From positions 124,001 to 188,000 of the forward strand of contig JAJFHV010000020.1 of the NCBI GenBank assembly GCA_021775415.1: a stretch of 64,000 nt of DNA, written 5' to 3'. This DNA is from Hyphomicrobiales bacterium. Lineage in GTDB: Bacteria > Pseudomonadota > Alphaproteobacteria > Rhizobiales > Rhizobiaceae. The translations under genes and the position numbers were made by a program. Positions 1-64,000 of the stretch are shown piece by piece (position 1 is the stretch's first letter; every line of letters starts with the position of its first letter). Below the pieces are notes generated by a model that ran no database searches, was not told where the DNA came from, and was given only the letters and a program-made list of their open reading frames with translations.

Positions 1-1249
1 CCGCAACGCCTAAAGCCCGGGCAGCAGTTTGAATGCGGGCGCTTTCGAAGGTCTTCATCAACTGTTTGAAGCCTTCGCCTTCCTTTTCACCCAGGGCTGA
101 AGAGACGGGAACTCGCAACCCGTCGAATGCTACATCGTATTCCTTCATGCCGCGATAACCGAGTACAGAGATTTCACCCCCTGAAATGTTGTCATCAGGG
201 AATGGATTTTCGGCATCTCCACGGGATTTTTCAGCCAACAGCATGGTGAGACCGCGATGGCCTTTTTCCTCGGGATTGGTGCGTACCAGTAACGTCATGA
301 GGTCGGAACGGCCAGCATGGGTTATCCAGGTCTTGTTGCCGGTAACGATATACTCCTCACCTTGTTTCCTGGCCCGGGTTGTAAGGCTTGCCAGATCGGA
401 ACCGATATCCGGTTCGGTGAACACAGCGACTGGTAGTATCTCGCCAGAAGCAATTTTTGGCAGGTAATTTTGCTTTTGTGCATCGGTGCCGCCATTGCTG
501 ATCAGTTCAGCAGCGATCTCCGAGCGGGTGCCCAAACTGCCGACACCGATATAGCCCTTGGACAATTCCTCGGTTATCACACACATGGCGAGCTTGCCCA
601 GTCCCGTGCCGTCAAATTCTTCGGGGATCGTCAACCCAAAAACTCCCAGTCCGGCAAGTTGTTCAACCAGTGCGTCCGGTATGAGGCAATCTTCTAGGTG
701 CCACTGATGGGCGTGGGGGGTGATTTCGCCAGCTGCGAAATCCTGAAACTGTTGAGTGATTTGTTGTAGCGTTTCGTCGAGGCCCTTATCACCCCATTCG
801 TTCGTGGCGGTCGCTTTTCGGGTGAGGCATTCTTCAACGATTTTCTGCGCGAGCTTTGCCACACTGAGGGCGTTGAGACTAATTACAGAAGCGTCATTTC
901 CAAGTTCAGAAGCAAGATCATCCGCGCCCAAGTCTGCCGGGCGGATAATCTCATCCTGGCTCATGGCAATTCCATGCTGGAGCTGGGCCAGATACTCACT
1001 GAACTGCGCCGCTGCAATATGCTGTTCAAGCTTTTGAAACCGGTTTTCACCCTCAAGCGCTTCTGCCCATTCCAGCGTTGCCGCCAGAACCTCGACATAG
1101 GCGGAAATCCAGGCAAACCCATGCCGGACGAATTGATTGTCAGTGGAGGTTTGATTGGAGACAAGCCGTTCACGAATTGCATGGGAATAAGAACGTGCTG
1201 CGATCACGGCCTGTCGCATGGATTGGAGAAGGGTTTTTTTCTCAAGCAT
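1..1249 (-). CDS. Acyl-CoA dehydrogenase with N-terminal extension, methylsuccinyl-CoA dehydrogenase-like (3' part missing)
   Basis: Reading the minus strand from 1249 gives an open frame to the left edge, so about 416 residues are visible and the C-terminus is outside. The last ~270 visible residues are a typical acyl-CoA dehydrogenase N-terminal and middle region (VFTEPDIGSDLAS, then GNKTWITHAGRSD). The first ~150 residues are an extra helical segment absent from ordinary members; such an extension is known in methylsuccinyl-CoA dehydrogenase (Mcd) of the ethylmalonyl-CoA pathway. The substrate is therefore inferred, not proven. There are ATGs at 1252 and 1249; GAGG at 1256-1259 is better spaced for 1249. 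The start overlaps the preceding CoA-transferase stop by 8 bp, suggesting translational coupling. The catalytic base region is not in the window. Confidence 0.85.
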   Translation of the reverse strand, partial: MLEKKTLLQSMRQAVIAARSYSHAIRERLVSNQTSTDNQFVRHGFAWISAYVEVLAATLEWAEALEGENRFQKLEQHIAAAQFSEYLAQLQHGIAMSQDEIIRPADLGADDLASELGNDASVISLNALSVAKLAQKIVEECLTRKATATNEWGDKGLDETLQQITQQFQDFAAGEITPHAHQWHLEDCLIPDALVEQLAGLGVFGLTIPEEFDGTGLGKLAMCVITEELSKGYIGVGSLGTRSEIAAELISNGGTDAQKQNYLPKIASGEILPVAVFTEPDIGSDLASLTTRARKQGEEYIVTGNKTWITHAGRSDLMTLLVRTNPEEKGHRGLTMLLAEKSRGDAENPFPDDNISGGEISVLGYRGMKEYDVAFDGLRVPVSSALGEKEGEGFKQLMKTFESARIQTAARALGVA

Positions 1250-2414
1250 CATCAGCCTCGCCCAGTTCGTCGAGTACAGCTTTTGTGTCTGACCCGACCG
1301 GAGAGGCGGGGCGCACTTTCAAACGCTCCTTGCCGGCGAACGTAAGAGGTGATCCAGCAGCGCGAAGTTTGCCGATGCCGGGCTGTTCAATTTCTTCAAA
1401 CAGGGGATTATCTGTTGATGCGCGTGGATCGTTTCGAACCATTTGCTGGAAAGTCTGGTACGGTCCCCACAGGATTTTTGCCGCATCAAATTGTTTGGCG
1501 ATTTCGCTCAACTGGAGTGTCTTTGACCAAATCTGAAGGGTTGCCAATATCTCATCGCGCGCCTCGTAGCGCCCTTCATCGGTATCCAGATTGTGACCGG
1601 TGTTGCTTTGGATTGTCGCCATCGCTTCAGCGGTTTTAGTTACCGTAACCAAAGCCCGCCAATGTCGTTTTGTAAGCGCAATCACCATCAACTGACGACC
1701 ATCCCTTGTGGGTAAATTATGGCCAAATGCACCATAGATGTGATTGCCGATTGCGGGGCGGTCACGTTTCAAAATTTCGGCTTCACCCATATATCCAAGA
1801 TTTGAGACCATGGCGTAGGCAACATCAGAAAGTGATAGCGTGACATGCTGCCCCTCGCCGGTTTTTCTGCGGTGGCGTTCTGCGGCCAGTATGCCGGTTG
1901 CAAGTGTCATACCGGCCACTGCATCCCAGGCTGGAAAGACGCTGTTTACTGGCTGATCGCTGCTCGCATTGCCGGTTGCAAACGGTATCCCGACTGCGCA
2001 ATTGACGGTGTAATCGACGGCAGCAGAGCCGTCATTGTGACCTGTCAGGCTTACCATGATGAGGTCAGGTCGAACCTTGCGCAGTTCGTCATATGAAAGC
2101 CATGCAGGCCCGGTCAAATTGGTAAGCAAAATCCCGCCATCACTGCCGGATGACTTCAAAATGTTGCGGAATATTTCCTGACCTGACTCTTCCTTCAGAT
2201 CAAGTGCGACCGTGCGCTTACCCTTGTTGAGGCCTGCCCAATAAAGGCTTGTGCCGTCTTTTGTGAGTGGCCAGCGCTTGTAATCAATGCCACCGCCGAC
2301 CGGATCCACCCGAATTACCTCTGCTCCAAGTTGTGACAGGGTAAGACCGGCAAGCGGTACCGCGACAAACGCAGATAATTCCACGACCTTCAATCCATCA
2401 AGGATGTCATACAT
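1242..2414 (-). CDS. CaiB/BaiF (family III) CoA-transferase
   Basis: 390-residue family III CoA-transferase, which moves CoA between an acyl-CoA and a free carboxylic acid through an aspartyl-CoA thioester. The N-terminal Rossmann motif (LDGLKVVELSAFVAVPLAG) and Asp164 in PAWDAVAGM, at the place of the catalytic Asp, are visible. A longer frame starts at 2486, but those 24 residues lie inside the flavin reductase gene and are not family-like. The ATG at 2414 overlaps the flavin reductase stop by 8 bp (ATGTATGA). Fourth gene of a five-gene minus-strand operon (ridA-like, hydrolase, flavin reductase, this, acyl-CoA dehydrogenase). It probably activates the acid made upstream in the pathway so the dehydrogenase can act on it. 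Substrate unknown. Confidence 0.88.
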   Translation of the reverse strand: MYDILDGLKVVELSAFVAVPLAGLTLSQLGAEVIRVDPVGGGIDYKRWPLTKDGTSLYWAGLNKGKRTVALDLKEESGQEIFRNILKSSGSDGGILLTNLTGPAWLSYDELRKVRPDLIMVSLTGHNDGSAAVDYTVNCAVGIPFATGNASSDQPVNSVFPAWDAVAGMTLATGILAAERHRRKTGEGQHVTLSLSDVAYAMVSNLGYMGEAEILKRDRPAIGNHIYGAFGHNLPTRDGRQLMVIALTKRHWRALVTVTKTAEAMATIQSNTGHNLDTDEGRYEARDEILATLQIWSKTLQLSEIAKQFDAAKILWGPYQTFQQMVRNDPRASTDNPLFEEIEQPGIGKLRAAGSPLTFAGKERLKVRPASPVGSDTKAVLDELGEADDA

Positions 2415-3387
2415 CAATAGCTGCTTCTGATTTTTCTTCGACCTGCCGGGTTTCACCGGCATATTCGTCACCAAGATAAATCGCAAAGCGGCCCTGGCGC
2501 AGTTCCTTTACATAGCGGCGCAGCATAAAGCGCATTGCGCCATCTTCGATCTTGTCAAAGTCGATCTCTTCAATTGGAATAAACCGCAATCCTTCTGGTA
2601 CTTTTCCAGTTGCAGTACCCCGATAATAAATCGAGTAGTTTTTGGTTTTCTTGTCTTCATAAACAGACAAGGGGAAATCCAGGGAAACTTCGAGCCCGCC
2701 CTCGCTCAATGAGTCTGCGAGTGCCGCAGGACTTGCGGAGGCGCTGCAAGTTTCCGTGCTCGGCACGGTGAGCTTCCCGCTTTCCTTATCAACGTGCAGC
2801 AGGATTTCACTGTCATTTTGCGCAAGGACTGCTCCAATGATGGTACCTGCAGTACGGCTGGCGGCTTCAACCAGTGAGCGTTCCAATTCAAGAGTGAAAT
2901 ATCCGCCGTTTACATAACCGAGCGGTGCACGCTGCTCATAAGCGTAGTCATTCACACGGCCAATGAGCACGATGTGATCACCAGCCTCAACGACCTGTTC
3001 ACGGCTGCATTCAAACCAGGCATTAGTTCCATCAATGAGCGGCACGCCGGATTTGCCCGGATGCCAGTCGGCCACATCAAATTTGTCTGCCCGCTGGGTA
3101 GCAAAAATACCTGCTACGTCTTCCTGTCCTTCACCCAGGATATTGACGGCAAATCCGGCACCATCACAAAAGACAGACAGACTGGCGGCGGATTTGCCGA
3201 TGCAGATCAACACAAGTGGCGGGTCCAGGGAAACGGAAGTGAAAGAGTTTGCCGTGAACCCGCGGGGCGTGCCGTTCGCCTCAACGGTTGTAACGATGGT
3301 AACCCCCGTTGCGAAGGTTCCAAAGGCATTGCGCAAATCCCGTGGGTCAATTGCGGTATTGGGCTGAATGTTTGATTCGTTTGCCAT
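2407..3387 (-). CDS. Flavin reductase with C-terminal extension (RutF/HpaC-like)
   Basis: 326 residues. Residues ~10-165 are a flavin reductase-like FMN-binding split barrel (AFGTFATGVTIVTT near the N-terminus, GFTANSFTSVSLDPPLVLICIG, then GDHIVLIGRVNDYAY). Such proteins reduce FMN or FAD with NAD(P)H and pass it to a two-component monooxygenase. The likely partner is the luciferase-like monooxygenase at 7378-8412. Residues ~170-326 form an additional domain that ordinary RutF or HpaC proteins (about 160-190 residues) lack; I cannot assign it. The gene starts 6 nt after the alpha/beta hydrolase stop and its own stop is overlapped by the CoA-transferase start, so it is inside one operon. ATG at 3387; ribosome binding site weak. 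Confidence 0.88.
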   Translation of the reverse strand: MANESNIQPNTAIDPRDLRNAFGTFATGVTIVTTVEANGTPRGFTANSFTSVSLDPPLVLICIGKSAASLSVFCDGAGFAVNILGEGQEDVAGIFATQRADKFDVADWHPGKSGVPLIDGTNAWFECSREQVVEAGDHIVLIGRVNDYAYEQRAPLGYVNGGYFTLELERSLVEAASRTAGTIIGAVLAQNDSEILLHVDKESGKLTVPSTETCSASASPAALADSLSEGGLEVSLDFPLSVYEDKKTKNYSIYYRGTATGKVPEGLRFIPIEEIDFDKIEDGAMRFMLRRYVKELRQGRFAIYLGDEYAGETRQVEEKSEAAIDV

Positions 3388-3393
3388 CTATTA

Positions 3394-4182
3394 TCAATAA
3401 ACCCGCTTTAGGAATGACAAAAGCTTTTCATTAAAAATTGCCGGGTCCTCCATCATGGCCATGTGCCTGAGACCCTTGAGAATTACCAGTTCTGACCTCG
3501 GAATTTCGCCCGCAATTGCGCGGGACATTTCCGGTGAATTTCCGTAATCTTCCTCTCCGGTCATCACCAGTGCAGGGCAGGAAATTGCCGGAACGGGTGC
3601 CACAAGCTCTTCAACACCCGTGGCCAGTACATTGTAATATCCGGGGTAATCCGCAGCATCATTTGCCATCACCCATTGGCGCACAAGATCCAAAGTTTCA
3701 GGGTTGGCGATTCGAAACGCTTCACCGAACCAGCGTGTAAGGGCTGCTTCTATTGTTGCTGAAGGTCCGCTTTGCTTTGCCTGTTCGACGCGGGCAACAA
3801 TTGCCTCTTGTGCTATTTTTGAACGTTTGTGAGCTGACGATAATATGCCCAGTGCAGATAGTCTTTCTGGATGGTCCATCGCGAACCGTCGGCAAATCAT
3901 ACCGCCGATTGAAAATCCGAAGACTGCGCAAGTATCAACTCCCAACTCATCCAGCAGAACCCTCAATTGGGTTGAAAAAAGTTTGAGGTCCGGATTGGCA
4001 GCCCAATTTGGGGTTTCACCATGGCCACACAGATCATAGGTCAAGACTTTGTAATCTTTCCCCAGTGCGGACACTTGCTGCTGCCACATAGCCTGATTGA
4101 GGCCGAGGCCGTGGATCAATACAACAACCGGTCCGTTACTCCCATGCCAGTGATAGGATGTGCGTTTCGCTGTTTCGTTCAT
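3394..4182 (-). CDS. Alpha/beta hydrolase (3-oxoadipate enol-lactonase/RutD-like)
   Basis: 262-residue alpha/beta hydrolase. Visible are the oxyanion-hole motif HGLGLNQAMW, the nucleophile elbow GFSIGG (Ser91) and the C-terminal catalytic His240 in GLRHMA. It resembles PcaD-type enol-lactonases and RutD, which in the Rut pathway speeds aminoacrylate hydrolysis. A TTG at 4200 could extend it by six residues, but the ATG at 4182 gives the usual N-terminus. It follows the RidA-family gene by 28 nt and precedes the flavin reductase by 6 nt. Its place between a RidA protein and a flavin reductase is the same trio as RutC-RutD-RutF, so hydrolysis of a ring-opened or enamine intermediate is a reasonable inference. 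Confidence 0.88.
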   Translation of the reverse strand: MNETAKRTSYHWHGSNGPVVVLIHGLGLNQAMWQQQVSALGKDYKVLTYDLCGHGETPNWAANPDLKLFSTQLRVLLDELGVDTCAVFGFSIGGMICRRFAMDHPERLSALGILSSAHKRSKIAQEAIVARVEQAKQSGPSATIEAALTRWFGEAFRIANPETLDLVRQWVMANDAADYPGYYNVLATGVEELVAPVPAISCPALVMTGEEDYGNSPEMSRAIAGEIPRSELVILKGLRHMAMMEDPAIFNEKLLSFLKRVY

Positions 4183-4210
4183 CAGGATATTCAAGTGCAA
4201 CTCGCTGGGA

Positions 4211-4612
4211 TTACTGGGGTTTGTATGCCACTACTTCGACTTCGACCCGCACATCGATCAGCAACTCGCTGACGACTGCAGAACGCGCTGGCGGCTCTTC
4301 AGGGAAGTATTCTCCATAAACTGCGTTGAAGCCCGGAAAATCAGCCCGGTCTCTCAGCCAAATCATCGCCTTTACCACATCTTTTAGCGAGCAGTTGGCC
4401 TGGTGCAGAGTGTTTTTAATTTCATCGAGTACCGCGCGGGTTTGGTCTTCAACTGTTCCCTCGGTCATCAACGCCCCATCCTTAAAGGGCACCTGTCCGG
4501 TGAGGAACACAAAATCACCGGCTCGAACCGCGTGCGACAGGGACAGTTGTCGTCCACCTATCACCAACGGGTCGCCAATAATTTGTTTTTTGCCTCTTGG
4601 ATTTTCTGTCAC
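4211..4612 (-). CDS. RidA family protein (YjgF/RutC-like)
   Basis: 133-residue RidA/YjgF-family protein. Members hydrolyse reactive enamine/imine intermediates or act in degradative pathways such as Rut. Typical features are FVFLTGQVPF, the LDEIKNTLHQANCSLKDVVKA stretch in the middle and RSAVVSELLIDVRVEVEVVA near the end, which holds the conserved Arg. The start is taken as GTG at 4612 because an AGGAG lies 6 nt upstream; the longer frame from TTG at 4645 has no such site. First gene of the minus-strand operon, divergent from the aldehyde dehydrogenase. The shared intergenic region carries an inverted repeat that is a likely operator. Confidence 0.9.
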   Translation of the reverse strand: MTENPRGKKQIIGDPLVIGGRQLSLSHAVRAGDFVFLTGQVPFKDGALMTEGTVEDQTRAVLDEIKNTLHQANCSLKDVVKAMIWLRDRADFPGFNAVYGEYFPEEPPARSAVVSELLIDVRVEVEVVAYKPQ

Positions 4613-4660
4613 GGTAGTCTCCTGCAGAAGATACGTAGCTTGCAAAATACATTCGGTGGC

Positions 4661-4695
4661 ACAAGTTTTTCGACTACCGGTGTCGAAAAATCTTG
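4661..4695. promoter_or_regulatory. Inverted-repeat operator between ridA-like and aldehyde dehydrogenase genes
   Basis: Perfect 9-bp inverted repeat TTTTTCGAC (4666-4674) / GTCGAAAAA (4682-4690), 7 nt apart. It extends to CAAG / CTTG if one T is skipped. It sits in the divergent region between the ridA-like start (4612) and the aldehyde dehydrogenase start (4786). The half-site TGTCGAAAAATC (4681-4692) recurs exactly on the minus strand at 8502-8513, before the monooxygenase gene. Probable binding site of the GlxA/AraC-type regulator at 6294-7385; inference only. Confidence 0.6.
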
Positions 4696-4785
4696 ATAAG
4701 ATGTTAGATATAACGACAAAATTGAGACTGGCAAATTTGTTGTAATACCGGAGAACTCCAGCCGGTTCGTTTGAGGAAACAATGC

Positions 4786-6270
4786 ATGGCAGACCTTGTA
4801 CACTATCAAATGCTCATCAACGGGGAATGGGTGGATGCGGAAGATGGCAAGACCTTTGTCAGTGTGAACCCGGCAACCCAGGAACCGTGGGCGGAAATTC
4901 CTGAAGCGACCGCTGCCGATGTGAATCGCGCGGTAGAAACTGCCCATGCAGCGTTCACAGAGGGGCCGTGGGCAAGTTTTACACCAACCGAACGCGGGCG
5001 GCGGTTACGCAAACTGGCAGATTTACTGGCAGAAAATTCCGAAACGCTTGGCCGCACGGAGTGCGTGGATACCGGTAAACTGTTCACCGAGACCCGCTGG
5101 CAGGCAAAGTATATTGCCGACTTCTTTCACTACTATGCAGGTTGTGCTGACAAGATCCACGGCAATACCCTGCCAATCGACAAGCCGGACATGTTTGCAT
5201 TTACTTCGCGGGAACCTCTGGGTGTCGTTGCGGCGGTGGTACCATGGAATTCACAGTTGTTTTTGGTTGCGGTGAAGATCGGACCGGCCCTTGCCGCTGG
5301 CAACACAATCGTGCTCAAGGCATCAGAACATGCCTCTGCTGCGATGCTTGAATTCGGCAAGCTAATTGAGCAGGCCGATATTCCGCCAGGAGTAGTAAAC
5401 ATTGTATCCGGGCACGGTGACCCGTGTGGCAAGGTTTTGACCTCGCATCCCCTGGTGCAACGCATTAGCTTCACCGGCGGCCCAACGGCTGCAACCCATG
5501 TACTCCATAATTCAGCAAACAATTTTGCCGAGGTTTCCCTGGAACTCGGTGGCAAGTCGCCATTTATCGTGTTTGAGGACGCTGACATTGAAAGCGCTGT
5601 AAACGGTTCGATTGCCGGGATATTCGGTGCAGCTGGGCAAAGCTGTGTTGCCGGATCCAGACTTTATCTGCATGAGGATATCGCAGATGATTTCCTTGAA
5701 CGCATGGTTGCGTTGGCCAAGCAAATCCGGATCGGTGATCCGCTGTTGGAAGACACCCAAATGGGGCCCCTGTGCACCGTTGGGCAATTGGAAACCGTAC
5801 AAAGGGAAGTTGCGTTTGCGGTTGAAGAAGGCGGCAAGGTTTTGTGTGGCGGCACGCAACCGGCAGACCAGGGCAACGGGTTGTTTTTTGAACCGACCAT
5901 CGTCGAATGCAAAAGCCAGCAACAGAAAATTATCGACACCGAGCTGTTTGGGCCGGTTTTGAGCGTCCTGCGATTCAAGGATGAAGATGAAGTTATAGGG
6001 CTTGCGAATGATACAGTGCACGGTCTTGCTGCCGGTATATTTACCACGGACAGTGCGCGTTCGATGCGGGTCGCAAAAGCGGTACGCGCCGGGATAGTGT
6101 GGGTGAATACCTACCGTGTTGTTTCCCCGATTGCAGAGTTTGGAGGCTTTAAAGGTTCCGGCTACGGGCGAGAGTCGGGATTCCAGGCAATGTATGATTA
6201 CACCAGACCGAAAACGGTCTGGATTAATACCTCCAAGGAGCCGATGAGCAATCCATTTGTGATGCGCTAG
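4786..6270 (+). CDS. NAD(P)+-dependent aldehyde dehydrogenase
   Basis: 494-residue aldehyde dehydrogenase that oxidises an aldehyde to its acid. All key residues are present: Asn155 in VVPWNSQ, Lys178 in VLKASEH (cofactor), Glu253 in LELGGKS (general base) and Cys287 in GQSCVAGS (nucleophile). The ATG at 4786 is preceded by GAGGAAA; the frame also opens at TTG 4771, but that start has no support. It is divergent from the ridA-like operon and 23 nt upstream of the regulator, so the two plus-strand genes are probably cotranscribed. In a Rut-like scheme it would oxidise a semialdehyde product (malonic semialdehyde or an analogue) before CoA activation. Exact substrate unknown. Confidence 0.92.
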   Translation: MADLVHYQMLINGEWVDAEDGKTFVSVNPATQEPWAEIPEATAADVNRAVETAHAAFTEGPWASFTPTERGRRLRKLADLLAENSETLGRTECVDTGKLFTETRWQAKYIADFFHYYAGCADKIHGNTLPIDKPDMFAFTSREPLGVVAAVVPWNSQLFLVAVKIGPALAAGNTIVLKASEHASAAMLEFGKLIEQADIPPGVVNIVSGHGDPCGKVLTSHPLVQRISFTGGPTAATHVLHNSANNFAEVSLELGGKSPFIVFEDADIESAVNGSIAGIFGAAGQSCVAGSRLYLHEDIADDFLERMVALAKQIRIGDPLLEDTQMGPLCTVGQLETVQREVAFAVEEGGKVLCGGTQPADQGNGLFFEPTIVECKSQQQKIIDTELFGPVLSVLRFKDEDEVIGLANDTVHGLAAGIFTTDSARSMRVAKAVRAGIVWVNTYRVVSPIAEFGGFKGSGYGRESGFQAMYDYTRPKTVWINTSKEPMSNPFVMR

Positions 6271-6293
6271 ACTGAATTCTTGCTGGAGTGCAA

Positions 6294-7385
6294 ATGAAGA
6301 CAGATCTGAAATCGCTGGCAGAGCGCAAGCTATCAAAAATGGCGTTTGTGCTCATTCCACGCTTCAACATGATGACCTTGATGACGACCATCGAGCCGAT
6401 GCGGATTGCCAATTATCTTTCACCAGAACCATTGTTTGAGTGGAATTTTTTCTCGTTTGACGAGCCGGTGGTTGTTGCCAATAACGGCATGCAAATTGAA
6501 TGCGAGACTCTACAGAGCGCGGATAATTTTGACATAATTTTTGTTGTTGGCAGTTGGGGATGTGAGCGTTTTGTAAGTCCAAATGTGGTCAACTGGGTTC
6601 GCCGTCAGGAGCGCAAGGGAACAATTATTTGCGCCTTTGAACTTGGTGTCTATGTGCTTGCAAAAGCGGGGCTCTTGTCTGGAAGAATTGCCACCACCCA
6701 TTGGTCCTGCATGCCCGGATTTGCGGAGCAATTTCCAAATATCGATTTACAGGAACAATTATTCACAATTGACGGCAATATTATCACCTGCGCTGGTGGT
6801 ACGAGCGGCATAGATTTGATGCTGCAAATGATCGGCATATGCCACAATGAACAACTGGCTTCGGAAGTAGCCGATCAAATCATGCACCACCCAACGCGCA
6901 AGGGTGATGCGGTTCAACGTCATACACTGGGTGGTACAACGGATACCATCCATCCGGACGTGGCTGCAGCGGTCAAAATCATCGAAGAAAATGTCTCTGA
7001 TCCGCTTACCATTCCAGAGGTTGCCCGAGAGATTGGCCTGTCACAACGCCAGCTTGAGCGCTGTTTCAAGCGTTATATGGGGTGTTCTGTCGTACAATTC
7101 AGCCAGTTGATGAGGCTGCAATATGCGCGGGTTTTGCTCACCACCACACAGCTATCGATACGGCAGGTGTCGGTCGCAAGCGGCTTCAATTCCATGTCGC
7201 ATTTTTCTCACGCGTTTTTCAAATGTTTTGGAAAAAAGCCAAGCCAGTACCGTCAGGCATGGCCGGACAACGAGGCCTCACCCTCGTGGCGGGGCACGGT
7301 CTATTCGCTTGTCGAAGCGGCAAGACTAAATGCCCAGCGTAAAACACAAATCAGCGAATTACCGGATCGTTCGAAACTTAATTGA
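6294..7385 (+). CDS. GlxA-type transcriptional regulator (GATase1-like domain plus AraC HTH)
   Basis: 363 residues. The N-terminal half is a DJ-1/PfpI (class I glutamine amidotransferase-like) ligand domain; the nucleophile elbow region reads ICAFELGVYVLAKAGLL, so no catalytic Cys is kept. The C-terminal ~100 residues are two AraC-type helix-turn-helix motifs (TIPEVAREIGLSQRQLERCF and SIRQVSVASGFNSMSHFSHA). Proteins of this build (CdhR, GbdR, ArgR-like) usually activate amine or amino acid catabolism genes. Start ATG 6294 with GGAG 5 nt upstream is preferred over GTG 6288. It overlaps the convergent monooxygenase gene by 8 bp. Its location and the repeated TCGAAAAATC sites make it the likely local regulator. 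Confidence 0.9.
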   Translation: MKTDLKSLAERKLSKMAFVLIPRFNMMTLMTTIEPMRIANYLSPEPLFEWNFFSFDEPVVVANNGMQIECETLQSADNFDIIFVVGSWGCERFVSPNVVNWVRRQERKGTIICAFELGVYVLAKAGLLSGRIATTHWSCMPGFAEQFPNIDLQEQLFTIDGNIITCAGGTSGIDLMLQMIGICHNEQLASEVADQIMHHPTRKGDAVQRHTLGGTTDTIHPDVAAAVKIIEENVSDPLTIPEVAREIGLSQRQLERCFKRYMGCSVVQFSQLMRLQYARVLLTTTQLSIRQVSVASGFNSMSHFSHAFFKCFGKKPSQYRQAWPDNEASPSWRGTVYSLVEAARLNAQRKTQISELPDRSKLN

Positions 7386-8412
7386 AAGCCGGGATGACCT
7401 CGTTGCAGAACAATTTCAAGGAACGCTTTTGATCCGCGTGGCCTTGACCGGTACTGGAATAAAATATGAACTCATCCACACCTAAGGCTTCGTAAAGCTT
7501 CAGTTTTGCGATTACTTCGTCAGGCGTGCCATACATCAAATTGTTGTGCAGCATATCGGGATCGTACTCGTCGCGGTTTTTGAGTGCGGTAAATTCAACC
7601 GGTTTTGGAAATCCGTTATCAACGTCACCGAGGTTTTTGAACAGGTTCTCAAACTGGCCCAATTGCCGCTGAACGCATTTAATCGCCTCTTCGCGATCTG
7701 CAGGTGTTTCGTGGACTGAGGTATGGCGCATCATCGCAAAGGTTGGTTTCTTGGAGCCTGGATTATTGGCCATTGCTTCATCCAGCCGGCCTTTGTAGGC
7801 CTCGGCTTCATCCATGCCACGGGTAAGCGGCCAGGACATGATGTTGCAATTGTTCTTTACCGCGTAATCATAGGTAATGGGTGCGCGCGCGGCGATCCAG
7901 ACCGGAATTTCCTTCTGGACCGGTTTAGGGACGGAGGTGGACACCGGGAAAGACCAAAATTCGCCATTGTGTTCATAGTCACCTTTCCACAGGGCGCGTA
8001 CTACCGGGATCATCTCATTCATGTATCGCCATGCATCGGATTGTTTGAGGCCCGGAGCCATCCGGTCAAATTCACGCTGATAGGCACCCGAACCAATACC
8101 GAACTCAAGCCGCCCACCACTGATGAGGTCGGTGAATGCTGCAGTTCCGGCCAATTTGATCGGGTGCCAATAGGCCGCGACCGCAACGGCAGTACCCAGC
8201 CGAATGGTATTGGTATGGGTTGCCCACCAGGTAAGGATTTGAAATGGATCAGGGGTGGCGGTCATTTCAAGAGCATGATGCTCCGCAGACCAAACTGTTG
8301 AGAAGCCACCAGTTTCAGCCGTCTGAACCATCTCAAGATTGTGGCGGGCTGCATCGCGCATATCGACGCTCGGGTCGAGCCGCTCCAGATTTACTGCCAA
8401 TTGAAATTTCAT
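7378..8412 (-). CDS. LLM-class flavin-dependent monooxygenase (bacterial luciferase-like)
   Basis: 344-residue TIM-barrel flavin-dependent monooxygenase of the luciferase-like family. Characteristic segments are TVWSAEHHAL, the IRLGTAVAVAAYWHPIKLAG strand-loop, SGGRLEFGIGSGAYQREFDR and VPVWIAARAP as VWIAARAP. Such enzymes use FMNH2 supplied by a separate reductase and insert oxygen into small organic molecules; RutA is one example. The ATG at 8412 has AAGGGG about 8 nt upstream; the longer frame from 8472 runs into the promoter repeats. It is monocistronic, transcribed on the minus strand and divergent from glpD. Its promoter carries the same motif as the ridA-like/aldehyde dehydrogenase region, so it probably belongs to the same regulon. 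Confidence 0.9.
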   Translation of the reverse strand: MKFQLAVNLERLDPSVDMRDAARHNLEMVQTAETGGFSTVWSAEHHALEMTATPDPFQILTWWATHTNTIRLGTAVAVAAYWHPIKLAGTAAFTDLISGGRLEFGIGSGAYQREFDRMAPGLKQSDAWRYMNEMIPVVRALWKGDYEHNGEFWSFPVSTSVPKPVQKEIPVWIAARAPITYDYAVKNNCNIMSWPLTRGMDEAEAYKGRLDEAMANNPGSKKPTFAMMRHTSVHETPADREEAIKCVQRQLGQFENLFKNLGDVDNGFPKPVEFTALKNRDEYDPDMLHNNLMYGTPDEVIAKLKLYEALGVDEFIFYSSTGQGHADQKRSLKLFCNEVIPAFN

Positions 8413-8439
8413 CTTCAGCCCCTTTGAGGATGCAGGTTT

Positions 8440-8513
8440 AACTTGGCTAGAACTTGGCTCGAAAAATCTCAAAATCTACGGACAATTCGTCGCAAATTAT
8501 CGATTTTTCGACA
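8440..8513. promoter_or_regulatory. Monooxygenase promoter repeats
   Basis: Two structures stand out in the monooxygenase/glpD divergent region. TCGAAAAATC (8459-8468) is repeated in inverted orientation as GATTTTTCGA (8502-8511), a perfect 10-bp pair 33 nt apart, and the second copy extends to the 12-mer seen at 4681-4692. Next to it is a direct repeat AACTTGGCT (8440-8448 and 8451-8459), 11 bp start to start, one helical turn. Direct repeats on one helix face are usual for AraC-type proteins. Binding by the 6294-7385 regulator is inferred. Confidence 0.55.
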
Positions 8514-8590
8514 AACGCAATAAGTCTTTTCAATCTTTGCCTATAGTGATCTAACGTTCGGGTTTCATTTGAAAGGTGCCACGGCTGAGC

Positions 8591-10117
8591 ATGAGCAAAA
8601 CGGTTGATTTATTTGTTATTGGTGGCGGTATCAATGGCTGCGGTATTGCACGCGATGCAGCCGGGCGTGGATATACAGTCGCCCTTGCAGAAATGAATGA
8701 TCTGGCCAGTGGCACTTCATCTTGGTCAACCAAACTGGTGCATGGGGGATTGCGTTATCTGGAGCACTATGAATTTGGCCTGGTGCGCAAAGCGTTGATT
8801 GAGCGTGAAATTCTGTGGGCTATGGCACCGCACATTATTTGGCCCTTACGTTTTGTGTTGCCGCATCACAAGGGGCTCAGACCAGCCTGGCTGCTGCGGC
8901 TGGGGCTTTTTTTGTATGACCATATTGGCGGGCGCAAAAAACTGCCACCGACCAAAGTGCTTGATATGCGCAAAGATCCGGCATCCAAACCGCTGAAGCC
9001 CTTGTTCACCAAGGCGTTCGAATATTCTGACTGTTGGGTCAATGATGCGCGGCTGGTGGTACTTTCCGCGATGGATGCGGCAGAACGTGGCGCTCAAATT
9101 CTTACCCGAACCAAAGTGCTCAAGGCAGAGCGCGTAAGCAGCAAAGCTGAAGGTCAGGGGCCATGGAAAATCACGGTTCAGGATACCCAAACAAAACAAA
9201 AACAGACTTTCCATGCCAAATATCTGGTCAACGCCGCGGGTCCTTGGGTGGACACGATTATAGCTGGCGTGGTTGGCAAAAAGGATGAGCGCAATGTCAG
9301 GCTGGTGCGTGGCAGCCACATCGTTGTCAACAAACTGTTTGATCATGAGCGCAGCTATATGTTCCAGAATGAAGATGACCGGATCATTTTTGCCATTCCC
9401 TATGAGCAGCATTACACGCTGATTGGTACTACGGATGCAGATCATGAGGGATCTGCCGACAAGGTGGAAATCTCAAAAGAAGAGATTGACTATCTTTGTG
9501 AAGCAGCGAGTGATTATTTTCTGGAACCCGTAACACCAAAAGAAATTGTCTGGACCTATTCAGGGGTTCGACCGCTTTATGATGACGGGGCATCAAAAGC
9601 ACAGGAAACGACCCGGGACTTTGTCCTCAAACAGGATGGAATTGCCGGTGAAGGGCAAATGCTCAGCATTATCGGGGGCAAGATCACAACCTATCGCAAG
9701 TTGGCAGAAACTGCACTCGAACATGTAGAAGACGCAATCGGCACACGTGGCACCGCATGGACTGCCAGTTCCAAATTGCCCGGCGGTGAGTTTGTTGAAA
9801 CCGGTTATGAAGATGAAGTTGTCGCCCTCAAAATCCAGTATGATTTTCTTGAAGACAAGATGGCCCGACGGCTGGTGCGCGTCTATGGATTACGGGCCAA
9901 GATTTTACTGGGTAACGCTCAATCAATTGCAGGGCTCGGCCGGGATTTTGGTAACGGGCTTTACGAGGTGGAGGTCAAATACCTGATGACGCACGAGTGG
10001 GCGGTAGAAGCAGAAGATATCTTGTTTCGACGCACCAAGCTCGGCATTGCATTCAACAAAAGCCAGGTGAAGGCATTGCAAGGCTTTATGACAAAACAAC
10101 GTTCTGGGAAGAAGTGA
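8591..10117 (+). CDS. glpD: Aerobic glycerol-3-phosphate dehydrogenase
   Basis: 508-residue FAD-dependent membrane-associated enzyme that oxidises sn-glycerol 3-phosphate to dihydroxyacetone phosphate and feeds electrons to quinone. The N-terminus has the dinucleotide-binding motif VIGGGINGCGIARDAAGRG, followed by SGTSSWSTKLVHGGLRYLE typical of GlpD. The middle has YLVNAAGPWVD and the IGTTDADHEG segment, and the C-terminal region holds IIGGKITTYRKLAE. The ATG at 8591 fits the family N-terminus; GTG 8576 would add five residues. One nt separates its stop from the racemase start, so it heads an operon with the AMACR-like and amidase genes. No other glp gene is near, and the operon partners do not suggest glycerol metabolism. 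Confidence 0.95.
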   Translation: MSKTVDLFVIGGGINGCGIARDAAGRGYTVALAEMNDLASGTSSWSTKLVHGGLRYLEHYEFGLVRKALIEREILWAMAPHIIWPLRFVLPHHKGLRPAWLLRLGLFLYDHIGGRKKLPPTKVLDMRKDPASKPLKPLFTKAFEYSDCWVNDARLVVLSAMDAAERGAQILTRTKVLKAERVSSKAEGQGPWKITVQDTQTKQKQTFHAKYLVNAAGPWVDTIIAGVVGKKDERNVRLVRGSHIVVNKLFDHERSYMFQNEDDRIIFAIPYEQHYTLIGTTDADHEGSADKVEISKEEIDYLCEAASDYFLEPVTPKEIVWTYSGVRPLYDDGASKAQETTRDFVLKQDGIAGEGQMLSIIGGKITTYRKLAETALEHVEDAIGTRGTAWTASSKLPGGEFVETGYEDEVVALKIQYDFLEDKMARRLVRVYGLRAKILLGNAQSIAGLGRDFGNGLYEVEVKYLMTHEWAVEAEDILFRRTKLGIAFNKSQVKALQGFMTKQRSGKK

Positions 10118-10118
10118 C

Positions 10119-11243
10119 ATGGGGCCGCTCGCCAATCTCAAGGTTATTGAAATGGTAGGTATCGGGCCGTGTCCCTTGGCCGGACAGTTGCTTGCGGATC
10201 TTGGTGCTGATGTGATTGTTGTGGACCGGACTTCGGGGGTTCCGTTGGCAAAAGAAGTGAATCGGCGGGGCAAACGGTCAATCGCGCTTAACCTCAAGGA
10301 CCCGCGTGGCGTTGCGACTTTGATGGAACTTGTGCGCAAAAGTGATGTGCTGATTGAAGGCTTCCGGCCCGGTGTGATGGAGCGTTTGGAGCTAGGACCA
10401 GATATTTGTCTGGCGGCAAATCCCCGTTTGATTTACGGGCGGATGACTGGCTGGGGGCAGGAGGGTCCGCTCGCTAAAACTGCAGGTCACGATATCAATT
10501 ATCTGGCGTTGACCGGATATCTACACGCGATCGGCAAAGCCGGCGAACCACCGGTTCCGCCGCTCAACCTGGTTGCCGATTATGGTGGTGGAACCATGTT
10601 TCTGCTGCTTGGCGTGCTTTCAGCGCTTTTTGAGCGACAGGTTTCAGGCAAGGGACAGGTCATAGATGCGGCGATGATAGATGGGGTTCCCGCGATGATG
10701 GGATTGATTCAGACCGCCTTGGCGAGCGGAAACTGGAGTATGGAGCGCGAGAGTAACCGGCTAGATGGCGCTGCTCCATTTTACCGGTGTTACAAAACCA
10801 GCGATGAAAAGTTTATCTCGGTTGGTGCGCTTGAACCGCAATTTTTTGAGGAATTCATCAGTCTGCTTGAGCTTGATCCGGGATTATGTAAACAGCAATG
10901 GGACCGTTCACAATGGCCCGAGATGATAGCGTTGTTTGAAGCAACATTTGCGCAAAGGCCCCGCGATGAATGGGCCGCAGTCTTTGAGGGGCGGGATGGG
11001 TGTGTTGTGCCGGTGCTTGATTTTGAAGAGGCGGCACAACATCCCCACAATGTGGCTCGTGGGACTTTTTTTGAAAATGCCGGGGTTACGCAGACGAGCC
11101 CGGTACCGGTATTTAACCGCAGCGCGATGGATAAACCCGCACCTGCCACAACCACAGGCATTGATGGTATACAGGTGTTGGCGGAAGCTGGATTGAGTGA
11201 CGCAGAGATCGGCGATCTGGAAGCCAACAACGTACTGCTTTAA
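10119..11243 (+). CDS. Alpha-methylacyl-CoA racemase (CaiB/BaiF superfamily)
   Basis: 374 residues, closest in pattern to AMACR/MCR rather than to CoA-transferases. Racemases of this type interconvert (2R)- and (2S)-methylacyl-CoA by alpha-proton exchange, needed before beta-oxidation of methyl-branched acyl chains. The N-terminal EMVGIGPCPLAG, GHDINYLALTG with His124 and PPLNLVADYGGGTMFLL with Asp154 match the catalytic His/Asp regions of the mycobacterial enzyme. Starts 1 nt after the glpD stop, preceded by GGGAAGAAG. The amidase follows after 8 nt. One of three CaiB-superfamily genes in the window, and the only one with the racemase motifs. Confidence 0.9.
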   Translation: MGPLANLKVIEMVGIGPCPLAGQLLADLGADVIVVDRTSGVPLAKEVNRRGKRSIALNLKDPRGVATLMELVRKSDVLIEGFRPGVMERLELGPDICLAANPRLIYGRMTGWGQEGPLAKTAGHDINYLALTGYLHAIGKAGEPPVPPLNLVADYGGGTMFLLLGVLSALFERQVSGKGQVIDAAMIDGVPAMMGLIQTALASGNWSMERESNRLDGAAPFYRCYKTSDEKFISVGALEPQFFEEFISLLELDPGLCKQQWDRSQWPEMIALFEATFAQRPRDEWAAVFEGRDGCVVPVLDFEEAAQHPHNVARGTFFENAGVTQTSPVPVFNRSAMDKPAPATTTGIDGIQVLAEAGLSDAEIGDLEANNVLL

Positions 11244-11251
11244 GGGACAAG

Positions 11252-12580
11252 ATGAATCACAAGACTGCGGCCCAACTCGGCCAGGAAATTGGTGCTGGGA
11301 AGCTTGATCCAGTTGAACTGGCAGAAGAATGCTTTGACAGGATTGAAACCAGCGGAATTGCATCGGATGTGTTTGCGCGGCTCACCCGTGACCGGGCGAA
11401 GACAGAAGCGGTAGCGGCATGCAAACGCCAAAAATCAGGTGAGCGTATTGGTCCCCTGGATGGCGTGCCGGTGTCGTGGAAAGATTTGTTTGATACCAAG
11501 GATATTGCAACAGAATCCGGGACACTGCTGCTGGAAGGCCGCACTCCCGACGAGGACTGCGAAGTGCTGCGACGGGCAGTGGAGGCTGGAACGGTTTGCA
11601 TCGGCAAAACCCATATGTCGGAACTTGCCTTTTCCGGTCTAGGCATCAACCCGAATACAGGAACACCGCCTAACATTCACGGCAGCGAGTTGGCTCCGGG
11701 TGGATCGTCTTCGGGTGCAGGTGCATCAGTTGCATTCGGATTTGTGCCGATTGGTATTGGCTCTGACACTGGGGGCTCGGTGCGAATTCCATCTGCCTGG
11801 AACGATCTGGTGGGATTGAAAACTACCCATGGCCTGATCCCGACCGGTGGGGTTATCCCCCTGTGCCGGGGTTTTGATACAGTGGGTCCATTGTGTCTCA
11901 ACGTCGAGGACGCTGCACTGATGCATTGCATTTTGGCAGGTGAGCCTGTCAAATTACCAGAAGCAAAACCGCTCTCAGAATGCAAATTTTTGGTTAGCGA
12001 AACCATCACGCTGGATGAATGTGGTGAGGATCAACTCACTGGCTTTCATGCCGCAGTTGATGCGCTTGGCAAGGCTGGCGCGACAATTGAATACGGCCAA
12101 ATCCCTGAATTTGAGGACACCATTCCGCTGGGATTTAAGTTGTTTCCCTATGAAGCGTACAGTGAGTGGGGTGAGGAGATTGAAGCTTCGCCGGAGTTGA
12201 TGTTTGAACCGGTTCGTGACCGTTTCCTGGTTGGCCGAAAAGTAACAATGGCTGACTACGAACAGGCATGGGATGCCACTCGCCAATTGCGTAAATCCTA
12301 TTTGGCTCGTGTTGAAGCCTATGATGCAGTGCTTGCGCCAACGGTTCCGGTTGGCCCACCAAATGTTGAAATGCTGCTCAACGATCATGAGCTGTTTTCA
12401 TCCACCAATCTCAAGGGATTGAGGAACACAAGATTTGGAAACATGCTTGGACTTTGCGCGCTGACACTACCAACCAATCGACCCGCCTCGGGTATCATGT
12501 TTATGGGCGCACCGCTCACCGAAATGTGCTTGTTGTCAGTTGGGCTTTCAGCGGAACAGGCAATCAACAACCTACGTTAG
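11252..12580 (+). CDS. Amidase (amidase-signature family)
   Basis: 442-residue amidase-signature hydrolase, cleaving a carboxylic amide to acid and ammonia. The Ser-cisSer-Lys triad is visible: Lys77 in GVPVSWKDLFD, the cis-Ser in PGGSSSGAGAS (about 152) and the nucleophile Ser176 in SDTGGSVRIPS. It lacks features of a GatA subunit context (no gatB or gatC nearby), so it is a stand-alone catabolic amidase. ATG 11252 is preceded by AAGGGA. Last gene of the glpD-racemase operon. Substrate cannot be read from the sequence; use with the upstream Rut-like locus is possible but unproven. Confidence 0.9.
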   Translation: MNHKTAAQLGQEIGAGKLDPVELAEECFDRIETSGIASDVFARLTRDRAKTEAVAACKRQKSGERIGPLDGVPVSWKDLFDTKDIATESGTLLLEGRTPDEDCEVLRRAVEAGTVCIGKTHMSELAFSGLGINPNTGTPPNIHGSELAPGGSSSGAGASVAFGFVPIGIGSDTGGSVRIPSAWNDLVGLKTTHGLIPTGGVIPLCRGFDTVGPLCLNVEDAALMHCILAGEPVKLPEAKPLSECKFLVSETITLDECGEDQLTGFHAAVDALGKAGATIEYGQIPEFEDTIPLGFKLFPYEAYSEWGEEIEASPELMFEPVRDRFLVGRKVTMADYEQAWDATRQLRKSYLARVEAYDAVLAPTVPVGPPNVEMLLNDHELFSSTNLKGLRNTRFGNMLGLCALTLPTNRPASGIMFMGAPLTEMCLLSVGLSAEQAINNLR

Positions 12581-12658
12581 ATGGTGTACAGCCGACCCAT
12601 TGCAACTCTTCGCAAATCGGGTAATTTATCAAGCTAGAATTCATACCGGGAGAAAATC
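12581..12658 (+). promoter_or_regulatory. Short intergenic leader before the formaldehyde genes
   Basis: 78 bp between the amidase stop and the formaldehyde dehydrogenase start. GGGAGAA just before the ATG is a good ribosome binding site. I see no clear terminator hairpin, so read-through from the upstream operon cannot be excluded. Confidence 0.35.
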
Positions 12659-13768
12659 ATGAAAACACGCGCAGCCGTAGCCTTCGAGGCAGGGAAACCT
12701 CTTGAAATATGTGAAGTTGATCTTGAGGGTCCAAAAGAAGGTGAAGTCCTTGTGGAAATCAGGGCGACCGGCTTGTGCCACACGGATGAATTCACCCGTT
12801 CCGGTGCAGACCCGGAAGGTATTTTTCCTGCAATCCTTGGCCATGAGGGTGCAGGCGTTGTGGTTGATGTGGGACCGGGTGTCACGTCGCTCAAAAAGGG
12901 AGATCATGTCATTCCGCTTTACACGCCAGAGTGTCGCGAGTGTGATTATTGTACCTCCGGTAAGACCAATCTTTGCCAGAAAATCCGTGTCACCCAGGGC
13001 CAGGGTCTGATGCCAGATGGCACCTCGCGCTTCTCAATAAAAGGTGAGAAGACTTTCCACTACATGGGCACTTCTACATTTTCCAATCACACGGTTGTGC
13101 CGGAAATTGCCCTGGCGAAAGTGCGGGAAGACGCACCGTTTGAATCGATTTGTTACATCGGCTGCGGTGTGACAACCGGCATTGGTGCAGTCATCAATAC
13201 GGCCAAGGTTCAGCCCGGCGACAATGTGGTCGTATTCGGTCTTGGTGGCATTGGTCTTAATGTTATTCAGGGTGCGCGCCTTGCTGGTGCCAATATGATT
13301 GTTGGCGTTGATCTCAATCCTGCCCGCGAGGAATGGGGTGAGAAGTTTGGCATGACACACTTTATCAACCCGACTGAGGTTGAGGGTGATTTGGTGCCAT
13401 ACATCGTGGATCTGACCGGTGGTGGCGCTGACTATTCGTTTGAGTGTATTGGCAATGTGAATGTCATGCGTCAGGCACTTGAGTGTTGTCACAAGGGTTG
13501 GGGCACCAGTGTTATTATCGGTGTCGCAGGTGCCGGACAGGAAATTGTCACGCGGCCTTTCCAACTCGTCACTGGTCGTAATTGGCGCGGTACTGCCTTT
13601 GGCGGCGCAAAGGGGCGCACGGATGTTCCAAAAATCGTCGATTGGTACATGAATGGCAAAATCCAGATTGATCCGATGATTACCCACACCATGCCTCTGG
13701 AAGACATCAACAAGGGCTTTGACCTGATGCACAAGGGCGAGAGCATTCGTGGTGTGGTGAAGTTCTAG
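12659..13768 (+). CDS. adhC: S-(hydroxymethyl)glutathione dehydrogenase / class III alcohol dehydrogenase
   Basis: 369-residue zinc-dependent medium-chain dehydrogenase that oxidises S-hydroxymethylglutathione to S-formylglutathione, the first enzymatic step of glutathione-dependent formaldehyde removal; it can also reduce S-nitrosoglutathione. Catalytic zinc ligands Cys40 and His62 (GHEGAG) and the structural zinc cysteines 92, 95, 98 and 106 ([16 protein letters not shown]) are all present, as is the Rossmann motif GLGGIGLNV. Length and the full zinc set are typical of class III ADH. It is followed after 1 nt by a VOC protein and, two genes on, by S-formylglutathione hydrolase, which supports the assignment. 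Also known as frmA, flhA or gfaA-linked adhI. Confidence 0.96.
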
Positions 13769-13769
13769 T

Positions 13770-14222
13770 ATGGCGAAACCAAAGTTCATCGGTATAAACC
13801 ACGTAGCACTCGAGGTCGGCAATATAGACGAAGCCCTTGAATTCTACGGGCAGTTTTTCGATTTCACCCTCCAGAGCCGAAGCGGTACAATGGCGTTCAT
13901 AGAGATGGGCGATCAATTCATCGCGCTGTCAACGCCGCGTAAACAGTCTCGTGACGATGGCCGGCATTTTGGTTTGGTGGTTGATCAGCGGGAAGGTCTA
14001 CGTGAAAAGCTGGAGGAGGCAGGTGTGGAAATTGTCACACCAAAGCGTTTGGATTTCATTGACCCATGGGGCAACCGAGTGGAGATCGTGCCATATGAAA
14101 ACATTCAGTTTGTAAAACAGCAGGGTGCGCTGAAACTCCTTGGTGCTGGTGAACTGCGTAAAACTGATGGAGCAAAGCGGGAATTGCTCGAAAAAGGCAT
14201 CGAACCACCGATTGGGGTTTAA
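13770..14222 (+). CDS. VOC family protein (glyoxalase/bleomycin-resistance fold)
   Basis: 150 residues, one vicinal-oxygen-chelate module pair. The start KFIGINHVALEVGNIDEALEF contains the first metal-ligand His (His11), HFGLVVDQREG begins the second half and WGNRVEIVPYENIQF supplies the usual Glu ligand. Family members bind a divalent metal and act on small substrates, often glutathione adducts or diols. Its start lies 1 nt after the formaldehyde dehydrogenase stop, so translation is probably coupled. A role in handling a glutathione adduct is suggested by position only. Confidence 0.85.
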   Translation: MAKPKFIGINHVALEVGNIDEALEFYGQFFDFTLQSRSGTMAFIEMGDQFIALSTPRKQSRDDGRHFGLVVDQREGLREKLEEAGVEIVTPKRLDFIDPWGNRVEIVPYENIQFVKQQGALKLLGAGELRKTDGAKRELLEKGIEPPIGV

Positions 14223-14259
14223 TGTACTGGGTACTATCTCCTATCTGTTTGGCCGCCCG

Positions 14260-14700
14260 ATGAAAATCTACGTCGATGCGGATGCTTGTCCGGTAAAGGA
14301 AGAAGTCATCAAGGTTGCTGAACGCCGTAACCTGAAAGTCTTTCAGGTGGCTGATGGTGGCTTGCGTCCATCGCGTGATCCATTGGTGGAAAATGTGATT
14401 GTGGCACAGGGTGCGGATGCCGCCGATGACTGGATTGCCGAGAACATCACTCAGGACGACATCTGCGTGACATCGGATATCCCACTTGCCAAACGCTGCC
14501 TGGACAATTGTGCAGTAGCAATCAAACCAAATGGAAAACTGTTCGATGAGGCTAATATCGGCATGGCGATGGCGATGCGGGATTTGAAACAACACATTCG
14601 TGAAAGCCAGCAAACCCAAACCTACAATGCGTCTTTCACCAAGGCTGACCGTTCAAACTTCTTGCAGGCTTTGGACAGGTTGATACAACAGCGCAAATAA
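14260..14700 (+). CDS. YaiI/YqxD (DUF188) family protein
   Basis: 146 residues beginning MKIYVDADACPVKEEVIKVA, the hallmark of the YaiI/YqxD family. Other conserved blocks are VTSDIPLAKRCLD and GMAMAMRDL. The acidic residues near Asp6 and Asp8 and in TSDIPLA resemble a PIN/NYN-like nuclease metal site, but no function is established for the family. The open frame continues upstream to 14140 inside the VOC gene; the family start at 14260 is preferred. Lies between the two formaldehyde genes without obvious functional link. Confidence 0.88.
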   Translation: MKIYVDADACPVKEEVIKVAERRNLKVFQVADGGLRPSRDPLVENVIVAQGADAADDWIAENITQDDICVTSDIPLAKRCLDNCAVAIKPNGKLFDEANIGMAMAMRDLKQHIRESQQTQTYNASFTKADRSNFLQALDRLIQQRK

Positions 14701-14718
14701 TTCATTCGAGGCAGCTAC

Positions 14719-15543
14719 ATGAAAACCGTATCCACAAACAATTCACATGGTGGTGTTCAAGGCGTCTATTCGCACGCATCCGCCACTTGCAATTGCGAGA
14801 TGACCTTTTCGGTCTTTGTGCCGCCACAGGCGGAATCCAACCCATGCCCGGTATTGTATTATCTCTCCGGTCTTACCTGCACCCATGCCAATGTCATGGA
14901 GAAGGGCGAGTATCGTGCAGTTGCTGCAAAGCGCGGGATCATCGTTGTTTGCCCGGATACCAGTCCGCGCGGCGATGATGTGGTCAATGAGGATGCGTAT
15001 TTCTTTGGTAGTGGTGCCGGTTTCTACGTGGATGCCACGGAAGAGCCCTTTGCCAAGCACTACAATATGTACTCCTATGTTACGCAGGAGCTGCCAACCT
15101 TGATTGGTGACAATTTCAACGCGGATATGGATCGCCAGTCGATCTTCGGTCACTCAATGGGTGGGCATGGGGCGCTGACGATCGCTTTGAAAAATCCGGA
15201 TCAATATAAATCGGTTTCTGCTTTTGCACCTATCTGCGCGCCTTCCGGCACGGAGTGGGGCAGCAATGCATTTTCCAAGTATCTGGGTGATGAGAGCACA
15301 TGGCGTGCTTATGACAGTGTCAGCCTGATAGAGGATGGTAATCGGCTTGGTGATATTCTGGTGGACCAGGGAACCGGCGATGAATTTCTGGAATCCGGGC
15401 TGCGACCTCAATTGCTGGAAGCCGCTTGTGCGGAGGCGAACATCCCGCTCACCCTGCGCATGCAGGATGGCTATGACCATTCCTATTATTTTATTTCCTC
15501 ATTTATGGCAGATCACATTGCCTGGCATGCAGAGCGGTTGTAA
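14719..15543 (+). CDS. fghA: S-formylglutathione hydrolase
   Basis: 274-residue esterase-D family enzyme that hydrolyses S-formylglutathione to formate and glutathione, completing the pathway begun by the upstream dehydrogenase. It shows the family block PVLYYLSGLTCTHANVMEKG, the nucleophile elbow FGHSMGGHGAL with Ser146 and a C-terminal DGYDHSYYF with the catalytic His. Length is usual. ATG 14719 is preceded by GAGGCAG. Called frmB or fghA in other bacteria. The window does not contain formate dehydrogenase genes, so formate removal must be encoded elsewhere. Confidence 0.95.
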   Translation: MKTVSTNNSHGGVQGVYSHASATCNCEMTFSVFVPPQAESNPCPVLYYLSGLTCTHANVMEKGEYRAVAAKRGIIVVCPDTSPRGDDVVNEDAYFFGSGAGFYVDATEEPFAKHYNMYSYVTQELPTLIGDNFNADMDRQSIFGHSMGGHGALTIALKNPDQYKSVSAFAPICAPSGTEWGSNAFSKYLGDESTWRAYDSVSLIEDGNRLGDILVDQGTGDEFLESGLRPQLLEAACAEANIPLTLRMQDGYDHSYYFISSFMADHIAWHAERL

Positions 15544-15546
15544 GCC

Positions 15547-15617
15547 GGTTCATTGACGCTATGTATCTGAACCAATAGATTCATTGTTCATACAGGCAGG
15601 AATCTTGGAATTCCAAG
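15547..15617 (+). promoter_or_regulatory. fghA-fadD intergenic repeats
   Basis: The gap between fghA and fadD (15544-15639) holds a weak GGTTCA/TGAACC inverted repeat (15547-15552 and 15568-15573) just after fghA and a perfect 14-bp palindrome CTTGGAATTCCAAG at 15604-15617, 22 bp before fadD. The palindrome is a candidate operator for a dimeric regulator of fadD. The first repeat lacks a T-run and would be a poor terminator. Confidence 0.4.
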
Positions 15618-15639
15618 CTTGCTTTAGAAAGAAACCGTG

Positions 15640-17319
15640 ATGGCCAAAAAACCAGCAATATCAGCCAAGCCATGGCTCAAATCTTACCCTCCTGACGTTG
15701 CGGCGGAAATTCCAGAGCTCAAGTTTCAGTCTGTCGGGCGGCTGGTTGAAAGTGCTTGTAGCGAATTCAGTGATCGCGCTGCTTATTCATGCATGGGTAA
15801 AACCATTACATATGCTGACTTGTTGGCTCAATCTTCGATAATTGGTGCCTGGCTACAATCAAAAGGCCTTGAAAAAGGTGACCGCGTCGCAATCATGATG
15901 CCAAATACACTGCAGTATCCGGCAGTGCTTGCAGGTGTTTTGAGAGCAGGCATGACAGTGGTGAATGTCAATCCGCTTTATACGCCACGTGAGCTTCAAC
16001 ATCAGTTGAAGGACAGTGGGGCCAAGGCGATTTTTGTACTCGAAAATTTTGCAGATACAGTCGAAACGGTGATTTCCAAAACTCCGGTTGAGCACGTGGT
16101 TGTGACCTCAATGGGCGACATGTTTGGTGGACTCAAGGGAATGATCATCAACCTTGTCGTACGCAAGATCAAGAAGATGGTACCGGCTTGGTCGCTGCCC
16201 GGTCATACGGCTTACACATCAATATTTTCAGCCGGTACTGGCAGTTTGAAACCGGTTGATACCGGTCATGACGATATTGCATTTTTGCAATATACCGGTG
16301 GCACAACCGGCCTTTCCAAGGGTGCCGCACTTACCAACCGAAACATCCTTTCCAATGCGGTGCAAAATGATGAATGGATGAAAGCGATCAAGAATTTTCC
16401 GGAAGCGCCGATCTATATTTGCGCGCTGCCGCTCTACCATATCTTTGCACTGACGGTGAATGCGATCATGGGCATGCGGCAGGGCGCGCGTAATGTGCTG
16501 ATCACAAATCCGCGTGATATCCCGGCATTTGTAAAGGAACTAGGCAAGTGGGAATTCAACGTTTTTCCCGGTCTCAATACCTTGTTCAACGCACTGCTTC
16601 ACAACACAGAATTTCGCAAACTTGATTTCAGTAAATTATCGCTGACAATTGGTGGCGGGATGGCGATGCAGCAACCAGTCGCTCAGGACTGGCAGGATTT
16701 AACCGGTTGCGTCGTGTCTGAAGGATACGGCTTGTCAGAGACTTCACCGGTTGCAGCGGCCAACCGGTTTGATGCGACCGAATTTTCAGGCACAATCGGT
16801 CTGCCGGTTCCCTCGACCGAAATTGCGATCCGTGATGATGATGGCAAGGATTTGCCACTTGGGGAAGTTGGCGAAATTTGCATTCGTGGCCCACAGGTGA
16901 TGGCTGGATACTGGAACCAGCCAGAGGAAACCGCGAATGTGATGATGGCAGACGGATTTTTCAAATCCGGTGATATGGGTTTTATGAATAAAAAGGGTCA
17001 GACCAAGATTGTCGATCGCAAGAAGGACATGATCCTGGTGTCCGGCTTCAATGTCTATCCAAACGAAATTGAAGAAGTTGCTGCGATGCATGAGGGTATT
17101 TTGGAAGCAGCAGCCATTGGTGTGCCGCACCTGCGTTCCGGCGAAGTCGTGAAACTTTTTGTTGTGCGCCAGGACCCGACGATGAGTGAAGCGGATGTGG
17201 CCGCCTGGTGCAAAAAGAACCTCACCAATTACAAACGGCCAAAATACATCGAATTTCGCGATGAATTGCCAAAAACCAATGTTGGCAAGATTTTACGCCG
17301 CGAATTGCGAGATGGGTAA
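15640..17319 (+). CDS. fadD: Long-chain fatty-acid--CoA ligase
   Basis: 559-residue adenylate-forming ligase that activates fatty acids to acyl-CoA using ATP. The AMP-binding motif is QYTGGTTGLSKGA, followed by YICALPLYHIFALT, EGYGLSETSPV and the hinge and C-terminal motifs SGDMGFM, VDRKKDMILVSGFNVYPNEIE as DRKKDMILVSGFNVYPNE, and TNVGKILRREL with the catalytic Lys. The SETSPV and NVYPNEIEEV pattern is that of proteobacterial FadD. ATG 15640 is chosen over GTG 15637. Convergent with the indolepyruvate oxidoreductase, only 4 nt between stops. Could act with any of the beta-oxidation genes further along. Confidence 0.92.
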   Translation: MAKKPAISAKPWLKSYPPDVAAEIPELKFQSVGRLVESACSEFSDRAAYSCMGKTITYADLLAQSSIIGAWLQSKGLEKGDRVAIMMPNTLQYPAVLAGVLRAGMTVVNVNPLYTPRELQHQLKDSGAKAIFVLENFADTVETVISKTPVEHVVVTSMGDMFGGLKGMIINLVVRKIKKMVPAWSLPGHTAYTSIFSAGTGSLKPVDTGHDDIAFLQYTGGTTGLSKGAALTNRNILSNAVQNDEWMKAIKNFPEAPIYICALPLYHIFALTVNAIMGMRQGARNVLITNPRDIPAFVKELGKWEFNVFPGLNTLFNALLHNTEFRKLDFSKLSLTIGGGMAMQQPVAQDWQDLTGCVVSEGYGLSETSPVAAANRFDATEFSGTIGLPVPSTEIAIRDDDGKDLPLGEVGEICIRGPQVMAGYWNQPEETANVMMADGFFKSGDMGFMNKKGQTKIVDRKKDMILVSGFNVYPNEIEEVAAMHEGILEAAAIGVPHLRSGEVVKLFVVRQDPTMSEADVAAWCKKNLTNYKRPKYIEFRDELPKTNVGKILRRELRDG

Positions 17320-17323
17320 TATT

Positions 17324-20300
17324 TCACTCTGCTGGTTCGGTCTTTTCTAGATTCTCGGATTCCGGTTTCTCAAATTGCTTGAGCAGATTTGCCTTCACCT
17401 CTTCGGCTTTCACAATTGATTTAGCCTTAACCGGCCCAAATCCGCGGATTTCATCGGGTATGCGGGCGAGAGCCAACGCAAAACGGTGATTATCCGGTGT
17501 GAGTCTGCTGGCAAGGTTTGTAATTAACGTCTCGTATTCCTCAACAAGATGGCGTTCCATCTTGCGTTCAGATGAATAGCCGAATGGATCAAACATTGTG
17601 CCGCGCAGACTTTTCATGCGTGCCAATAGTTTGAATGCACTAAGCATCCACGCGCCGAACTGGCGTTTGCGTGGACGTCCATTTGGCAACTTCTTGCCGC
17701 CAAAGATTGGTGGCGCAAGGTGGTAGGCGAGTTTGAAATCACCTTCAAAAGTGTCTGCGATCCGGTTTTCAAACTCACCATTGGTGAACAGACGTGCCAC
17801 TTCATACTCATCCTTGTATGAGAGCAGTTTGAAATAATATCGCGCGACAGCGTTGGTGAAATCACGCTGTTTGCCAAGTTTTGTCTCGGCGGATTCAACG
17901 GTTGAAACGAGAGAGCGATACTTGTCCGCCAATTGCCTGTTTTGATAGTTCGTCAGGTAATCCGCGCGCTTTTGAATTACTGCTTCCAACGAGTCCGGTT
18001 CCTGCGCTACCGGGCGGGCCTTGTCGAGCAAGTCTTGGGCTTCTTGCGGGAAGGCCGCAAATCGACGGCCCCAACTGAACGCGCGTTTGTTTGCCTCTAC
18101 CGCGACCGCGTTAAGTTCAATCGCGTGTTCCAGTGAAGCGGGTGCGATCGGTAGCAAACCCTTCTGGCAGGCATAGCCAATCATCATGATGTTGGTGGCG
18201 ATTGCGTCTCCGCATACGGTTTCAGCAAGCTTTGTGAAGTCAATCTGGCTGGTGTCAGATTTAACATGCTTGCGGATTGTGTCGACAACGCCTTGTTCCC
18301 GAAAGTCAAAATCACGATCAAAGATAAAATTAGACACCGGGTTCAAATGGGTGTTGAGAACGGTGTTTGTATTTTCCGGGCTATATAGAGCAATACTGCC
18401 AGTCGCTGCGGCGACAACCGTATCAGCGGCTAACAAAAGATCAGCCTCGCCGGTGACAATCTGCGGTGATGCAACAAGGTCGGGCGCTGATGCCAGACGC
18501 ACGTGGCTCAGTACCGCACCACCCTTTTGGGCAAGACCGGCCATGTCAAGAATGTTTGCCGCCTTGTCCTCGATGTGAGCCGCCATTCCGATGATTGCAC
18601 CAATTGTCAAAACACCGGTGCCGCCAACACCGGTGATGGCAATGTTGTATATCTCGTCGAGCTTTGGTGTTTTGGGTTCTGGCAGGTCAGTACCTGAGAG
18701 TTCAGGCAAGGCTGGTTTCTTTAACATCCCGCCGTGTACTGTGACAAAGGACGGGCAGAACCCATCTACGCAGGAAAAATCCTTGTTGCAGGAAGACTGG
18801 TTGATCTGGCGCTTGCGGCCAAACTCGGTTTCGAGCGGCTCAATCGAGATACAGTTTGATTGGACCGAGCAATCGCCACAGCCTTCACAGACCAGCGGAT
18901 TGATGAATGCACGTTTATCGGGGTCTGGTGCCAAGCCCCGTTTGCGACGGCGGCGAAGTTCTGCCGCGCAGGTCTGGTCGTAGATAATTGCTGTACAACC
19001 GAGCACCTCACGCAGGTGCTTTTGAATTTCATCAATATATTCACGGGAACGGACCTTTGTACCGGCTGCGAGCTCTGATTTGGCGTAGCGTTCAGGCTCG
19101 TCAGATACCAGCCAAATTTCCTTTACGCCTTCTGCCTTGATCTGATGTGAAATCAACGGCGGTGACAAGGGTCCGTCGTGGTGTTGTCCGCCAGTCATTG
19201 CGACTGCGTCATTGAACAAGATCTTGTAGGTAATGTTAGCGCCGGATGCGACGGCGGCACGAACTGCCATGAGGCCGGAATGAAAATACGTACCATCACC
19301 GAGATTGGCGAAAACGTGCTTTTCGCTGGTGAAGTGGGACATGCCGGCCCAACTCATGCCTTCGCCGCCCATGTGCGAAAAGGTTTCGGTCTTGCGATCC
19401 ATCCACACCGCCATGAAGTGGCAGCCGATCCCTGCCATTGCACGGCTGCCATCCGGTACTTTGGTTGAGGTATTGTGTGGGCAGCCGGAGCAGAAATGCG
19501 CGGTGCGGGTAATCGGCGCTTCATGGTTTTGACGAATAGCGGCGCGTTCTTCGTAATAGGCTTGTTTTTGTTGAATCCGGCTTGCCAAGCCGCCGGGTAG
19601 ATCAAATGTCAACAATCGGCTCGCAATTGCCCGAAGTGCCACACCGGCGGTCATCTCCTCGTTGAGCTTGAGGATATGGCGATCTTCGTGGTCGAACTTT
19701 CCGACAATCCGCGGGCGTACATCTGCGCGCCAGTTGAACAGCTGTTGCTTGATCTGATGTTCGATCACCTCGCGGCGTTCCTCAATGACGAGGACTTCTT
19801 CCAGCCCTTCAGAAAAATGACGAATTCCGTCCGGCTCCAGCGGCCAGGGCATGCGCACCTTGTAAAGCTTGAGACCTATTTCGTCCGCAATCTTTGCATC
19901 AATGCCGATATGACGAAGGGCTTCACGAACATTTTCATAGGCCTTGCCGGAAGCAACAATTCCGAAGCGCGGTTTCTTGCTGTCATAAACAAGCTGGTCA
20001 ATGCCGTTTGCCCTGGCAAATGCAATGGCCGCGTAGGCTTTGTGTTCCTGCAACCGCTCGTCCTGTTCAAGAATGGCGTCCGGCCAACGCAAATTGAGAC
20101 CGCCTTCAGGCATCTCAAAATCTTGAGGTATAACAAATGAACGCTGTTCACTGGCAAGATCGACTACGCCGGTGGTCTCGATCGTATCTGAAATCACTTT
20201 GTAACCAACCCAGCAGCCTGAGTAGCGCGACATCGCAATGCCCATTAAGCCCAGTTCAACGAACTCCTGAACGCTGGAGGGAAACAGCATTGGCATGATA

Positions 20301-20827
20301 GCGGCCATGAAGGCGTGGTCAGATTGATGAGCAACGGTAGAGGATTTGGCCGTGTGATCATCACCAGCAAAACACAAGACACCACCATGGGGCGAGGTTC
20401 CGGCAGAGTTTGCGTGTTTGAACACGTCACCTGAGCGATCAACGCCGGGCCCCTTGCCATACCAAAAGCCCACTACACCGTCCTTTTGGGCGCCGGGGGA
20501 GGTGTGTAATTGCTGAGTGCCCCAGATTGCGGTTGCCGCCAAATCCTCATTGACGCCGGGTTGAAACACAATTCCGTGCTTGTTGAGGTGTTTCTTTGCA
20601 CTTGTAAGCGCAAAGTCATAAGCCCCAATTGGAGAACCACGGTATCCGGATATGAATGCCCCGGTATCAAGGCCTGCTTCCTTGTCCCGGCGCATTTGAA
20701 CCATGGGCAAACGAACCAGCGCCTGGGTGCCGTTCATGAACACCTTGCCCTCAGTTGCGGTATATTTGTCCTCGAGTGAGATTTTCCCCGGAGCGACAAT
20801 GTCCCTGACCGGTTTGTTCTCTCCCAT
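17324..20827 (-). CDS. Indolepyruvate ferredoxin oxidoreductase, fused alpha/beta form
   Basis: 1167 residues, the single-chain form found in many Alpha- and Betaproteobacteria. It decarboxylates aryl or branched 2-oxo acids to acyl-CoA, passing electrons to ferredoxin. The order is pyrimidine-binding domain (from ~35), TPP-binding domain (GIGCHFMAVWMD, FANLGDGTYFHSG, NDAVAMTGGQHH), iron-sulfur cysteines (CSGCPHNTS, EGCGDCSVQSNC, CNKDFSCVDGFCPSF) and the gamma domain (IAITGVGGTGVLTIGAIIG). A GGAGG 7 nt before ATG 20827 is the best ribosome binding site in the window. It lies 104 nt downstream of the phytanoyl-CoA dioxygenase-like gene on the same strand. Links to aromatic amino acid catabolism are family knowledge. 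Confidence 0.95.
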   Translation of the reverse strand: MGENKPVRDIVAPGKISLEDKYTATEGKVFMNGTQALVRLPMVQMRRDKEAGLDTGAFISGYRGSPIGAYDFALTSAKKHLNKHGIVFQPGVNEDLAATAIWGTQQLHTSPGAQKDGVVGFWYGKGPGVDRSGDVFKHANSAGTSPHGGVLCFAGDDHTAKSSTVAHQSDHAFMAAIMPMLFPSSVQEFVELGLMGIAMSRYSGCWVGYKVISDTIETTGVVDLASEQRSFVIPQDFEMPEGGLNLRWPDAILEQDERLQEHKAYAAIAFARANGIDQLVYDSKKPRFGIVASGKAYENVREALRHIGIDAKIADEIGLKLYKVRMPWPLEPDGIRHFSEGLEEVLVIEERREVIEHQIKQQLFNWRADVRPRIVGKFDHEDRHILKLNEEMTAGVALRAIASRLLTFDLPGGLASRIQQKQAYYEERAAIRQNHEAPITRTAHFCSGCPHNTSTKVPDGSRAMAGIGCHFMAVWMDRKTETFSHMGGEGMSWAGMSHFTSEKHVFANLGDGTYFHSGLMAVRAAVASGANITYKILFNDAVAMTGGQHHDGPLSPPLISHQIKAEGVKEIWLVSDEPERYAKSELAAGTKVRSREYIDEIQKHLREVLGCTAIIYDQTCAAELRRRRKRGLAPDPDKRAFINPLVCEGCGDCSVQSNCISIEPLETEFGRKRQINQSSCNKDFSCVDGFCPSFVTVHGGMLKKPALPELSGTDLPEPKTPKLDEIYNIAITGVGGTGVLTIGAIIGMAAHIEDKAANILDMAGLAQKGGAVLSHVRLASAPDLVASPQIVTGEADLLLAADTVVAAATGSIALYSPENTNTVLNTHLNPVSNFIFDRDFDFREQGVVDTIRKHVKSDTSQIDFTKLAETVCGDAIATNIMMIGYACQKGLLPIAPASLEHAIELNAVAVEANKRAFSWGRRFAAFPQEAQDLLDKARPVAQEPDSLEAVIQKRADYLTNYQNRQLADKYRSLVSTVESAETKLGKQRDFTNAVARYYFKLLSYKDEYEVARLFTNGEFENRIADTFEGDFKLAYHLAPPIFGGKKLPNGRPRKRQFGAWMLSAFKLLARMKSLRGTMFDPFGYSSERKMERHLVEEYETLITNLASRLTPDNHRFALALARIPDEIRGFGPVKAKSIVKAEEVKANLLKQFEKPESENLEKTEPAE

Positions 20828-20931
20828 AATATCCTCCAGGTTCTGACCCTAATATGGGGCAGTTACGATGAAATTGCAGTTCAAATTTCAGATAAATTTA
20901 TTTGGTGTGTGAATATCCACGCTTTTGTCCT

Positions 20932-21738
20932 CTACGAACCATCTGTTCTCAATAAAGGAAACCAATCCTCGCGAAGCCGCTCGCCTTCCTTCATGTCATG
21001 CCCGTGAAACGGCGGTGAAGTGGGTCCGGGTCTGGTCACGTAACGTGCGTCATCGCCCACAACGCGAAGTGAAAATGCGCGTCGGCGAGAGCCGGACAGA
21101 TTGCCCCGCGCGCCATGCAAAGTGTTGTAGTGGAATGCTACCGCATCTCCAGGCTCCATTTCCCACTCTAGCACCGAGTATTTGTCCGGTTCCGCGTCTG
21201 GGTCGGGAACCTGCATGTATTGGTCAGAGCCGGCGTAGAAATCTTCCTGGCTAAGCCATCGGGTTGGCAAAACCTGTTTTTCCCATTTGTGCGAACCGGC
21301 TACCAACCTCAGGCTTGCCTCCTTGACCGGATCAAGCGGCACCCAAAAACTGACATTCTGCCTGCCGCTGGTGAAGTAGTAGGGGGCATCCTGGTGCCAG
21401 GGTGTGGGTTTTGAGGTGCCGGGTTCCTTTACCAACACATGATCATGAAACATTTGAACGGTTTTGGATTTCATCAGCGCTGCGGCAGCTTGCGCTGCCG
21501 GTGAATTTTCAACAAAGTCCACGAACTCCGGTATCCGGGTCCAGTTGCAGTAGTCGTCAAAAAACCTGCCGTTTTCACCCTGTTCCAGATTTTCTGCAGC
21601 ATGTGGGCCTGGTTCAGACATGTTGTGCTCCACGCCCGTACGCAGAGTCTCCACCCAGTCAGTAAACAAACCGGGTATCAATACCGCCCCATCGCGCTCA
21701 TAGGAGCCGACCTGATCCGGAGTTACATGCACAACCAT
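20932..21738 (-). CDS. Phytanoyl-CoA dioxygenase (PhyH) family protein
   Basis: 268-residue Fe(II)/2-oxoglutarate dioxygenase. The iron triad is visible as His115-x-Asp117 in PTPWHQDAPYYF and the distal His208 in YNTLHGARGN, with an Arg-rich segment after it (SGSRRRAFSLR) expected to bind 2-oxoglutarate. PhyH members hydroxylate the alpha carbon of acyl-CoAs or act on other small molecules (EctD and others), so the substrate is open. ATG 21738, with AGGA 8 nt upstream, gives the normal N-terminus; frames from TTG 21789 or ATG 21768 are longer but unsupported. Divergent from trhO; upstream of the indolepyruvate oxidoreductase on the same strand. Confidence 0.85.
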   Translation of the reverse strand: MVVHVTPDQVGSYERDGAVLIPGLFTDWVETLRTGVEHNMSEPGPHAAENLEQGENGRFFDDYCNWTRIPEFVDFVENSPAAQAAAALMKSKTVQMFHDHVLVKEPGTSKPTPWHQDAPYYFTSGRQNVSFWVPLDPVKEASLRLVAGSHKWEKQVLPTRWLSQEDFYAGSDQYMQVPDPDAEPDKYSVLEWEMEPGDAVAFHYNTLHGARGNLSGSRRRAFSLRVVGDDARYVTRPGPTSPPFHGHDMKEGERLREDWFPLLRTDGS

Positions 21739-21886
21739 CGCTGAATTCCTGTCTATGCTGCTTGTCATTGTAGCGCAATTTGAACCCAAATCATTCGAAT
21801 GCCAATTGAAATTTCACTGGAAATGCAAAGAGGTTTGAAAGTCCCGCTGAAAGGGAGTATCACGGCGAAAATTCTAGTGAGTTATA

Positions 21887-22876
21887 ATGTCAGATTTTCT
21901 CGTAGCAGCACTTTATAAATTTGTGTCTCTGCCGGATTTTGCAGAATTGCAGCAACCGATCCTGCAGTGCTGCAAAGCCAATCAGGTGATGGGTACAATC
22001 CTGCTTGCGGATGAGGGGATTAACGGGACGGTCGCCGGGCCGGAAGAGGGTGTAAAAGCACTGCTTGCATTCTTGCGTTCTGACGTGCGGTTTGAGGATA
22101 TTGAACACAAGGAAAGCCGGGCCGCAGACAATCCTTTCCACCGCATTAAAGTGCGGCTCAAGAAAGAGATTGTCACGATGGGAATTGAAAATATCAGCCC
22201 GGTCAATCAGGCAGGGCAGTATGTTGACCCGGAGGACTGGAACGCGCTGATCAGTGATCCAGATGTGGTGGTGATCGATACCCGTAATGACTATGAAGTT
22301 TCAATTGGAACATTCAGGGGTGCTGTTGACCCCAAAACCACCAGTTTTCGGGAATTTCCTGAATGGTTTCGAGCCCAAAAGGATCTGCACAAGAAGCCGA
22401 AAATCGCCATGTTTTGTACGGGTGGTATTCGGTGTGAAAAATCCACTTCATTTTTGAAGGCCGAGGGCTTTGAAGATGTTTTCCATCTCAGTGGCGGGAT
22501 CCTGAAATATCTGGAGACAGTGCCGGAGGAGGAAAGTCTGTGGGAAGGTGAGTGTTTTGTATTTGATCAGCGCGTCAGTGTTGGTCACGGTTTGAGGCAG
22601 GGGCCCTATGATCTTTGCCACGCTTGTCGACATCCCATCACCGAGCAGGACAAGGGAGCAGATTCCTATCTGCCCGGCATTTCCTGTCCACGGTGCCACG
22701 ACAAATTGTCTGATGATCAACGGCTTAGATTTGCCGAACGACAACACCAGATAGAGCTGGCCAAGGCTAGGGGAGAGACCCACATTGCCGCCGATCAACA
22801 GGCGCAGCGCGAGGCGAAGCAGGCAGCACGCAAGGCCCAAATTGAAAAGAGTAACGGGATTGAGACGGATGCCTGA
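21887..22876 (+). CDS. trhO: tRNA uridine(34) hydroxylase, rhodanese family
   Basis: 329-residue TrhO (YceA) protein, which makes 5-hydroxyuridine at tRNA position 34 using oxygen. It has the N-terminal acylphosphatase-like domain ([12 protein letters not shown]), a rhodanese domain with active Cys177 in [12 protein letters not shown], and a C-terminal cysteine-rich part (CHACRHPIT and [11 protein letters not shown]) that may bind a metal. The last ~40 residues are Gln/Ala/Lys-rich. Its stop is overlapped 8 bp by the proline racemase-family start. The rhodanese name is structural; sulfur transfer is not its established role. Confidence 0.95.
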
Positions 22877-23897
22877 TCCCACGCCAATCAAGACGGTCAG
22901 TTGTCACGCGGAAGGTGAAGTGGGCGATGTAATTGTTGGCGGCATCGAAGCGCCACCCGGCAAAACGCTGTGGGAACAACGGGATTTTATTGAGAAAGAC
23001 CAGTCTTTACGGAACTTGATGCTCAATGAGCCACGGGGTGGAGTTTTTCGGCATGTGAATCTGTTGGTGCCACCAGTTCACCCTGAGGCAGATGCTGCTT
23101 TTTTGATTATGGAGCCGGAAGATACACCGCCGATGTCGGGTTCCAATACCATATGTGTGACTACGGTATTGCTTGAAACCGGTATCGTTGAAATGCGCGA
23201 GCCGATCACCCGACTGAAACTTGAAGTTCCTGCAGGGTTGATCGAGGTGGAGGCGGAATGCCGCGATGGCAAGGTTCTTTCAGTCAAATTCAACAATGTT
23301 GCCTCGTTTGCTGACCGGCTGGATGCATATCTGGAAATACCGGGGTTTGGTACATACCAGGTCGACACGGCGTTTGGGGGTGACAGTTTTGCGCTGATTG
23401 ATGCGGCAGCGTTGGGATTTGCAATAACTCCAGACGAAGCTGCTGATCTGGCGCGGACCGGGGTGGAAATTACCAAGGCTGCAAATGAGCAGCTTAAATT
23501 CTCTCATCCGGAAATGGAATGGAACCATATTTCGTTTTGCCAGTTCACCGGACCCTTGAAGAAATCGGAAAATGGCTTTGAAGGGAAAAACACCGTTTCG
23601 ATCCGACCTGCAAAGCTCGACCGGTCTCCGACTGGAACCGGGTGTTCAGCGCGAATGGCAGTTCTTCACGCAAAAGGCGAGATGAAAGTCGGGGACAATT
23701 ATCTGGCCCGCTCAGTGATTGATTCTGAATTTCACTGCTCAATTCATTCAGAAACCCGTGTTGGTGATCGGTTGGCCATCATTCCGTCCGTAAAGGGCCG
23801 TGGCTGGATTACTGGTACCCACCAGCATATTGTGGATCCCAATGACCCGTGGCCGGAAGGTTATCGGTTAAGTGACACCTGGCCGAGGACGATATGA
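22869..23897 (+). CDS. Proline racemase superfamily protein, Ser/Cys type (hydroxyproline 2-epimerase or trans-3-hydroxy-L-proline dehydratase)
   Basis: 342 residues. The first catalytic position is Ser90 in TPPMSGSN, where proline racemase has Cys; the second is Cys259 in SPTGTGCSA. Ser/Cys members of this superfamily include 4-hydroxyproline 2-epimerases and trans-3-hydroxy-L-proline dehydratases, so true proline racemase activity is unlikely, and I cannot choose between the other two. The ATG at 22869 overlaps the trhO stop by 8 bp (ATGCCTGA); the frame extends back to 22785 inside trhO. It overlaps the following GST by 4 bp. No hydroxyproline oxidase or dehydratase genes are near, which is unusual for hydroxyproline catabolism. 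Confidence 0.88.
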
Positions 23898-24544
23898 ACA
23901 AATTGCCAATTCTCTATACATTCAGACGCTGCCCTTATGCGATGCGGGCCCGACTGGCGATTGCCGTAAGCGGGCAAAAGGTCGAGTTGAGGGAAGTTGT
24001 TTTCCGCGAAAAACCCGAACACATGCTGGAAGTTTCTCCCAAGGGTACGGTACCAATCATCGTTGATATCAACGGTCGTGTGTACGAGGAAAGCCGCGAT
24101 GTGATGGATTGGGTGTTGGCACATAATGATCCACAGGACTGGCTTTCGCCGGAGGTTGGAACCGTGGAAGGCATGCAAACGCTTGCGGATGAAGCGGATG
24201 GCCCTTTCAAGGAGGCGCTCGACCGGTTCAAATACCCTGAACATTATGAGGACAATGATCCACTTGCGGAGCGGGAAAAGGCAAGCGCGTTTCTTCGGAA
24301 ACTGGACGCACGCCTTGGAGACCAGCAATATCTGTTCGGGTCACACATGACTTACGCTGATGCTGCAATCCTGCCGTTTGTGCGCCAGTTTGCAAATGTC
24401 GAGCGAGACTGGTTTGACGGTGAGGACTGGCCACATCTCAAACGCTGGCTGGAAGCATTTCTTGCGTCCCAACAATTCGAGCACATTATGGACAAGTATC
24501 CACAATGGCACGAGGGCAATGAAGTAACGGTGTTTGGAGCCTGA
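23894..24544 (+). CDS. Glutathione S-transferase family protein
   Basis: 216-residue GST. The N-terminal thioredoxin-like domain begins [20 protein letters not shown], with Cys13 in a CPYA motif like omega-class or glutaredoxin-type GSTs, and KGTVPIIV supplies the cis-proline. The all-helical C-terminal domain follows, with [14 protein letters not shown] redox or deglutathionylating role is more likely than classical conjugation because the active residue is Cys. ATG 23894 overlaps the upstream stop by 4 bp (ATGA). Third gene of the trhO operon; it ends exactly where the convergent ABC permease ends. Confidence 0.9.
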
Positions 24545-25399
24545 TCAGCCCGGTGACAGACCGCGCAGACGCTCGGAACGACGGCGCAACAGTTCCAGTG
24601 TAGTCAGCAGGACGATCGAAAAGGCCACCATCAGTGTAGCAACTGAAAGGATGGTCGGTGAAATCTGCTCGCGCAGGCCGGTAAACATCTGCCATGGCAG
24701 GGTTTTTTGACCCGATGATCCAACGAACAGCACGACGACGACCTCATCAAATGACGTGATGAAAGCAAACAGCGCGCCGGAAACAACGCCGGGCATGATC
24801 AATGGCATTTGAACCTTGAAGAAGGTGCGAACCGGATCAGCACCGAGATTGGCGGCAGCCCGGGTCAGGCTCTTGTCGAAACTCACCAGCGTCGCGGTGA
24901 CGGTAATAATCACAAATGGTGTGCCAAGAGCGGCATGGGAAAGTACTACGCCCCAATAGGTTCCCTGTAATCCGATGCGTGAATAGAAGAAGTACATGCC
25001 CGCGGCAGATATGATCAAAGGCACGATCATTGGCGAAATCAATATTGCCATAATGGTGCCGCGAAACGGTACATGTGACTGAGACAACCCGATCGCAGCA
25101 AGGGTACCAAATCCGGTTGCAAGTAGTGTTGCTACCGGTGCGATCCGGAAGGAGTTATAAACCGCGTTGTTCCAGTCAGAGTTCGTGAAAAAGTCCTCGT
25201 AATTCTTCAAGCTGTATCCAGCCGGATCAAACGCCAGCATTTCCTTTGTGAACGTGAAAAACGGCAGCGAATTAAAGGAAAGCGGGATGATCACAATGAT
25301 CGGAAAGATCAGGAAAAAGAAGATCAAAGCGCAGATAATACGGAAGCCATAATACCATGACCTCTGTACTGGTGACGCATAAGGTGGAAGACCTGACAT
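24545..25399 (-). CDS. ABC transporter permease, polyamine/spermidine type (PotC/PotI-like)
   Basis: 284-residue inner-membrane permease with about six predicted membrane segments. The EAA-type cytoplasmic loop reads LTRAAANLGADPVRTFFKVQMPLIMPG, which docks the ATPase. Last gene of a four-gene import operon (ATPase, binding protein, permease, permease). ATG 25399 is preceded by AAGGAAAC, which overlaps the upstream permease stop region. It ends at base 24545, directly abutting the convergent GST gene, so no terminator separates the two. Confidence 0.93.
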   Translation of the reverse strand: MSGLPPYASPVQRSWYYGFRIICALIFFFLIFPIIVIIPLSFNSLPFFTFTKEMLAFDPAGYSLKNYEDFFTNSDWNNAVYNSFRIAPVATLLATGFGTLAAIGLSQSHVPFRGTIMAILISPMIVPLIISAAGMYFFYSRIGLQGTYWGVVLSHAALGTPFVIITVTATLVSFDKSLTRAAANLGADPVRTFFKVQMPLIMPGVVSGALFAFITSFDEVVVVLFVGSSGQKTLPWQMFTGLREQISPTILSVATLMVAFSIVLLTTLELLRRRSERLRGLSPG

Positions 25400-25408
25400 G
25401 TTGTTTCC

Positions 25409-26689
25409 TTAACCCAGTTTCACATTATCGATGCCGACAATCTTGTCGTACATCCAGTAGAAGAGCATGACGATTGCCAACAGGATTACGCCAAGCGCTG
25501 CCCCCAGCCCCCAGTTCAGTGAGGAAGAGATATGATAGGCGATCCGGTTGGAGATGAAGATACCGGATGTACCACCCACCAGTTCCGGCGTGATGTAGAA
25601 GCCGATTGACAGGATGAAACACAGAATTGATCCGGCACCAATTCCAGGAATGGTATTTGGGAAATACACTTTCCAGAACGCGGTCCAGTCATTTGCGCCA
25701 AGGCTTTTGGCTGCTCTTACATAAGTGGGCGAGATTGTTTTCATCACCGAATACAGCGGCAGGATCATGAAAGGCAAAAGAATATGCGTCATGGCAATGA
25801 TGGTGCCAGTCTGGTTGTTGATCATCACCAGTCGGCCGGCATCAGTCACCAGCCCTGTCCAGACGAGGAAATCATTGATGACACCTTGCTGTTGCAACAA
25901 CACTTTCCAGGCGGATGTCCGCACCAAAAGGGAAGTCCAAAACGGCAGTAACACCATGATCATCAACAGGTTGGATGAACGCAGGGGCAGGTTTGCCAGC
26001 AAAAATGCTATCGGATAACCTAACAAAATGCAGGATATGGTGATCGTAACGCTGAGAAAGAATGTCCGACCAAACAGAAACAGATAGATCTGTTCTTTTT
26101 CGGGTTTCTCGGCAATACCCTGCTCGGTTCGCTCCCGGTCGATGGCAGACAGAAAGTAGCCATCCGTGTATTTTGAGCTGAACTGCTTGATGGTTGCCCA
26201 GTTTTCAACCGTTCCCCAACCTTCGTGGATTTCAATGAATTGTTCCCGGTAAGGCGGTTCTTCGAGGTTTTTCACCTTTCGACCGGATTTCCGGAACATG
26301 CTTGCGATGCCCGGTTGTTCGTAATTTAGCCGGCTGCCCAATCGAGTGTGGGTTTTCTGCGAAACAGCGATCTTCAAATCGCCAGCAAGCGCCTCGAATA
26401 CGGGTTCGCCGGGAATTTCACCGGAGTTCGGATTCCAATCACGCAATGCTACCACGGTGTTGGGCAAGGTGTTTTGTACGATGTTGTTTTCCACCGAGCG
26501 GAACAGCATGTCTGCAATCGGGGCGACGAAAGCTAGCAAAATAAACAACAGCAACGGCGCGATTAACATCAGCGCCCGCATTTTTTCACGGCGTAGGGCA
26601 CGCGCCAGGCTGCGCTTAAGAGGCACGCCATCGCGCGTGGTCAGGACTTCACTTGTAGTACCTGTTTCACTTGCTGCGATATCAGTCAT
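25409..26689 (-). CDS. ABC transporter permease, polyamine type (PotB/PotH-like), with long N-terminal periplasmic insert
   Basis: 426 residues, longer than PotB/PotH (about 275-320). The first membrane segment (ALMLIAPLLLFILLAFVAPI) is followed by ~140 residues of hydrophilic, presumably periplasmic sequence before the remaining membrane segments begin near FFLSVTITISCILLGYPIAF as FLSVTITISCILLGYPIAF. The EAA loop is YVRAAKSLGANDWTAFWKVYFP. Insertions of this kind occur in some alphaproteobacterial transporters annotated for spermidine/putrescine. It starts 84 nt after the binding-protein gene, across a strong hairpin. AAAAGAG precedes ATG 26689. Confidence 0.92.
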   Translation of the reverse strand: MTDIAASETGTTSEVLTTRDGVPLKRSLARALRREKMRALMLIAPLLLFILLAFVAPIADMLFRSVENNIVQNTLPNTVVALRDWNPNSGEIPGEPVFEALAGDLKIAVSQKTHTRLGSRLNYEQPGIASMFRKSGRKVKNLEEPPYREQFIEIHEGWGTVENWATIKQFSSKYTDGYFLSAIDRERTEQGIAEKPEKEQIYLFLFGRTFFLSVTITISCILLGYPIAFLLANLPLRSSNLLMIMVLLPFWTSLLVRTSAWKVLLQQQGVINDFLVWTGLVTDAGRLVMINNQTGTIIAMTHILLPFMILPLYSVMKTISPTYVRAAKSLGANDWTAFWKVYFPNTIPGIGAGSILCFILSIGFYITPELVGGTSGIFISNRIAYHISSSLNWGLGAALGVILLAIVMLFYWMYDKIVGIDNVKLG

Positions 26690-26733
26690 GCTCTTTTAAA
26701 ATCCCTAAAACGAATCTCTTGGTTGAGGTGGCT

Positions 26734-26756
26734 GGAACGGGAGCAAGTCCCGTTCC
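26734..26756 (-). terminator. GC-rich hairpin between binding-protein and permease genes
   Basis: Perfect 9-bp inverted repeat GGAACGGGA / TCCCGTTCC with a 5-nt loop. It extends by a GGC/GCC pair if one T bulge is allowed. No T-run follows on the minus strand, so it is more likely an mRNA-stabilising or partially attenuating hairpin that keeps the binding-protein message more abundant than the permease message. Confidence 0.6.
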
Positions 26757-26773
26757 GCCGATTTCATTAGACC

Positions 26774-27868
26774 TTACTTGGCAAGCCAAGCCTGGAATTT
26801 CGCGTCGATATCGTCGCGATTATCCGCCCAGAACTCGTAATTGTAGAGGAACGTGTTCTTGGCATTGTTCGGATCGGTAGGCATATGTGGTGCCATTTCG
26901 ATACCGAGTGTGGCGTGCTTGCCAACCAGTGGTGCAGAAGATGCACGCGCAGGACCATACGAGATGTACTTGGCCTGGTCTGCCAGTTGCTGGGTGCCGG
27001 TTGCAAACTTGACGTAATCAAGCGCACGAGCTTCACGCTCTGGTGAAAGACCGGTTGGAATAATCCAGCCATCAAGGTCAAACACCTGAGCATCCCAAAG
27101 CATGCCAACAGGCTGCTTCTGCTCTTCAATCAGGGCAAACAGACGACCATTATAGGTCGAACCGATTACAACTTCACCATCAGCCAGAAGCTGTGGTGTT
27201 TCTGACCCTGAAGCCCACCAGACAACACTGTCCTTGATGGTGCCGAGTTTAGCCAGTGCCTGGTCAACACCTTCAGGTGTACCAAGAACCTTGTACACAT
27301 CTTCCTTCGCAACACCGTCGCAAAGCAGAGCCCATTCAACATTGTTGATTGGACGCTTCTCAAGTGCACGCTTGCCTGGATAAGCAGCAAGATCGAACAC
27401 ATCACAGATGTCATCTGGTGGTGTAGCGCCAACTTTATCGGTGCGGTAACCAAATGTGGTTGAGTACACGATCTGTGGAATGAAGCATGGTGAAACAAGA
27501 AGATCACCAAAGTCCTCCGAAGCAGGTGTGCCATCTGGTGCTGGAGCAAGCTGAGTGTCTGCATCAAGTTCGATTGCAAGACCTTCGTCGCAAGCACGCA
27601 GTGCATCAGCGGCAACCGCATCAACTACGTCCCAGGTAACGTTTCCTGCTTCTTTCATCGCGCGAAGTTTGGCGATGGCTTCAGCAGCAGATTCATCATT
27701 GATGATGTTTACGCCGGCGTTGTTGGCCATATATGGCTGATGATAAGCAGCATCTTGAGATGCGGAATAAGCTCCGCCCCAAGATACGATCGTCATATCT
27801 TCAGCAACAGCAGCAGAAGTAGCTAACGCGCCTACTGCAACTGAAAGCATCAGTGTTTTGAGTTTCAT
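26774..27868 (-). CDS. Periplasmic substrate-binding protein, PotD/PotF-like
   Basis: 364-residue extracellular solute-binding protein. The signal peptide is MKLKTLMLSVAVGALATSAA followed by VAE. The mature protein starts DMTIVSWGGAYSASQDAAY, typical of polyamine/thiamine/iron-type (family 1) binding proteins, and carries VVDAVAADALRACDEG and WIIPTGLS. Ligand cannot be read directly; the adjacent ureohydrolase suggests a guanidino compound or polyamine. ATG 27868 with GGGAGAAAAC is preferred over the longer frame from 27949. It is flanked on both sides by hairpins, consistent with independent control of its message level. Confidence 0.93.
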   Translation of the reverse strand: MKLKTLMLSVAVGALATSAAVAEDMTIVSWGGAYSASQDAAYHQPYMANNAGVNIINDESAAEAIAKLRAMKEAGNVTWDVVDAVAADALRACDEGLAIELDADTQLAPAPDGTPASEDFGDLLVSPCFIPQIVYSTTFGYRTDKVGATPPDDICDVFDLAAYPGKRALEKRPINNVEWALLCDGVAKEDVYKVLGTPEGVDQALAKLGTIKDSVVWWASGSETPQLLADGEVVIGSTYNGRLFALIEEQKQPVGMLWDAQVFDLDGWIIPTGLSPEREARALDYVKFATGTQQLADQAKYISYGPARASSAPLVGKHATLGIEMAPHMPTDPNNAKNTFLYNYEFWADNRDDIDAKFQAWLAK

Positions 27869-27940
27869 GAGTTTTCTCCCTTTGATTTTTCGTTCACTCT
27901 TCTCTTGTCGACACCCCACACTTTGGTGAGGTATGCGATA

Positions 27941-27976
27941 CGCTCCCACTTCACTCTTCAGCTGTTATTGGGAGCG
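27941..27976 (-). repeat. Inverted repeat between ATPase and binding-protein genes
   Basis: CGCTCCCA (27941-27948) and TGGGAGCG (27969-27976) form a perfect 8-bp inverted repeat around a 20-nt loop. It lies in the 122-bp gap before the binding-protein gene. It could be an mRNA processing or stabilising element, or an operator for a second promoter that serves the binding-protein gene. Confidence 0.45.
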
Positions 27977-27990
27977 AATTCTAAGTACTG

Positions 27991-29124
27991 TCAGGCAACC
28001 AAATCTAGTGCCTTGCAGTCCGTGTTGGCCCAACCGATTTTTGTTTTCTGGCCTTCTGACAGATTACGTTTTTGACCGCGGTTGCGAACTTTCACGATAA
28101 ATTCGTCGTTGCCAGCAACGTTCATGCGGACCCGAATATGATCACCCAAATAGATGAGTTCTTCAATTCGACCCTCGATAATATTGTCCATCTTGTCCTT
28201 TGGCTGGAGCTCAATACGTTCAGGCCTGATTGAAAGTGTTGTACCGTCGCCGACATTGTCCACGTTTACCTGATCAGCCTTGACTATTGTGCCATTTGCC
28301 AATTTTACCGTGCAAATACCCTTGCTAATACCTTTAACGACACCATTGAGCTTGTTGTTTTCACCAATAAACTGAGCAACGAATGAGTTTTTGGGATCTT
28401 CATAGAGGCTCTCCGGCGAGGAAAGCTGCTGGATCACACCGTCGTTGAAAACCGCTACCCGGTCCGACATCGTCAGAGCCTCGGTCTGATCATGGGTCAC
28501 ATAAACAACCGTAACCCCGAGACTTTCATGAATGTGCTTGATTTCATATTGCATCTGCTCGCGCAGCTGTTTGTCCAGCGCACCAAGCGGCTCGTCCATC
28601 AAAACCAAATCCGGTTCAAATACGAGCGCGCGGGCAACCGCAACACGTTGTGCCTGGCCACCAGAAAGTTGAGCCGGGCGACGACCGGCCATCAGAGGTA
28701 GTTCCACCATATCCAGAATGCGCTTGACCCGTTCTTCCTGGTCCGGTTTTGACATGCCACGCACCTGGAGTGGAAACGCCAGGTTTTCAGCAATGGTCAT
28801 GTGGGGGAACAGGGCGTAATTTTGAAAGACCATGCCTATCCCGCGCTTGTGCGGAGGCACCATATTGATCGGGCTGTCATTCAGGAAAATTTCACCATGC
28901 GTGGCTGGTTCAAATCCTGCAAGCATCATGAGACAGGTCGTTTTGCCGGAGCCTGATGGCCCTAGCATAGTGACAAACTCACCCTTTGGAATGTCGAGAT
29001 TCAAATCCTTGACGACAAGAACTTCGCCATCATAACTTTTTTGCACGTTTTCAAAACGTACATAGGATTTGTCTGTGGCGGAGTTTTTGGCACTTCCACC
29101 TTTGCCGGATTTCTTTGCGGCCAT
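27991..29124 (-). CDS. ABC transporter ATP-binding protein, polyamine type (PotA/PotG-like)
   Basis: 377 residues. Walker A GPSGSGKTT, signature LSGGQAQRVAVARAL, Walker B LVLMDEPLGALD and switch His in VTHDQTEAL are intact, followed by a C-terminal TOBE domain (FIGENNKLNGVV onward). It powers the importer encoded by the next three genes. The open frame reaches 29217, but ATG 29124 (MAAKKSGKGG) starts the likely protein; the Lys/Ser-rich ~25-residue leader before the ABC domain is an oddity. The best ribosome binding site (GGGAG) is 13 nt upstream, somewhat far. First gene of the transporter operon, 174 nt after the ureohydrolase gene. Confidence 0.94.
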   Translation of the reverse strand: MAAKKSGKGGSAKNSATDKSYVRFENVQKSYDGEVLVVKDLNLDIPKGEFVTMLGPSGSGKTTCLMMLAGFEPATHGEIFLNDSPINMVPPHKRGIGMVFQNYALFPHMTIAENLAFPLQVRGMSKPDQEERVKRILDMVELPLMAGRRPAQLSGGQAQRVAVARALVFEPDLVLMDEPLGALDKQLREQMQYEIKHIHESLGVTVVYVTHDQTEALTMSDRVAVFNDGVIQQLSSPESLYEDPKNSFVAQFIGENNKLNGVVKGISKGICTVKLANGTIVKADQVNVDNVGDGTTLSIRPERIELQPKDKMDNIIEGRIEELIYLGDHIRVRMNVAGNDEFIVKVRNRGQKRNLSEGQKTKIGWANTDCKALDLVA

Positions 29125-29298
29125 GTATACTGAACAACTCCCTTTACAACTCAAGCTCTTTGGGCTCGATGTTGCGCTTCCCCTTCTCGGCTCGGAAATG
29201 AACATTAATGAGACCATACGTCAATAGTATGAGGTAAAAATATTGCGTCAGTTTTGAAAGCGGTTAACGCTCAGCGCTGAAACGCAGGGTTTATGCGA
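29125..29298 (-). promoter_or_regulatory. Intergenic region between ureohydrolase and transporter ATPase
   Basis: 174 bp holding a small perfect palindrome TCAGCGCTGA at 29271-29280, close after the ureohydrolase stop, and an AT-rich stretch (29229-29244) that could contain a promoter for the transporter operon. No terminator with a T-run is evident. Confidence 0.35.
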
Positions 29299-30255
29299 TT
29301 ACCTGGATTTATTATGGAATATGAATCCAAGAAAATTCAGCAAAATCTGGGCCGCAAGAAAATTGGTGCTGCCGGAGTGATCATAGTCGGGGGCGACCTC
29401 AACGAGGTCCATTCCGATTACATTTCCCCGTTTGGTAAGACCTTGAAGCAGTTCCAGAACTTCGTAATACAGGAACCCGCCGTGGCTTGGTGTTCCGGTT
29501 CCAGGTGCAATCGAAGGGTCAAATCCGTCGATATCAATGGTGACGTAATAGCGGGTTTTTTCAGGAATTCTTTTCAAAACCTCTTCAACACCCAGTTTTC
29601 GAAACTGGCGGACAGACAATATATCTGACCCCATGGCACGGGCATCATCATATCCCTCCTTTGCCGTCGAAGAGACATTTCGAATACCGATTTGTGAAAG
29701 GCCTGAAACATTTTCCTGTTCTGCTGCCCGGCGCATCGGATTGCCATGACCGTGGCGCACTCCGTGTCGCTCATCGACAAAATCAAGGTGTGCATCTATT
29801 TGCACCAAGTGAAACGGTTCTTGATCATCAAAGGCGCGAATGCAGGAAATGTTGACGGAGTGGTCGCCGCCCAGAACGACCGGCAATGCATTCGCAGCAA
29901 GCGCTTTTCGGACGCCAAATTCTATGTTTGCGTGGCTCGTTTCGGTATCGGTATGAATTATGTCGGCATCACCCATGTCGACAATATTTACGTCACCGGG
30001 CAGGTAGACCGCATCATCTTCGTGGTCATAAGCCCCTGCATGGCCAAATGAGAATAGGGTGGAAGCTTCGCGGATTGCGCGTGGCCCGAAGCGTGCACCG
30101 GCGCGATACTGCGTACCGAAATCAAAGGGTGCGCCTAATATTGCCACATCTGCATCAATGTCATCCCAATCGAGGCATGGAGGTTTTTTGCCGAAGGTTG
30201 CATGTCCAACAAAGGGCAGGTTTAACCGGCCGGATTCATACCCGTGTTTTGACAT
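29299..30255 (-). CDS. Ureohydrolase family enzyme (agmatinase/guanidino-acid hydrolase)
   Basis: 318-residue binuclear-metal ureohydrolase, releasing urea from a guanidino compound. Metal ligands are present: His132 (GGDHS), Asp154, His156 and Asp158 (DAHLD), Asp241 and Asp243 (DIDGFDP). Agmatinase, guanidinobutyrase, guanidinopropionase and guanidine hydrolase share these motifs, so substrate remains open. ATG 30255 with GGGAGAAAAG is chosen; the frame extends to 30330 into the promoter. The polyamine-type ABC importer follows on the same strand, and together they look like an uptake-and-cleave unit for agmatine or a similar compound. Divergent from a radical SAM gene. Confidence 0.92.
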   Translation of the reverse strand: MSKHGYESGRLNLPFVGHATFGKKPPCLDWDDIDADVAILGAPFDFGTQYRAGARFGPRAIREASTLFSFGHAGAYDHEDDAVYLPGDVNIVDMGDADIIHTDTETSHANIEFGVRKALAANALPVVLGGDHSVNISCIRAFDDQEPFHLVQIDAHLDFVDERHGVRHGHGNPMRRAAEQENVSGLSQIGIRNVSSTAKEGYDDARAMGSDILSVRQFRKLGVEEVLKRIPEKTRYYVTIDIDGFDPSIAPGTGTPSHGGFLYYEVLELLQGLTKRGNVIGMDLVEVAPDYDHSGSTNFLAAQILLNFLGFIFHNKSR

Positions 30256-30423
30256 TCTTTTCTCCCAATCATTTGTATTCTTTTTGTTAGCCGCAATGGA
30301 TAGAAAAATCGTGGTACGGTCAACGGTCAAAGTGGGGTCTTTTTCGTGACAATTTCAATACTATATGTGACAACACCCTTATGAGGCCATGGGTCTTGAG
30401 TGACTGATTGAAAGCAAAATTAG
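30256..30423. promoter_or_regulatory. Divergent promoter region, ureohydrolase / radical SAM
   Basis: 168 bp between the two divergent starts. It contains a tandem heptamer CGGTCAACGGTCAA (30317-30330) and two GTGACAA copies about 20 bp apart (starting near 30346 and 30366). These could be regulator sites; no known consensus is matched. Confidence 0.35.
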
Positions 30424-31476
30424 ATGACTGTCGAAAATCTGGAAGAACCCCCGGTACAAGCAAACACAAATGTGCTGGCGGGAGATGATACTGCGCGGAT
30501 TATGCCTACCCGTATTCGGCTCGAGGCTTCCACCCATTGCCAGCTTAAATGTCCGACTTGTGAGACTGCCACCGGTGAACTCTACAAACACGTGGCATTG
30601 GGTTTTTTGAGGTTTGATAATTTCAAGCGCCTGGTGGATGAAAACCCGCAGGTCACTGAAATCGAACTTTCCAATTTTGGCGAGATATTTCTCAATCCCC
30701 AACTCCCGAAAATCATTGAATATGCGCATGAAAAAGATGTGCAACTGAGTGCCAGAAATGGTGCAAACCTCAATACCGTGCGCGAGGCGACGCTTGAGGC
30801 GCTGGTGAAATTTGGTTTCCGTAACATTCGATGTTCAATCGATGGAGCAAGCCAGGAAACATACAGCCAGTACCGGGTACGGGGTGAATTCGATCAGGTG
30901 ATGGAAAACATTCACAAAATCAATGCCTATAAAAAGCAATATAATTCCGAATACCCGAAGCTGACGTGGCAGTTTGTGGTGTTTGGCCATAACGAACATG
31001 AGATCGTCAAAGCCCGTCAGATGGCCCATGACCTCGGTATGTCGTTTGAAACAAAACTCAATTGGGATGAAAACTGGTCACCGGTGCGCGACAAAGAAAT
31101 GGTACGCAAGGAAATGGCAGCAGGTGCTGCGTCCCGCTCGGAATTCAAGGAAATGTATGGTGCCAGCTATACGGAATACATTTGTGATCAGCTTTGGGAT
31201 TCACCGCAGCTTAACTTCGATGGGACGGTCTGGGGTTGTTGTCGCAACAATTGGAAGGCGTTTGACGGGAATGTGTTTGAAGACGGACTTGATGGCGCAC
31301 TAAATTCAGAGCAGATGCAATATGCGCGAAAGATGCTGACCGATGGCGCCGAGGCTCGTGCAGACGTGCCGTGTACGACGTGTAGTGTTTACAAGAACAT
31401 GCGCAAGGCTGGAAATACACTGGACCGGACCAAAGTTGCTGACCGCCGCAAGGCGTTTCTGGATCAGAACAGCTGA
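30424..31476 (+). CDS. Radical SAM protein with SPASM-like C-terminal cysteines
   Basis: 350 residues. The radical SAM cluster motif is Cys39-x3-Cys43-x2-Cys46 (STHCQLKCPTC). Further cysteines in the C-terminal third (ICDQLW, WGCCRNNW, VPCTTCSVY) suggest one or two auxiliary iron-sulfur clusters as in SPASM/twitch proteins. Proteins of this kind modify peptides, sugars or cofactors, but I recognise no specific family and see no precursor peptide gene next to it. The GGEP-like position reads NFGEIF, so the usual SAM amino-group motif is divergent. Single gene, divergent from the ureohydrolase and convergent with lysE. Confidence 0.85.
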   Translation: MTVENLEEPPVQANTNVLAGDDTARIMPTRIRLEASTHCQLKCPTCETATGELYKHVALGFLRFDNFKRLVDENPQVTEIELSNFGEIFLNPQLPKIIEYAHEKDVQLSARNGANLNTVREATLEALVKFGFRNIRCSIDGASQETYSQYRVRGEFDQVMENIHKINAYKKQYNSEYPKLTWQFVVFGHNEHEIVKARQMAHDLGMSFETKLNWDENWSPVRDKEMVRKEMAAGAASRSEFKEMYGASYTEYICDQLWDSPQLNFDGTVWGCCRNNWKAFDGNVFEDGLDGALNSEQMQYARKMLTDGAEARADVPCTTCSVYKNMRKAGNTLDRTKVADRRKAFLDQNS

Positions 31477-31493
31477 TCATCTGAATTTTCGAT

Positions 31494-32108
31494 TTATCTT
31501 GCCACAATAGCCGTTGCGGCCCCGGCCATCATCCCGGCACCGCAACGGTTCGTTATGCGTATGGCAGCAGGGGTCTTAAGAAATCGACGGGCGCTTGCAG
31601 CCAACATGACCCATATCAGATCAATCACTATCAAAATGAACAACATGGCTGCGGTTAGTTCCACCCAGCCGGCGATGGTCAGTGTATGAAGGTCAATAAT
31701 TGCCGGAAGCAGGGCCAGGTAAAAAACAATGATTTTGGGATTGCCCAAGGTGAGAGCCATCCCCGCGGCGAACAATTTTACCGGTGATGTGTGGTCGGGA
31801 ATGCTGGATGGATCAAAGCCTGTTGGGGCGGTCCACATCTTCCATGCCAGGTACAGCAGATAGCCTGCGCCGATCCATTTGAGAATGAAAAACACCGAGC
31901 TGAGAGTTTCCGCAAGTGCCGCGAGCCCGCAAACAGCGGCTGTAAGCCAGATAGCTTCGCCTATCCACATAGCCGCCAGGAAGGGCAGAACACTGACAGG
32001 CCCTCTTGCCAATACGCGCGCAACCAAAGCCGCAATACTTGGACCGGGGGAGCCAGCAGTGACAATCAGCGCGCCTGCAAAAATAACAAGTGCAGAAAGT
32101 TCAATCAT
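31494..32108 (-). CDS. LysE/RhtB family amino acid exporter
   Basis: 204-residue membrane protein with about six hydrophobic segments and the family N-terminal pattern IVTAGSPGPSIAALVARVLARG; GNPKIIVFYLALLPAIID is the second conserved block. Exports amino acids or derivatives (homoserine, threonine, lysine types). Last gene of the ligase-SCP2-lysE minus-strand run, 27 nt after the SCP2 gene. Exported compound unknown. Confidence 0.92.
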   Translation of the reverse strand: MIELSALVIFAGALIVTAGSPGPSIAALVARVLARGPVSVLPFLAAMWIGEAIWLTAAVCGLAALAETLSSVFFILKWIGAGYLLYLAWKMWTAPTGFDPSSIPDHTSPVKLFAAGMALTLGNPKIIVFYLALLPAIIDLHTLTIAGWVELTAAMLFILIVIDLIWVMLAASARRFLKTPAAIRITNRCGAGMMAGAATAIVAR

Positions 32109-32135
32109 GTGGTTTCTGCCAGTTTTGAAGCTCTT

Positions 32136-32432
32136 TTAAAGAACGGAGCTCAGCTGCATTGCGACGCTCATGTCGCCATCAACCTTGATTTTGCCCTGCA
32201 TGAATGCAGCGGTTGGGTCGAGGTCACCGGCGATTAGGTCGTTCAGCGTGTCCAACTCGCATGAGATTGTGCAATCCGCTTCCTTGTTTTCTGTCGTCAC
32301 CGTATTGGGTGTTGAAGTGCCATCAACGAATACGGCTCCATCGCTGCCGCAATCGAATTTGACAGTTGCCCCAAGACCGCTGTTGTCGCCTACTTTGGCG
32401 CGAATTGCTTCTGCTGCTGCTTCAATACTCAT
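32136..32432 (-). CDS. SCP2 sterol-binding domain protein
   Basis: 98 residues forming one SCP2 domain (lipid/acyl-CoA carrier). The end DPTAAFMQGKIKVDGDMSVAMQL is the typical signature. In eukaryotes this domain is the C-terminal part of peroxisomal MFE-2 and SCPx thiolase; in bacteria the stand-alone form is often near acyl-CoA genes. ATG 32432 with AAGGAA upstream is preferred over the frame from 32510. Placed just downstream of the DmdB-like ligase, 105 nt away. Confidence 0.92.
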   Translation of the reverse strand: MSIEAAAEAIRAKVGDNSGLGATVKFDCGSDGAVFVDGTSTPNTVTTENKEADCTISCELDTLNDLIAGDLDPTAAFMQGKIKVDGDMSVAMQLSSVL

Positions 32433-32537
32433 GAGAGTTCCTTGTGTTTTCTTAACCGGTTGGTTGGCTTTACTAAAAGGTAAGGTGGTGGCCTGCAACA
32501 CCCAATACAACGCGGTTCAAAGAAATTTGATTTCAAA

Positions 32538-34166
32538 TCACTGTTTGCCTATCAGCAATTCGCCATACTCTTCCCGCAACAGGTTTTTTCTAACCTTGCC
32601 GGTGGCATTTCGCGGGATCTCATCCACAAACTGAACCGCGTCCGGTATCCACCATTTGGCAACCTTGCCATTGTAGAAGTCCAGGAATGCCTGGGCGTCA
32701 GTTGTGGAGCCTTCCTTGCGAACCACCACAAGAAGTGGGCGTTCATCCCACTTTTCATGACGGGCAGAGATCACGGCCGCATCTGCCACATCCGGGTGCG
32801 CCATTGCATGGTTTTCAAGATCAACAGAAGAAATCCATTCGCCGCCGGACTTGATGATGTCTTTCGAGCGGTCTCGGATTTGCATGAAGCCATCTTCATC
32901 AAGCGTTGCAACATCACCGGTGGGGAACCAGCCTTTTGTCAACGTGGTGCCCTTGTCGGCCAGATAATAATCGCTCAACACCCATGGCCCACGGCAATAA
33001 AGATCACCCTGGGCTTCGCCATCATTCGGCAGTTGGTTAGCGTCATCATCAAAGATGCCAAGTTCCATGCCAAATGGCGGGCGGCCCTGGCTGAGACGAA
33101 TTTCGTTTTGTGCTTCTTCATCCAGTTCCAAATGTTTGTTTTTAAGATTGTTGACGGTTCCAAGTGGCGACATTTCTGTCATCCCCCAGGCATGCAGCAC
33201 ATCCACTTTGTAGGTGTTGCGGAATTTTTCAATCATCGTCGGTGGACAGGCGGAGCCGCCGATTACGGTGCGATCGAGGTGGGGTAACTTTGTGCCCGAA
33301 TCTTCCAGATATTGTATCAAGCCAGCCCAGATGGTTGGTACGCCAGCGCTTATGGTGACTTTTTCGTCGTTGAACAATTCTACCAGACTTTTGCCATCAA
33401 GATTGGGGCCGGGCAGCACCAGTTTTGAACCGGCAAGTACAGCCGAATAGGGTGAGCCCCATGCGTTGACATGGAACATCGGGACAACCGGAACCATGCA
33501 GTCTCGGGCAGAAAACCCCATGACATCCGGAGTTGCTGACATCATCGCATGCAGAAGCGTTGAGCGATGTGAGTATAAAACACCCTTTGGGTGGCCAGTC
33601 GTTCCGGATGTGTAACAAAGACTCGACGCATCAAGTTCTTCAATGTCATTTGGCCAGTTGAGATCATCGCTACCCTCAGCGATGAAATCTTCGTAGAATT
33701 CGAGCCAGTCCCGGTCTTTTGCCAGATCTGCGTCATGCGCTTCCATCAAAATCCAGGTTTCAACGAGGGGAAGTTTATCACGCAAGCCATCAACTAAAGG
33801 CAAGAAAGTGCGATCGAAGAATACAACCCGATCCTCAGCATGCCCCATTATGTAAACGAGCTGCTCCGGGAAAAGTCGTGGATTAACGGTGTGGCAGACA
33901 AGACCCACTCCTGAAACGCCATAGTACAATTCCAGATGGCGGAAATTGTTCCAGGCAATCGTTGCAACCCGGTCAGAGCGCTTCAAGCCGCGTTTCAAGA
34001 GAGCTGCCCCCAGTTTCAAAGAGCGAGTGCGGATATCCTGGTAGGTGCTGCGATGGCGGCTGCCATCAATGTTGACAGAGACGACTTCAGTGTCCCCATG
34101 ATATCTGGCAGCGTGATCAATGATCCCCGAAATCAGCAGCGGCTGATCCATCATTTGTCCGTGCAT
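32538..34166 (-). CDS. Acyl-CoA ligase, DmdB-like (methylmercaptopropionate/medium-chain acyl--CoA ligase)
   Basis: 542-residue AMP-forming ligase. Motifs include [54 protein letters not shown] and [11 protein letters not shown] with the catalytic Lys. The N-terminus [20 protein letters not shown] and the [19 protein letters not shown] block closely resemble marine DmdB (3-methylmercaptopropionate-CoA ligase), but the same pattern occurs in general fatty acid ligases, and no dmdA, dmdC or dmdD is adjacent. Substrate therefore uncertain. First gene of a run with SCP2 and lysE; divergent from ilvA. Confidence 0.9.
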
Positions 34167-34254
34167 ACAACTCTCTCCCCAATTTTTGAAATGTTTATAG
34201 CTTTAGGTGGTCCCGCTGTGAACCGGTTCGGCAAGCGAATGTTATCTTTTCGAA

Positions 34255-34270
34255 TTGTGCGAATGCACAA
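34255..34270. promoter_or_regulatory. Palindrome in the ligase/ilvA divergent promoter
   Basis: TTGTGC (34255-34260) and GCACAA (34265-34270) form a perfect inverted repeat with a 4-nt spacer, 42 bp before the ilvA start and 89 bp before the ligase start. A dimeric regulator such as an Lrp-like protein could bind; identity is not indicated by the sequence. Confidence 0.4.
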
Positions 34271-34311
34271 CAGTCTTTAGGTATGGGCAAGATACAGGAG
34301 GTTGAACCTGC

Positions 34312-35568
34312 ATGCCAAAATTTACCAGTGATGTGTCAGCGGTTGAACATGCGCTACGTGATGTGTTCGAAGCCACTCCGCTTCAACACAATGCATATTT
34401 GAGCGATCGTGCCAACGCCCAGGTGTGGCTCAAGCGGGAAGATCTTTCCCCTGTCCGCAGTTACAAGATCCGCGGCGCTTACGCGTTTTTTAATGATGCC
34501 ATGGCGAAAGACAACTCAACCAGACTGTTTGTCTGTGCGTCGGCTGGAAATCACGCTCAGGGTTTTGCCCACGCCTGTCATCACTTCAAAAAGAAGGGCG
34601 TGATCTTCATGCCGGTGACGACACCTCAGCAAAAGATCATGAAAACCTCCGCTTTTGGTGGGGCTTACGTGCAGGTCAAGCTGCATGGGGACAGTTTTGA
34701 TGAGGCGAACCAGGCAGCGCTTGATTACTGCAAATCTGACAACGGCTTGATGGTGCCGCCCTTTGACAGCCCGCAGATCATTCGCGGGCAGGCAAGCGTT
34801 GCCAGTGAAGTGTTGAAACAAATTCCTCAAGGAACGGTCATCGACTTGATGATCCTGCCAGTCGGCGGTGGCGGTCTTGCGGCTGGAGTGACGCGGTACT
34901 TTGCGGAAAACTCGCCCAAGACCAAATTCCGGTTTGTTGAGCCGGATGGTGCGCCAAGCCTTGAAGCCAGTTTGGAGTTTGGCAAGCGGGTGAAACTCGA
35001 CGAGATTGACAATTTTGTGGATGGTGCGGCTGTAAAAGCCATTGGTAAGGAGAACTTCCGGTGGCTCAAGCAATTTAGCGTCCAGAACGTCATTCTGGCA
35101 CCCACCAATGGGGTTTGCTCAACAATGATCGAAATGTTGAATGTAGAGGGAGTTGTGCTGGAACCAGCCGGTGCGCTTGCAATTGATGCGTTGAAGCGAT
35201 TGCCTGCCGAAGAGATCGCCGGGAAAAACATTGTTTGTATTACATCAGGCGGTAATTTCGATTTTGAACGTTTACCCGAGGTGAAAGAACGGGCTCTCAG
35301 GTTCTCCGGTCTGAAAAAGTATTTTATTTTGCAGTTTCCACAGCGGCCTGGCGCGCTCAAGGATTTCCTGTTCATGCTTGGACCAGATGACGATATTGCC
35401 CGGTTTGAGTATTTGAAAAAATCCGCACGCAATTTCGGTTCGGTTTTGATTGGTATTGAAACCACAAGACCTGAAAATTTTGAAGCATTGCAGACCAAGT
35501 TGGTCCGTGCCGGAATGCGGTATCAGGACATCACTGAAAATGAAATTGTCGCAAATCTCGTGATTTAG
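34312..35568 (+). CDS. ilvA: Threonine ammonia-lyase (biosynthetic-type, short form)
   Basis: 418-residue PLP enzyme converting threonine to 2-oxobutanoate and ammonia, the entry to isoleucine synthesis. PLP Lys52 is in VRSYKIRGAY, the phosphate loop is PVGGGGLAAG and TSGGNFDFERL closes the catalytic domain. Residues ~325-418 are a single ACT-like regulatory domain (KKYFILQFPQRPGALKDFL), shorter than the two-domain E. coli enzyme and matching the ~420-residue form. A strong AGGAGG precedes ATG 34312. Followed after 3 nt by an FMN-binding split-barrel protein. Confidence 0.94.
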   Translation: MPKFTSDVSAVEHALRDVFEATPLQHNAYLSDRANAQVWLKREDLSPVRSYKIRGAYAFFNDAMAKDNSTRLFVCASAGNHAQGFAHACHHFKKKGVIFMPVTTPQQKIMKTSAFGGAYVQVKLHGDSFDEANQAALDYCKSDNGLMVPPFDSPQIIRGQASVASEVLKQIPQGTVIDLMILPVGGGGLAAGVTRYFAENSPKTKFRFVEPDGAPSLEASLEFGKRVKLDEIDNFVDGAAVKAIGKENFRWLKQFSVQNVILAPTNGVCSTMIEMLNVEGVVLEPAGALAIDALKRLPAEEIAGKNIVCITSGGNFDFERLPEVKERALRFSGLKKYFILQFPQRPGALKDFLFMLGPDDDIARFEYLKKSARNFGSVLIGIETTRPENFEALQTKLVRAGMRYQDITENEIVANLVI

Positions 35569-35571
35569 GTT

Positions 35572-36084
35572 ATGTCAGATAAACCCAACCCAATAAATGA
35601 AACTGATGATGAAGCACGCGCACTTGCGCGATCTTTGGTTGACACTACGCGGTATGCAGCACTTGCCGTCAACGAAGGAGATACGGGCTTTCCCCTGGTG
35701 AGCCGGGTCGCGGTTTCTTATGGCTCAGATACGGGCCTCTTCTTTTGTGCATCTGATCTTTCCACCCACTCACAATGCCTTGCCACAGACCCACGTTGTT
35801 CGCTTTTGTTGGGGGAACCCGGCAAGGGTGACGGGCTAGCACACCCCCGGGTCACTCTCGTTGGTTCGGTGGATCGAATTGAGAATTCTGATCCGCAACG
35901 GCAATCCATGCGTGATATCTTTTTGGAACGTCACCCCAAGGCAAATCTCTATGTGGATTTCGCCGATTTTGCGTTCTACCGGTTGCTGGTTGACCGCGCC
36001 TTGTTAAATGGGGGTTTTGGCAAGGCATTCCATTTGGATGCCACTGATCTGGAATTTTTGCGCGAGTGGACGAAATTTGGATAA
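35572..36084 (+). CDS. Pyridoxamine 5'-phosphate oxidase-like FMN-binding protein (HugZ-like)
   Basis: 170-residue split-barrel protein. VSRVAVSYGSDTGLFFCASDLSTHSQCLATDPRCSLLLG (quoted only in part: ASDLSTHSQCL, PRCSLLLGE) and ARVTLVG-like PRVTLVGSVDRIE are the family blocks. Such proteins bind FMN, F420 or heme; the HugZ heme-degrading group has the same N-terminal half plus an extra domain that is missing here. Starts 3 nt after the ilvA stop, so coupled. Function unassigned. Confidence 0.82.
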   Translation: MSDKPNPINETDDEARALARSLVDTTRYAALAVNEGDTGFPLVSRVAVSYGSDTGLFFCASDLSTHSQCLATDPRCSLLLGEPGKGDGLAHPRVTLVGSVDRIENSDPQRQSMRDIFLERHPKANLYVDFADFAFYRLLVDRALLNGGFGKAFHLDATDLEFLREWTKFG

Positions 36085-36167
36085 ATTATGTTTGAACTTG
36101 CGGAGAAATTGCTGATAGTCCTGCCGCGCATTGCATCATTGATACCCAACCAACCGGATAGACCTAC

Positions 36168-37376
36168 ATGACTGCAAACCCCAAACAAGGAATTTTGAGC
36201 GGTTACCGCATCATTGATTTATCGGCTGTCGTTTTGGGTCCCTACTGCACCCAGCTTCTGGGTGATCTTGGTGCGGATGTTATCAAGATTGAAGCACCGG
36301 AAGGGGATGTCATGCGTCACGCGGGAGCGCATGTTTCACCCGGTATGGGTTCAATTTATCTGACTGTAAACCGCAACAAAAAGTCTGTGACGCTCGATCT
36401 GAGAAAAGATGGCGCAAAGGAAGTGCTTTCTCGCCTGATCAAGAGTGCGGATGCGCTGATCCACAACATCCGGTCGGGCGGGATCAAACGGCTGGGGTTT
36501 GATTATGATGCCGTCAGGAAAATAAATCCTGAGATCATTTATCTTCATGCAGTGGGCTTTGGGGCTGAGGGGCCTTATGCCGGTCGTCAGGCCTATGATG
36601 ATCTTGTACAGGCCGCCTCAGGTGCCGCAACGCTTTTGCCGAGACAGGATGGCTCTGATGAGCCGCGGTATTATCCAGGCGTTATAGCTGATAAAACGAC
36701 AGGACTTCACGCAGCCTATGCCATGATGGGGGGCTTTCTTCACCGCGAGCGAACCGGCAGTGGACAGTTTATTGAAGTTCCGATGATGGAATGTATGGTT
36801 TCATTCACAATGGTAGAAAATCTTTATGGACACACCTTCGTGCCACCAAAAGGGTCTACTGGCTACACACGCGCCATGAACCCACAGCGCAAGCCATACA
36901 AAACCAAGGATGGGTATCTGGCTATCTTGCCTTACTCAGATGAAAACTGGCGCCGCTATTTCAAATTGGGCGGCCGGCCGGAATTGTTTGAAGATCCCCG
37001 GTTCAGCACGTACGCGAAAAGAACAGAGAATATTGGCGAGCTCTACAATCAGGTTGAAGAGATTGCGTTACAACGCACCTCAGAGGAGTGGCTGCAAGTT
37101 CTGGAGCGCGAAAACATTCCGTGCATGAAAGTGCACACGCTCGAAAGTGTGCTCGACGATCCACAAATGCGTGATACCGGATTTATCGAAGAACGCGACC
37201 ATCCAACCGAGGGTAAATACCTGGCAATCAACCATCCGGTTACGTTTAGCGATTCCCCGGCCGAAATACGCAGGGAACCACCGTTGCAGGGTCAGGATAA
37301 CGAGCTGGTGCTTGCGGAACTGGGATTTGAACCAGGTGAGATTACCAAGATGCGTACTGCCGGAATTTTCGGATGA
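36168..37376 (+). CDS. CaiB/BaiF (family III) CoA-transferase
   Basis: 402-residue family III CoA-transferase. SGYRIIDLSAVVLGPYCTQL is the N-terminal nucleotide motif and Asp175 in GVIADKTTGLHAAY is the expected catalytic aspartate. FGAEGPYAGRQAYDDLVQA precedes it. Unlike the gene at 10119 it lacks the racemase GHDINY motif. ATG 36168 follows an 83-nt gap after the FMN-binding protein, probably the same transcript. Transfers CoA from an acyl-CoA such as succinyl-CoA to an unknown acid. Confidence 0.9.
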   Translation: MTANPKQGILSGYRIIDLSAVVLGPYCTQLLGDLGADVIKIEAPEGDVMRHAGAHVSPGMGSIYLTVNRNKKSVTLDLRKDGAKEVLSRLIKSADALIHNIRSGGIKRLGFDYDAVRKINPEIIYLHAVGFGAEGPYAGRQAYDDLVQAASGAATLLPRQDGSDEPRYYPGVIADKTTGLHAAYAMMGGFLHRERTGSGQFIEVPMMECMVSFTMVENLYGHTFVPPKGSTGYTRAMNPQRKPYKTKDGYLAILPYSDENWRRYFKLGGRPELFEDPRFSTYAKRTENIGELYNQVEEIALQRTSEEWLQVLERENIPCMKVHTLESVLDDPQMRDTGFIEERDHPTEGKYLAINHPVTFSDSPAEIRREPPLQGQDNELVLAELGFEPGEITKMRTAGIFG

Positions 37377-37659
37377 AGTACGCCCTGGTCAATGAAGCCG
37401 GAAGGATGATCCAAGATAAAGTGTGGGACCGAAGATCCTTTCGGTTTCGATCCCACGTGCAGAATTATCAAAACAAAGTTGTCCAAAGAACTTCCCCATT
37501 TCGGTGGTCAAGGCTTGATAGGCTGGGGCGCCCCGACCTTCCGCACAAGAATAATACACGTTTATGGTGCAAATCCAATATAAACTTACGCAAGGTAACT
37601 GGAATTCACGGAATTTTGTGATAACAGCAAAAATTACACGCTTTTGAGGAGCAGTGAAC
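37377..37659 (+). other. Intergenic region with bulged hairpin before TPP-enzyme gene
   Basis: 283 bp without a convincing gene. It holds a bulged hairpin: outer stem GTGGGA / TCCCAC (37423-37428 and 37451-37456), inner stem CCGAA / TTCGG (37429-37433 and 37440-37444). No T-run follows, so it is a weak terminator candidate for the upstream CoA-transferase gene or a leader structure for the next operon. A strong AGGAG sits before the ATG at 37660. The rest is AT-rich and may carry the promoter. Confidence 0.45.
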
Positions 37660-39291
37660 ATGGGCAGTGCTGGTGAACTGTTGGTTTCATGCCTGGAATC
37701 CCAGGGTGTCGAGCGCGTATTTTGTGTGCCTGGTGAAAGCTATCTAGCGGTGCTCGACGCACTTTATGATGGCAAGCCGGAGGTCGTTGTGGCGCGCCAT
37801 GAAGGCGGTGCGGCAATCATGGCGGAAGCCGATGGCAAGATGACTGGCAGGCCCGGTGTTTGTTTTGTGACGCGCGGACCGGGCGCAACAAATGCCTCCA
37901 GCGGTGTTCATATCGCCATGCAGGATTCGACCCCGATGGTGCTGTTTGTCGGTCAGATTGGCAGGGAAATGCGAGGCCGGGAAGCCTTCCAGGAAGTCGA
38001 TTATCGGGCTTTTTTTGGCTCCATCGCCAAATGGGTGGAAGAAATAGATTGTGCTGAACGCATACCGGAAATCATATCCCATGCCTGGCATATAGCGATG
38101 TCGGGCAGGCCTGGACCGGTTGTGATTGCCCTGCCGGAAGACATGTTGAGGGATGAAGTTTCCAGTTTAGCTGGACCGATGGTCGAGGTTGCAGAACCGG
38201 CACCAGGCGATAGAGATATGGGGCGGTTCTTTAATCTGTTGGAGCAAGCAAATTCGCCACTCATCATTGCTGGAGGATCACGCTGGGATGAAGCGGCGGT
38301 TCGTAACCTTGAGACATTCAGTGAAAGCTGGGAGATGCCTGTCGCAACATCTTTTCGTCGCCAATACCTGTTTGATGCAACACACGGGAACTATGCTGGT
38401 GAAGCTGGGATAGGCATTAACCCTTCACTCAAGGACAGGATTATCGGTTCGGACGCGCTGATCCTGCTGGGATGCCGGTTCTCGGAGATGCCCAGTCAGG
38501 GATTTGAGCTACTGGATATTCCAGGTTCTGCGAGTGGCCTTGTGCACGTCCATCCAGGCCCTGAGGAACTTGGCCGCATTTATGTACCGGAAATCAGTAT
38601 CAATGCCGCTCCAGGTGCATTTCTTGAAAACGCTCTCAAGCACAAAGCAACCAAATCCTGGAAGGAATCTGCTGCGGCAGGCCATGTTGCCTATCTTGCA
38701 TGGACCGATACCCCGCCGCCCGGAACAGGTACTGTGACGATGAGCCATGTCATATCAGTGCTTCGTGACAAACTTCCAAAGGATGCGATCATTACCAATG
38801 GTGCGGGTAATTATGCGGGTTGGGTAAACCGGTTTTACCGCTATCGCTGGGGAACGCAGCTCGCGCCGACATCAGGTTCCATGGGGTACGGGCTTCCCGC
38901 AGCAATTGCCGCTGCCAAGCGCAATCCGGACTGTCTTGTCGTAGCACTTGCGGGTGATGGATGTTTTCAGATGACTGGTATGGAACTTGGTGTCGCGTGT
39001 GAGCACAACCTCAATATCAAGCTACTCGTTTGCGATAACAGTATTTACGGCACAATCCGCATGCATCAGGAGCGGGATTATCCAGGACGGATATCGGCTA
39101 CAACCCTCCAAAATCCGGATTTTGCTGCATGGGCACACGCCTATGGTGCGAAGAGTTTCACCATTGAGAAGGATGCGGAGTTTGAGAGCAAACTGACAGA
39201 GGCATTTGCTGTTGATGGCCCGGCTCTTATTCATCTGAAACTTGATGCCAATGATATTGCTCCTGGAAAAACGCTTGCCGCAAAAGCATGA
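37660..39291 (+). CDS. Thiamine-diphosphate-dependent enzyme, acetolactate synthase-like
   Basis: 543 residues with the three domains of the acetohydroxyacid synthase/benzoylformate decarboxylase family. The cofactor-activating Glu48 is in ARHEGGAAIMAEA, and the Mg-TPP motif is intact: GDGCFQMTG followed by CDNSIYGTIR. Family reactions are decarboxylation or carboligation of 2-oxo acids or 2-hydroxyacyl-CoAs. No small regulatory subunit is nearby, so it is not likely the biosynthetic ALS. ATG 37660 has AGGAG 8 nt upstream; GTG 37654 is too close to it. Its stop overlaps the next ABC ATPase start by 4 bp, an unusual pairing. Confidence 0.88.
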   Translation: MGSAGELLVSCLESQGVERVFCVPGESYLAVLDALYDGKPEVVVARHEGGAAIMAEADGKMTGRPGVCFVTRGPGATNASSGVHIAMQDSTPMVLFVGQIGREMRGREAFQEVDYRAFFGSIAKWVEEIDCAERIPEIISHAWHIAMSGRPGPVVIALPEDMLRDEVSSLAGPMVEVAEPAPGDRDMGRFFNLLEQANSPLIIAGGSRWDEAAVRNLETFSESWEMPVATSFRRQYLFDATHGNYAGEAGIGINPSLKDRIIGSDALILLGCRFSEMPSQGFELLDIPGSASGLVHVHPGPEELGRIYVPEISINAAPGAFLENALKHKATKSWKESAAAGHVAYLAWTDTPPPGTGTVTMSHVISVLRDKLPKDAIITNGAGNYAGWVNRFYRYRWGTQLAPTSGSMGYGLPAAIAAAKRNPDCLVVALAGDGCFQMTGMELGVACEHNLNIKLLVCDNSIYGTIRMHQERDYPGRISATTLQNPDFAAWAHAYGAKSFTIEKDAEFESKLTEAFAVDGPALIHLKLDANDIAPGKTLAAKA

Positions 39292-40034
39292 GTAGTTCGC
39301 AGATCACAGCGAGTAGTCTTTCATTTTCCTATCGGGGTAAAGATGGAATCCTGGAAGCGCTCAAGAATATCGATCTTGCGGTTGAGCGTGGTGCGTTCCT
39401 GTCGATCATAGGACCTTCCGGGTGCGGCAAGACTTCGTTTCTACGGCTGATTGCAGGTCTTGAGATGCCAACGGGTGGCGAGTTGATTATCGGGAATGGC
39501 GATGAACGTTGTGGATTTGTTTTTCAGGCGCCTTCTTTGTTTCCCTGGCTCAACGTTGCAAAAAACATAGCAAAGCCGCTCGAACTTTCAGGCGTGGCGA
39601 AGAAAGAGCGTGCCGCCAAGGTGAAGTCAGTGCTGGAGCTGGTGGGGTTACAAGGCTTTGAGCGCAAATATCCCTGGCAGCTTTCCGGCGGTATGCAGCA
39701 ACGGGTTTCCATTGCCCGGGCTTTGGTTACGGATCCGGATCTGTTGTTAATGGATGAACCGTTTGGAGCGCTCGATGAGATTACCCGGGAAAGCATGAAC
39801 CGGGAACTCTACGCATTGTGGCAACGGACCGGGAAAACAGTTTGCTTTGTCACCCACTCCATTCATGAGGCGGTTTATCTTTCGTCGGAGATACTTGTGC
39901 TTTCAAAGAGCCCGGGGAGGGTTGTTGAACAGTTTGCATCAACGTTGCCAAACAAGCGCGATGCCTCAACAGTTGAAACCAAGGCATTTGCCGGGCTTGC
40001 GGCCAAGGTTCGTAAAGCCCTTCGGGGTTCATGA
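39288..40034 (+). CDS. ABC transporter ATP-binding protein, nitrate/taurine (SsuB/TauB) type, orphan
   Basis: 248-residue ATPase. Walker A is GPSGCGKTSF, the Q-loop region FVFQAPSLFPWLNV, the signature LSGGMQQRVSIARAL and Walker B LLLMDEPFGALDE, with the switch His in VTHSIHEAV. The pattern is that of the nitrate/sulfonate/taurine importer group. No cognate permease or binding protein is in the window, and it overlaps the TPP enzyme by 4 bp (ATGA), so it is either an orphan subunit serving a transporter encoded elsewhere or a remnant of a larger operon. Convergent with the thiolase gene (1 nt apart). Confidence 0.9.
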   Translation: MSSSQITASSLSFSYRGKDGILEALKNIDLAVERGAFLSIIGPSGCGKTSFLRLIAGLEMPTGGELIIGNGDERCGFVFQAPSLFPWLNVAKNIAKPLELSGVAKKERAAKVKSVLELVGLQGFERKYPWQLSGGMQQRVSIARALVTDPDLLLMDEPFGALDEITRESMNRELYALWQRTGKTVCFVTHSIHEAVYLSSEILVLSKSPGRVVEQFASTLPNKRDASTVETKAFAGLAAKVRKALRGS

Positions 40035-40035
40035 C

Positions 40036-41238
40036 CTAGACCACTTCAAACAGCCCGGCTGCGCCCTGACCACCGCCAATGCACATGGTGACCACCACAA
40101 ATTTTGCACCACGGCGTTTGCCCTCAATCAATGCATGGCCAGTCATGCGGGCTCCAGACATACCGTAGGGGTGACCGATTGAAATTGCGCCGCCGTTCAC
40201 ATTGAGGATATCCGGATTGATATCAAGCGTATCGCGGCAATAGAGTGCCTGACTCGCAAATGCTTCATTGAGTTCCCACAGATCAATGTCGTCGATTGTC
40301 AGGTCGTTGGCCTTCAGCAGTTTTGGTACCGCATAGATTGGGCCAATTCCCATTTCATCCGGTTCACAGCCGGCGACCGCCATGCCGCGATAAATACCGA
40401 GTGGTTCAACATTGCGCTTTTGCGCTTCCGTTTCTTCCATCAATACCGCTGCTGATGCTCCATCGGAAAGCTGCGAGGCATTGCCTGCGGTGATGAATTG
40501 TCCTTCTGCAACCTGTAGGCCGCCCTTAAACACTGGTTGCAATTGCTGAAGGCCTTCAAGCGTGGTGGACGGTCGATTGCCCTCGTCTTTTTCCAGCGTG
40601 ACTTCGACGTCAGAAACCTCCTTGGTTTCCTTGTCCATAACTTTCATAACGCTTTTTAGCGGCACGATTTCATCATCAAGCTTGCCTGCCTCCTGAGCCG
40701 CTGCGGTGCGCATCTGGGAGGAAAGCGCGTATTCGTCCTGGGCGTCGCGGGAGATGTTGTAGCGTTCGGCCACAATCTCGGCAGTCTCAATCATCGCCAT
40801 ATAGGTTGAGGGAATGTTTTCTTTCAGCCATGGATCCGTGCTGCGATAGAGGTTCATCTTGTCATTTTGGGTGAGCGAAATTGATTCAAGTCCACCACCA
40901 ACGGTGACCGTCATGCCGTCACTGATGATTTGCTTTGCAGCGGTTGCTATTCCCATCAACCCGGAAGAACATTGGCGGTCCAATGTCATTGCTGCAACCG
41001 ATGTGGGTAGACCGGCTCGTAGCGCGCATTGGCGGGCAGTATTTACGCCGGTAGAACCTTGTTGAATTGCTGCGCCCATGATCACGTCGTCAATTTCCGC
41101 AGTATCAACACCTGAGCGTTTCACTGCATGAGAGATTGCGTGGCCGCCCAGTTCCTGGGCCTGGGTGTCGTTGAATGCACCGCGATAAGCCTTGCCAATC
41201 GGAGTGCGGGCGGTTGAAACGATAACTGCTGATCTCAT
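40036..41238 (-). CDS. Acetyl-CoA acyltransferase (thiolase)
   Basis: 400-residue thiolase, cleaving 3-oxoacyl-CoA to acetyl-CoA and a shortened acyl-CoA (or the reverse). The nucleophile is Cys90 in [21 protein letters not shown] carries the catalytic His and [17 protein letters not shown] the second Cys. End of a four-gene minus-strand set with two SDRs and a MaoC hydratase. Preceded by the SDR gene 18 nt upstream. The gene set points to beta-oxidation rather than polyhydroxybutyrate synthesis, but both thiolase types share these motifs. Confidence 0.92.
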
Positions 41239-41256
41239 CGAAGTTCTTTCTGCTAA

Positions 41257-42162
41257 CTAGGATTGCCCGGAGGCCATCTCGACAATCTTTATGACATGTT
41301 CGGTGCCTGACTGAAAAACCATTGCATTTGACATGTCGTTTATAGTTTCAAAGTTTTCAGCAATGCCATCGGCATTGCGCTTATCAAGTGGCAAATGCAA
41401 GCCACCGCTTTCACGAATTTCCAAAGTCGAGTAGCTGCCGGCACCGGCGAACATCACGGTTCGGTTGGGTGCCTTGTTGCTGACCATAAAAACGGCTGCG
41501 GGAGTGACGAATTTCGGGTCCAGCTGCTCCAGCATGTCCGGGGTCAAAACATCCTCAGTCATGCGGGTGGCGGCAGTTGGTGCCAGACAATTGATCTGGA
41601 TGTCGTTTTTGGCCCCTTCAATGCAAAGCGTGCTCATTAGACCGACAACGCCCATTTTGGCAGCACCATAATTTGCCTGACCAAAATTTCCGTAGATTCC
41701 AGAAGTGGAGGAGGTCATGAGAATACGGCCGTAGTTCTGTTCTTTCATCTGGTTCCAGACAGCGCGCGAACAATTTCCTGAACCGTTGAGGTGCACATTC
41801 ACCACCGCATCCCAATCAGCGGTTTCCATTTTTCCAAAGGACTTATCACGCAATATGCCGGCATTATTTATGAGGACATCGACACGCCCCCATTTTGAAA
41901 CTGCATCGGTAATCATCGTCTGACACTGTTCATAATCGGTAACGTTGGCTCCATTTGCCATTGCCACACCACCGTTAGAAGTGATTTCCGCAACTACTTC
42001 TTCTGCTGGAGACAGAGAGCCACCAGTGCCGTCTCGGGCGCCGCCGAAATCATTTACGACTACTTTTGCGCCACGCCTTGCGAGTTCAAGCGCATGGGAT
42101 TTTCCAAGGCCGTTGCCGGCACCCGTCACGACGGCAACCTGATCCTCAAACGAAATAGTCAT
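41257..42162 (-). CDS. SDR family oxidoreductase, MFE-2-like 3-hydroxyacyl-CoA dehydrogenase
   Basis: 301-residue short-chain dehydrogenase. The cofactor motif TGAGNGLGKSHAL is followed by VVVNDFGGARDGTGGS, a sequence seen in the dehydrogenase part of peroxisomal multifunctional enzyme 2; the catalytic Ser-Tyr-Lys lies in MTSSTSGIYG and NYGAAKMG. The C-terminal ~60 residues (from SGGLHLPLDKR) exceed a minimal SDR. Predicted to oxidise (3R)-hydroxyacyl-CoA. ATG 42162 is 4 nt after the MaoC stop, so the dehydrogenase and hydratase functions of MFE-2 are encoded side by side. Confidence 0.9.
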   Translation of the reverse strand: MTISFEDQVAVVTGAGNGLGKSHALELARRGAKVVVNDFGGARDGTGGSLSPAEEVVAEITSNGGVAMANGANVTDYEQCQTMITDAVSKWGRVDVLINNAGILRDKSFGKMETADWDAVVNVHLNGSGNCSRAVWNQMKEQNYGRILMTSSTSGIYGNFGQANYGAAKMGVVGLMSTLCIEGAKNDIQINCLAPTAATRMTEDVLTPDMLEQLDPKFVTPAAVFMVSNKAPNRTVMFAGAGSYSTLEIRESGGLHLPLDKRNADGIAENFETINDMSNAMVFQSGTEHVIKIVEMASGQS

Positions 42163-42166
42163 GCCA

Positions 42167-42640
42167 TCAAAGTCCTTTGTCTTTTGTGATCGTCAAAGTA
42201 AGCCATTCAGCGACAAGTGCCGGCTTTTCAACATCTTCCATTTCAACAGAAATCCCGTAACGTGACAAATACTCACCGGAAGTTCGTTCATTCATTTCCA
42301 ACAGTTTGAAATGTGCTCTCAGTTTCGCACCAGCAGGAACCGGGACCAGAAAGCGGACTTTGTCAAACCCGTAGTTAATTCCCATAATCGCTTCTTCGGC
42401 GTGAGGCACGCAGGTTGATGCCAAACTTGTCAAAAGGGAGAGTGTCAGGAAGCCGTGGGCAATTGTTCCACCAAACGATGTTTCTGCCTTCGCACGCTCT
42501 GCGTCTACATGGATGAATTGGTGATCATCGGTGGCGTCTGCAAACCCGTCGATCATCCCTTGGGTGACTGTCATCCATGGCGAGGTGCATTCAAGCGTTC
42601 CGGCTTGTGTCAGGAGTTTTTTGATTGGGAGTTTCGGCAT
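42167..42640 (-). CDS. MaoC family (R)-specific enoyl-CoA hydratase
   Basis: 157-residue single hot-dog protein. The hydratase motif is FADATDDHQFIHVD with Asp39 and His44, followed by GTIAHGFLTLSLL. It hydrates trans-2-enoyl-CoA to (3R)-hydroxyacyl-CoA, matching the MFE-2-like dehydrogenase downstream. ATG 42640 is preferred over a frame from 42670 that enters the upstream SDR gene; the two genes are 4 nt apart. Confidence 0.92.
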   Translation of the reverse strand: MPKLPIKKLLTQAGTLECTSPWMTVTQGMIDGFADATDDHQFIHVDAERAKAETSFGGTIAHGFLTLSLLTSLASTCVPHAEEAIMGINYGFDKVRFLVPVPAGAKLRAHFKLLEMNERTSGEYLSRYGISVEMEDVEKPALVAEWLTLTITKDKGL

Positions 42641-42644
42641 TAAA

Positions 42645-43466
42645 CTACTCTTGATCACCAAACACTTCACTTTGGCCGGTTACATGCATTCCGCCGTCGA
42701 GCGGCAAAATTGCACCGGTGACGTATGAACCACCGCGCCCGCACAAGAACAGCGTTGCAGCGGCAATATCATCCGGCGAACCCATGCGCCCCAAGGGCAC
42801 GCATTTGCCGACCTTTTCAACCTGGCCGTCTGTTGATGTGGCGAAAGCCGTCATCCGGCTCTGGAACGGCCCGGGCGCAAATGCGTTGATGGTAATGTGT
42901 CTTTCGGCAAGTTCACGGGCAAGAATTTTTGTAAGGTGATGGACTGCGGCCTTTGATGCAGCATAGGAATATGCCCCATCGCCAATCGGCGATGTTCCCA
43001 TGATGGAGCCCAGATTAATTACCCTTGATGGGTCTTCAGAACTTGCGGGCTTCTCAAGCAGGGGCAGCAGGTCGCGGGTCAGCTGAAACAGGCCGGCGAC
43101 ATTTACGTTCATGACCTTGGCCCAGGCAGCATGGGGAAATTCCTCCAGCGGCTGCCCCCATGTGACACCGGCATTGTTGACCAGGATGTCCAATTTTGAT
43201 GTGCGGGATTTTACTTCTGACACGAGATTGGTGATGCCTTCTTCGGTACCCACATCACCAGCGAATCCTTCAGCATTTCCGGTTGCATCGAGTGCGTTGA
43301 GTTCTGCTGCTGTGCGTTCGCAGTCTTCGCCTTTGCGTGAGGCGATCATCACATTGGCGCCCGCCTGTATGAGTGCAGTAGCCGTCATTCGGCCAATGCC
43401 GGTGGCACCACCGGTTACTAATGCAGTTTTGTCATTCAGGGAAAACAGATTGTCGAAAATACTCAT
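42645..43466 (-). CDS. SDR family oxidoreductase
   Basis: 273-residue classical short-chain dehydrogenase with TGGATGIGRM for NAD(P), NNAGVTWGQP, and the active-site YSYAASKAAVHHL (Tyr and Lys). Ends in the usual PLDGGMHVTG. Substrate unknown; context suggests a hydroxyacyl-CoA, a 3-oxoacyl intermediate or a hydroxylated side chain. ATG 43466 has GGGAG 7 nt upstream. First gene of the four-gene minus-strand operon and divergent from an acyl-CoA dehydrogenase. Confidence 0.9.
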   Translation of the reverse strand: MSIFDNLFSLNDKTALVTGGATGIGRMTATALIQAGANVMIASRKGEDCERTAAELNALDATGNAEGFAGDVGTEEGITNLVSEVKSRTSKLDILVNNAGVTWGQPLEEFPHAAWAKVMNVNVAGLFQLTRDLLPLLEKPASSEDPSRVINLGSIMGTSPIGDGAYSYAASKAAVHHLTKILARELAERHITINAFAPGPFQSRMTAFATSTDGQVEKVGKCVPLGRMGSPDDIAAATLFLCGRGGSYVTGAILPLDGGMHVTGQSEVFGDQE

Positions 43467-43499
43467 ATAAACTCCCAGAAATTGGCTTGATATCAGTTT

Positions 43500-43517
43500 G
43501 GTGATTGACAATTCACC
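43500..43517. promoter_or_regulatory. Imperfect inverted repeat in the SDR/acyl-CoA dehydrogenase divergent region
   Basis: GGTGATTGACAATTCACC is an imperfect palindrome (GGTGA-TTG / CAA-T-TCACC with one extra T). It sits 34 bp before the SDR start and 63 bp before the acyl-CoA dehydrogenase start, a good place for one repressor of both operons, such as a TetR- or GntR-family fatty-acid regulator. No such regulator gene is in the window. Confidence 0.4.
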
Positions 43518-43579
43518 AGCCACAATGCTCCTAATTTGACGTATTCGTAAAGGGTGAAGTTTTCAGCCAGGAGATAATT

Positions 43580-44833
43580 ATGTCTAACGCAAGCGGCGGT
43601 GCCATGGCCCTTGGGATGAGCGAACGCCTGAAACCGATCCATGATCAGGTTTTACGAATGATTGCGGATGAAATTCTGCCGTTGGACGAGGAATTTCTGG
43701 TTGAAGTTGAAAAGGGTGATCGCTGGGAGCTGACCGGGCGACAGGCTGAAATTCTGGAAGGTTTGAAAGCAAAAGCCAAAGAACGGGGATTGTGGAATTT
43801 TTGGCTAACTGATTCCGAACGCGGTTACGGTTTGTCGACGGTTGAATATGCCTATCTGGCTGAGGAGATGGGAAAATCCCATCTGGCAGCCGAGGTTTTC
43901 AATTGTAGTGCGCCAGACACCGGCAACATGGAAGTGCTGGAGCGTTATGCGATTGATGATCACAAGAAGAGATGGCTCGAACCCCTGCTTGAAGGGAAAA
44001 TACGCTCTGCCTATCTGATGACAGAACCGGATGTCGCCTCATCCGATGCAACCAACATTTCCTTTGCCTGTGCCCGTGATGGCAATGAGTATGTGTTAAG
44101 CGGTGAAAAATGGTGGGCGTCGGGAGCTGGTGACAAGCGCTGCGCCTTGTACATTGTCATGGTGCATACACCGGATGAAACGCGCACCAAGCACCAGCAA
44201 CACTCCCAGATATTGGTGCCTGCTGACAGTAAAGGCATTGAAGTGCTGCGTCCCATGGAAGTGTATGGACGTGATGATGCTCCACATGGCCATATGCATA
44301 TCCGGTTCAGTGATGTGCGTGTTCCCGCAGAAAACCTGCTGTTGGGAGAGGGGCGGGGCTTTGAGATTTCGCAAGGCCGGCTTGGCCCCGGTCGCATTCA
44401 TCATTGCATGCGGGCGATCGGGCAGGCGGAACGGGCTCTTGAACTGATGTGTCGACGCTCTGTCCGCCGCGAGGCATTTGGCAAACCGTTGGCACAGCTT
44501 GGGGCTAATTTCGATATTATTGCCAACTGCCGCATGGAAATCGAAATGAACCGTTTGCTCTGCCTGAAGGCCGCCTGGATGATGGATCAGGGGGACGCCC
44601 GTGCAGCAGCGCCTTGGATCAGCAAGATCAAGGTATCTGCCCCGTTGATGGCACTGAAAGTTATTGATGAAGCAATCCAACTGCATGGCGCACAGGGGAT
44701 ATCGCAGGATTTGTCGTTGTCGCGTTCCTGGCAGCATGTCCGCACATTGCGACTGGCAGACGGTCCTGATGCGGTGCATCGCAGACAGGTTGCAAGGGCA
44801 GAGCTCAAGAAATACACACAGGAAAAACTATAA
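43580..44833 (+). CDS. Acyl-CoA dehydrogenase
   Basis: 417-residue flavoenzyme introducing the 2,3 double bond in acyl-CoA. Typical blocks are YLMTEPDVASSDATNI, SGEKWWASGAGD, QGRLGPGRIHHCMRAIG and LHGAQGISQDLSLSR near the end. It lacks the N-terminal extension of the enzyme at 1-1249. AGGAG precedes ATG 43580. Divergent from the SDR-MaoC-SDR-thiolase operon; together they supply a full beta-oxidation cycle with (3R) stereochemistry. Downstream cysQ starts 44 nt later and is probably unrelated. Confidence 0.93.
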   Translation: MSNASGGAMALGMSERLKPIHDQVLRMIADEILPLDEEFLVEVEKGDRWELTGRQAEILEGLKAKAKERGLWNFWLTDSERGYGLSTVEYAYLAEEMGKSHLAAEVFNCSAPDTGNMEVLERYAIDDHKKRWLEPLLEGKIRSAYLMTEPDVASSDATNISFACARDGNEYVLSGEKWWASGAGDKRCALYIVMVHTPDETRTKHQQHSQILVPADSKGIEVLRPMEVYGRDDAPHGHMHIRFSDVRVPAENLLLGEGRGFEISQGRLGPGRIHHCMRAIGQAERALELMCRRSVRREAFGKPLAQLGANFDIIANCRMEIEMNRLLCLKAAWMMDQGDARAAAPWISKIKVSAPLMALKVIDEAIQLHGAQGISQDLSLSRSWQHVRTLRLADGPDAVHRRQVARAELKKYTQEKL

Positions 44834-44877
44834 TCCGCCAAACGCAGCACCGGCCGCGAGGGTAACAGGGCAGAACC

Positions 44878-45642
44878 ATGAATTTGGATGACAAAACAAT
44901 CGCTTCAACCATGAAAGAAGCGGCCCTGGAAGCAGGGGCGCGGATTATGGAAATCTACGAGGCCGGGTTTGAAGTTGACAGCAAATCCGACGGATCTCCG
45001 GTAACCGAGGCCGATCATGCTGCCCATGCAATCATTGCCACCAAACTCGGCGAGGCGTTTCCTGATATTCCAGTTGTTTCGGAAGAGGATGAGACATCGC
45101 ACGGGTCAGGTGGATCTTCGTTGTTTTTTCTTGTTGATCCGCTTGATGGCACCAAGGAATTCGTCAACCGCAATGGTGAGTTTACTGTCAACATCGCCAT
45201 GATTGAACATGGCGTGCCCGTGTTGGGTGTGGTGTATGCGCCCGCCTGCTCGAGGATGTTTTACACTCCGGCCAGAAGGCAGGCTTGTGAAGACAGGGAT
45301 GGCAGTTCGAAACCAATCCAGGCGCGCGGTGCGCCGGGTGATGGGCTTGCTGCTCTGGTTTCGCGTTCGCATCCGGACGCGAAGATGGAAGCCTATCTCG
45401 AAGAATTCACCATTAAAGATCGGATCAGCGCCGGTTCATCCCTCAAATTCTGTCTGATTGCTGCGGGAGAAGCTGACATTTATCCACGCTTTGGACGCAC
45501 GATGGAATGGGACACGGCGGCAGGTGATGCAGTGCTGCGTGCAGCGGGAGGCCGGGTGCTCAATCATGACAAGTCTGCGTTGACCTACGGCAAGCCGGGC
45601 GGAGATAATCCGGAAGGGTTTGTGGCGTTTGGAGCGGCTTGA
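44878..45642 (+). CDS. cysQ: 3'(2'),5'-bisphosphate nucleotidase
   Basis: 254-residue inositol-monophosphatase-fold enzyme that hydrolyses adenosine 3',5'-bisphosphate to AMP, recycling the product of sulfonucleotide metabolism. Metal-site motifs are VVSEEDE, LVDPLDGTKEFVN and MEWDTAAGDAVLRAAGG. Size fits CysQ. ATG 44878 is preceded by AGGGCAG. It is convergent with opgH, 1 nt between the stops. No sulfate assimilation genes adjoin it. Confidence 0.93.
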   Translation: MNLDDKTIASTMKEAALEAGARIMEIYEAGFEVDSKSDGSPVTEADHAAHAIIATKLGEAFPDIPVVSEEDETSHGSGGSSLFFLVDPLDGTKEFVNRNGEFTVNIAMIEHGVPVLGVVYAPACSRMFYTPARRQACEDRDGSSKPIQARGAPGDGLAALVSRSHPDAKMEAYLEEFTIKDRISAGSSLKFCLIAAGEADIYPRFGRTMEWDTAAGDAVLRAAGGRVLNHDKSALTYGKPGGDNPEGFVAFGAA

Positions 45643-45643
45643 A

Positions 45644-47557
45644 TTAAGCCATCTGGCTTTCGATATATTCCCGGTTCCGGTGAGATTGTTCGGCAACATC
45701 AGGCTCATTGAAGTCTTCATAACTGCCAAGCAGTGAGCAAAACCATCCATTACGGCCTATTTGAACTGAACAGGCAAAAGATATCGGTACTGCGAGTAAC
45801 AGGCTTGCAGCAATTGGTAGCAACCAAAAGGATATTGCACCAAAGAAAATCCCTGCGGTAAGTGCCAAGCCGATGATTGTTTCTGTTGCATGAAATCGCA
45901 TCAATTGAAGTGGAGAGGCCAGATCGCCATTTCGGTTTTGCGGTTTCCATCCCGCATCAAAACCCAGCGTTGTCTTCACGACCGCCATACTTTGTTGGAC
46001 CATCAGGATTGGAGCCAGCACAACCGAGATCAAAATTTCCAGAACTATCGAGATTGCAAAACGCAATCCACCACCGAGATCAAACAGTCGGTTGGTTGAA
46101 AGGGTCACCCCCGCACCAACCAGTTTGGGGACCAGTAACATACCATAAACGATACCCAGATAAGTTGTTGCCTGCATGCTCGCCATGCCCGGCCATAGGG
46201 GCATTAATGGATTGGCTTCACTAAAGTAGGTGATTTCCCTGCCAAGCTCATAGTATCCAAGACCGCCCCAGATAATAAGCAACAGAAACCAGGCAAATGG
46301 AGCGACATAGATCATTGCGCCCTGAAACAACTGAAAACGGCTAATCGGGCGTAGTCGTTTAGCGCCCAATACGCGCAGATGTTGCAGATTCCCCTGACAC
46401 CAGCGCCGATCACGAAGACAATAATCCACCAGGGTTTGTGGCGTTCCCTCGTAACTGCCAGTCTGACCCGGTAACAGTTTTACTTTCCAGCCAGCGCGGC
46501 ATAGAAGAGCTGCTTCAACAAAATCATGGCTCATGATCATGCCGCCAAGTGGTGCGCGACCGGGCAGGTCAGGCAATCCGGCACTGCGGGCAAAAGCACG
46601 GGTGCGGATCATCGCATTGTGTCCCCAATAGCTGCTTTGATTGCCGTAGACGCGAGCAATGCCCGCGGCCAATGTTCCACCGTAAGTGGCACTTGCAAAT
46701 TGCTGGGCACGGGCAAAAATTGATTTTGCCTCAAGCAGTCTTGGGAGTGACTGGGCAAGGGCAACCGCCGGATCACGGCCCAATTCGTCGGCTAGCATGT
46801 TAATGCAATCCGCATTCATCAAGCTGTCCGCATCGAGGATCAGGAAAGCCTCATGGGATGCTCCCCAACGTCTGCACCAGTCGGCGATGTTACCCGCTTT
46901 GCGGCCAATGTTGTTTGGCCGGTTGCGATAGAAAATACTGGTACCCGACGGTAGTTTTTGCCGGGTGATCTTCAATACCTCAAGTTCCTGTTCGCGAATA
47001 TCAGGGTCATTGCTGTCACTCAAAAAGTAAATCGAATAGCGATGCGATGTTTCTGATCGCATGAGGTCCTGCAATGCCGCGATCCCATTGGCAAACACGG
47101 GCGCCGGCTGTTCATTAAAAGTCAGAGCGAGCAGTGCGACATTCAGCGGCTTCGGTGGCGCCAGTGAGGCTGGTTTGAAAAATTTCCGCAATGAAACAAC
47201 CAGTGCACCGGTGAATGCGAACCCGACCGACATCGCAATCCAAATAAATGCAAATGCGGTCAGGAACATGATTGAAAATTCAAGACCGTTCACACCTTCG
47301 GCCTTAAAGAAATCGTAGAATGTGTAGACAAAACCAACTGTCATCAAAAAGGCGGGAAGGAAAGCAAGTATCCGCCAAAGTGTTGTTACGGGTTGGCGAT
47401 CCCAAACAGGTACTTCGTTATCAACAAAATTTCGATCAAACCGTTGGGCAGTCATTGCCAGGGGTGTTTCGTTTGGCACATCAGATAAGGATTCCCCGGC
47501 GATATCGAGGGAAATTCTGTCTGCCTCCAAGGCTGTATCTGGTGCAAATGTGCTCAT
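45644..47557 (-). CDS. opgH: Glucans biosynthesis glucosyltransferase H
   Basis: 637-residue inner-membrane GT2 enzyme that makes the beta-1,2-linked backbone of osmoregulated periplasmic glucans from UDP-glucose. Two N-terminal and several C-terminal membrane segments flank the catalytic domain, with LILDADSLMNAD (acceptor/UDP site) and CLRDRRWCQGNLQH (QxxRW-type motif). OpgH of E. coli is longer (847) because of a cytoplasmic N-terminal extension, which is short here, as in other Alphaproteobacteria. It starts 4 nt after opgG; operon order opgC-opgG-opgH. Confidence 0.95.
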   Translation of the reverse strand: MSTFAPDTALEADRISLDIAGESLSDVPNETPLAMTAQRFDRNFVDNEVPVWDRQPVTTLWRILAFLPAFLMTVGFVYTFYDFFKAEGVNGLEFSIMFLTAFAFIWIAMSVGFAFTGALVVSLRKFFKPASLAPPKPLNVALLALTFNEQPAPVFANGIAALQDLMRSETSHRYSIYFLSDSNDPDIREQELEVLKITRQKLPSGTSIFYRNRPNNIGRKAGNIADWCRRWGASHEAFLILDADSLMNADCINMLADELGRDPAVALAQSLPRLLEAKSIFARAQQFASATYGGTLAAGIARVYGNQSSYWGHNAMIRTRAFARSAGLPDLPGRAPLGGMIMSHDFVEAALLCRAGWKVKLLPGQTGSYEGTPQTLVDYCLRDRRWCQGNLQHLRVLGAKRLRPISRFQLFQGAMIYVAPFAWFLLLIIWGGLGYYELGREITYFSEANPLMPLWPGMASMQATTYLGIVYGMLLVPKLVGAGVTLSTNRLFDLGGGLRFAISIVLEILISVVLAPILMVQQSMAVVKTTLGFDAGWKPQNRNGDLASPLQLMRFHATETIIGLALTAGIFFGAISFWLLPIAASLLLAVPISFACSVQIGRNGWFCSLLGSYEDFNEPDVAEQSHRNREYIESQMA

Positions 47558-47561
47558 ACGC

Positions 47562-49130
47562 TTACTTTGTCCACCTGTATAACCAGACTTCCGAAACTGT
47601 TTTTTTGTTCACCATCAACTGGGCCCGCATTTCCATTGCTGCAAGGTCACCTGGATAATAGGTAAATCCAACCCGTACCCCGCCGGTTGCAGGATTGCGC
47701 TGAACGATTGGCGGGCTGATTTTACCATTCCGGATGTTTATCACCGGATGTAGATCATCGAGATTTGTTGGAATTTTGTCGTGCGGGGCAAAATCTATGG
47801 TCATGATGCGCCCGCCACCATAGCGCGCGCCGGAACGGGTGTTTAAAACCTTCGAGACATTGCCGTCAGGTGCACAGTTTTTGCCCCAATTAAGGCGATA
47901 GCTCATCCGGTGTTCACTACCGGCAGCGATCGGTTTGGCGGGTCGCCAATAGGTGACGATATTGTCATAGATTTCGCGGTTCGCAGGAATTTCCACCAAT
48001 GTTACCGCGCCCTTGCCCCAATCCTCTCCCGGTTCAATCCACATGCCGGGGCGGTTGTGGTAATGGGCCTCGAGATCGGCAAAATCGTCCAGTTTGCGGG
48101 CACGCTGCATCAAGCCAAAACCGCGTGGGCTATTGTCGACGAAACTGCTTATCTGAAGGAGACTGGGGTTGGAAAGCGGCCGCCACAAAATTTCACCGGC
48201 ACCATTCGCTATCATCAACCCGTCATTATCGTGTACGGCTGGGCGGAAATCATCAAACCGTTTTCGATTGGTTTCATCAAACAGGAACATGCTGGTTTGA
48301 GGCGCGATACCGACATGCGTAAGATCAACTCTTGGATAAAGTGTCGCCTTCACATCCATAATCGTTGTTGTGCCAGGAATCAGTTCGAACTGATAAGCGC
48401 CTGCCACGCTTGGAGAATCGAGCAAAGCGTGGACGGTTACCTGCTCGCTGCCAGATATTGTGCGCTCTATCCAAAACTCGATGAAATCCGGGAACTCTTC
48501 TCCCGTCGGGTCACCGGTATTTAATGCAAGACCCCGGCCAGAAAGCCCATAGGTGTCATTTCGCCCGATGGCACGGAAGTAGCTTGCCCCCTGGAAAACC
48601 GCAAATTCTTCCAGCTTTTTGGTGCCCTTGATGTCACCATGAACACGAAATCCAGAGAACCCCAGCGAGCCGGTTTCGGGGAGCTTGGGTACATGGGGAC
48701 CCAGTTTGAAATTCGCAAGGCTGAAGTGAACCGGCCGCGCAGTTGCGTCTTCAACAATGTGAATGTCTACCGATTTGGTGAAATACAATCCGGGAGCAAA
48801 AAACTGAACTTCAAAGGGGGTATCTTCGCCACGCCACAGGGTGGAGCCGGGGTGAAAGCGGATGTCGCGATACTGGTCATAATTCAGATCTAACCAGGGC
48901 TTTGGAACGTTTGGTCGTGGTTTATAGGAAACTTGGGCAAGGGCACGTGCTTTGGCAGCAACAAGCGAAGAATGAAATGGCGTTGGTTCCCCCAGTTTCA
49001 TCAGTGGGCCGACGTCGCTTGAAACAAGCCCGCTTGCCATGGCACTTGTAAGTCCAAACGCATTGGCACCGGATAGCATCGCTGCTTTCCCGGCAATTCC
49101 CAATACGCTTCTTCTTGTTACATCAGCCAT
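47562..49130 (-). CDS. opgG: Glucan biosynthesis protein G, periplasmic
   Basis: 522-residue periplasmic protein needed for branching or release of osmoregulated glucans. The N-terminus VTRRSVLGIAGKAAML is a twin-arginine signal, so it is probably exported folded by Tat. Conserved blocks include KPWLDLNYDQYRDIRFHP, DLEAHYHNRPGMWIEP as DLEAHYHNRPGMW and GRIMTIDF. ATG 49130 (GAGG 8 nt upstream) is better than ATG 49136, which sits directly against the ribosome binding site. Ten nt separate it from the opgC stop. Confidence 0.94.
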   Translation of the reverse strand: MADVTRRSVLGIAGKAAMLSGANAFGLTSAMASGLVSSDVGPLMKLGEPTPFHSSLVAAKARALAQVSYKPRPNVPKPWLDLNYDQYRDIRFHPGSTLWRGEDTPFEVQFFAPGLYFTKSVDIHIVEDATARPVHFSLANFKLGPHVPKLPETGSLGFSGFRVHGDIKGTKKLEEFAVFQGASYFRAIGRNDTYGLSGRGLALNTGDPTGEEFPDFIEFWIERTISGSEQVTVHALLDSPSVAGAYQFELIPGTTTIMDVKATLYPRVDLTHVGIAPQTSMFLFDETNRKRFDDFRPAVHDNDGLMIANGAGEILWRPLSNPSLLQISSFVDNSPRGFGLMQRARKLDDFADLEAHYHNRPGMWIEPGEDWGKGAVTLVEIPANREIYDNIVTYWRPAKPIAAGSEHRMSYRLNWGKNCAPDGNVSKVLNTRSGARYGGGRIMTIDFAPHDKIPTNLDDLHPVINIRNGKISPPIVQRNPATGGVRVGFTYYPGDLAAMEMRAQLMVNKKTVSEVWLYRWTK

Positions 49131-49140
49131 TCGCATTCCC

Positions 49141-50415
49141 TCAAATCGCCGTCTCGCGTTCGGGCACTTTTACCCCAACGACGTTATCAACTGCTGGCTG
49201 CGGTATAGGCGTGGATTGGGAGGCGGGTTGTTTCCATGGTGTTTTTTTGTACCAGGATACCAGATAGGCCACTGCGATCATGCCGGTGAAGCCGGTCAAA
49301 TTTGCCAGCGTAACAGTTGTCCAGTTGCGCCCAATCTGGTCCAGAACAAATCCAAGAAATCTGGCGATGACAAGGCCGGACATGAAGGTCGCAAGCGCCT
49401 GTTGGCCTACCTTGTGGACCACTTGAACGAAATATCTTCCATAACGCCCAAATGTAAGATTGCTTCCACCAGGACCGGCAAGGAGCCATGCAAGGTAAGC
49501 GATGGCAAGAAAATGAATGTATCGTAGCAGACCGAAATCAGACTTACCGACGTGAACAATATACTGGTAGCTGAAATCCGAAGAATTTTTAAACGGCTTG
49601 ATGAAACCACGCATTTGCGCAAGTTCGGGAAACTCCCGCAGTAGTCTGAAATAGGCAAATGGAATGGTAATCAAGATCATGGCGATTGAGGCTATCACTA
49701 TCTTGCGGTTGATCGGTGGTGCCGGCAGCCAACCGGACATGAAAGCAAAGCCGGTAAAGAACACCAGTTGCCAGCCAAACGGGTTGAAGTACCACTCACG
49801 GTTCGACCAGGGTTCTGCTGGAAACTGCGCCAGTGAAAATTGCGCTGCAAGCCATACGGCAATCACAAAAAACGCAACGGCTGCAAATCCGATACGATGA
49901 AGTGCCATAACGATCGGCACCATGAACAGGATGCCGATATACATCGGCAGGATGTCGAACAGGTTCGGCACATAGGTAAGGGTCATCAAACCGAACAGGT
50001 TGGGTACAGTATCCTTGAAGAAATGCTGAAGGTTCAAGCCACTGATGTAGTTTTTTTCAAACGCGCCGGTGGCATCGAGGCCGGCCAGCATGAATGCGAC
50101 GACAAAAAACAGACCGATGTGTGCCCAGTAAACCTGCCAGATGCGCTGCAGGATTCGGGCTGTCCCCATCATCCATCCACGGGTTGAAAATATTTTTCCA
50201 AATGCGATCGCTGAGGCCATGCCGGAGCAAAACACAAAAATTTCGGTAGCATCGGAAAAGCCAAATCGGGCCGGAATCCACAAGGTGTAATAATTTCCGG
50301 GCATATGGGCGATAAAGATGATGAACATGCCGATACCGCGAAAAAAATCGAGGCGTGGGTCCCGCATGGTCGTAGTGCGCTCTGCTGGATCAGGAATGTG
50401 CTTCATATCGTTCAT
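49141..50415 (-). CDS. opgC: OpgC family membrane protein
   Basis: 424-residue polytopic protein with about ten membrane segments, of the acyltransferase-3-like OpgC family that adds succinyl or similar groups to periplasmic glucans. The first block DPRLDFFRGIGMFIIFIAHM carries the family Arg and His. FWLGFSDATEIFVFCSG-type sequence (ARFGFSDATEIFVFCSGMA) and ATFMSGLVIARFLGF are further markers. First gene of the opg operon, 55 nt after the TPR gene on the same strand; ribosome binding site weak. Start at 50415 is likely; 50406 is also possible. Confidence 0.93.
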   Translation of the reverse strand: MNDMKHIPDPAERTTTMRDPRLDFFRGIGMFIIFIAHMPGNYYTLWIPARFGFSDATEIFVFCSGMASAIAFGKIFSTRGWMMGTARILQRIWQVYWAHIGLFFVVAFMLAGLDATGAFEKNYISGLNLQHFFKDTVPNLFGLMTLTYVPNLFDILPMYIGILFMVPIVMALHRIGFAAVAFFVIAVWLAAQFSLAQFPAEPWSNREWYFNPFGWQLVFFTGFAFMSGWLPAPPINRKIVIASIAMILITIPFAYFRLLREFPELAQMRGFIKPFKNSSDFSYQYIVHVGKSDFGLLRYIHFLAIAYLAWLLAGPGGSNLTFGRYGRYFVQVVHKVGQQALATFMSGLVIARFLGFVLDQIGRNWTTVTLANLTGFTGMIAVAYLVSWYKKTPWKQPASQSTPIPQPAVDNVVGVKVPERETAI

Positions 50416-50469
50416 CGTATTAGAGTGACCTTAAAACTGCCCGGTCCGGGTTTTCAACTCTTTTGCAGA

Positions 50470-51861
50470 TCAGGCAACATCGATTGCGGCAAGATCATTA
50501 TTGTCCGGAACCCTGGATGGCATCCGGTTGCTATCAAGTACCACCCATCGGCTCTCAGAGTACCCGTCTCGATGTCCGCGATGCAAATCGCGTTCGCGCA
50601 GCAAATTGCGGGCCTGGGGCCCAAGGCCGGCGCGGATTGCAGACTCGATTGTCAGTCGCTCGAACACGTCTCTTTGTGCGTGACTGCCACCGACGAATTG
50701 CATTTCGGGCCGTGCCGCTATCAGATTGTGATAGGCGTTTTCAAAATTCTGGTCCCGGAATGCTTCAAGGCCATTTGCTGCGGCCAAACCTGGATGAGAA
50801 ATTATGGCAGACATTTCACATCCGTTTCTGTGGTTGTGACACTGTTCCATGTTACCGACCAACAGGGTTGCGGCCTCCTGGTCGTTGTTGCCGCAAAGTG
50901 CCATCAGATAGTGGAGATCGGCGAAGGCGAGACAATTGTCGCCTGTCCGATGTGCTGCCAGTTCGGCCAGTTCCTGCCAACGATTGCCCACATCGACACT
51001 CTCGAACTCAAGGCGCATGAGTACAGATGTGGCATTGGCAATATCGCGGTAGTCATCAGTTTTGTCGGAGCGGATTTTCTCGTCGTACAAAGCCAGTACC
51101 TCGTCAAAATTCCCAAGATCGAGATGCATCAGGGCGATGTGCCACCAGACATGATAGCGAAAATTGTTACAGTGTTCCCAGGCTTGTTCCTTGCCGCCAA
51201 GCCACGACAAGCCATCTTGTGGTCGCCCGGTCATGTCGTAAACATGGGCCACCGCGTGGAGGCCCCAGGCATCGTCGGGGGCAAGTTCCAGACCTTTGCG
51301 GCCGGTAGCTTCCGCAAGCCTGTACTCGCCTGCTTCCTCGAGGGCGAATGCATGGCAACCCATAAAATATCCACTGGCGGGATGGTCTTCCCGGTAGGCA
51401 TCTACGGTTCGCTCCAATGAGCGTCGCATGCCTGGGCCATCACCCAACATAAACCGGATTGCCTGACTCATTTTCATGGCAAGTGCATCATGGGGCCATT
51501 TGGCCAGAACCTGTTCCATTGCCTGTACGGCTTCGCCGGGTTTGCCGTTCAACCAGCTGCCCAGAGCATCGATATAAAGGGATTCGCGTTTGGTGACTGG
51601 ATTTTCAGTGCTACAGGCTACGGCTTTGGCATGGGCTTGTGCGGCGGTATCAAACAATTCTCGACGCGCAAGAAGCAAGGAGAACAAGCCGCGGCATGTA
51701 TGGCCCAGCGCGAAATCTGGTTCAATCTTGAGTGTATCCCCAAGTGATTGTGCCGTGGAAGCGGAATGAGCCAGGAAACCTCGCAGAGTTTCATTCCAGG
51801 GAACCAGTGACGCCTTGTCGGTTAGGGTTACACAGCATCCAAACAGGTCGTCATCAGTCAT
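50470..51861 (-). CDS. Tetratricopeptide-repeat protein (TTC38-like)
   Basis: 463 residues of helical repeats. Visible repeat units include AQAHAKAVACSTENP, GEAVQAMEQVLAKWPHDALA, YRLAEATGRKGLELAPDDAWG and FDEVLALYDEKIRSD. HAVAHVYDMTGRPQDGLSWL and HVWWHIALMHLDLGNFDE resemble the TTC38 family, which has no known activity. Likely cytosolic, since there is no signal peptide. ATG 51861 with GGAG 6 nt upstream is preferred over ATG 51882. It lies between the ALS-like gene and opgC on the same strand, with a 326-bp promoter region before it. Confidence 0.87.
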   Translation of the reverse strand: MTDDDLFGCCVTLTDKASLVPWNETLRGFLAHSASTAQSLGDTLKIEPDFALGHTCRGLFSLLLARRELFDTAAQAHAKAVACSTENPVTKRESLYIDALGSWLNGKPGEAVQAMEQVLAKWPHDALAMKMSQAIRFMLGDGPGMRRSLERTVDAYREDHPASGYFMGCHAFALEEAGEYRLAEATGRKGLELAPDDAWGLHAVAHVYDMTGRPQDGLSWLGGKEQAWEHCNNFRYHVWWHIALMHLDLGNFDEVLALYDEKIRSDKTDDYRDIANATSVLMRLEFESVDVGNRWQELAELAAHRTGDNCLAFADLHYLMALCGNNDQEAATLLVGNMEQCHNHRNGCEMSAIISHPGLAAANGLEAFRDQNFENAYHNLIAARPEMQFVGGSHAQRDVFERLTIESAIRAGLGPQARNLLRERDLHRGHRDGYSESRWVVLDSNRMPSRVPDNNDLAAIDVA

Positions 51862-52187
51862 CGCATTCTCCGATTTACGCATATTATATTTCTTAGTGGC
51901 TCAACTAGTTATAAAGCATTGCCCGCGCGGTGATTTCAAAGATAGGTGAGTGTGCGTCACACACTGTTCACGGTCTATTGATTGGATAGAGGATTGCACA
52001 GGCAGGCTTCAAGGACAGAATAACGATTACACAAACAGTTGAACCGGCATAAGCTAACGGTCGAAACAGGAAATTGCATTGTTTTTACCCACACAACACC
52101 CAAGTCCAGTTCAGGCATATGCAATAATTGTGGCGATTTTGCTGTTGTTCGAGACCGCGATTGCGGCACAGGGAATTGCGGAATAGG
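51862..52187 (-). other. 326-bp intergenic region between TPP-enzyme and TPR genes
   Basis: No convincing gene. Promoter-like sequence for the TPR gene includes TTATAACT near 51908-51915 (minus strand as AGTTATAA) and a short palindrome GTGTGCGTCACAC at 51950-51962. Near the TPP-enzyme stop, two ATTGCGG copies and CCGC/GCGG arms (about 52155-52183) could fold, but no T-run follows. A plus-strand frame from TTG 52079 to 52186 would encode ~35 residues with one hydrophobic stretch; I do not call it a gene. Confidence 0.45.
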
Positions 52188-53813
52188 TCAAAATTTTCCG
52201 TCATAGGATTTGCGACCAATTCGGCAGGCAAGGATTGTGAATGTATCGCGCTGGAGGGCGGATAACGTTTCTTTTTCCAGCGAAGATGTATTGTCTATCC
52301 AGACACCATGACCCCCGAGTGCTTTTGCAATGGCGGGGAAATCTGAGCCGGTAAAATCGACTCCCAGATTGGGTCTTCCAGAGGCGCGTTGTTTCATCTC
52401 GATGAGCGTCAGGCTTTCATCGACCAACACCACGATCACAACGGGAATGTTATATTCGCGAAGTGTTGCGAGCTCACCCAGGCCCATTTCAAGTCCGGCG
52501 TCGCCAACAAAAGCGATCACAGGTGTTTCGGGGTTGGCAAGTTTGTAGCCGGCTGCGATGGGCACCGCACAGGCCATTGTGCAAAGGGCGGAAGATTGCA
52601 GCAGGGTTTTGGGAGATGGACAGTGCCACATCTGGCTCAACAGAATCCGGTGCGCGCCACTGTCGGCTGTTGCAACAGTTTCTGTCGGCATAATTGTGCG
52701 GAGTGTTTCAAATACCACATCCGGTCCGAATTCATCACCAGATGCGAACGTCTCGTGCAGGGCGCTGCGCAAGTTTGCTGCATATTGGGGAATATCATTC
52801 CTGCCCGGGTTCATTGCCGTGCCGAGCTTTTCAAGAGCAGGGCCGATCGCGTTTGAAATTGTGTGAGTAACCTCGTGCATTGCGTGTTTGCGTTCCACTG
52901 AAGTAATTTCAATCACTGGAACATTAGTCGGCCACGGATTGCGCCAGCCGATGCGCATTTCAATTGGGTCATAGCCTAGCAACAAAATGCAGTCGGATTG
53001 CTGAATTGCAGGAAGAACAAGTTTGTCTGCCTTCGGTGAAAGCCCCGCCCCGCCAATTGCCAGTCCATCTCGCTCGTCTATCAGGCCTTTTGCCTTGTAG
53101 GTGGTGAGCAGGGGAATGTTGAATTTGTGACAAAACGCTTCAATTGCGGGACCCGCATTTTCATTCACCGCGTCAACGCCGGCAATCGCGATTGGGTTTT
53201 TGGCCTCGCCCAACAGTTTCGCGCATTTCGGAATTTGCGCTTCATCCATCGATTGTGTCGACGTTACATTTGGCACGATGGTTTCAGGAAGCTGTTCTGT
53301 TGCCGGATTTTCAGCGACGGAAACCGGAACATCAAGATGCACCGGACCTAATTGTGACTCCCGGGTAATTGCGATGGCCTCACGCGTCACCTGGGCGGTG
53401 GTTGAGGGCGTGGCTGTAAGCGTGGCTTTGACGACCGGTGCCAGCATCGCGCCATGGTCGAAAATCTGATGCGTGTAGGTCTTTGCTTCTTCGGCATCCA
53501 CGCACCCGGAAATGAAGATCAGTGGCACCCTGTCTTGCATGGCGTTGGCGACCACATTAACCGCATTGGCAACCCCGGGTCCAAGCGTTGCAATCAGCAC
53601 AGGTGGAAAACCGTCTGCCTGCCAAGCTCCCTCGGCCATGAAACCTGCAGCATTTTCGTGTTTGGTGAGAATGAACTCGATGCCCTCATGGGCAAGCGCC
53701 TCGATGATTGCCAGAACCTCGCCGCCAGGAATTCCGAATGCCCGCTTACAACCATGTGCCGCAAGCGTTGCGGCAAGCAGTTGGGCACCAGTAGGATTTT
53801 GATTGGATGACAT
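52188..53813 (-). CDS. Thiamine-diphosphate-dependent enzyme, acetolactate synthase-like, atypical TPP motif
   Basis: 541 residues, three-domain TPP enzyme. Glu53 in TKHENAAGFMAEG is the cofactor-activating residue. The Mg-TPP motif reads VGDAGLEMGLGELATL and then VVLVDESLTLIEMKQ: GDA in place of GDG, and Val where the metal-binding Asn normally precedes Asp. Related paralogues have N-D-A-S-L at this place. The change may weaken or alter cofactor binding. Family activities are decarboxylation or carboligation; the true reaction is unknown. ATG 53813 (MSSNQNPTGAQLL) is chosen over the frame from 53870. Divergent from the radical SAM operon. Confidence 0.86.
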   Translation of the reverse strand: MSSNQNPTGAQLLAATLAAHGCKRAFGIPGGEVLAIIEALAHEGIEFILTKHENAAGFMAEGAWQADGFPPVLIATLGPGVANAVNVVANAMQDRVPLIFISGCVDAEEAKTYTHQIFDHGAMLAPVVKATLTATPSTTAQVTREAIAITRESQLGPVHLDVPVSVAENPATEQLPETIVPNVTSTQSMDEAQIPKCAKLLGEAKNPIAIAGVDAVNENAGPAIEAFCHKFNIPLLTTYKAKGLIDERDGLAIGGAGLSPKADKLVLPAIQQSDCILLLGYDPIEMRIGWRNPWPTNVPVIEITSVERKHAMHEVTHTISNAIGPALEKLGTAMNPGRNDIPQYAANLRSALHETFASGDEFGPDVVFETLRTIMPTETVATADSGAHRILLSQMWHCPSPKTLLQSSALCTMACAVPIAAGYKLANPETPVIAFVGDAGLEMGLGELATLREYNIPVVIVVLVDESLTLIEMKQRASGRPNLGVDFTGSDFPAIAKALGGHGVWIDNTSSLEKETLSALQRDTFTILACRIGRKSYDGKF

Positions 53814-54025
53814 TCTGTTTGGTTCCGGTTGCGATTTGAAGCGGCCCATCTGCCGCGAGTCGGTGTACAATGAAACCCCTGAACCATCAATTCAATGTGA
53901 ATAAACTACATCTACGGGTGAATGGCGTGCCCTTGTCAAACGGGGAGCGGGTTTTGTATGTACATTGCAACATCATTCGCCAGTGGGCTTTCTACATCCA
54001 CCGCAAATTTGAAGGAACAAGTTAT
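53814..54025. promoter_or_regulatory. Divergent promoter region, TPP enzyme / radical SAM operon
   Basis: 212 bp between the two chosen starts. A plus-strand frame is open from 53870 and could add 52 residues to the radical SAM protein, but this N-terminal stretch is not family-like and has no ribosome binding site, whereas AAGGA precedes ATG 54026. No strong palindrome is seen. Confidence 0.4.
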
Positions 54026-54985
54026 ATGGCCATCGGCCTTGATACTTCACTGTTGGAAAGGCCCGGAAAATTTTCAGACCCGGCTGTGACTGCAAAAGGT
54101 GAACAAAGAGCCCGTATTGGCCTTGGGGCACTGAAGACCCTGTGGTTCAATACCGGCACGCTTTGCAATTTGGCCTGCACGAACTGTTATATTGAGTCGA
54201 CTCCCAAAAATGACCGGCTCGTCTATCTAAGTGTCGCTGAAGTTGAGCAGTATCTTGATGAAATTCGGGATAACAGTCTGGGTACCAAGGAGATAGGAAT
54301 TACCGGCGGTGAGCCTTTCATGAATCCGGAAATTATCGACATCATGGAACTGGCTCTGGCTCGGGGGTTTCGATTGTTGGTATTGACCAATGCCATGCGC
54401 CCGATGATGAAATGCGAAAAAGAATTGTTACGGCTGAAAGAGGCCTATGGCTCAGCGATGACGTTGAGGGTTTCTGTCGATCATTTCAAAAAATCACTGC
54501 ATGAAGAAGAACGCGGAGCCCATAGCTGGGCCCCGATGATGCTCGGCTTTGAGTGGTTGGCTCGCAACGGATTTCAAATTGATGTGGCCGGACGCACCCG
54601 ATGGGGTGAAAACGAGGCAGAGTTGAGAGTTGGTTTTGCGAGCCTGTTCAAGGATCATGGCATTGCGATAGATGCACATGACAACAAACAACTGGTGTTG
54701 TTTCCGGAAATGGATGCCGAAGCGGAAGTGCCGGAAATTACTGTCGATTGCTGGGATATCCTGAACGTTGATCCCGGTGACATGATGTGTGCGTCTTCGC
54801 GCATGGTGGTAAAACACAAGGGACAGGATCAACCTTCCGTAATGGCTTGCACTTTGCTTGCCTACGACGAACAGTTCAATTTAGGCAACACCCTGGAAGG
54901 TGCGGCTGTTCCTGTTGCGCTTAATCATCCGCATTGTTCCAAATTTTGCGTTCTTGGTGGTGGTGCCTGCAGTGCAGGTGAATAA
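54026..54985 (+). CDS. Radical SAM protein of a MTA phosphorylase/glycosyltransferase operon
   Basis: 319 residues. The cluster motif is Cys47-x3-Cys51-x2-Cys54 (TLCNLACTNCYIES) and the SAM motif GGEP follows at 94-97 (GITGGEPFMNPEI). C-terminal cysteines (DCWDIL, MMCASS, MACTLL, HCSKFCVLGGGAC) suggest a SPASM-like auxiliary cluster. ATG 54026 has AAGGA 9 nt upstream. First gene of an operon with an MTA phosphorylase (43 nt later) and two glycosyltransferases named in family databases as radical SAM/selenodomain-associated or arsenosugar biosynthesis proteins. It is not the DUF3641-type ArsS as far as I can tell. Product unknown. Confidence 0.88.
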   Translation: MAIGLDTSLLERPGKFSDPAVTAKGEQRARIGLGALKTLWFNTGTLCNLACTNCYIESTPKNDRLVYLSVAEVEQYLDEIRDNSLGTKEIGITGGEPFMNPEIIDIMELALARGFRLLVLTNAMRPMMKCEKELLRLKEAYGSAMTLRVSVDHFKKSLHEEERGAHSWAPMMLGFEWLARNGFQIDVAGRTRWGENEAELRVGFASLFKDHGIAIDAHDNKQLVLFPEMDAEAEVPEITVDCWDILNVDPGDMMCASSRMVVKHKGQDQPSVMACTLLAYDEQFNLGNTLEGAAVPVALNHPHCSKFCVLGGGACSAGE

Positions 54986-55028
54986 TAAATACAAGATTTC
55001 ATAATCTCGAGGGCTGGAGGGACGACAA

Positions 55029-55874
55029 GTGCTGGCAATTATTGGTGGAACCGGCCTCTACAAGGTTGACGCATTGGAAGTTATTTCCGAGATCGAAGTT
55101 GATACCCCATTTGGAAAACCGTCTGCGCCGGTCATGAAAGCCCGGCTTGGCGAGCAGGAAGTGTTGTTCCTTCCCCGGCATGGCTCGGGCCACAAGTTTT
55201 TGCCGCATGAGATTAATTATCGTGCGAACATATTTGCACTGAAAAAATCAGGCGCCCGGATGATTCTCGGGTTTTCTGCTGTAGGTAGTTTGAGGGAGGA
55301 AATTCCTCCCGGTGACTTTGCTATTCCGGAGCAGTATTTTGACTGGACGCGCGGAAACCGCGAACTTACTTTTTTTGGTGATGGTATTGCTGCACATATT
55401 TCAACCGCAGTTCCAACCTGTCCTGATCTTACCCGGTGGATTGCGACAACGGCCAAGGCGCTCAACATTCCATTGCATACCGGCAAAACCTACGCCTGTG
55501 TGGAGGGTCCGCGACTGGGTACAAGAGCGGAAAGCAATTTCATGCGTCAGTCTGGATGCGATCTGGTTGGCATGACCAATATCCCGGAAGTATTTTTGGC
55601 GCGTGAAGCGCAGCTTTGTTATGCGACGATCGGTATATCAACCGACTATGATTGCTGGCTGGATGATCCGGCACATCATGTGAGTGTTGCGGATGTAATA
55701 GAGCGGTTTGGGGCTAGTCTGGAAACTGCCAAAACACTGTTGATTGCGCTGCTCAAATCTCCACTGCCGAAAATTGACGAAGAATATCGACAGGCACTCA
55801 AAATGGCGGTGTTAACCCCGGATGATGCGATCGCGCCTGAGAAGCTTGAGATGCTGGCCGTGCTTCGGGAATAG
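55029..55874 (+). CDS. mtnP: S-methyl-5'-thioadenosine phosphorylase family protein
   Basis: 281-residue nucleoside phosphorylase. IIGGTGLYKV (phosphate site), LPRHGSGHKFLPHEINYRAN, EGPRLGTRAESNFMRQ and GMTNIPEVFLAREAQLCYA are present, and STDYDCWLD with the Asp pair marks preference for 5'-substituted 5'-deoxyadenosine (MTA) over guanosine-type nucleosides. It cleaves MTA or 5'-deoxyadenosine to adenine and a ribose-1-phosphate derivative. GTG 55029 with GGAGG 8 nt upstream. In this operon it could salvage 5'-deoxyadenosine made by the radical SAM enzyme, or release adenine from a 5'-modified nucleoside intermediate. No other methionine-salvage gene is near. Confidence 0.92.
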   Translation: MLAIIGGTGLYKVDALEVISEIEVDTPFGKPSAPVMKARLGEQEVLFLPRHGSGHKFLPHEINYRANIFALKKSGARMILGFSAVGSLREEIPPGDFAIPEQYFDWTRGNRELTFFGDGIAAHISTAVPTCPDLTRWIATTAKALNIPLHTGKTYACVEGPRLGTRAESNFMRQSGCDLVGMTNIPEVFLAREAQLCYATIGISTDYDCWLDDPAHHVSVADVIERFGASLETAKTLLIALLKSPLPKIDEEYRQALKMAVLTPDDAIAPEKLEMLAVLRE

Positions 55875-55884
55875 GGGCATTGGT

Positions 55885-56568
55885 ATGCTTTCCGTCGTTA
55901 TTCCCCTTGCACCCGATGAGACCGAATTACCGGAACTTGTTTCCCAGTTGCAAAGCCTTCCTTCAGATAGCGAAATCATACTGGCTTATGATGAGCACGC
56001 TGCGAAACCAAAATCCGGTGCACGAAATTTATGCGTGAAGCCCCGTGCGATATCGGTTAGTTCTGGCCGGGCCGGCCAAATGAATGCCGCTGCCAAGTCT
56101 GCGAAAGGAGACTATCTGTGGTTTTTACATGCGGATTCACGGTTGGATGCGAATACCATTTCCGCACTGCTTGAGTGTATCAATCAGGAAGAGGATGCAT
56201 TGTATTATCATGATCTGGCATTTTTGCCGGATGGACCAAGTACTATGCCAATCAATGCCTGGGGCGTAAAATTCAGATCAAACTGGCTGAAGACGCCGTT
56301 TGGTGATCAAGGGTTTTGTGTTCGTCGCGAAGTCTTTTACCAGATAGGCCGATATTGTGAAGACGCTCCTTACGGGGAAGATCACCTGCTGGTCTGGCAA
56401 GCGCTGCAGGCGGGTGTGCCGGTTCGCTCAACCGGTGCAAGGCTCTTTACCAGTGCACGCAAGTACTCGAAAAACGGCTGGCTTAAAACAACACTCAAGC
56501 ATATTTATCTTTGGGCGGTACAGGCAGCGCCCGAGTTGGTGACTTTGCTAAGGAAGCGTTTGTCATGA
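55885..56568 (+). CDS. Family 2 glycosyltransferase, TIGR04283-like (arsenosugar/selenodomain-associated)
   Basis: 227-residue GT-A glycosyltransferase. It starts MLSVVIPLAPDETELPEL, has SSGRAGQMNAAAKSAKGDYL and the metal-site FLHADSRLDANT, then PFGDQGFCVRREVF and PYGEDHLLVWQA. These blocks match the small soluble GT2 group (TIGR04283) found with radical SAM genes and arsenosugar synthesis. ATG 55885 with AGGGG upstream is preferred; the frame reaches back to 55822 inside the phosphorylase gene. Its stop is overlapped 4 bp by the next gene. Confidence 0.9.
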   Translation: MLSVVIPLAPDETELPELVSQLQSLPSDSEIILAYDEHAAKPKSGARNLCVKPRAISVSSGRAGQMNAAAKSAKGDYLWFLHADSRLDANTISALLECINQEEDALYYHDLAFLPDGPSTMPINAWGVKFRSNWLKTPFGDQGFCVRREVFYQIGRYCEDAPYGEDHLLVWQALQAGVPVRSTGARLFTSARKYSKNGWLKTTLKHIYLWAVQAAPELVTLLRKRLS

Positions 56569-57245
56569 ACGGGGCAATTGCAATTTTTGCAAAGACACTT
56601 GGACTTACGCCGGTCAAAACCCGGTTGGCCGAGGGCATTGGCAGGGATCGGGCAGATGAATTCTACCGGTTTAGTGTTGCGGCAACTGCTGAAACACTAA
56701 AGCAAGTCCAGGATGGCTCCAGCGGCAAAATCCAACCCTACTGGGCATTGGCAGAAGCTGAAGCCGTCGGACTGCCCCAATGGAATACGTTTCCCTCAAT
56801 ATGGACGGGGGAGGGTGATCTTGGGGCACGTCTTAACTGTGTGTCCGAGCAATTGTTTGTCGATCATGACTTTGTAATGATGATCGGAACGGATAGTCCG
56901 CAGCTTTCCCCGGATATATTCATTCGAGCAGTGACAGCACTGGAAAGTGGTCGTCATGACTGCGTCATTGGGCCATCAGTGGATGGCGGGTTTTATCTGC
57001 TTGTCTCGAAGCGGCCTGTTCCTTCTGAAATCTGGAAGGGCATCGCATACAGCAAGGATACAACTCTTGATGAGTTATCAACATTGCTGAAAAAGGACGG
57101 GTGGCGGATACACTATCTCTCTACGGAGCTTGATGTTGATACGAAGGAAGATCTTGTAAATCTGAAACTGTCATTCACCGGTACTGACGACGTTGAACTG
57201 CCGGCTCGCCAATCGCTTTTTGAGTGGCTGGACGCTCTCAATTGA
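56565..57245 (+). CDS. DUF2064 nucleotidyl/glycosyltransferase-like protein, TIGR04282-like
   Basis: 226 residues beginning MNGAIAIFAKTLGLTPVKTRLAEGIG, the family signature of TIGR04282 (radical SAM/selenodomain-associated transferase 1), a GT-A/MobA-like fold. The IGTDSPQLSPDI motif carries the metal-binding Asp and GPSVDGGFYLL is the second conserved block. Members are paired with TIGR04283 enzymes and are proposed to make or transfer a sugar nucleotide. ATG 56565 overlaps the preceding stop (ATGA). Last gene of the radical SAM operon; convergent with the adenylate cyclase, 27 nt apart. Confidence 0.9.
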   Translation: MNGAIAIFAKTLGLTPVKTRLAEGIGRDRADEFYRFSVAATAETLKQVQDGSSGKIQPYWALAEAEAVGLPQWNTFPSIWTGEGDLGARLNCVSEQLFVDHDFVMMIGTDSPQLSPDIFIRAVTALESGRHDCVIGPSVDGGFYLLVSKRPVPSEIWKGIAYSKDTTLDELSTLLKKDGWRIHYLSTELDVDTKEDLVNLKLSFTGTDDVELPARQSLFEWLDALN

Positions 57246-57272
57246 TTGCAGCCGTTCAGTACAGAGTTAGCG

Positions 57273-59522
57273 CTACTTCGACGTTGCAGTGTAAACCCCG
57301 TCCCATGCACTGCCCGGTGGATTTGCCCTGAATTCCGCAATCCTTGTTTCATAGATGAACAGGTACTCTGAAAAGTCGAACCGAAATTTTTCAACCACAC
57401 CTTCAAGCAATTCCATTGCTTCAAATGCGGATTGCCAATCCTGGTTGCGATAGGCAGCGATCATCGTGGCATTCATTGCCCTCATTGCTTTGAATTCGTC
57501 CGTTTGGGCGTAGGCTTCATCCCCGGCCAGGGCAAATATGCGGGCCGGCTCGTTCTTGCCTTTCACTCGAATGAGATCCACCTCGAATGTTGCCAGTCTA
57601 TCCGAGACAACGTCGGCAGTGCCTTCGCCAATTATGATTGGCAAACCATAGGGTTTTGACTGCCCCTCAAGCCGGGAGGCGAGGTTTACGGTGTCACCAA
57701 GTGCCGTGTAGTCGAACCTTGTGTCACTGCCCATGTTGCCCACTACACAGTCACCTGTATTGATTCCCGCCCCGATGTTGATTGCGTGATAGGTTTCGTC
57801 GGAATCCTTAAGCTCGGCAGCCCGGGTCTCGTTTAGCTGGCGCACGTTTTCAATCATTTCAAGGCCAGCCATGCAGGCATTGTAGGCATGGTCCTTATCA
57901 TCAACCGGCGCATTCCAGAATGCCATGACCGCATCGCCCATGTATTTGTCGATGGTGCCGTTAAGGTCCAGAATTGGTTGGGACATAACCGTCAGGAACT
58001 TGTTCATTAAACGGGTAAGTCCTTGGGGATCTTCCCGGTAGCTCTCTGAAATCGTCGTGAAGCCGCGCACATCGGTGAACAATACCGATAGTTTCCGGGT
58101 TTCGCCGCCAAGCACCAGCAGATCGGGATCATCACTTAATTGATCAACCAGTGCCGGTGACAAATACTGGCCGAATGCCCCTCGAATTTGCCGCTTCTGG
58201 CGCTCTTCCCGGATGTAGTTTGCGGTCGCTGCCAGAATAAACAGTGTTATTGCAACGAGTATTGGAAATATCGGATCAATCAACGTGCGATGCTGGACGA
58301 ACATCCAGACGGAGCCAGCCACAAATATACCCATTCCTCCAGCCGCCGTTACAAACGACCAGATGGCTCCAAGTTTTGGAACGATGATGATGATCAACAG
58401 GCCAGCTACAAGTGCGATTGCCAATTCAATGGGTGTTGCCAATGGCGGTCGCACCAACATTTGGCCGGTTAAAATGTTCTCGATGACCTGGGCGTGAATT
58501 TCCACGCCGGGCATTTGCACCCCAAGCGGGGTTGCACGAGTATCTTCCAGGCCAACGGCGGATGTTCCAACCAGAAGTATATGGCCAGCAATTTTAGAAT
58601 AATCGGCAGTGCCATCCAGGGCTGCACCGGCTGAAACATACCGGGAGCGAAGGCTCTTTGAGAAATAGGGCCAGACCATTCCCCTACGATCGGTTGGCAC
58701 AAGATTGCCTGCAACTACCACTCCATACAGTCCCGCCTCATTGGCCTTGGTCGCGGAACCGAAACCGCCGGTTGCTATGCGCAAGGTTTCAGCCGAAAGC
58801 GCCAGACGAATTTTGTCACCAAAACGCATAATCAGTGGAACTCTGCGGTAAATCCCATCCGGGTCAGGCGTGACACTGAACACTCCGTGTCCACTTGCAC
58901 TTGCCTCAAGTGACGGCATGTTGCGAACCAGATTCGGAAATGGTGTGATGAACGGGAGTGGGTCTTCGCCAATTTTGGTTATCCCATACTCCTCAATTTC
59001 TTGAGTATTTTCACCCACATCGCTTTGTGATCTGACGCTGGTTTGACCAACGATGACGGGATGTTTCTTCATTGCGGCCGCCATCACAGAATCATTGGTT
59101 GGCAGGGTTTGTAATTCGGCCCGGATACTCTCCTCAAGATCGGGGTTGTCTTTGGCAATCTGGTCCGGGGAAAGACGATCTGCTTCAGAAAAAACAATGT
59201 CAAAGCCTGTCGCGACCGCGCCATTCTCCCGCAGTTTGTCAATCAGATCCGCAATGCGGGTACGTGGCCAGGGCCATTGACCATATTTTCTCAGACTTTC
59301 TTCATCCAGATCAATGATTGTAATCGGCTGTTTCACATATTCGCGTGGTTTCATGCGTTGATAAAAGTCAAATCCCTGATGTCGCAATGTCTGCAAAAAA
59401 AGCGGATCTTCAACACGCAATACCAATAGGGCAGCAAGAAGCACCAACCCAATCAGACGCGTGGGCGTAAAGGCAGCGCGAACCCTGCCAAGGAAACTAT
59501 TTCCCGATTTTTTGTCCCCCAT
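57273..59522 (-). CDS. CHASE2-domain adenylate/guanylate cyclase
   Basis: 749-residue membrane signalling enzyme. One N-terminal membrane segment (~17-35) is followed by a periplasmic CHASE2 sensor (PITIIDLDEESLRKYGQWPW to ~370), about three membrane segments (IELAIALVAGLLIIIIVP, then two more, ~380-460) and a class III cyclase domain from ~485 (RKLSVLFTDVRGFTTISE, with metal Asp; MGDAVMAFWNAP; DTRFDYTALGDTVNLASRLE). It makes cAMP (or cGMP) in response to an unknown periplasmic signal. No partner gene is fused or adjacent. Usual length for this architecture (about 700-750). Confidence 0.94.
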   Translation of the reverse strand: MGDKKSGNSFLGRVRAAFTPTRLIGLVLLAALLVLRVEDPLFLQTLRHQGFDFYQRMKPREYVKQPITIIDLDEESLRKYGQWPWPRTRIADLIDKLRENGAVATGFDIVFSEADRLSPDQIAKDNPDLEESIRAELQTLPTNDSVMAAAMKKHPVIVGQTSVRSQSDVGENTQEIEEYGITKIGEDPLPFITPFPNLVRNMPSLEASASGHGVFSVTPDPDGIYRRVPLIMRFGDKIRLALSAETLRIATGGFGSATKANEAGLYGVVVAGNLVPTDRRGMVWPYFSKSLRSRYVSAGAALDGTADYSKIAGHILLVGTSAVGLEDTRATPLGVQMPGVEIHAQVIENILTGQMLVRPPLATPIELAIALVAGLLIIIIVPKLGAIWSFVTAAGGMGIFVAGSVWMFVQHRTLIDPIFPILVAITLFILAATANYIREERQKRQIRGAFGQYLSPALVDQLSDDPDLLVLGGETRKLSVLFTDVRGFTTISESYREDPQGLTRLMNKFLTVMSQPILDLNGTIDKYMGDAVMAFWNAPVDDKDHAYNACMAGLEMIENVRQLNETRAAELKDSDETYHAINIGAGINTGDCVVGNMGSDTRFDYTALGDTVNLASRLEGQSKPYGLPIIIGEGTADVVSDRLATFEVDLIRVKGKNEPARIFALAGDEAYAQTDEFKAMRAMNATMIAAYRNQDWQSAFEAMELLEGVVEKFRFDFSEYLFIYETRIAEFRANPPGSAWDGVYTATSK

Positions 59523-59712
59523 ACAACTTGCCTACCGGAATTTCTGGAATACAGGTTCCGCCCCTGTCGCTGCTATTTCAATAATAATCCCATAGTCACC
59601 AAACATACACTTTGTCAGCCCTCTTATGGAAATCTTATCTCCGTTTTACGCTATTCACAACGTGCGGATGTGGTATTTTCACTATGTCTCATTTATCGGG
59701 TGAAAATTGAAA
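59523..59712. promoter_or_regulatory. Divergent intergenic region, cyclase / esterase
   Basis: 190 bp between the divergent cyclase and esterase genes. AT-rich in the half near the esterase; no clear palindrome or known motif. It must hold both promoters. Confidence 0.35.
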
Positions 59713-60663
59713 ATGTCGGATTACCAGAAAAAATATGACACGTTGATAGATGTTGAAACCTGGGCGTTCATCGAAAAGACCAACAGCTTGCATCCACCTG
59801 AGACTTCCGAGTTTTCAATTGAACGTCAGCGCAAATTTTATGATGCGATGTGCAAGGAATTTTTCGCGGGGTATCCACCGGGGGTTGAGGCAACCGACGG
59901 AGTGATTGAAGGAAGATTTCCGGTTCCGATACGCAGTTACCGAAAGACTGGTTCATTTGCCAAAGCGCAAATCGTTTATCTGCATGGTGGTGGTTTTGTG
60001 TTTGGCGGACTGGACAGTCACGATGATGTCTGTGCTGAGCTGTGCGAGCATACCGGATATGAGTTGGTCTCGGTGGATTATCGATTGGCACCAGAAAACT
60101 TGTTCCCTTCCGACTTTGAGGATGCGTTGACTGGATTTACCTATGCAGCCGAAAAGAGCGACCTGCCGATTATCATGGTGGGGGACAGTGCGGGTGCAAA
60201 TCTAGCTGCTGCGGTCTGTCATCACGTCCGGGGTGCTGGTCGTCAGCCTGTTGGGCAAGTTTTGATCTACCCGGGTTTGGGAGGTGACATGACCAAGGGC
60301 TCCTATGTGGATCATTCAGATGCACCGCTTCTGCAGTCCAAGGACATCAGTTTCTATACCCATATACGGACAAATGGGGTGATCATCGAAAATGTACGAA
60401 GCTATGCGCCATTGCAGGATAGCAAATTTTCTGGCCTCCCTCCCACGGTCGTCATTTCAGCCGATTGCGACCCGATGCGCGATGATGGGGATGAATATTG
60501 CAAGCAGATCATCAATGCCGGAGGGAAAGCCCACTGGATAAATGAGGCAGGACTGGTGCACGGATACCTGCGCGCGCGGCACAGTGTAAAACGCGCCCGC
60601 GATAGTTTCTCGCGAATTACCGGAGCAGTCGCCGCGCTGGGAATTGGTGAGTGGCCGTATTAA
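59713..60663 (+). CDS. Alpha/beta hydrolase, hormone-sensitive-lipase type esterase
   Basis: 316-residue HSL (family IV) esterase. The HGGGFVFGG oxyanion-hole motif, the nucleophile in VGDSAGANLAAAV, a catalytic Asp in ADCDPMRDDG and the His in LVHGYLRAR are all visible. Cleaves short-chain carboxyl esters; natural substrate unknown. The frame also opens at TTG 59707, but ATG 59713 is preferred. Single gene, convergent with the phosphatase-superfamily gene, 4 nt apart. Confidence 0.92.
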   Translation: MSDYQKKYDTLIDVETWAFIEKTNSLHPPETSEFSIERQRKFYDAMCKEFFAGYPPGVEATDGVIEGRFPVPIRSYRKTGSFAKAQIVYLHGGGFVFGGLDSHDDVCAELCEHTGYELVSVDYRLAPENLFPSDFEDALTGFTYAAEKSDLPIIMVGDSAGANLAAAVCHHVRGAGRQPVGQVLIYPGLGGDMTKGSYVDHSDAPLLQSKDISFYTHIRTNGVIIENVRSYAPLQDSKFSGLPPTVVISADCDPMRDDGDEYCKQIINAGGKAHWINEAGLVHGYLRARHSVKRARDSFSRITGAVAALGIGEWPY

Positions 60664-60667
60664 CAGG

Positions 60668-61501
60668 CTAACTCAGGAACGGCTTGGCCTTCATGGAATT
60701 GGGTATCTTGATGCCCATGCGCTTAAGGATTGTTGGAGCAAGTTGTAGCTGATCCAGAGCGGTGTCCTGTTTCGGTCCCTTGCCACTGCCAAAGTAATAG
60801 AGCGCGAAATCCTGTTGCAAATCTTCATGGCCTCCATGGTGGCCACGGTCTGTCTGGCCGTGGTCAGCAGTTACAATCACTTCATAACCATCTTCCAGCC
60901 AGGTAGGCAGAAACGCTGCCAACATGCCATCCATCACGTAACAGGCATGGTCCATTTCGGTGCATTGATGGCCGAAGCGGTGCCCCATGCAATCAAGTGT
61001 GCTGGTGTGCAGGATGCCATAGTCAATTTTGTGCTTCTTTGTAAGCATGGTGAGCGTTGCAAACAGGTCAACATCAGAAGGCGTCATCTGGTTGATATGC
61101 CCGTAGCCTGTCATGGTGTGAAAACGGCCATGGTGGATTGGGCCCTTTGGCTCATCATATTCAATATCGCGGACCGGATCGAAAGGTGCACGATTAAAGA
61201 ATTCAGACCAAAATGAATGGGTTACAGCGCCAGTCTTGCCACTGGAAGATGCCACTTCCGAAAAAATGTCCGGCATGTCAATTCGAAAGCGAACATCATT
61301 TGACAGAATACCATGCGTCTGCGGATTTACACCGGTGTGGATCGAGGCATAGCAGGGTCCCGAAACTGAGGGGAGTGAAGCCGTCATCTTCCATCTGCGG
61401 GCATCGCCGGATTGAACCCAACCCTCAAGATTGCCAAACAGTCGGCACCAGTTGCGCCACGGCACGCCGTCCACAACAATAAGAAGCAGTTTGTTTTCCA
61501 T
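60668..61501 (-). CDS. Alkaline-phosphatase-superfamily hydrolase (nucleotide pyrophosphatase-like)
   Basis: 277-residue protein, short for the family. It starts LLLIVVDGVPWRNW (first metal Asp), has SLPSVSGPCYASIHTG with the nucleophile Ser/Thr region, THSFWSEFF and the second metal motif VIVTADHGQTDRGHHGGHE. The DGxxWxxx and ADHGxxxxxHGG pattern is that of type I phosphodiesterase/nucleotide pyrophosphatases and phosphonoacetate hydrolase. No signal peptide, so cytosolic. It follows the ABC ATPase gene by 15 nt, suggesting it acts on a compound imported by that transporter. Substrate unknown. Confidence 0.85.
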   Translation of the reverse strand: MENKLLLIVVDGVPWRNWCRLFGNLEGWVQSGDARRWKMTASLPSVSGPCYASIHTGVNPQTHGILSNDVRFRIDMPDIFSEVASSSGKTGAVTHSFWSEFFNRAPFDPVRDIEYDEPKGPIHHGRFHTMTGYGHINQMTPSDVDLFATLTMLTKKHKIDYGILHTSTLDCMGHRFGHQCTEMDHACYVMDGMLAAFLPTWLEDGYEVIVTADHGQTDRGHHGGHEDLQQDFALYYFGSGKGPKQDTALDQLQLAPTILKRMGIKIPNSMKAKPFLS

Positions 61502-61516
61502 GGTGATATCTACAGT

Positions 61517-63157
61517 TTACGCGGAACGGGCGTCGGTAAGTTGCGTCAGCCAGTCCGGATCCATTTCGGGAACAGATGACAACAGCAACTGCGTGTAGTC
61601 AGGATACGGAGGTGAAAGGATTTCACTCTTCAGCCCCTGTTCAACGACCTCACCCTGAAACATCACTACGATCTCATCCGAGATCGCTGTAACCACAGCA
61701 ATATCGTGGGTGATGAACAGGTAGGTGATGTTGAATTCCTTTTGGAGTCGCAACAGCAGCTTCAAAATGCCTTCCTGAACGATCTGGTCGAGCGCTGATG
61801 TTACCTCGTCACATATGATAACGTCGGGATCAGCGGCAAGTGCTCGGGCGATACATATGCGCTGCTTCTGGCCACCGGAAAGTTCGTTTGGAAGACGATC
61901 CAGGAAGGTTTCGTCCAATTCAATCATTTTCATCAATTCAACGAGGCGGGCTTCGCGCTGTTTCGAACTCATGTCATGATAAAATTGAAGCGGGCGACTA
62001 ATGATTTCGGCAACCGTTTGGCGCGGATTCATTGCTGTGTCGGCACTTTGATAAATCATCTGGATGCGCCGCAACTGATCCTTGTTTCGATCTTTCAACG
62101 CATTTGGAAGCGCTTCACCGTTAAACAGGACTTCGCCCTTCACGGGTGGCAGCAAGCCAGTGATAACCCTCGCTGTGGTTGATTTTCCTGATCCTGACTC
62201 ACCTACCACGGCAACTGTACTGCCGCGCGGTACATCAATATTTACGTCATGCAAAACCTTGACTGCGCCGCCATAGGCTGCGTCAACGCCCTTGATGCTG
62301 ATGACGATGTCATCGCCTTTAACTTCTGGTTTTTCCAATGCCCTCACTGACCAAAGTGACTTGGTGTAGGGCATTTTTGGTTCGGTCAACATTTTGCGTG
62401 TTTCAGCTTCTTCAACTTCTTCGCCGTAGCGCAGAACCTTGATAAAGTCTGCCATCTGCGCAACCACCGCCAAATCATGTGTGATGTAGATTGCGGCCGT
62501 GTTGAACCTCTCAACAATTTCGCGCATTGCTACCAGCACTTCCACTTGAGTGGTAACATCAAGCGCAGTTGTTGGCTCATCAAATATGATGAGGTCAGGG
62601 CGTGGAGACATCGCCATTGCAGTCATGACACGCTGCAACTGTCCACCAGATACCTGGTGTGGATAGCGGTCGCCGATATTATCCGGGTCCGGCAATTGCA
62701 GCGAAGCATAGAGTTCCCGGGCATCTACCTTGGCTTCCGATTCTTCGCGGACTGCGTGCCCAACTGCGGATTCTACCGTCTGCTCTATCAGCCTGTGTGC
62801 CGGATTAAAGGATGCAGCTGCGGATTGGGCAACATATGCAATTCGAGAACCCCACAACTGGCGTTTCTTGGATTCTGGCGCATTCATCAGGTCCACGCCA
62901 TCAAAATCAATTGATCCGCTGGTCAATCGGCAACCAGGTTTCACAAACCCCATTGCAGCGAGCCCCAAAGTTGATTTACCGGCGCCAGACTCGCCAATGA
63001 GTCCCATCACTTCGCCGCGACGCAGTGTCAGGTCCACGCCTTTGACGATTTCGTGCCAACGCTCATCAGAATATCCATCGATGACGATATCCTTCATTTC
63101 AAGCAGGATATCGCCTTTGGTACCTTTGGCACCGCTTTTTTTGTTTTTAGTGCTCAT
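61517..63157 (-). CDS. ABC transporter ATP-binding protein with two fused ATPase domains (oligopeptide/dipeptide type)
   Basis: 546 residues with two complete ABC domains. The first has Walker [11 protein letters not shown], signature [15 protein letters not shown] and Walker [13 protein letters not shown]; the second [25 protein letters not shown] and [12 protein letters not shown]. This is the fused DppD-DppF (GsiA-like) form that powers peptide-type importers for peptides, opines, glutathione or nickel. ATG 63157 overlaps the DppC-like permease stop by 11 bp; the frame extends to 63211 within the permease gene. Phosphatase-superfamily gene follows. Confidence 0.94.
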
Positions 63158-63989
63158 CACGCAATCCGCTTGTTTTGTGCAGGAACCAGTCGACAATGAA
63201 GTTGACCCCAACTGTCAGAAGCGCAATTGCCGCTGCGGGCAAGAGCGGAGTGATCGCTGCAGTCATGTCATATTGCGCAAACTGGATAAGTGAGGCGTTT
63301 TCCCGGACCATTGAACCCCAGTCCGCTGTCGGTGGTTGAATACCAACACCGAGGAATGACAGGGAGGCAATTGTCAGGAAGACGAAACAGAATCGTAAAC
63401 CGAATTCAGCGACCAATGGCGGCAAGATATTGGGTAGAATTTCGCGTCGCATGACCCATCCAAGCCCTTCGCCCCGCAGATGTGCAGCCTCGACATAGTC
63501 CATCACCACAACGTTGAGTGATACGGCACGGGTCAGGCGGAATACGCGGGTAGAATCGAGAACCGCAATAATAACCACAAGCGTCCATACGGTTGAACCG
63601 AAAATCGAAAGCAGCATAAGGGCGAAGATCAAACCGGGGATTGCCATCAACACATCGACGACCCGGCTGAAAATCTGGTCCAGCCAACTCCGGTTTATCG
63701 CTGCAATGAGTCCCAGACTGCCTCCAATTGCAAACGAAAGGAATGTTGTCATCAGTGCGATGCCAATGGTGTTACGTGCGCCAAAAATCAGGCGCGTATA
63801 AACGTCGCGCCCAATCTGGTCTGTCCCAAAGTAATGCTCGGCACTCCAGGGAGCGTAGGGTGCCGGGAACACCTGTGCTTCACCGTATGGCGCTACTATT
63901 GGTGCAAAAAGTGCAACCAGCAAGTATGCGACAACAACGGTTAATCCAAACCAGGCCGAGAAGGGTGCGTTTTTCAAATCAATCCACAT
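63147..63989 (-). CDS. ABC transporter permease, oligopeptide/dipeptide type (DppC-like)
   Basis: 280-residue permease with six membrane segments. The N-terminus AWFGLTVVVAYLLVALFAPI is followed by the DppC mark HYFGTDQIGRDVYTRLIFGAR, and the EAA loop reads YVEAAHLRGEGLGWVMRREILPNI. ATG 63989 is 11 bp from the right edge. The DppB-like permease and binding protein expected upstream are outside the window. First visible gene of the transporter-phosphatase operon. Confidence 0.9.
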   Translation of the reverse strand: MWIDLKNAPFSAWFGLTVVVAYLLVALFAPIVAPYGEAQVFPAPYAPWSAEHYFGTDQIGRDVYTRLIFGARNTIGIALMTTFLSFAIGGSLGLIAAINRSWLDQIFSRVVDVLMAIPGLIFALMLLSIFGSTVWTLVVIIAVLDSTRVFRLTRAVSLNVVVMDYVEAAHLRGEGLGWVMRREILPNILPPLVAEFGLRFCFVFLTIASLSFLGVGIQPPTADWGSMVRENASLIQFAQYDMTAAITPLLPAAAIALLTVGVNFIVDWFLHKTSGLRDEH

Positions 63990-64000
63990 CCGCTGTAAAG

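Follow-up and report, generated by a model that had tools for sequence, protein, structure and literature searches.

Organisation and conservation of the locus

What does a bacterium break down with a set of genes in which a luciferase-like monooxygenase (LLM) and a flavin reductase stand beside enzymes of acyl-CoA metabolism? We examined such a locus at the start of a 64,000-nucleotide stretch of DNA (the window) from a Hyphomicrobiales bacterium. The initial annotation had listed seven genes here, and Pfam searches recovered all of them (LLM, flavin reductase, RidA, hydrolase, aldehyde dehydrogenase, CoA-transferase and acyl-CoA dehydrogenase). The list had missed a regulator gene between the aldehyde dehydrogenase and LLM genes, and the gene row extends further, into an AA_synth gene. 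The features are:

1..1252, minus strand: acyl-CoA dehydrogenase, Mcd-like (methylsuccinyl-CoA dehydrogenase) (Pfam; PDB match 6es9)
1242..2414, minus strand: class III CoA-transferase, 2-methylfumaryl(mesaconyl)-CoA isomerase-like (TIGR04253, PDB matches)
2407..3387, minus strand: 326-aa flavin reductase that has an additional part at its C-terminus (PF01613 at residues 23-166)
3394..about 4182, minus strand: alpha/beta hydrolase (Pfam; nearest curated model PcaD, below cut-off)
4211..4645, minus strand: RidA-family protein with a PARS motif, start codon unsure (PF01042)
about 4786..6270, plus strand: aldehyde dehydrogenase (ALDH) (Pfam; nearest model betaine-aldehyde dehydrogenase, below cut-off)
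about 6294..7385, plus strand: GlxA/GbdR-type regulator, DJ-1/PfpI plus AraC HTH (PF01965, PF12833)
7378..8412, minus strand: LLM, 344 aa (PF00296; 8412 is its ATG)
10119..11243, plus strand: second class III CoA-transferase (PF02515)

The curated-model matches listed for the locus proteins are all under their cut-offs. The RidA, hydrolase, flavin reductase, CoA-transferase and acyl-CoA dehydrogenase genes form a single densely packed row on the minus strand, which the ALDH and GbdR-like regulator genes face from the opposite strand, with the LLM gene adjoining. Given the likely start codons (for the CoA-transferase, most likely the ATG at 2414), the genes for flavin reductase, CoA-transferase and dehydrogenase each overlap the next, stop to start. 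The dehydrogenase gene is cut by the window edge; the whole protein has 544 aa and its gene ends 382 bases outside the window. The row then continues on the same strand into the AA_synth gene (PF06684), and past this gene and two transporter genes come genes for a TPP enzyme, another hydrolase and another LLM, the last being 62% identical to the window LLM and lying about 6.3 kb beyond the window.

One of 11 congeners (G009) has the eight genes from the dehydrogenase to the LLM in identical order and on identical strands, which speaks against a chance arrangement. AA_synth is not beside them there. The conserved synteny that the initial annotation had proposed as a check therefore extends to one congener for the full set, which is known from two genomes, whereas smaller versions recur elsewhere (synteny figures are from tblastn; simple ORF calling was unreliable in GC-rich loci). 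A 67% relative of the CoA-transferase at 10119..11243 also lies near the G009 LLM, so this gene is possibly part of the locus.

The G009 operon is directly adjoined by a betaine-type transporter, whose SBP is 91% identical to that of a related locus (L015); the retention of the whole locus beside such a transporter is new here. Choline/proline-betaine-type transporters are also found at L015 and at the C58 pAt and Azospirillum loci. Together with the GbdR-like regulator of the window and related loci, these transporters point to a substrate with a quaternary nitrogen. The window regulator scores 255 bits against the GbdR model (cut-off 480) and matches the regulator of a butyrobetaine-like cluster (L004) at 82%.

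Comparison with the Rut and trigonelline pathways

The initial annotation saw a Rut-like locus. A pathway of that kind, acting on a pyrimidine, a lactam or some other amide ring without charge, would account for the superfamilies that the LLM, flavin reductase, RidA-family protein and alpha/beta hydrolase share with RutA, RutF, RutC and RutD. The kinship stops at the superfamily level: the curated models of RutC (62 bits, cut-off 169), RutD (91, cut-off 238) and RutF (84, cut-off 255) score so far under their cut-offs that we rejected membership of Rut. The RutA role proposed for the LLM also fell away, as RutA chains match it at about 22 bits (E about 8e-4) and no RutA appears among the 25 of 32 families listed. 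RutB (isochorismatase) and RutE (nitroreductase) are indeed missing from the locus, with no such family among the eight locus proteins and ten neighbouring proteins. Unlike Rut, the window locus has a CoA arm, and the transporters and regulators of the family indicate a quaternary nitrogen, so we consider a pathway of this kind very improbable.

The TgnA to TgnD proteins of the trigonelline pathway belong to the LLM, flavin reductase, ALDH and alpha/beta hydrolase families. Pfam places all four families together in the window locus, and at this level of enzyme families its architecture appears to fit the trigonelline pathway, an option that the initial annotation did not consider, better than Rut; a betaine-type substrate is suspected for the window locus as well. 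Unlike Tgn, the window locus adds RidA, AA_synth, the CoA-transferase and Mcd, and SSADH (the TgnE role) is missing from its operon: the single ALDH scores 389 bits against the SSADH model, whose cut-off is 646. PMC8269262, which cites Perchat et al. 2018 for the TgnA-E pathway of Acinetobacter baylyi, states that TgnA/TgnB open the trigonelline ring, that Ruegeria pomeroyi DSS-3 grows on trigonelline, and that ring betaines of the homarine kind occur in abundance in marine phytoplankton. The catabolism of homarine (Ferrer-Gonzalez et al. 2026, as cited in PMC13390433) is similar in that it involves environmental bacteria and an N-methylpyridinium betaine. In a literature search that left out subscription papers and preprints, we recognised no paper describing the present gene set.

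The AF2 model of the LLM (mean pLDDT 87) has the luciferase fold, and its nearest folds in a structure search are bacterial luciferases; we recognised no familiar ring opener among the 50 fold matches listed. We presume that the LLM is a ring-opening oxygenase supplied with FMNH2 by the flavin reductase (to which PDB 3rh7 aligns at residues 12-319), that the alpha/beta hydrolase is a formamide/lactone hydrolase, and that the RidA-family protein, whose PARS motif presumably has catalytic meaning, is an enamine/imine deaminase. The idea that AA_synth has a RidA-like fold was dropped, because Foldseek led to the DUF1185 structures 3byq and 2qtp (the latter is an AA_synth protein of R. pomeroyi DSS-3) and otherwise to weak matches to other folds, with a low-confidence predicted model (pLDDT 69).

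The CoA enzymes and a butyrobetaine-like module

The acyl-CoA dehydrogenase resembles Mcd over its full length, including the N-terminal extension. Its best PDB match is 6es9, which we take to be Mcd (575 bits, residues 54-550), compared with 280 bits for 8ciw, and it matches the Mcd proteins of four Ccr-bearing relatives at 57-58%. The extension highlighted by the initial annotation is thus real but not peculiar to this protein, as 6es9 has it too. The other nine matches to the dehydrogenase in the genome start at residue 156 or later, with identity of at most 34%. The CoA-transferase scores 443 bits against TIGR04253 (cut-off 725), and its best PDB match is 2-methylfumaryl-CoA isomerase (8apq 416 bits, 7xkg 404 bits).

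These two proteins recall the ethylmalonyl-CoA pathway and the 3-hydroxypropionate bicycle, in which an Mcd-like dehydrogenase and a mesaconyl-CoA isomerase-like transferase also occur, but unlike in the ethylmalonyl-CoA pathway the transferase is under the TIGR04253 cut-off and the window genome (97% complete) contains no Ccr above cut-off (best 77.6 bits against 378.55). We therefore rejected the idea that Mcd is a housekeeping gene of the ethylmalonyl-CoA pathway. Mcd is found at E <= 1e-100 in 6 of 21 genomes, four of which have Ccr above cut-off and two (G000 and G009) do not. The pairing of a putative Mcd with a putative mesaconyl-CoA isomerase-like transferase, as judged from sequence, in a genome with no Ccr above cut-off is new here. 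One query, an Aminobacter MaoC, found no mesaconyl-CoA hydratase in the window genome, whose sole CitE match is a lyase amid seemingly serine-cycle genes.

Loci of the LLM family were found in Rhodobacteraceae, SAR116, SUP05-type and Rhizobiaceae genomes and on rhizobial plasmids, and a tree was made from 51 of them (L084 was left out as it shares a contig with L011). In 10 of the 51, at least two of four butyrobetaine-like genes lie within 12.5 kb of the LLM. The module genes beside some LLMs comprise a CoA ligase, a dehydrogenase, crotonobetainyl-CoA-hydratase-like and carnitine-DH-like genes, and BKACE–the same gene types as in aerobic carnitine/gamma-butyrobetaine degradation, although the hydratase and carnitine-DH-like genes of the module form a separate group. 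The window genome carries most of this module on one other contig (C6) and a canonical carnitine set on another (C4). The C6 module reaches 314 of 414 and 257 of 592 bits against carnitine dehydrogenase cut-offs, while the C4 dehydrogenase passes (723.6 against 592). Since the canonical set sits at C4, we rejected canonical carnitine degradation as the role of the C6 module. The C6 dehydrogenase and 11 others, mostly LLM-linked, split from five others with support of 100/100. What is new here is that LLM relatives recurrently have a butyrobetaine-like CoA module as their neighbour, and that this module differs from the canonical carnitine set.

The window LLM clusters with butyrobetaine-bearing members of the tree and is separate from four CMD-type ones. 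The butyrobetaine label is scattered on the tree (8 changes versus 9.3 in shuffles, with values as low in 73 of 500), and partner trees disagree: the C6-type groups exclude the L010 dehydrogenase as well as the BKACE proteins of four loci (L010, L088, L091 and L092). L004, L088 and L091 have the LLM and the CoA arm with no ALDH, RidA, hydrolase or reductase nearby. The TPP label of L092 is a 28% match and is not to be counted; a CMD-family match is present at L062 as well as at L085. Some related clusters contain arginase- and DDAH-like genes, better explained by a guanidino compound than by a pyridinium. A gene labelled a_ChoV? probably bears the wrong label; the evidence suggests the arginase family.

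A candidate substrate and its alternatives

Our leading interpretation, tentative and somewhat short of an even chance, is an operon for the catabolism of a quaternary, zwitterionic N-heteroaromatic betaine of the trigonelline-like pyridinium type, with an outlet as the CoA ester of a C5 diacid such as methylsuccinate. The analysis shows the gene content, the close packing, the family assignments, the recurring synteny and a genome with no Ccr above cut-off; we infer the substrate, the order of the steps and every activity. FMNH2 from the flavin reductase would allow the LLM to cleave the ring, giving an N-formyl enamine aldehyde, the aldehyde would be oxidised by ALDH, the alpha/beta hydrolase would remove the formyl group (or open a lactone), and RidA would hydrolyse the enamine. 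The leftover ring carbons would then form a branched C5 diacid, methylsuccinate or a close analogue, and enter the Mcd-like dehydrogenase and mesaconyl-CoA-isomerase-like transferase as a CoA ester; this outlet is suggested by the best matches of the two proteins, 6es9 and 2-methylfumaryl-CoA isomerase. Relatives of the two genes at L099, L100 and L101 (described below) also count in its favour, as does Aminobacter, where another CoA-transferase, an ACAD, MaoC and CitE adjoin the LLM locus. The butyrobetaine-like CoA pathway (ligase, dehydrogenase, hydratase, dehydrogenase and BKACE) may serve to trim an acid side chain on this substrate. Several observations count against the interpretation: the luciferase folds nearest to the LLM, the curated-model scores under cut-off, the absence of a match for the one mesaconyl-CoA hydratase query, the full locus in just two genomes, the loci where the LLM and the CoA arm stand without the other enzymes, the scattered butyrobetaine label with its disagreeing partner trees, and the arginase- and DDAH-like genes. 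We think it quite unlikely that the whole is a two-armed pathway for a heterocyclic butyrobetaine, in which a paralogous carnitine pathway ending in BKACE cuts the side chain on a pyridinium-type nitrogen, while the LLM opens a (methylated) ring to yield methylsuccinate and Mcd, recruited out of the ethylmalonyl-CoA pathway, leads to central metabolism.

The cluster might simply degrade trigonelline or homarine, two marine betaines whose breakdown pathways have been described, with the CoA genes as local variation. This would suit the four enzyme families of Tgn and the trigonelline use of R. pomeroyi DSS-3, which has the AA_synth protein 2qtp; a CMD-family decarboxylase occurs in five of the six b-type plasmid loci examined, and SSADH in two of the six. 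Trigonelline and homarine would yield C4 or glutamate-type products, for which Mcd is not needed, and the lack of SSADH in the window operon and the distance of its LLM from the CMD-type members add to making this option unlikely. Nor do we favour an LLM that leaves rings alone and instead attacks an open-chain quaternary amine (butyrobetaine, carnitine or a trimethyllysine derivative) by oxidising a C-N bond, with ALDH taking the released aldehyde. That the LLM recurrently adjoins butyrobetaine-like genes and that ALDH is nearest to betaine-aldehyde dehydrogenase speak for it, but RidA, the PcaD-like hydrolase and Mcd would have no obvious role and the genome has its separate carnitine cluster, so we rate it as unlikely, if marginally the least so of these alternatives.

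It is about as unlikely as the trigonelline or homarine option that the pair of Mcd and CoA-transferase is only a passenger, a salvage module for methylsuccinate or mesaconate that happens to share the operon but works independently. Similar pairs exist at L099, where relatives of both genes are close together, and L100, where a transferase relative lies with MaoC, CitE and an ACAD that is more distantly related (41%), the LLM not being among the annotated genes listed at either; at L101 (unannotated, searched by CoA-module queries only) both relatives are contiguous with MaoC and CitE. Against a passenger, the pair is tied to the flavin reductase gene by start/stop overlaps and is conserved in G009 at 62-86% identity, and other LLM loci have other CoA-transferases: at L005, L006 and L027 the flavin reductase is fused to a class III CoA-transferase of a different kind. 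The overlapping genes, the set kept in a congener and these fusions uphold the idea, already in the initial annotation, of an oxidative opening module tied to acyl-CoA metabolism.

To our knowledge, few pathways that degrade ring betaines have been described. If the betaine interpretation is true, the locus would represent a second route of ring-betaine use, ending in acyl-CoA chemistry. Because related clusters are present in named strains, among them Aminobacter sp. SR38 (pSR3), Parasedimentitalea marina W43 (pW43B) and Pelagibius sp. Alg239-R121, a search for the substrate is practical. Under this interpretation the paralogous 'carnitine' pathway and the stray methylsuccinyl-CoA dehydrogenase would also gain a testable function, as perhaps would the AA_synth (DUF1185) family.

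Gene content and comparison with Rut and trigonelline systems

The initial annotation read the start of the window as a Rut-like catabolic locus rewired to an acyl-CoA pathway. The genes that it named are all present in the first 8.4 kb, in a window genome (G000) of 3.46 Mb in 23 contigs, and a second cluster lies farther out on the same contig (C12, of which the window covers positions 124001-188000):

First 8.4 kb of the window, minus strand: RidA, alpha/beta hydrolase, flavin reductase, class III CoA-transferase, acyl-CoA dehydrogenase
First 8.4 kb of the window, opposite strand: aldehyde dehydrogenase (ALDH) and GlxA/GbdR-type regulator
First 8.4 kb of the window, beyond ALDH and regulator, minus strand: luciferase-like monooxygenase (LLM)
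C12:116693-120275 (L025:12699-16274), outside the window: second LLM, alpha/beta hydrolase, TPP enzyme

The flavin reductase (end 2407) and CoA-transferase (likely start 2414) genes touch, as do the CoA-transferase (end 1242) and dehydrogenase (start 1252) genes. Just outside the window an AA_synth gene (PF06684) continues the row on the same strand, followed by two transporter genes and then, farther out, by the TPP enzyme, the second hydrolase and the second LLM, which is 62% identical to the first. This TPP enzyme has 80% identity to that of the Rhizobiaceae cluster L015. In the congener G009 the whole locus (dehydrogenase, CoA-transferase, reductase, hydrolase, RidA, ALDH, regulator and LLM) recurs with gene order and strands unchanged, at 62-86% identity. 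Also in the window, Pot-type ABC transporter-like genes adjoin an arginase-family-like gene (about 24600-30225; 34% to that of locus L013).

The likeness to Rut does not hold: the models for RutC, RutD and RutF score 62 (cut-off 169), 91 (238) and 84 (255) bits, and RutA structures are matched at about 22 bits. We therefore reject Rut identity, because with curated models below cut-off the features in common are those of superfamilies. The absence of RutB isochorismatase and of RutE was correctly noted, as there is no isochorismatase or nitroreductase among the eight locus proteins and ten neighbours examined. A trigonelline-type comparison should take its place. Trigonelline is opened and processed by the LLM TgnA, reductase TgnB, ALDH TgnC and hydrolase TgnD, and these four families are all found in the locus; the relation is a likeness of architecture, not membership. 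According to PMC8269262, the ring is opened by TgnA/TgnB, and Ruegeria pomeroyi grows on trigonelline and more poorly on homarine.

Six plasmid loci (L029, from Agrobacterium fabrum C58 pAt, L030, L031, L032, L102 and L103) carry a reductase-ALDH-LLM-hydrolase set with AA_synth and an ABC transporter of the betaine or the amino-acid kind; five of the six have a CMD-family gene, and SSADH is nearby in L030 and L102. These loci plausibly serve trigonelline catabolism.

The acyl-CoA arm

The proposed connection to acyl-CoA metabolism is strengthened. The dehydrogenase matches PDB 6es9, which we take to be the Paracoccus methylsuccinyl-CoA dehydrogenase (Mcd), at 575 bits over 504 residues, and 8ciw, titled (2S)-methylsuccinyl-CoA dehydrogenase, at 280 bits. 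The CoA-transferase matches 2-methylfumaryl-CoA isomerase 8apq at 416 bits and falls below the curated cut-off for that enzyme (443 of 725 bits). In the ethylmalonyl-CoA pathway Mcd acts alongside crotonyl-CoA carboxylase/reductase (Ccr). Among G000 and 20 relatives, Mcd is found at E <= 1e-100 in 6 of the 21 genomes, four of which (G013, G014, G016 and G018) have Ccr over cut-off; because the Mcd-bearing G000 and G009 have none over cut-off, the window Mcd is probably not serving this pathway.

Similar gene pairs occur elsewhere. On an Azospirillum plasmid (L099) Mcd- and transferase-like genes (61% and 53%) have two genes between them, and on a Sinorhizobium mexicanum plasmid (L101, unannotated and queried just with CoA-module sequences) the pair (59% and 46%) is contiguous with MaoC and CitE. 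On a Paraburkholderia plasmid (L100) a transferase at 47% accompanies MaoC and CitE, together with a more divergent dehydrogenase (569 aa, 41%). The annotated genes shown for L099 and L100 include no LLM. In Aminobacter, a different set of CoA-transferase, ACAD, MaoC, CitE and MmgE/PrpD directly adjoins the LLM locus. The shared theme of these sets is a branched C5 diacid in CoA-ester form. A weakness of this reading is that in G000 the single query tried found no MaoC partner, and the sole CitE match sits among genes that we take to be those of the serine cycle.

LLM relatives and the butyrobetaine-like module

Some LLM relatives are accompanied by a butyrobetaine-like module, for example:

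L028 (Aminobacter) and L027 (Parasedimentitalea), after the LLM: crotonobetainyl-CoA-hydratase-like, carnitine-dehydrogenase-like, GlxA regulator, BKACE, ABC transporter, acyl-CoA dehydrogenase, ADP-forming-type CoA ligase

A search for related loci gave 21, with a TPP enzyme near the LLM in 11 (marine Rhodobacteraceae and SAR116 among them) and at least two butyrobetaine-like genes in four. In a class-wide sample, 16 of 385 genomes, G000 included, have an LLM match at E <= 1e-110. The surroundings of all 16 matches outside G000 were taken (one, L084, repeats L011): four have at least two butyrobetaine-like genes, a fifth (L092) has BKACE alone, and three have a TPP enzyme at >=69% identity. 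Gene absences here are weak evidence because several loci are short or end at a contig end. Across 51 LLM rows, which include paralogues and loci selected in different ways, 10 have at least two of the four butyrobetaine-like genes; near these ten are ALDH (7), RidA (6) and CoA-transferase (4).

In the LLM tree the window protein is sister to that of G009 (100/99), then joined by L005/L006 (94/95) and L004 (89/81), the last two supports being under the starred level; L005, L006 and L004 are butyrobetaine-linked and G009 is not. The second LLM of G000 places among the TPP rows. The butyrobetaine label needs 8 changes on this tree, against 9.3 in shuffles (73 of 500 as low), and is thus scattered, so the association is recurrent, yet not one clade. 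Adjoining the LLM cluster in L005 (2164-4479) and L006 (928-3243) is a 771-aa protein in which an APH kinase is joined to a class III aminotransferase, with domains shown for L005.

G000 itself has relatives of the module on contig C6 (hydratase 81%, dehydrogenase 72%, BKACE 76%, ligase 54%) and, on C4, a canonical carnitine cluster with a dehydrogenase over the curated cut-off (723.6 of 592); the C6 carnitine-dehydrogenase-like copy is below cut-off in both models. Trees separate 12 C6-type dehydrogenase rows from 5 others, and 13 hydratase rows from 2, each at 100/100; the LLM-linked L010 falls with the 5 and with the 13. Support is weaker in the BKACE tree, which groups nine C6-type rows at 85/96 and leaves the LLM-linked L010, L088, L091 and L092 outside. 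In L083 the two module types lie next to each other, along with LLM, ALDH and RidA. Among 12 genus members, several with incomplete genomes, C6-type BKACE (>=94%), Mcd and a close LLM (>=79%) co-occur in G000 and G009 only, which may simply be close kin. A three-gene molybdenum hydroxylase (G000:C6:78929-82520; L044:4929-8520) directly adjoins the C6 module, with look-alikes at the same place in G009 (L058).

Possible substrates

In G009 a betaine-type ABC transporter directly adjoins Mcd, at the place of AA_synth in G000. Its binding protein shares 91% identity with the one from the TPP-type cluster L015, whose transporter genes match choline and glycine-betaine permease/binding-protein models below cut-off; this links both types of cluster to substrates with a quaternary nitrogen.

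On paper, the starting compound would be a pyridinium methylated at position 3 or 4 of the ring. Cleavage of the Tgn type between C5 and C6, followed by oxidation of the aldehyde, removal of the formyl group and hydrolysis of the enamine, would give methyl-succinic semialdehyde, and its oxidation would yield methylsuccinate as the natural input to the Mcd/transferase pair. All enzyme genes of the operon would be employed, ALDH perhaps twice, leaving AA_synth without a job. We know of no record of 3-methylpyridinium betaines as abundant natural compounds. Judged from the sequence alone, genes for glutathione-dependent oxidation of formaldehyde lie close by (window 12659-13768 and 14719-15543) and serine-cycle-like genes on contig C19 (L106); both would suit release of C1 units.

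Arginase-family genes occur near the TPP-type loci L013 and L022, with one in L011 and probably one in L015, and DDAH-like (DDAH/arginine-deiminase-like) genes near L015 and L022. This suggests a guanidino or amidine step in the L013, L015 and L022 clusters, and because of these neighbours the LLM family may act on guanidino compounds or different rings as well.
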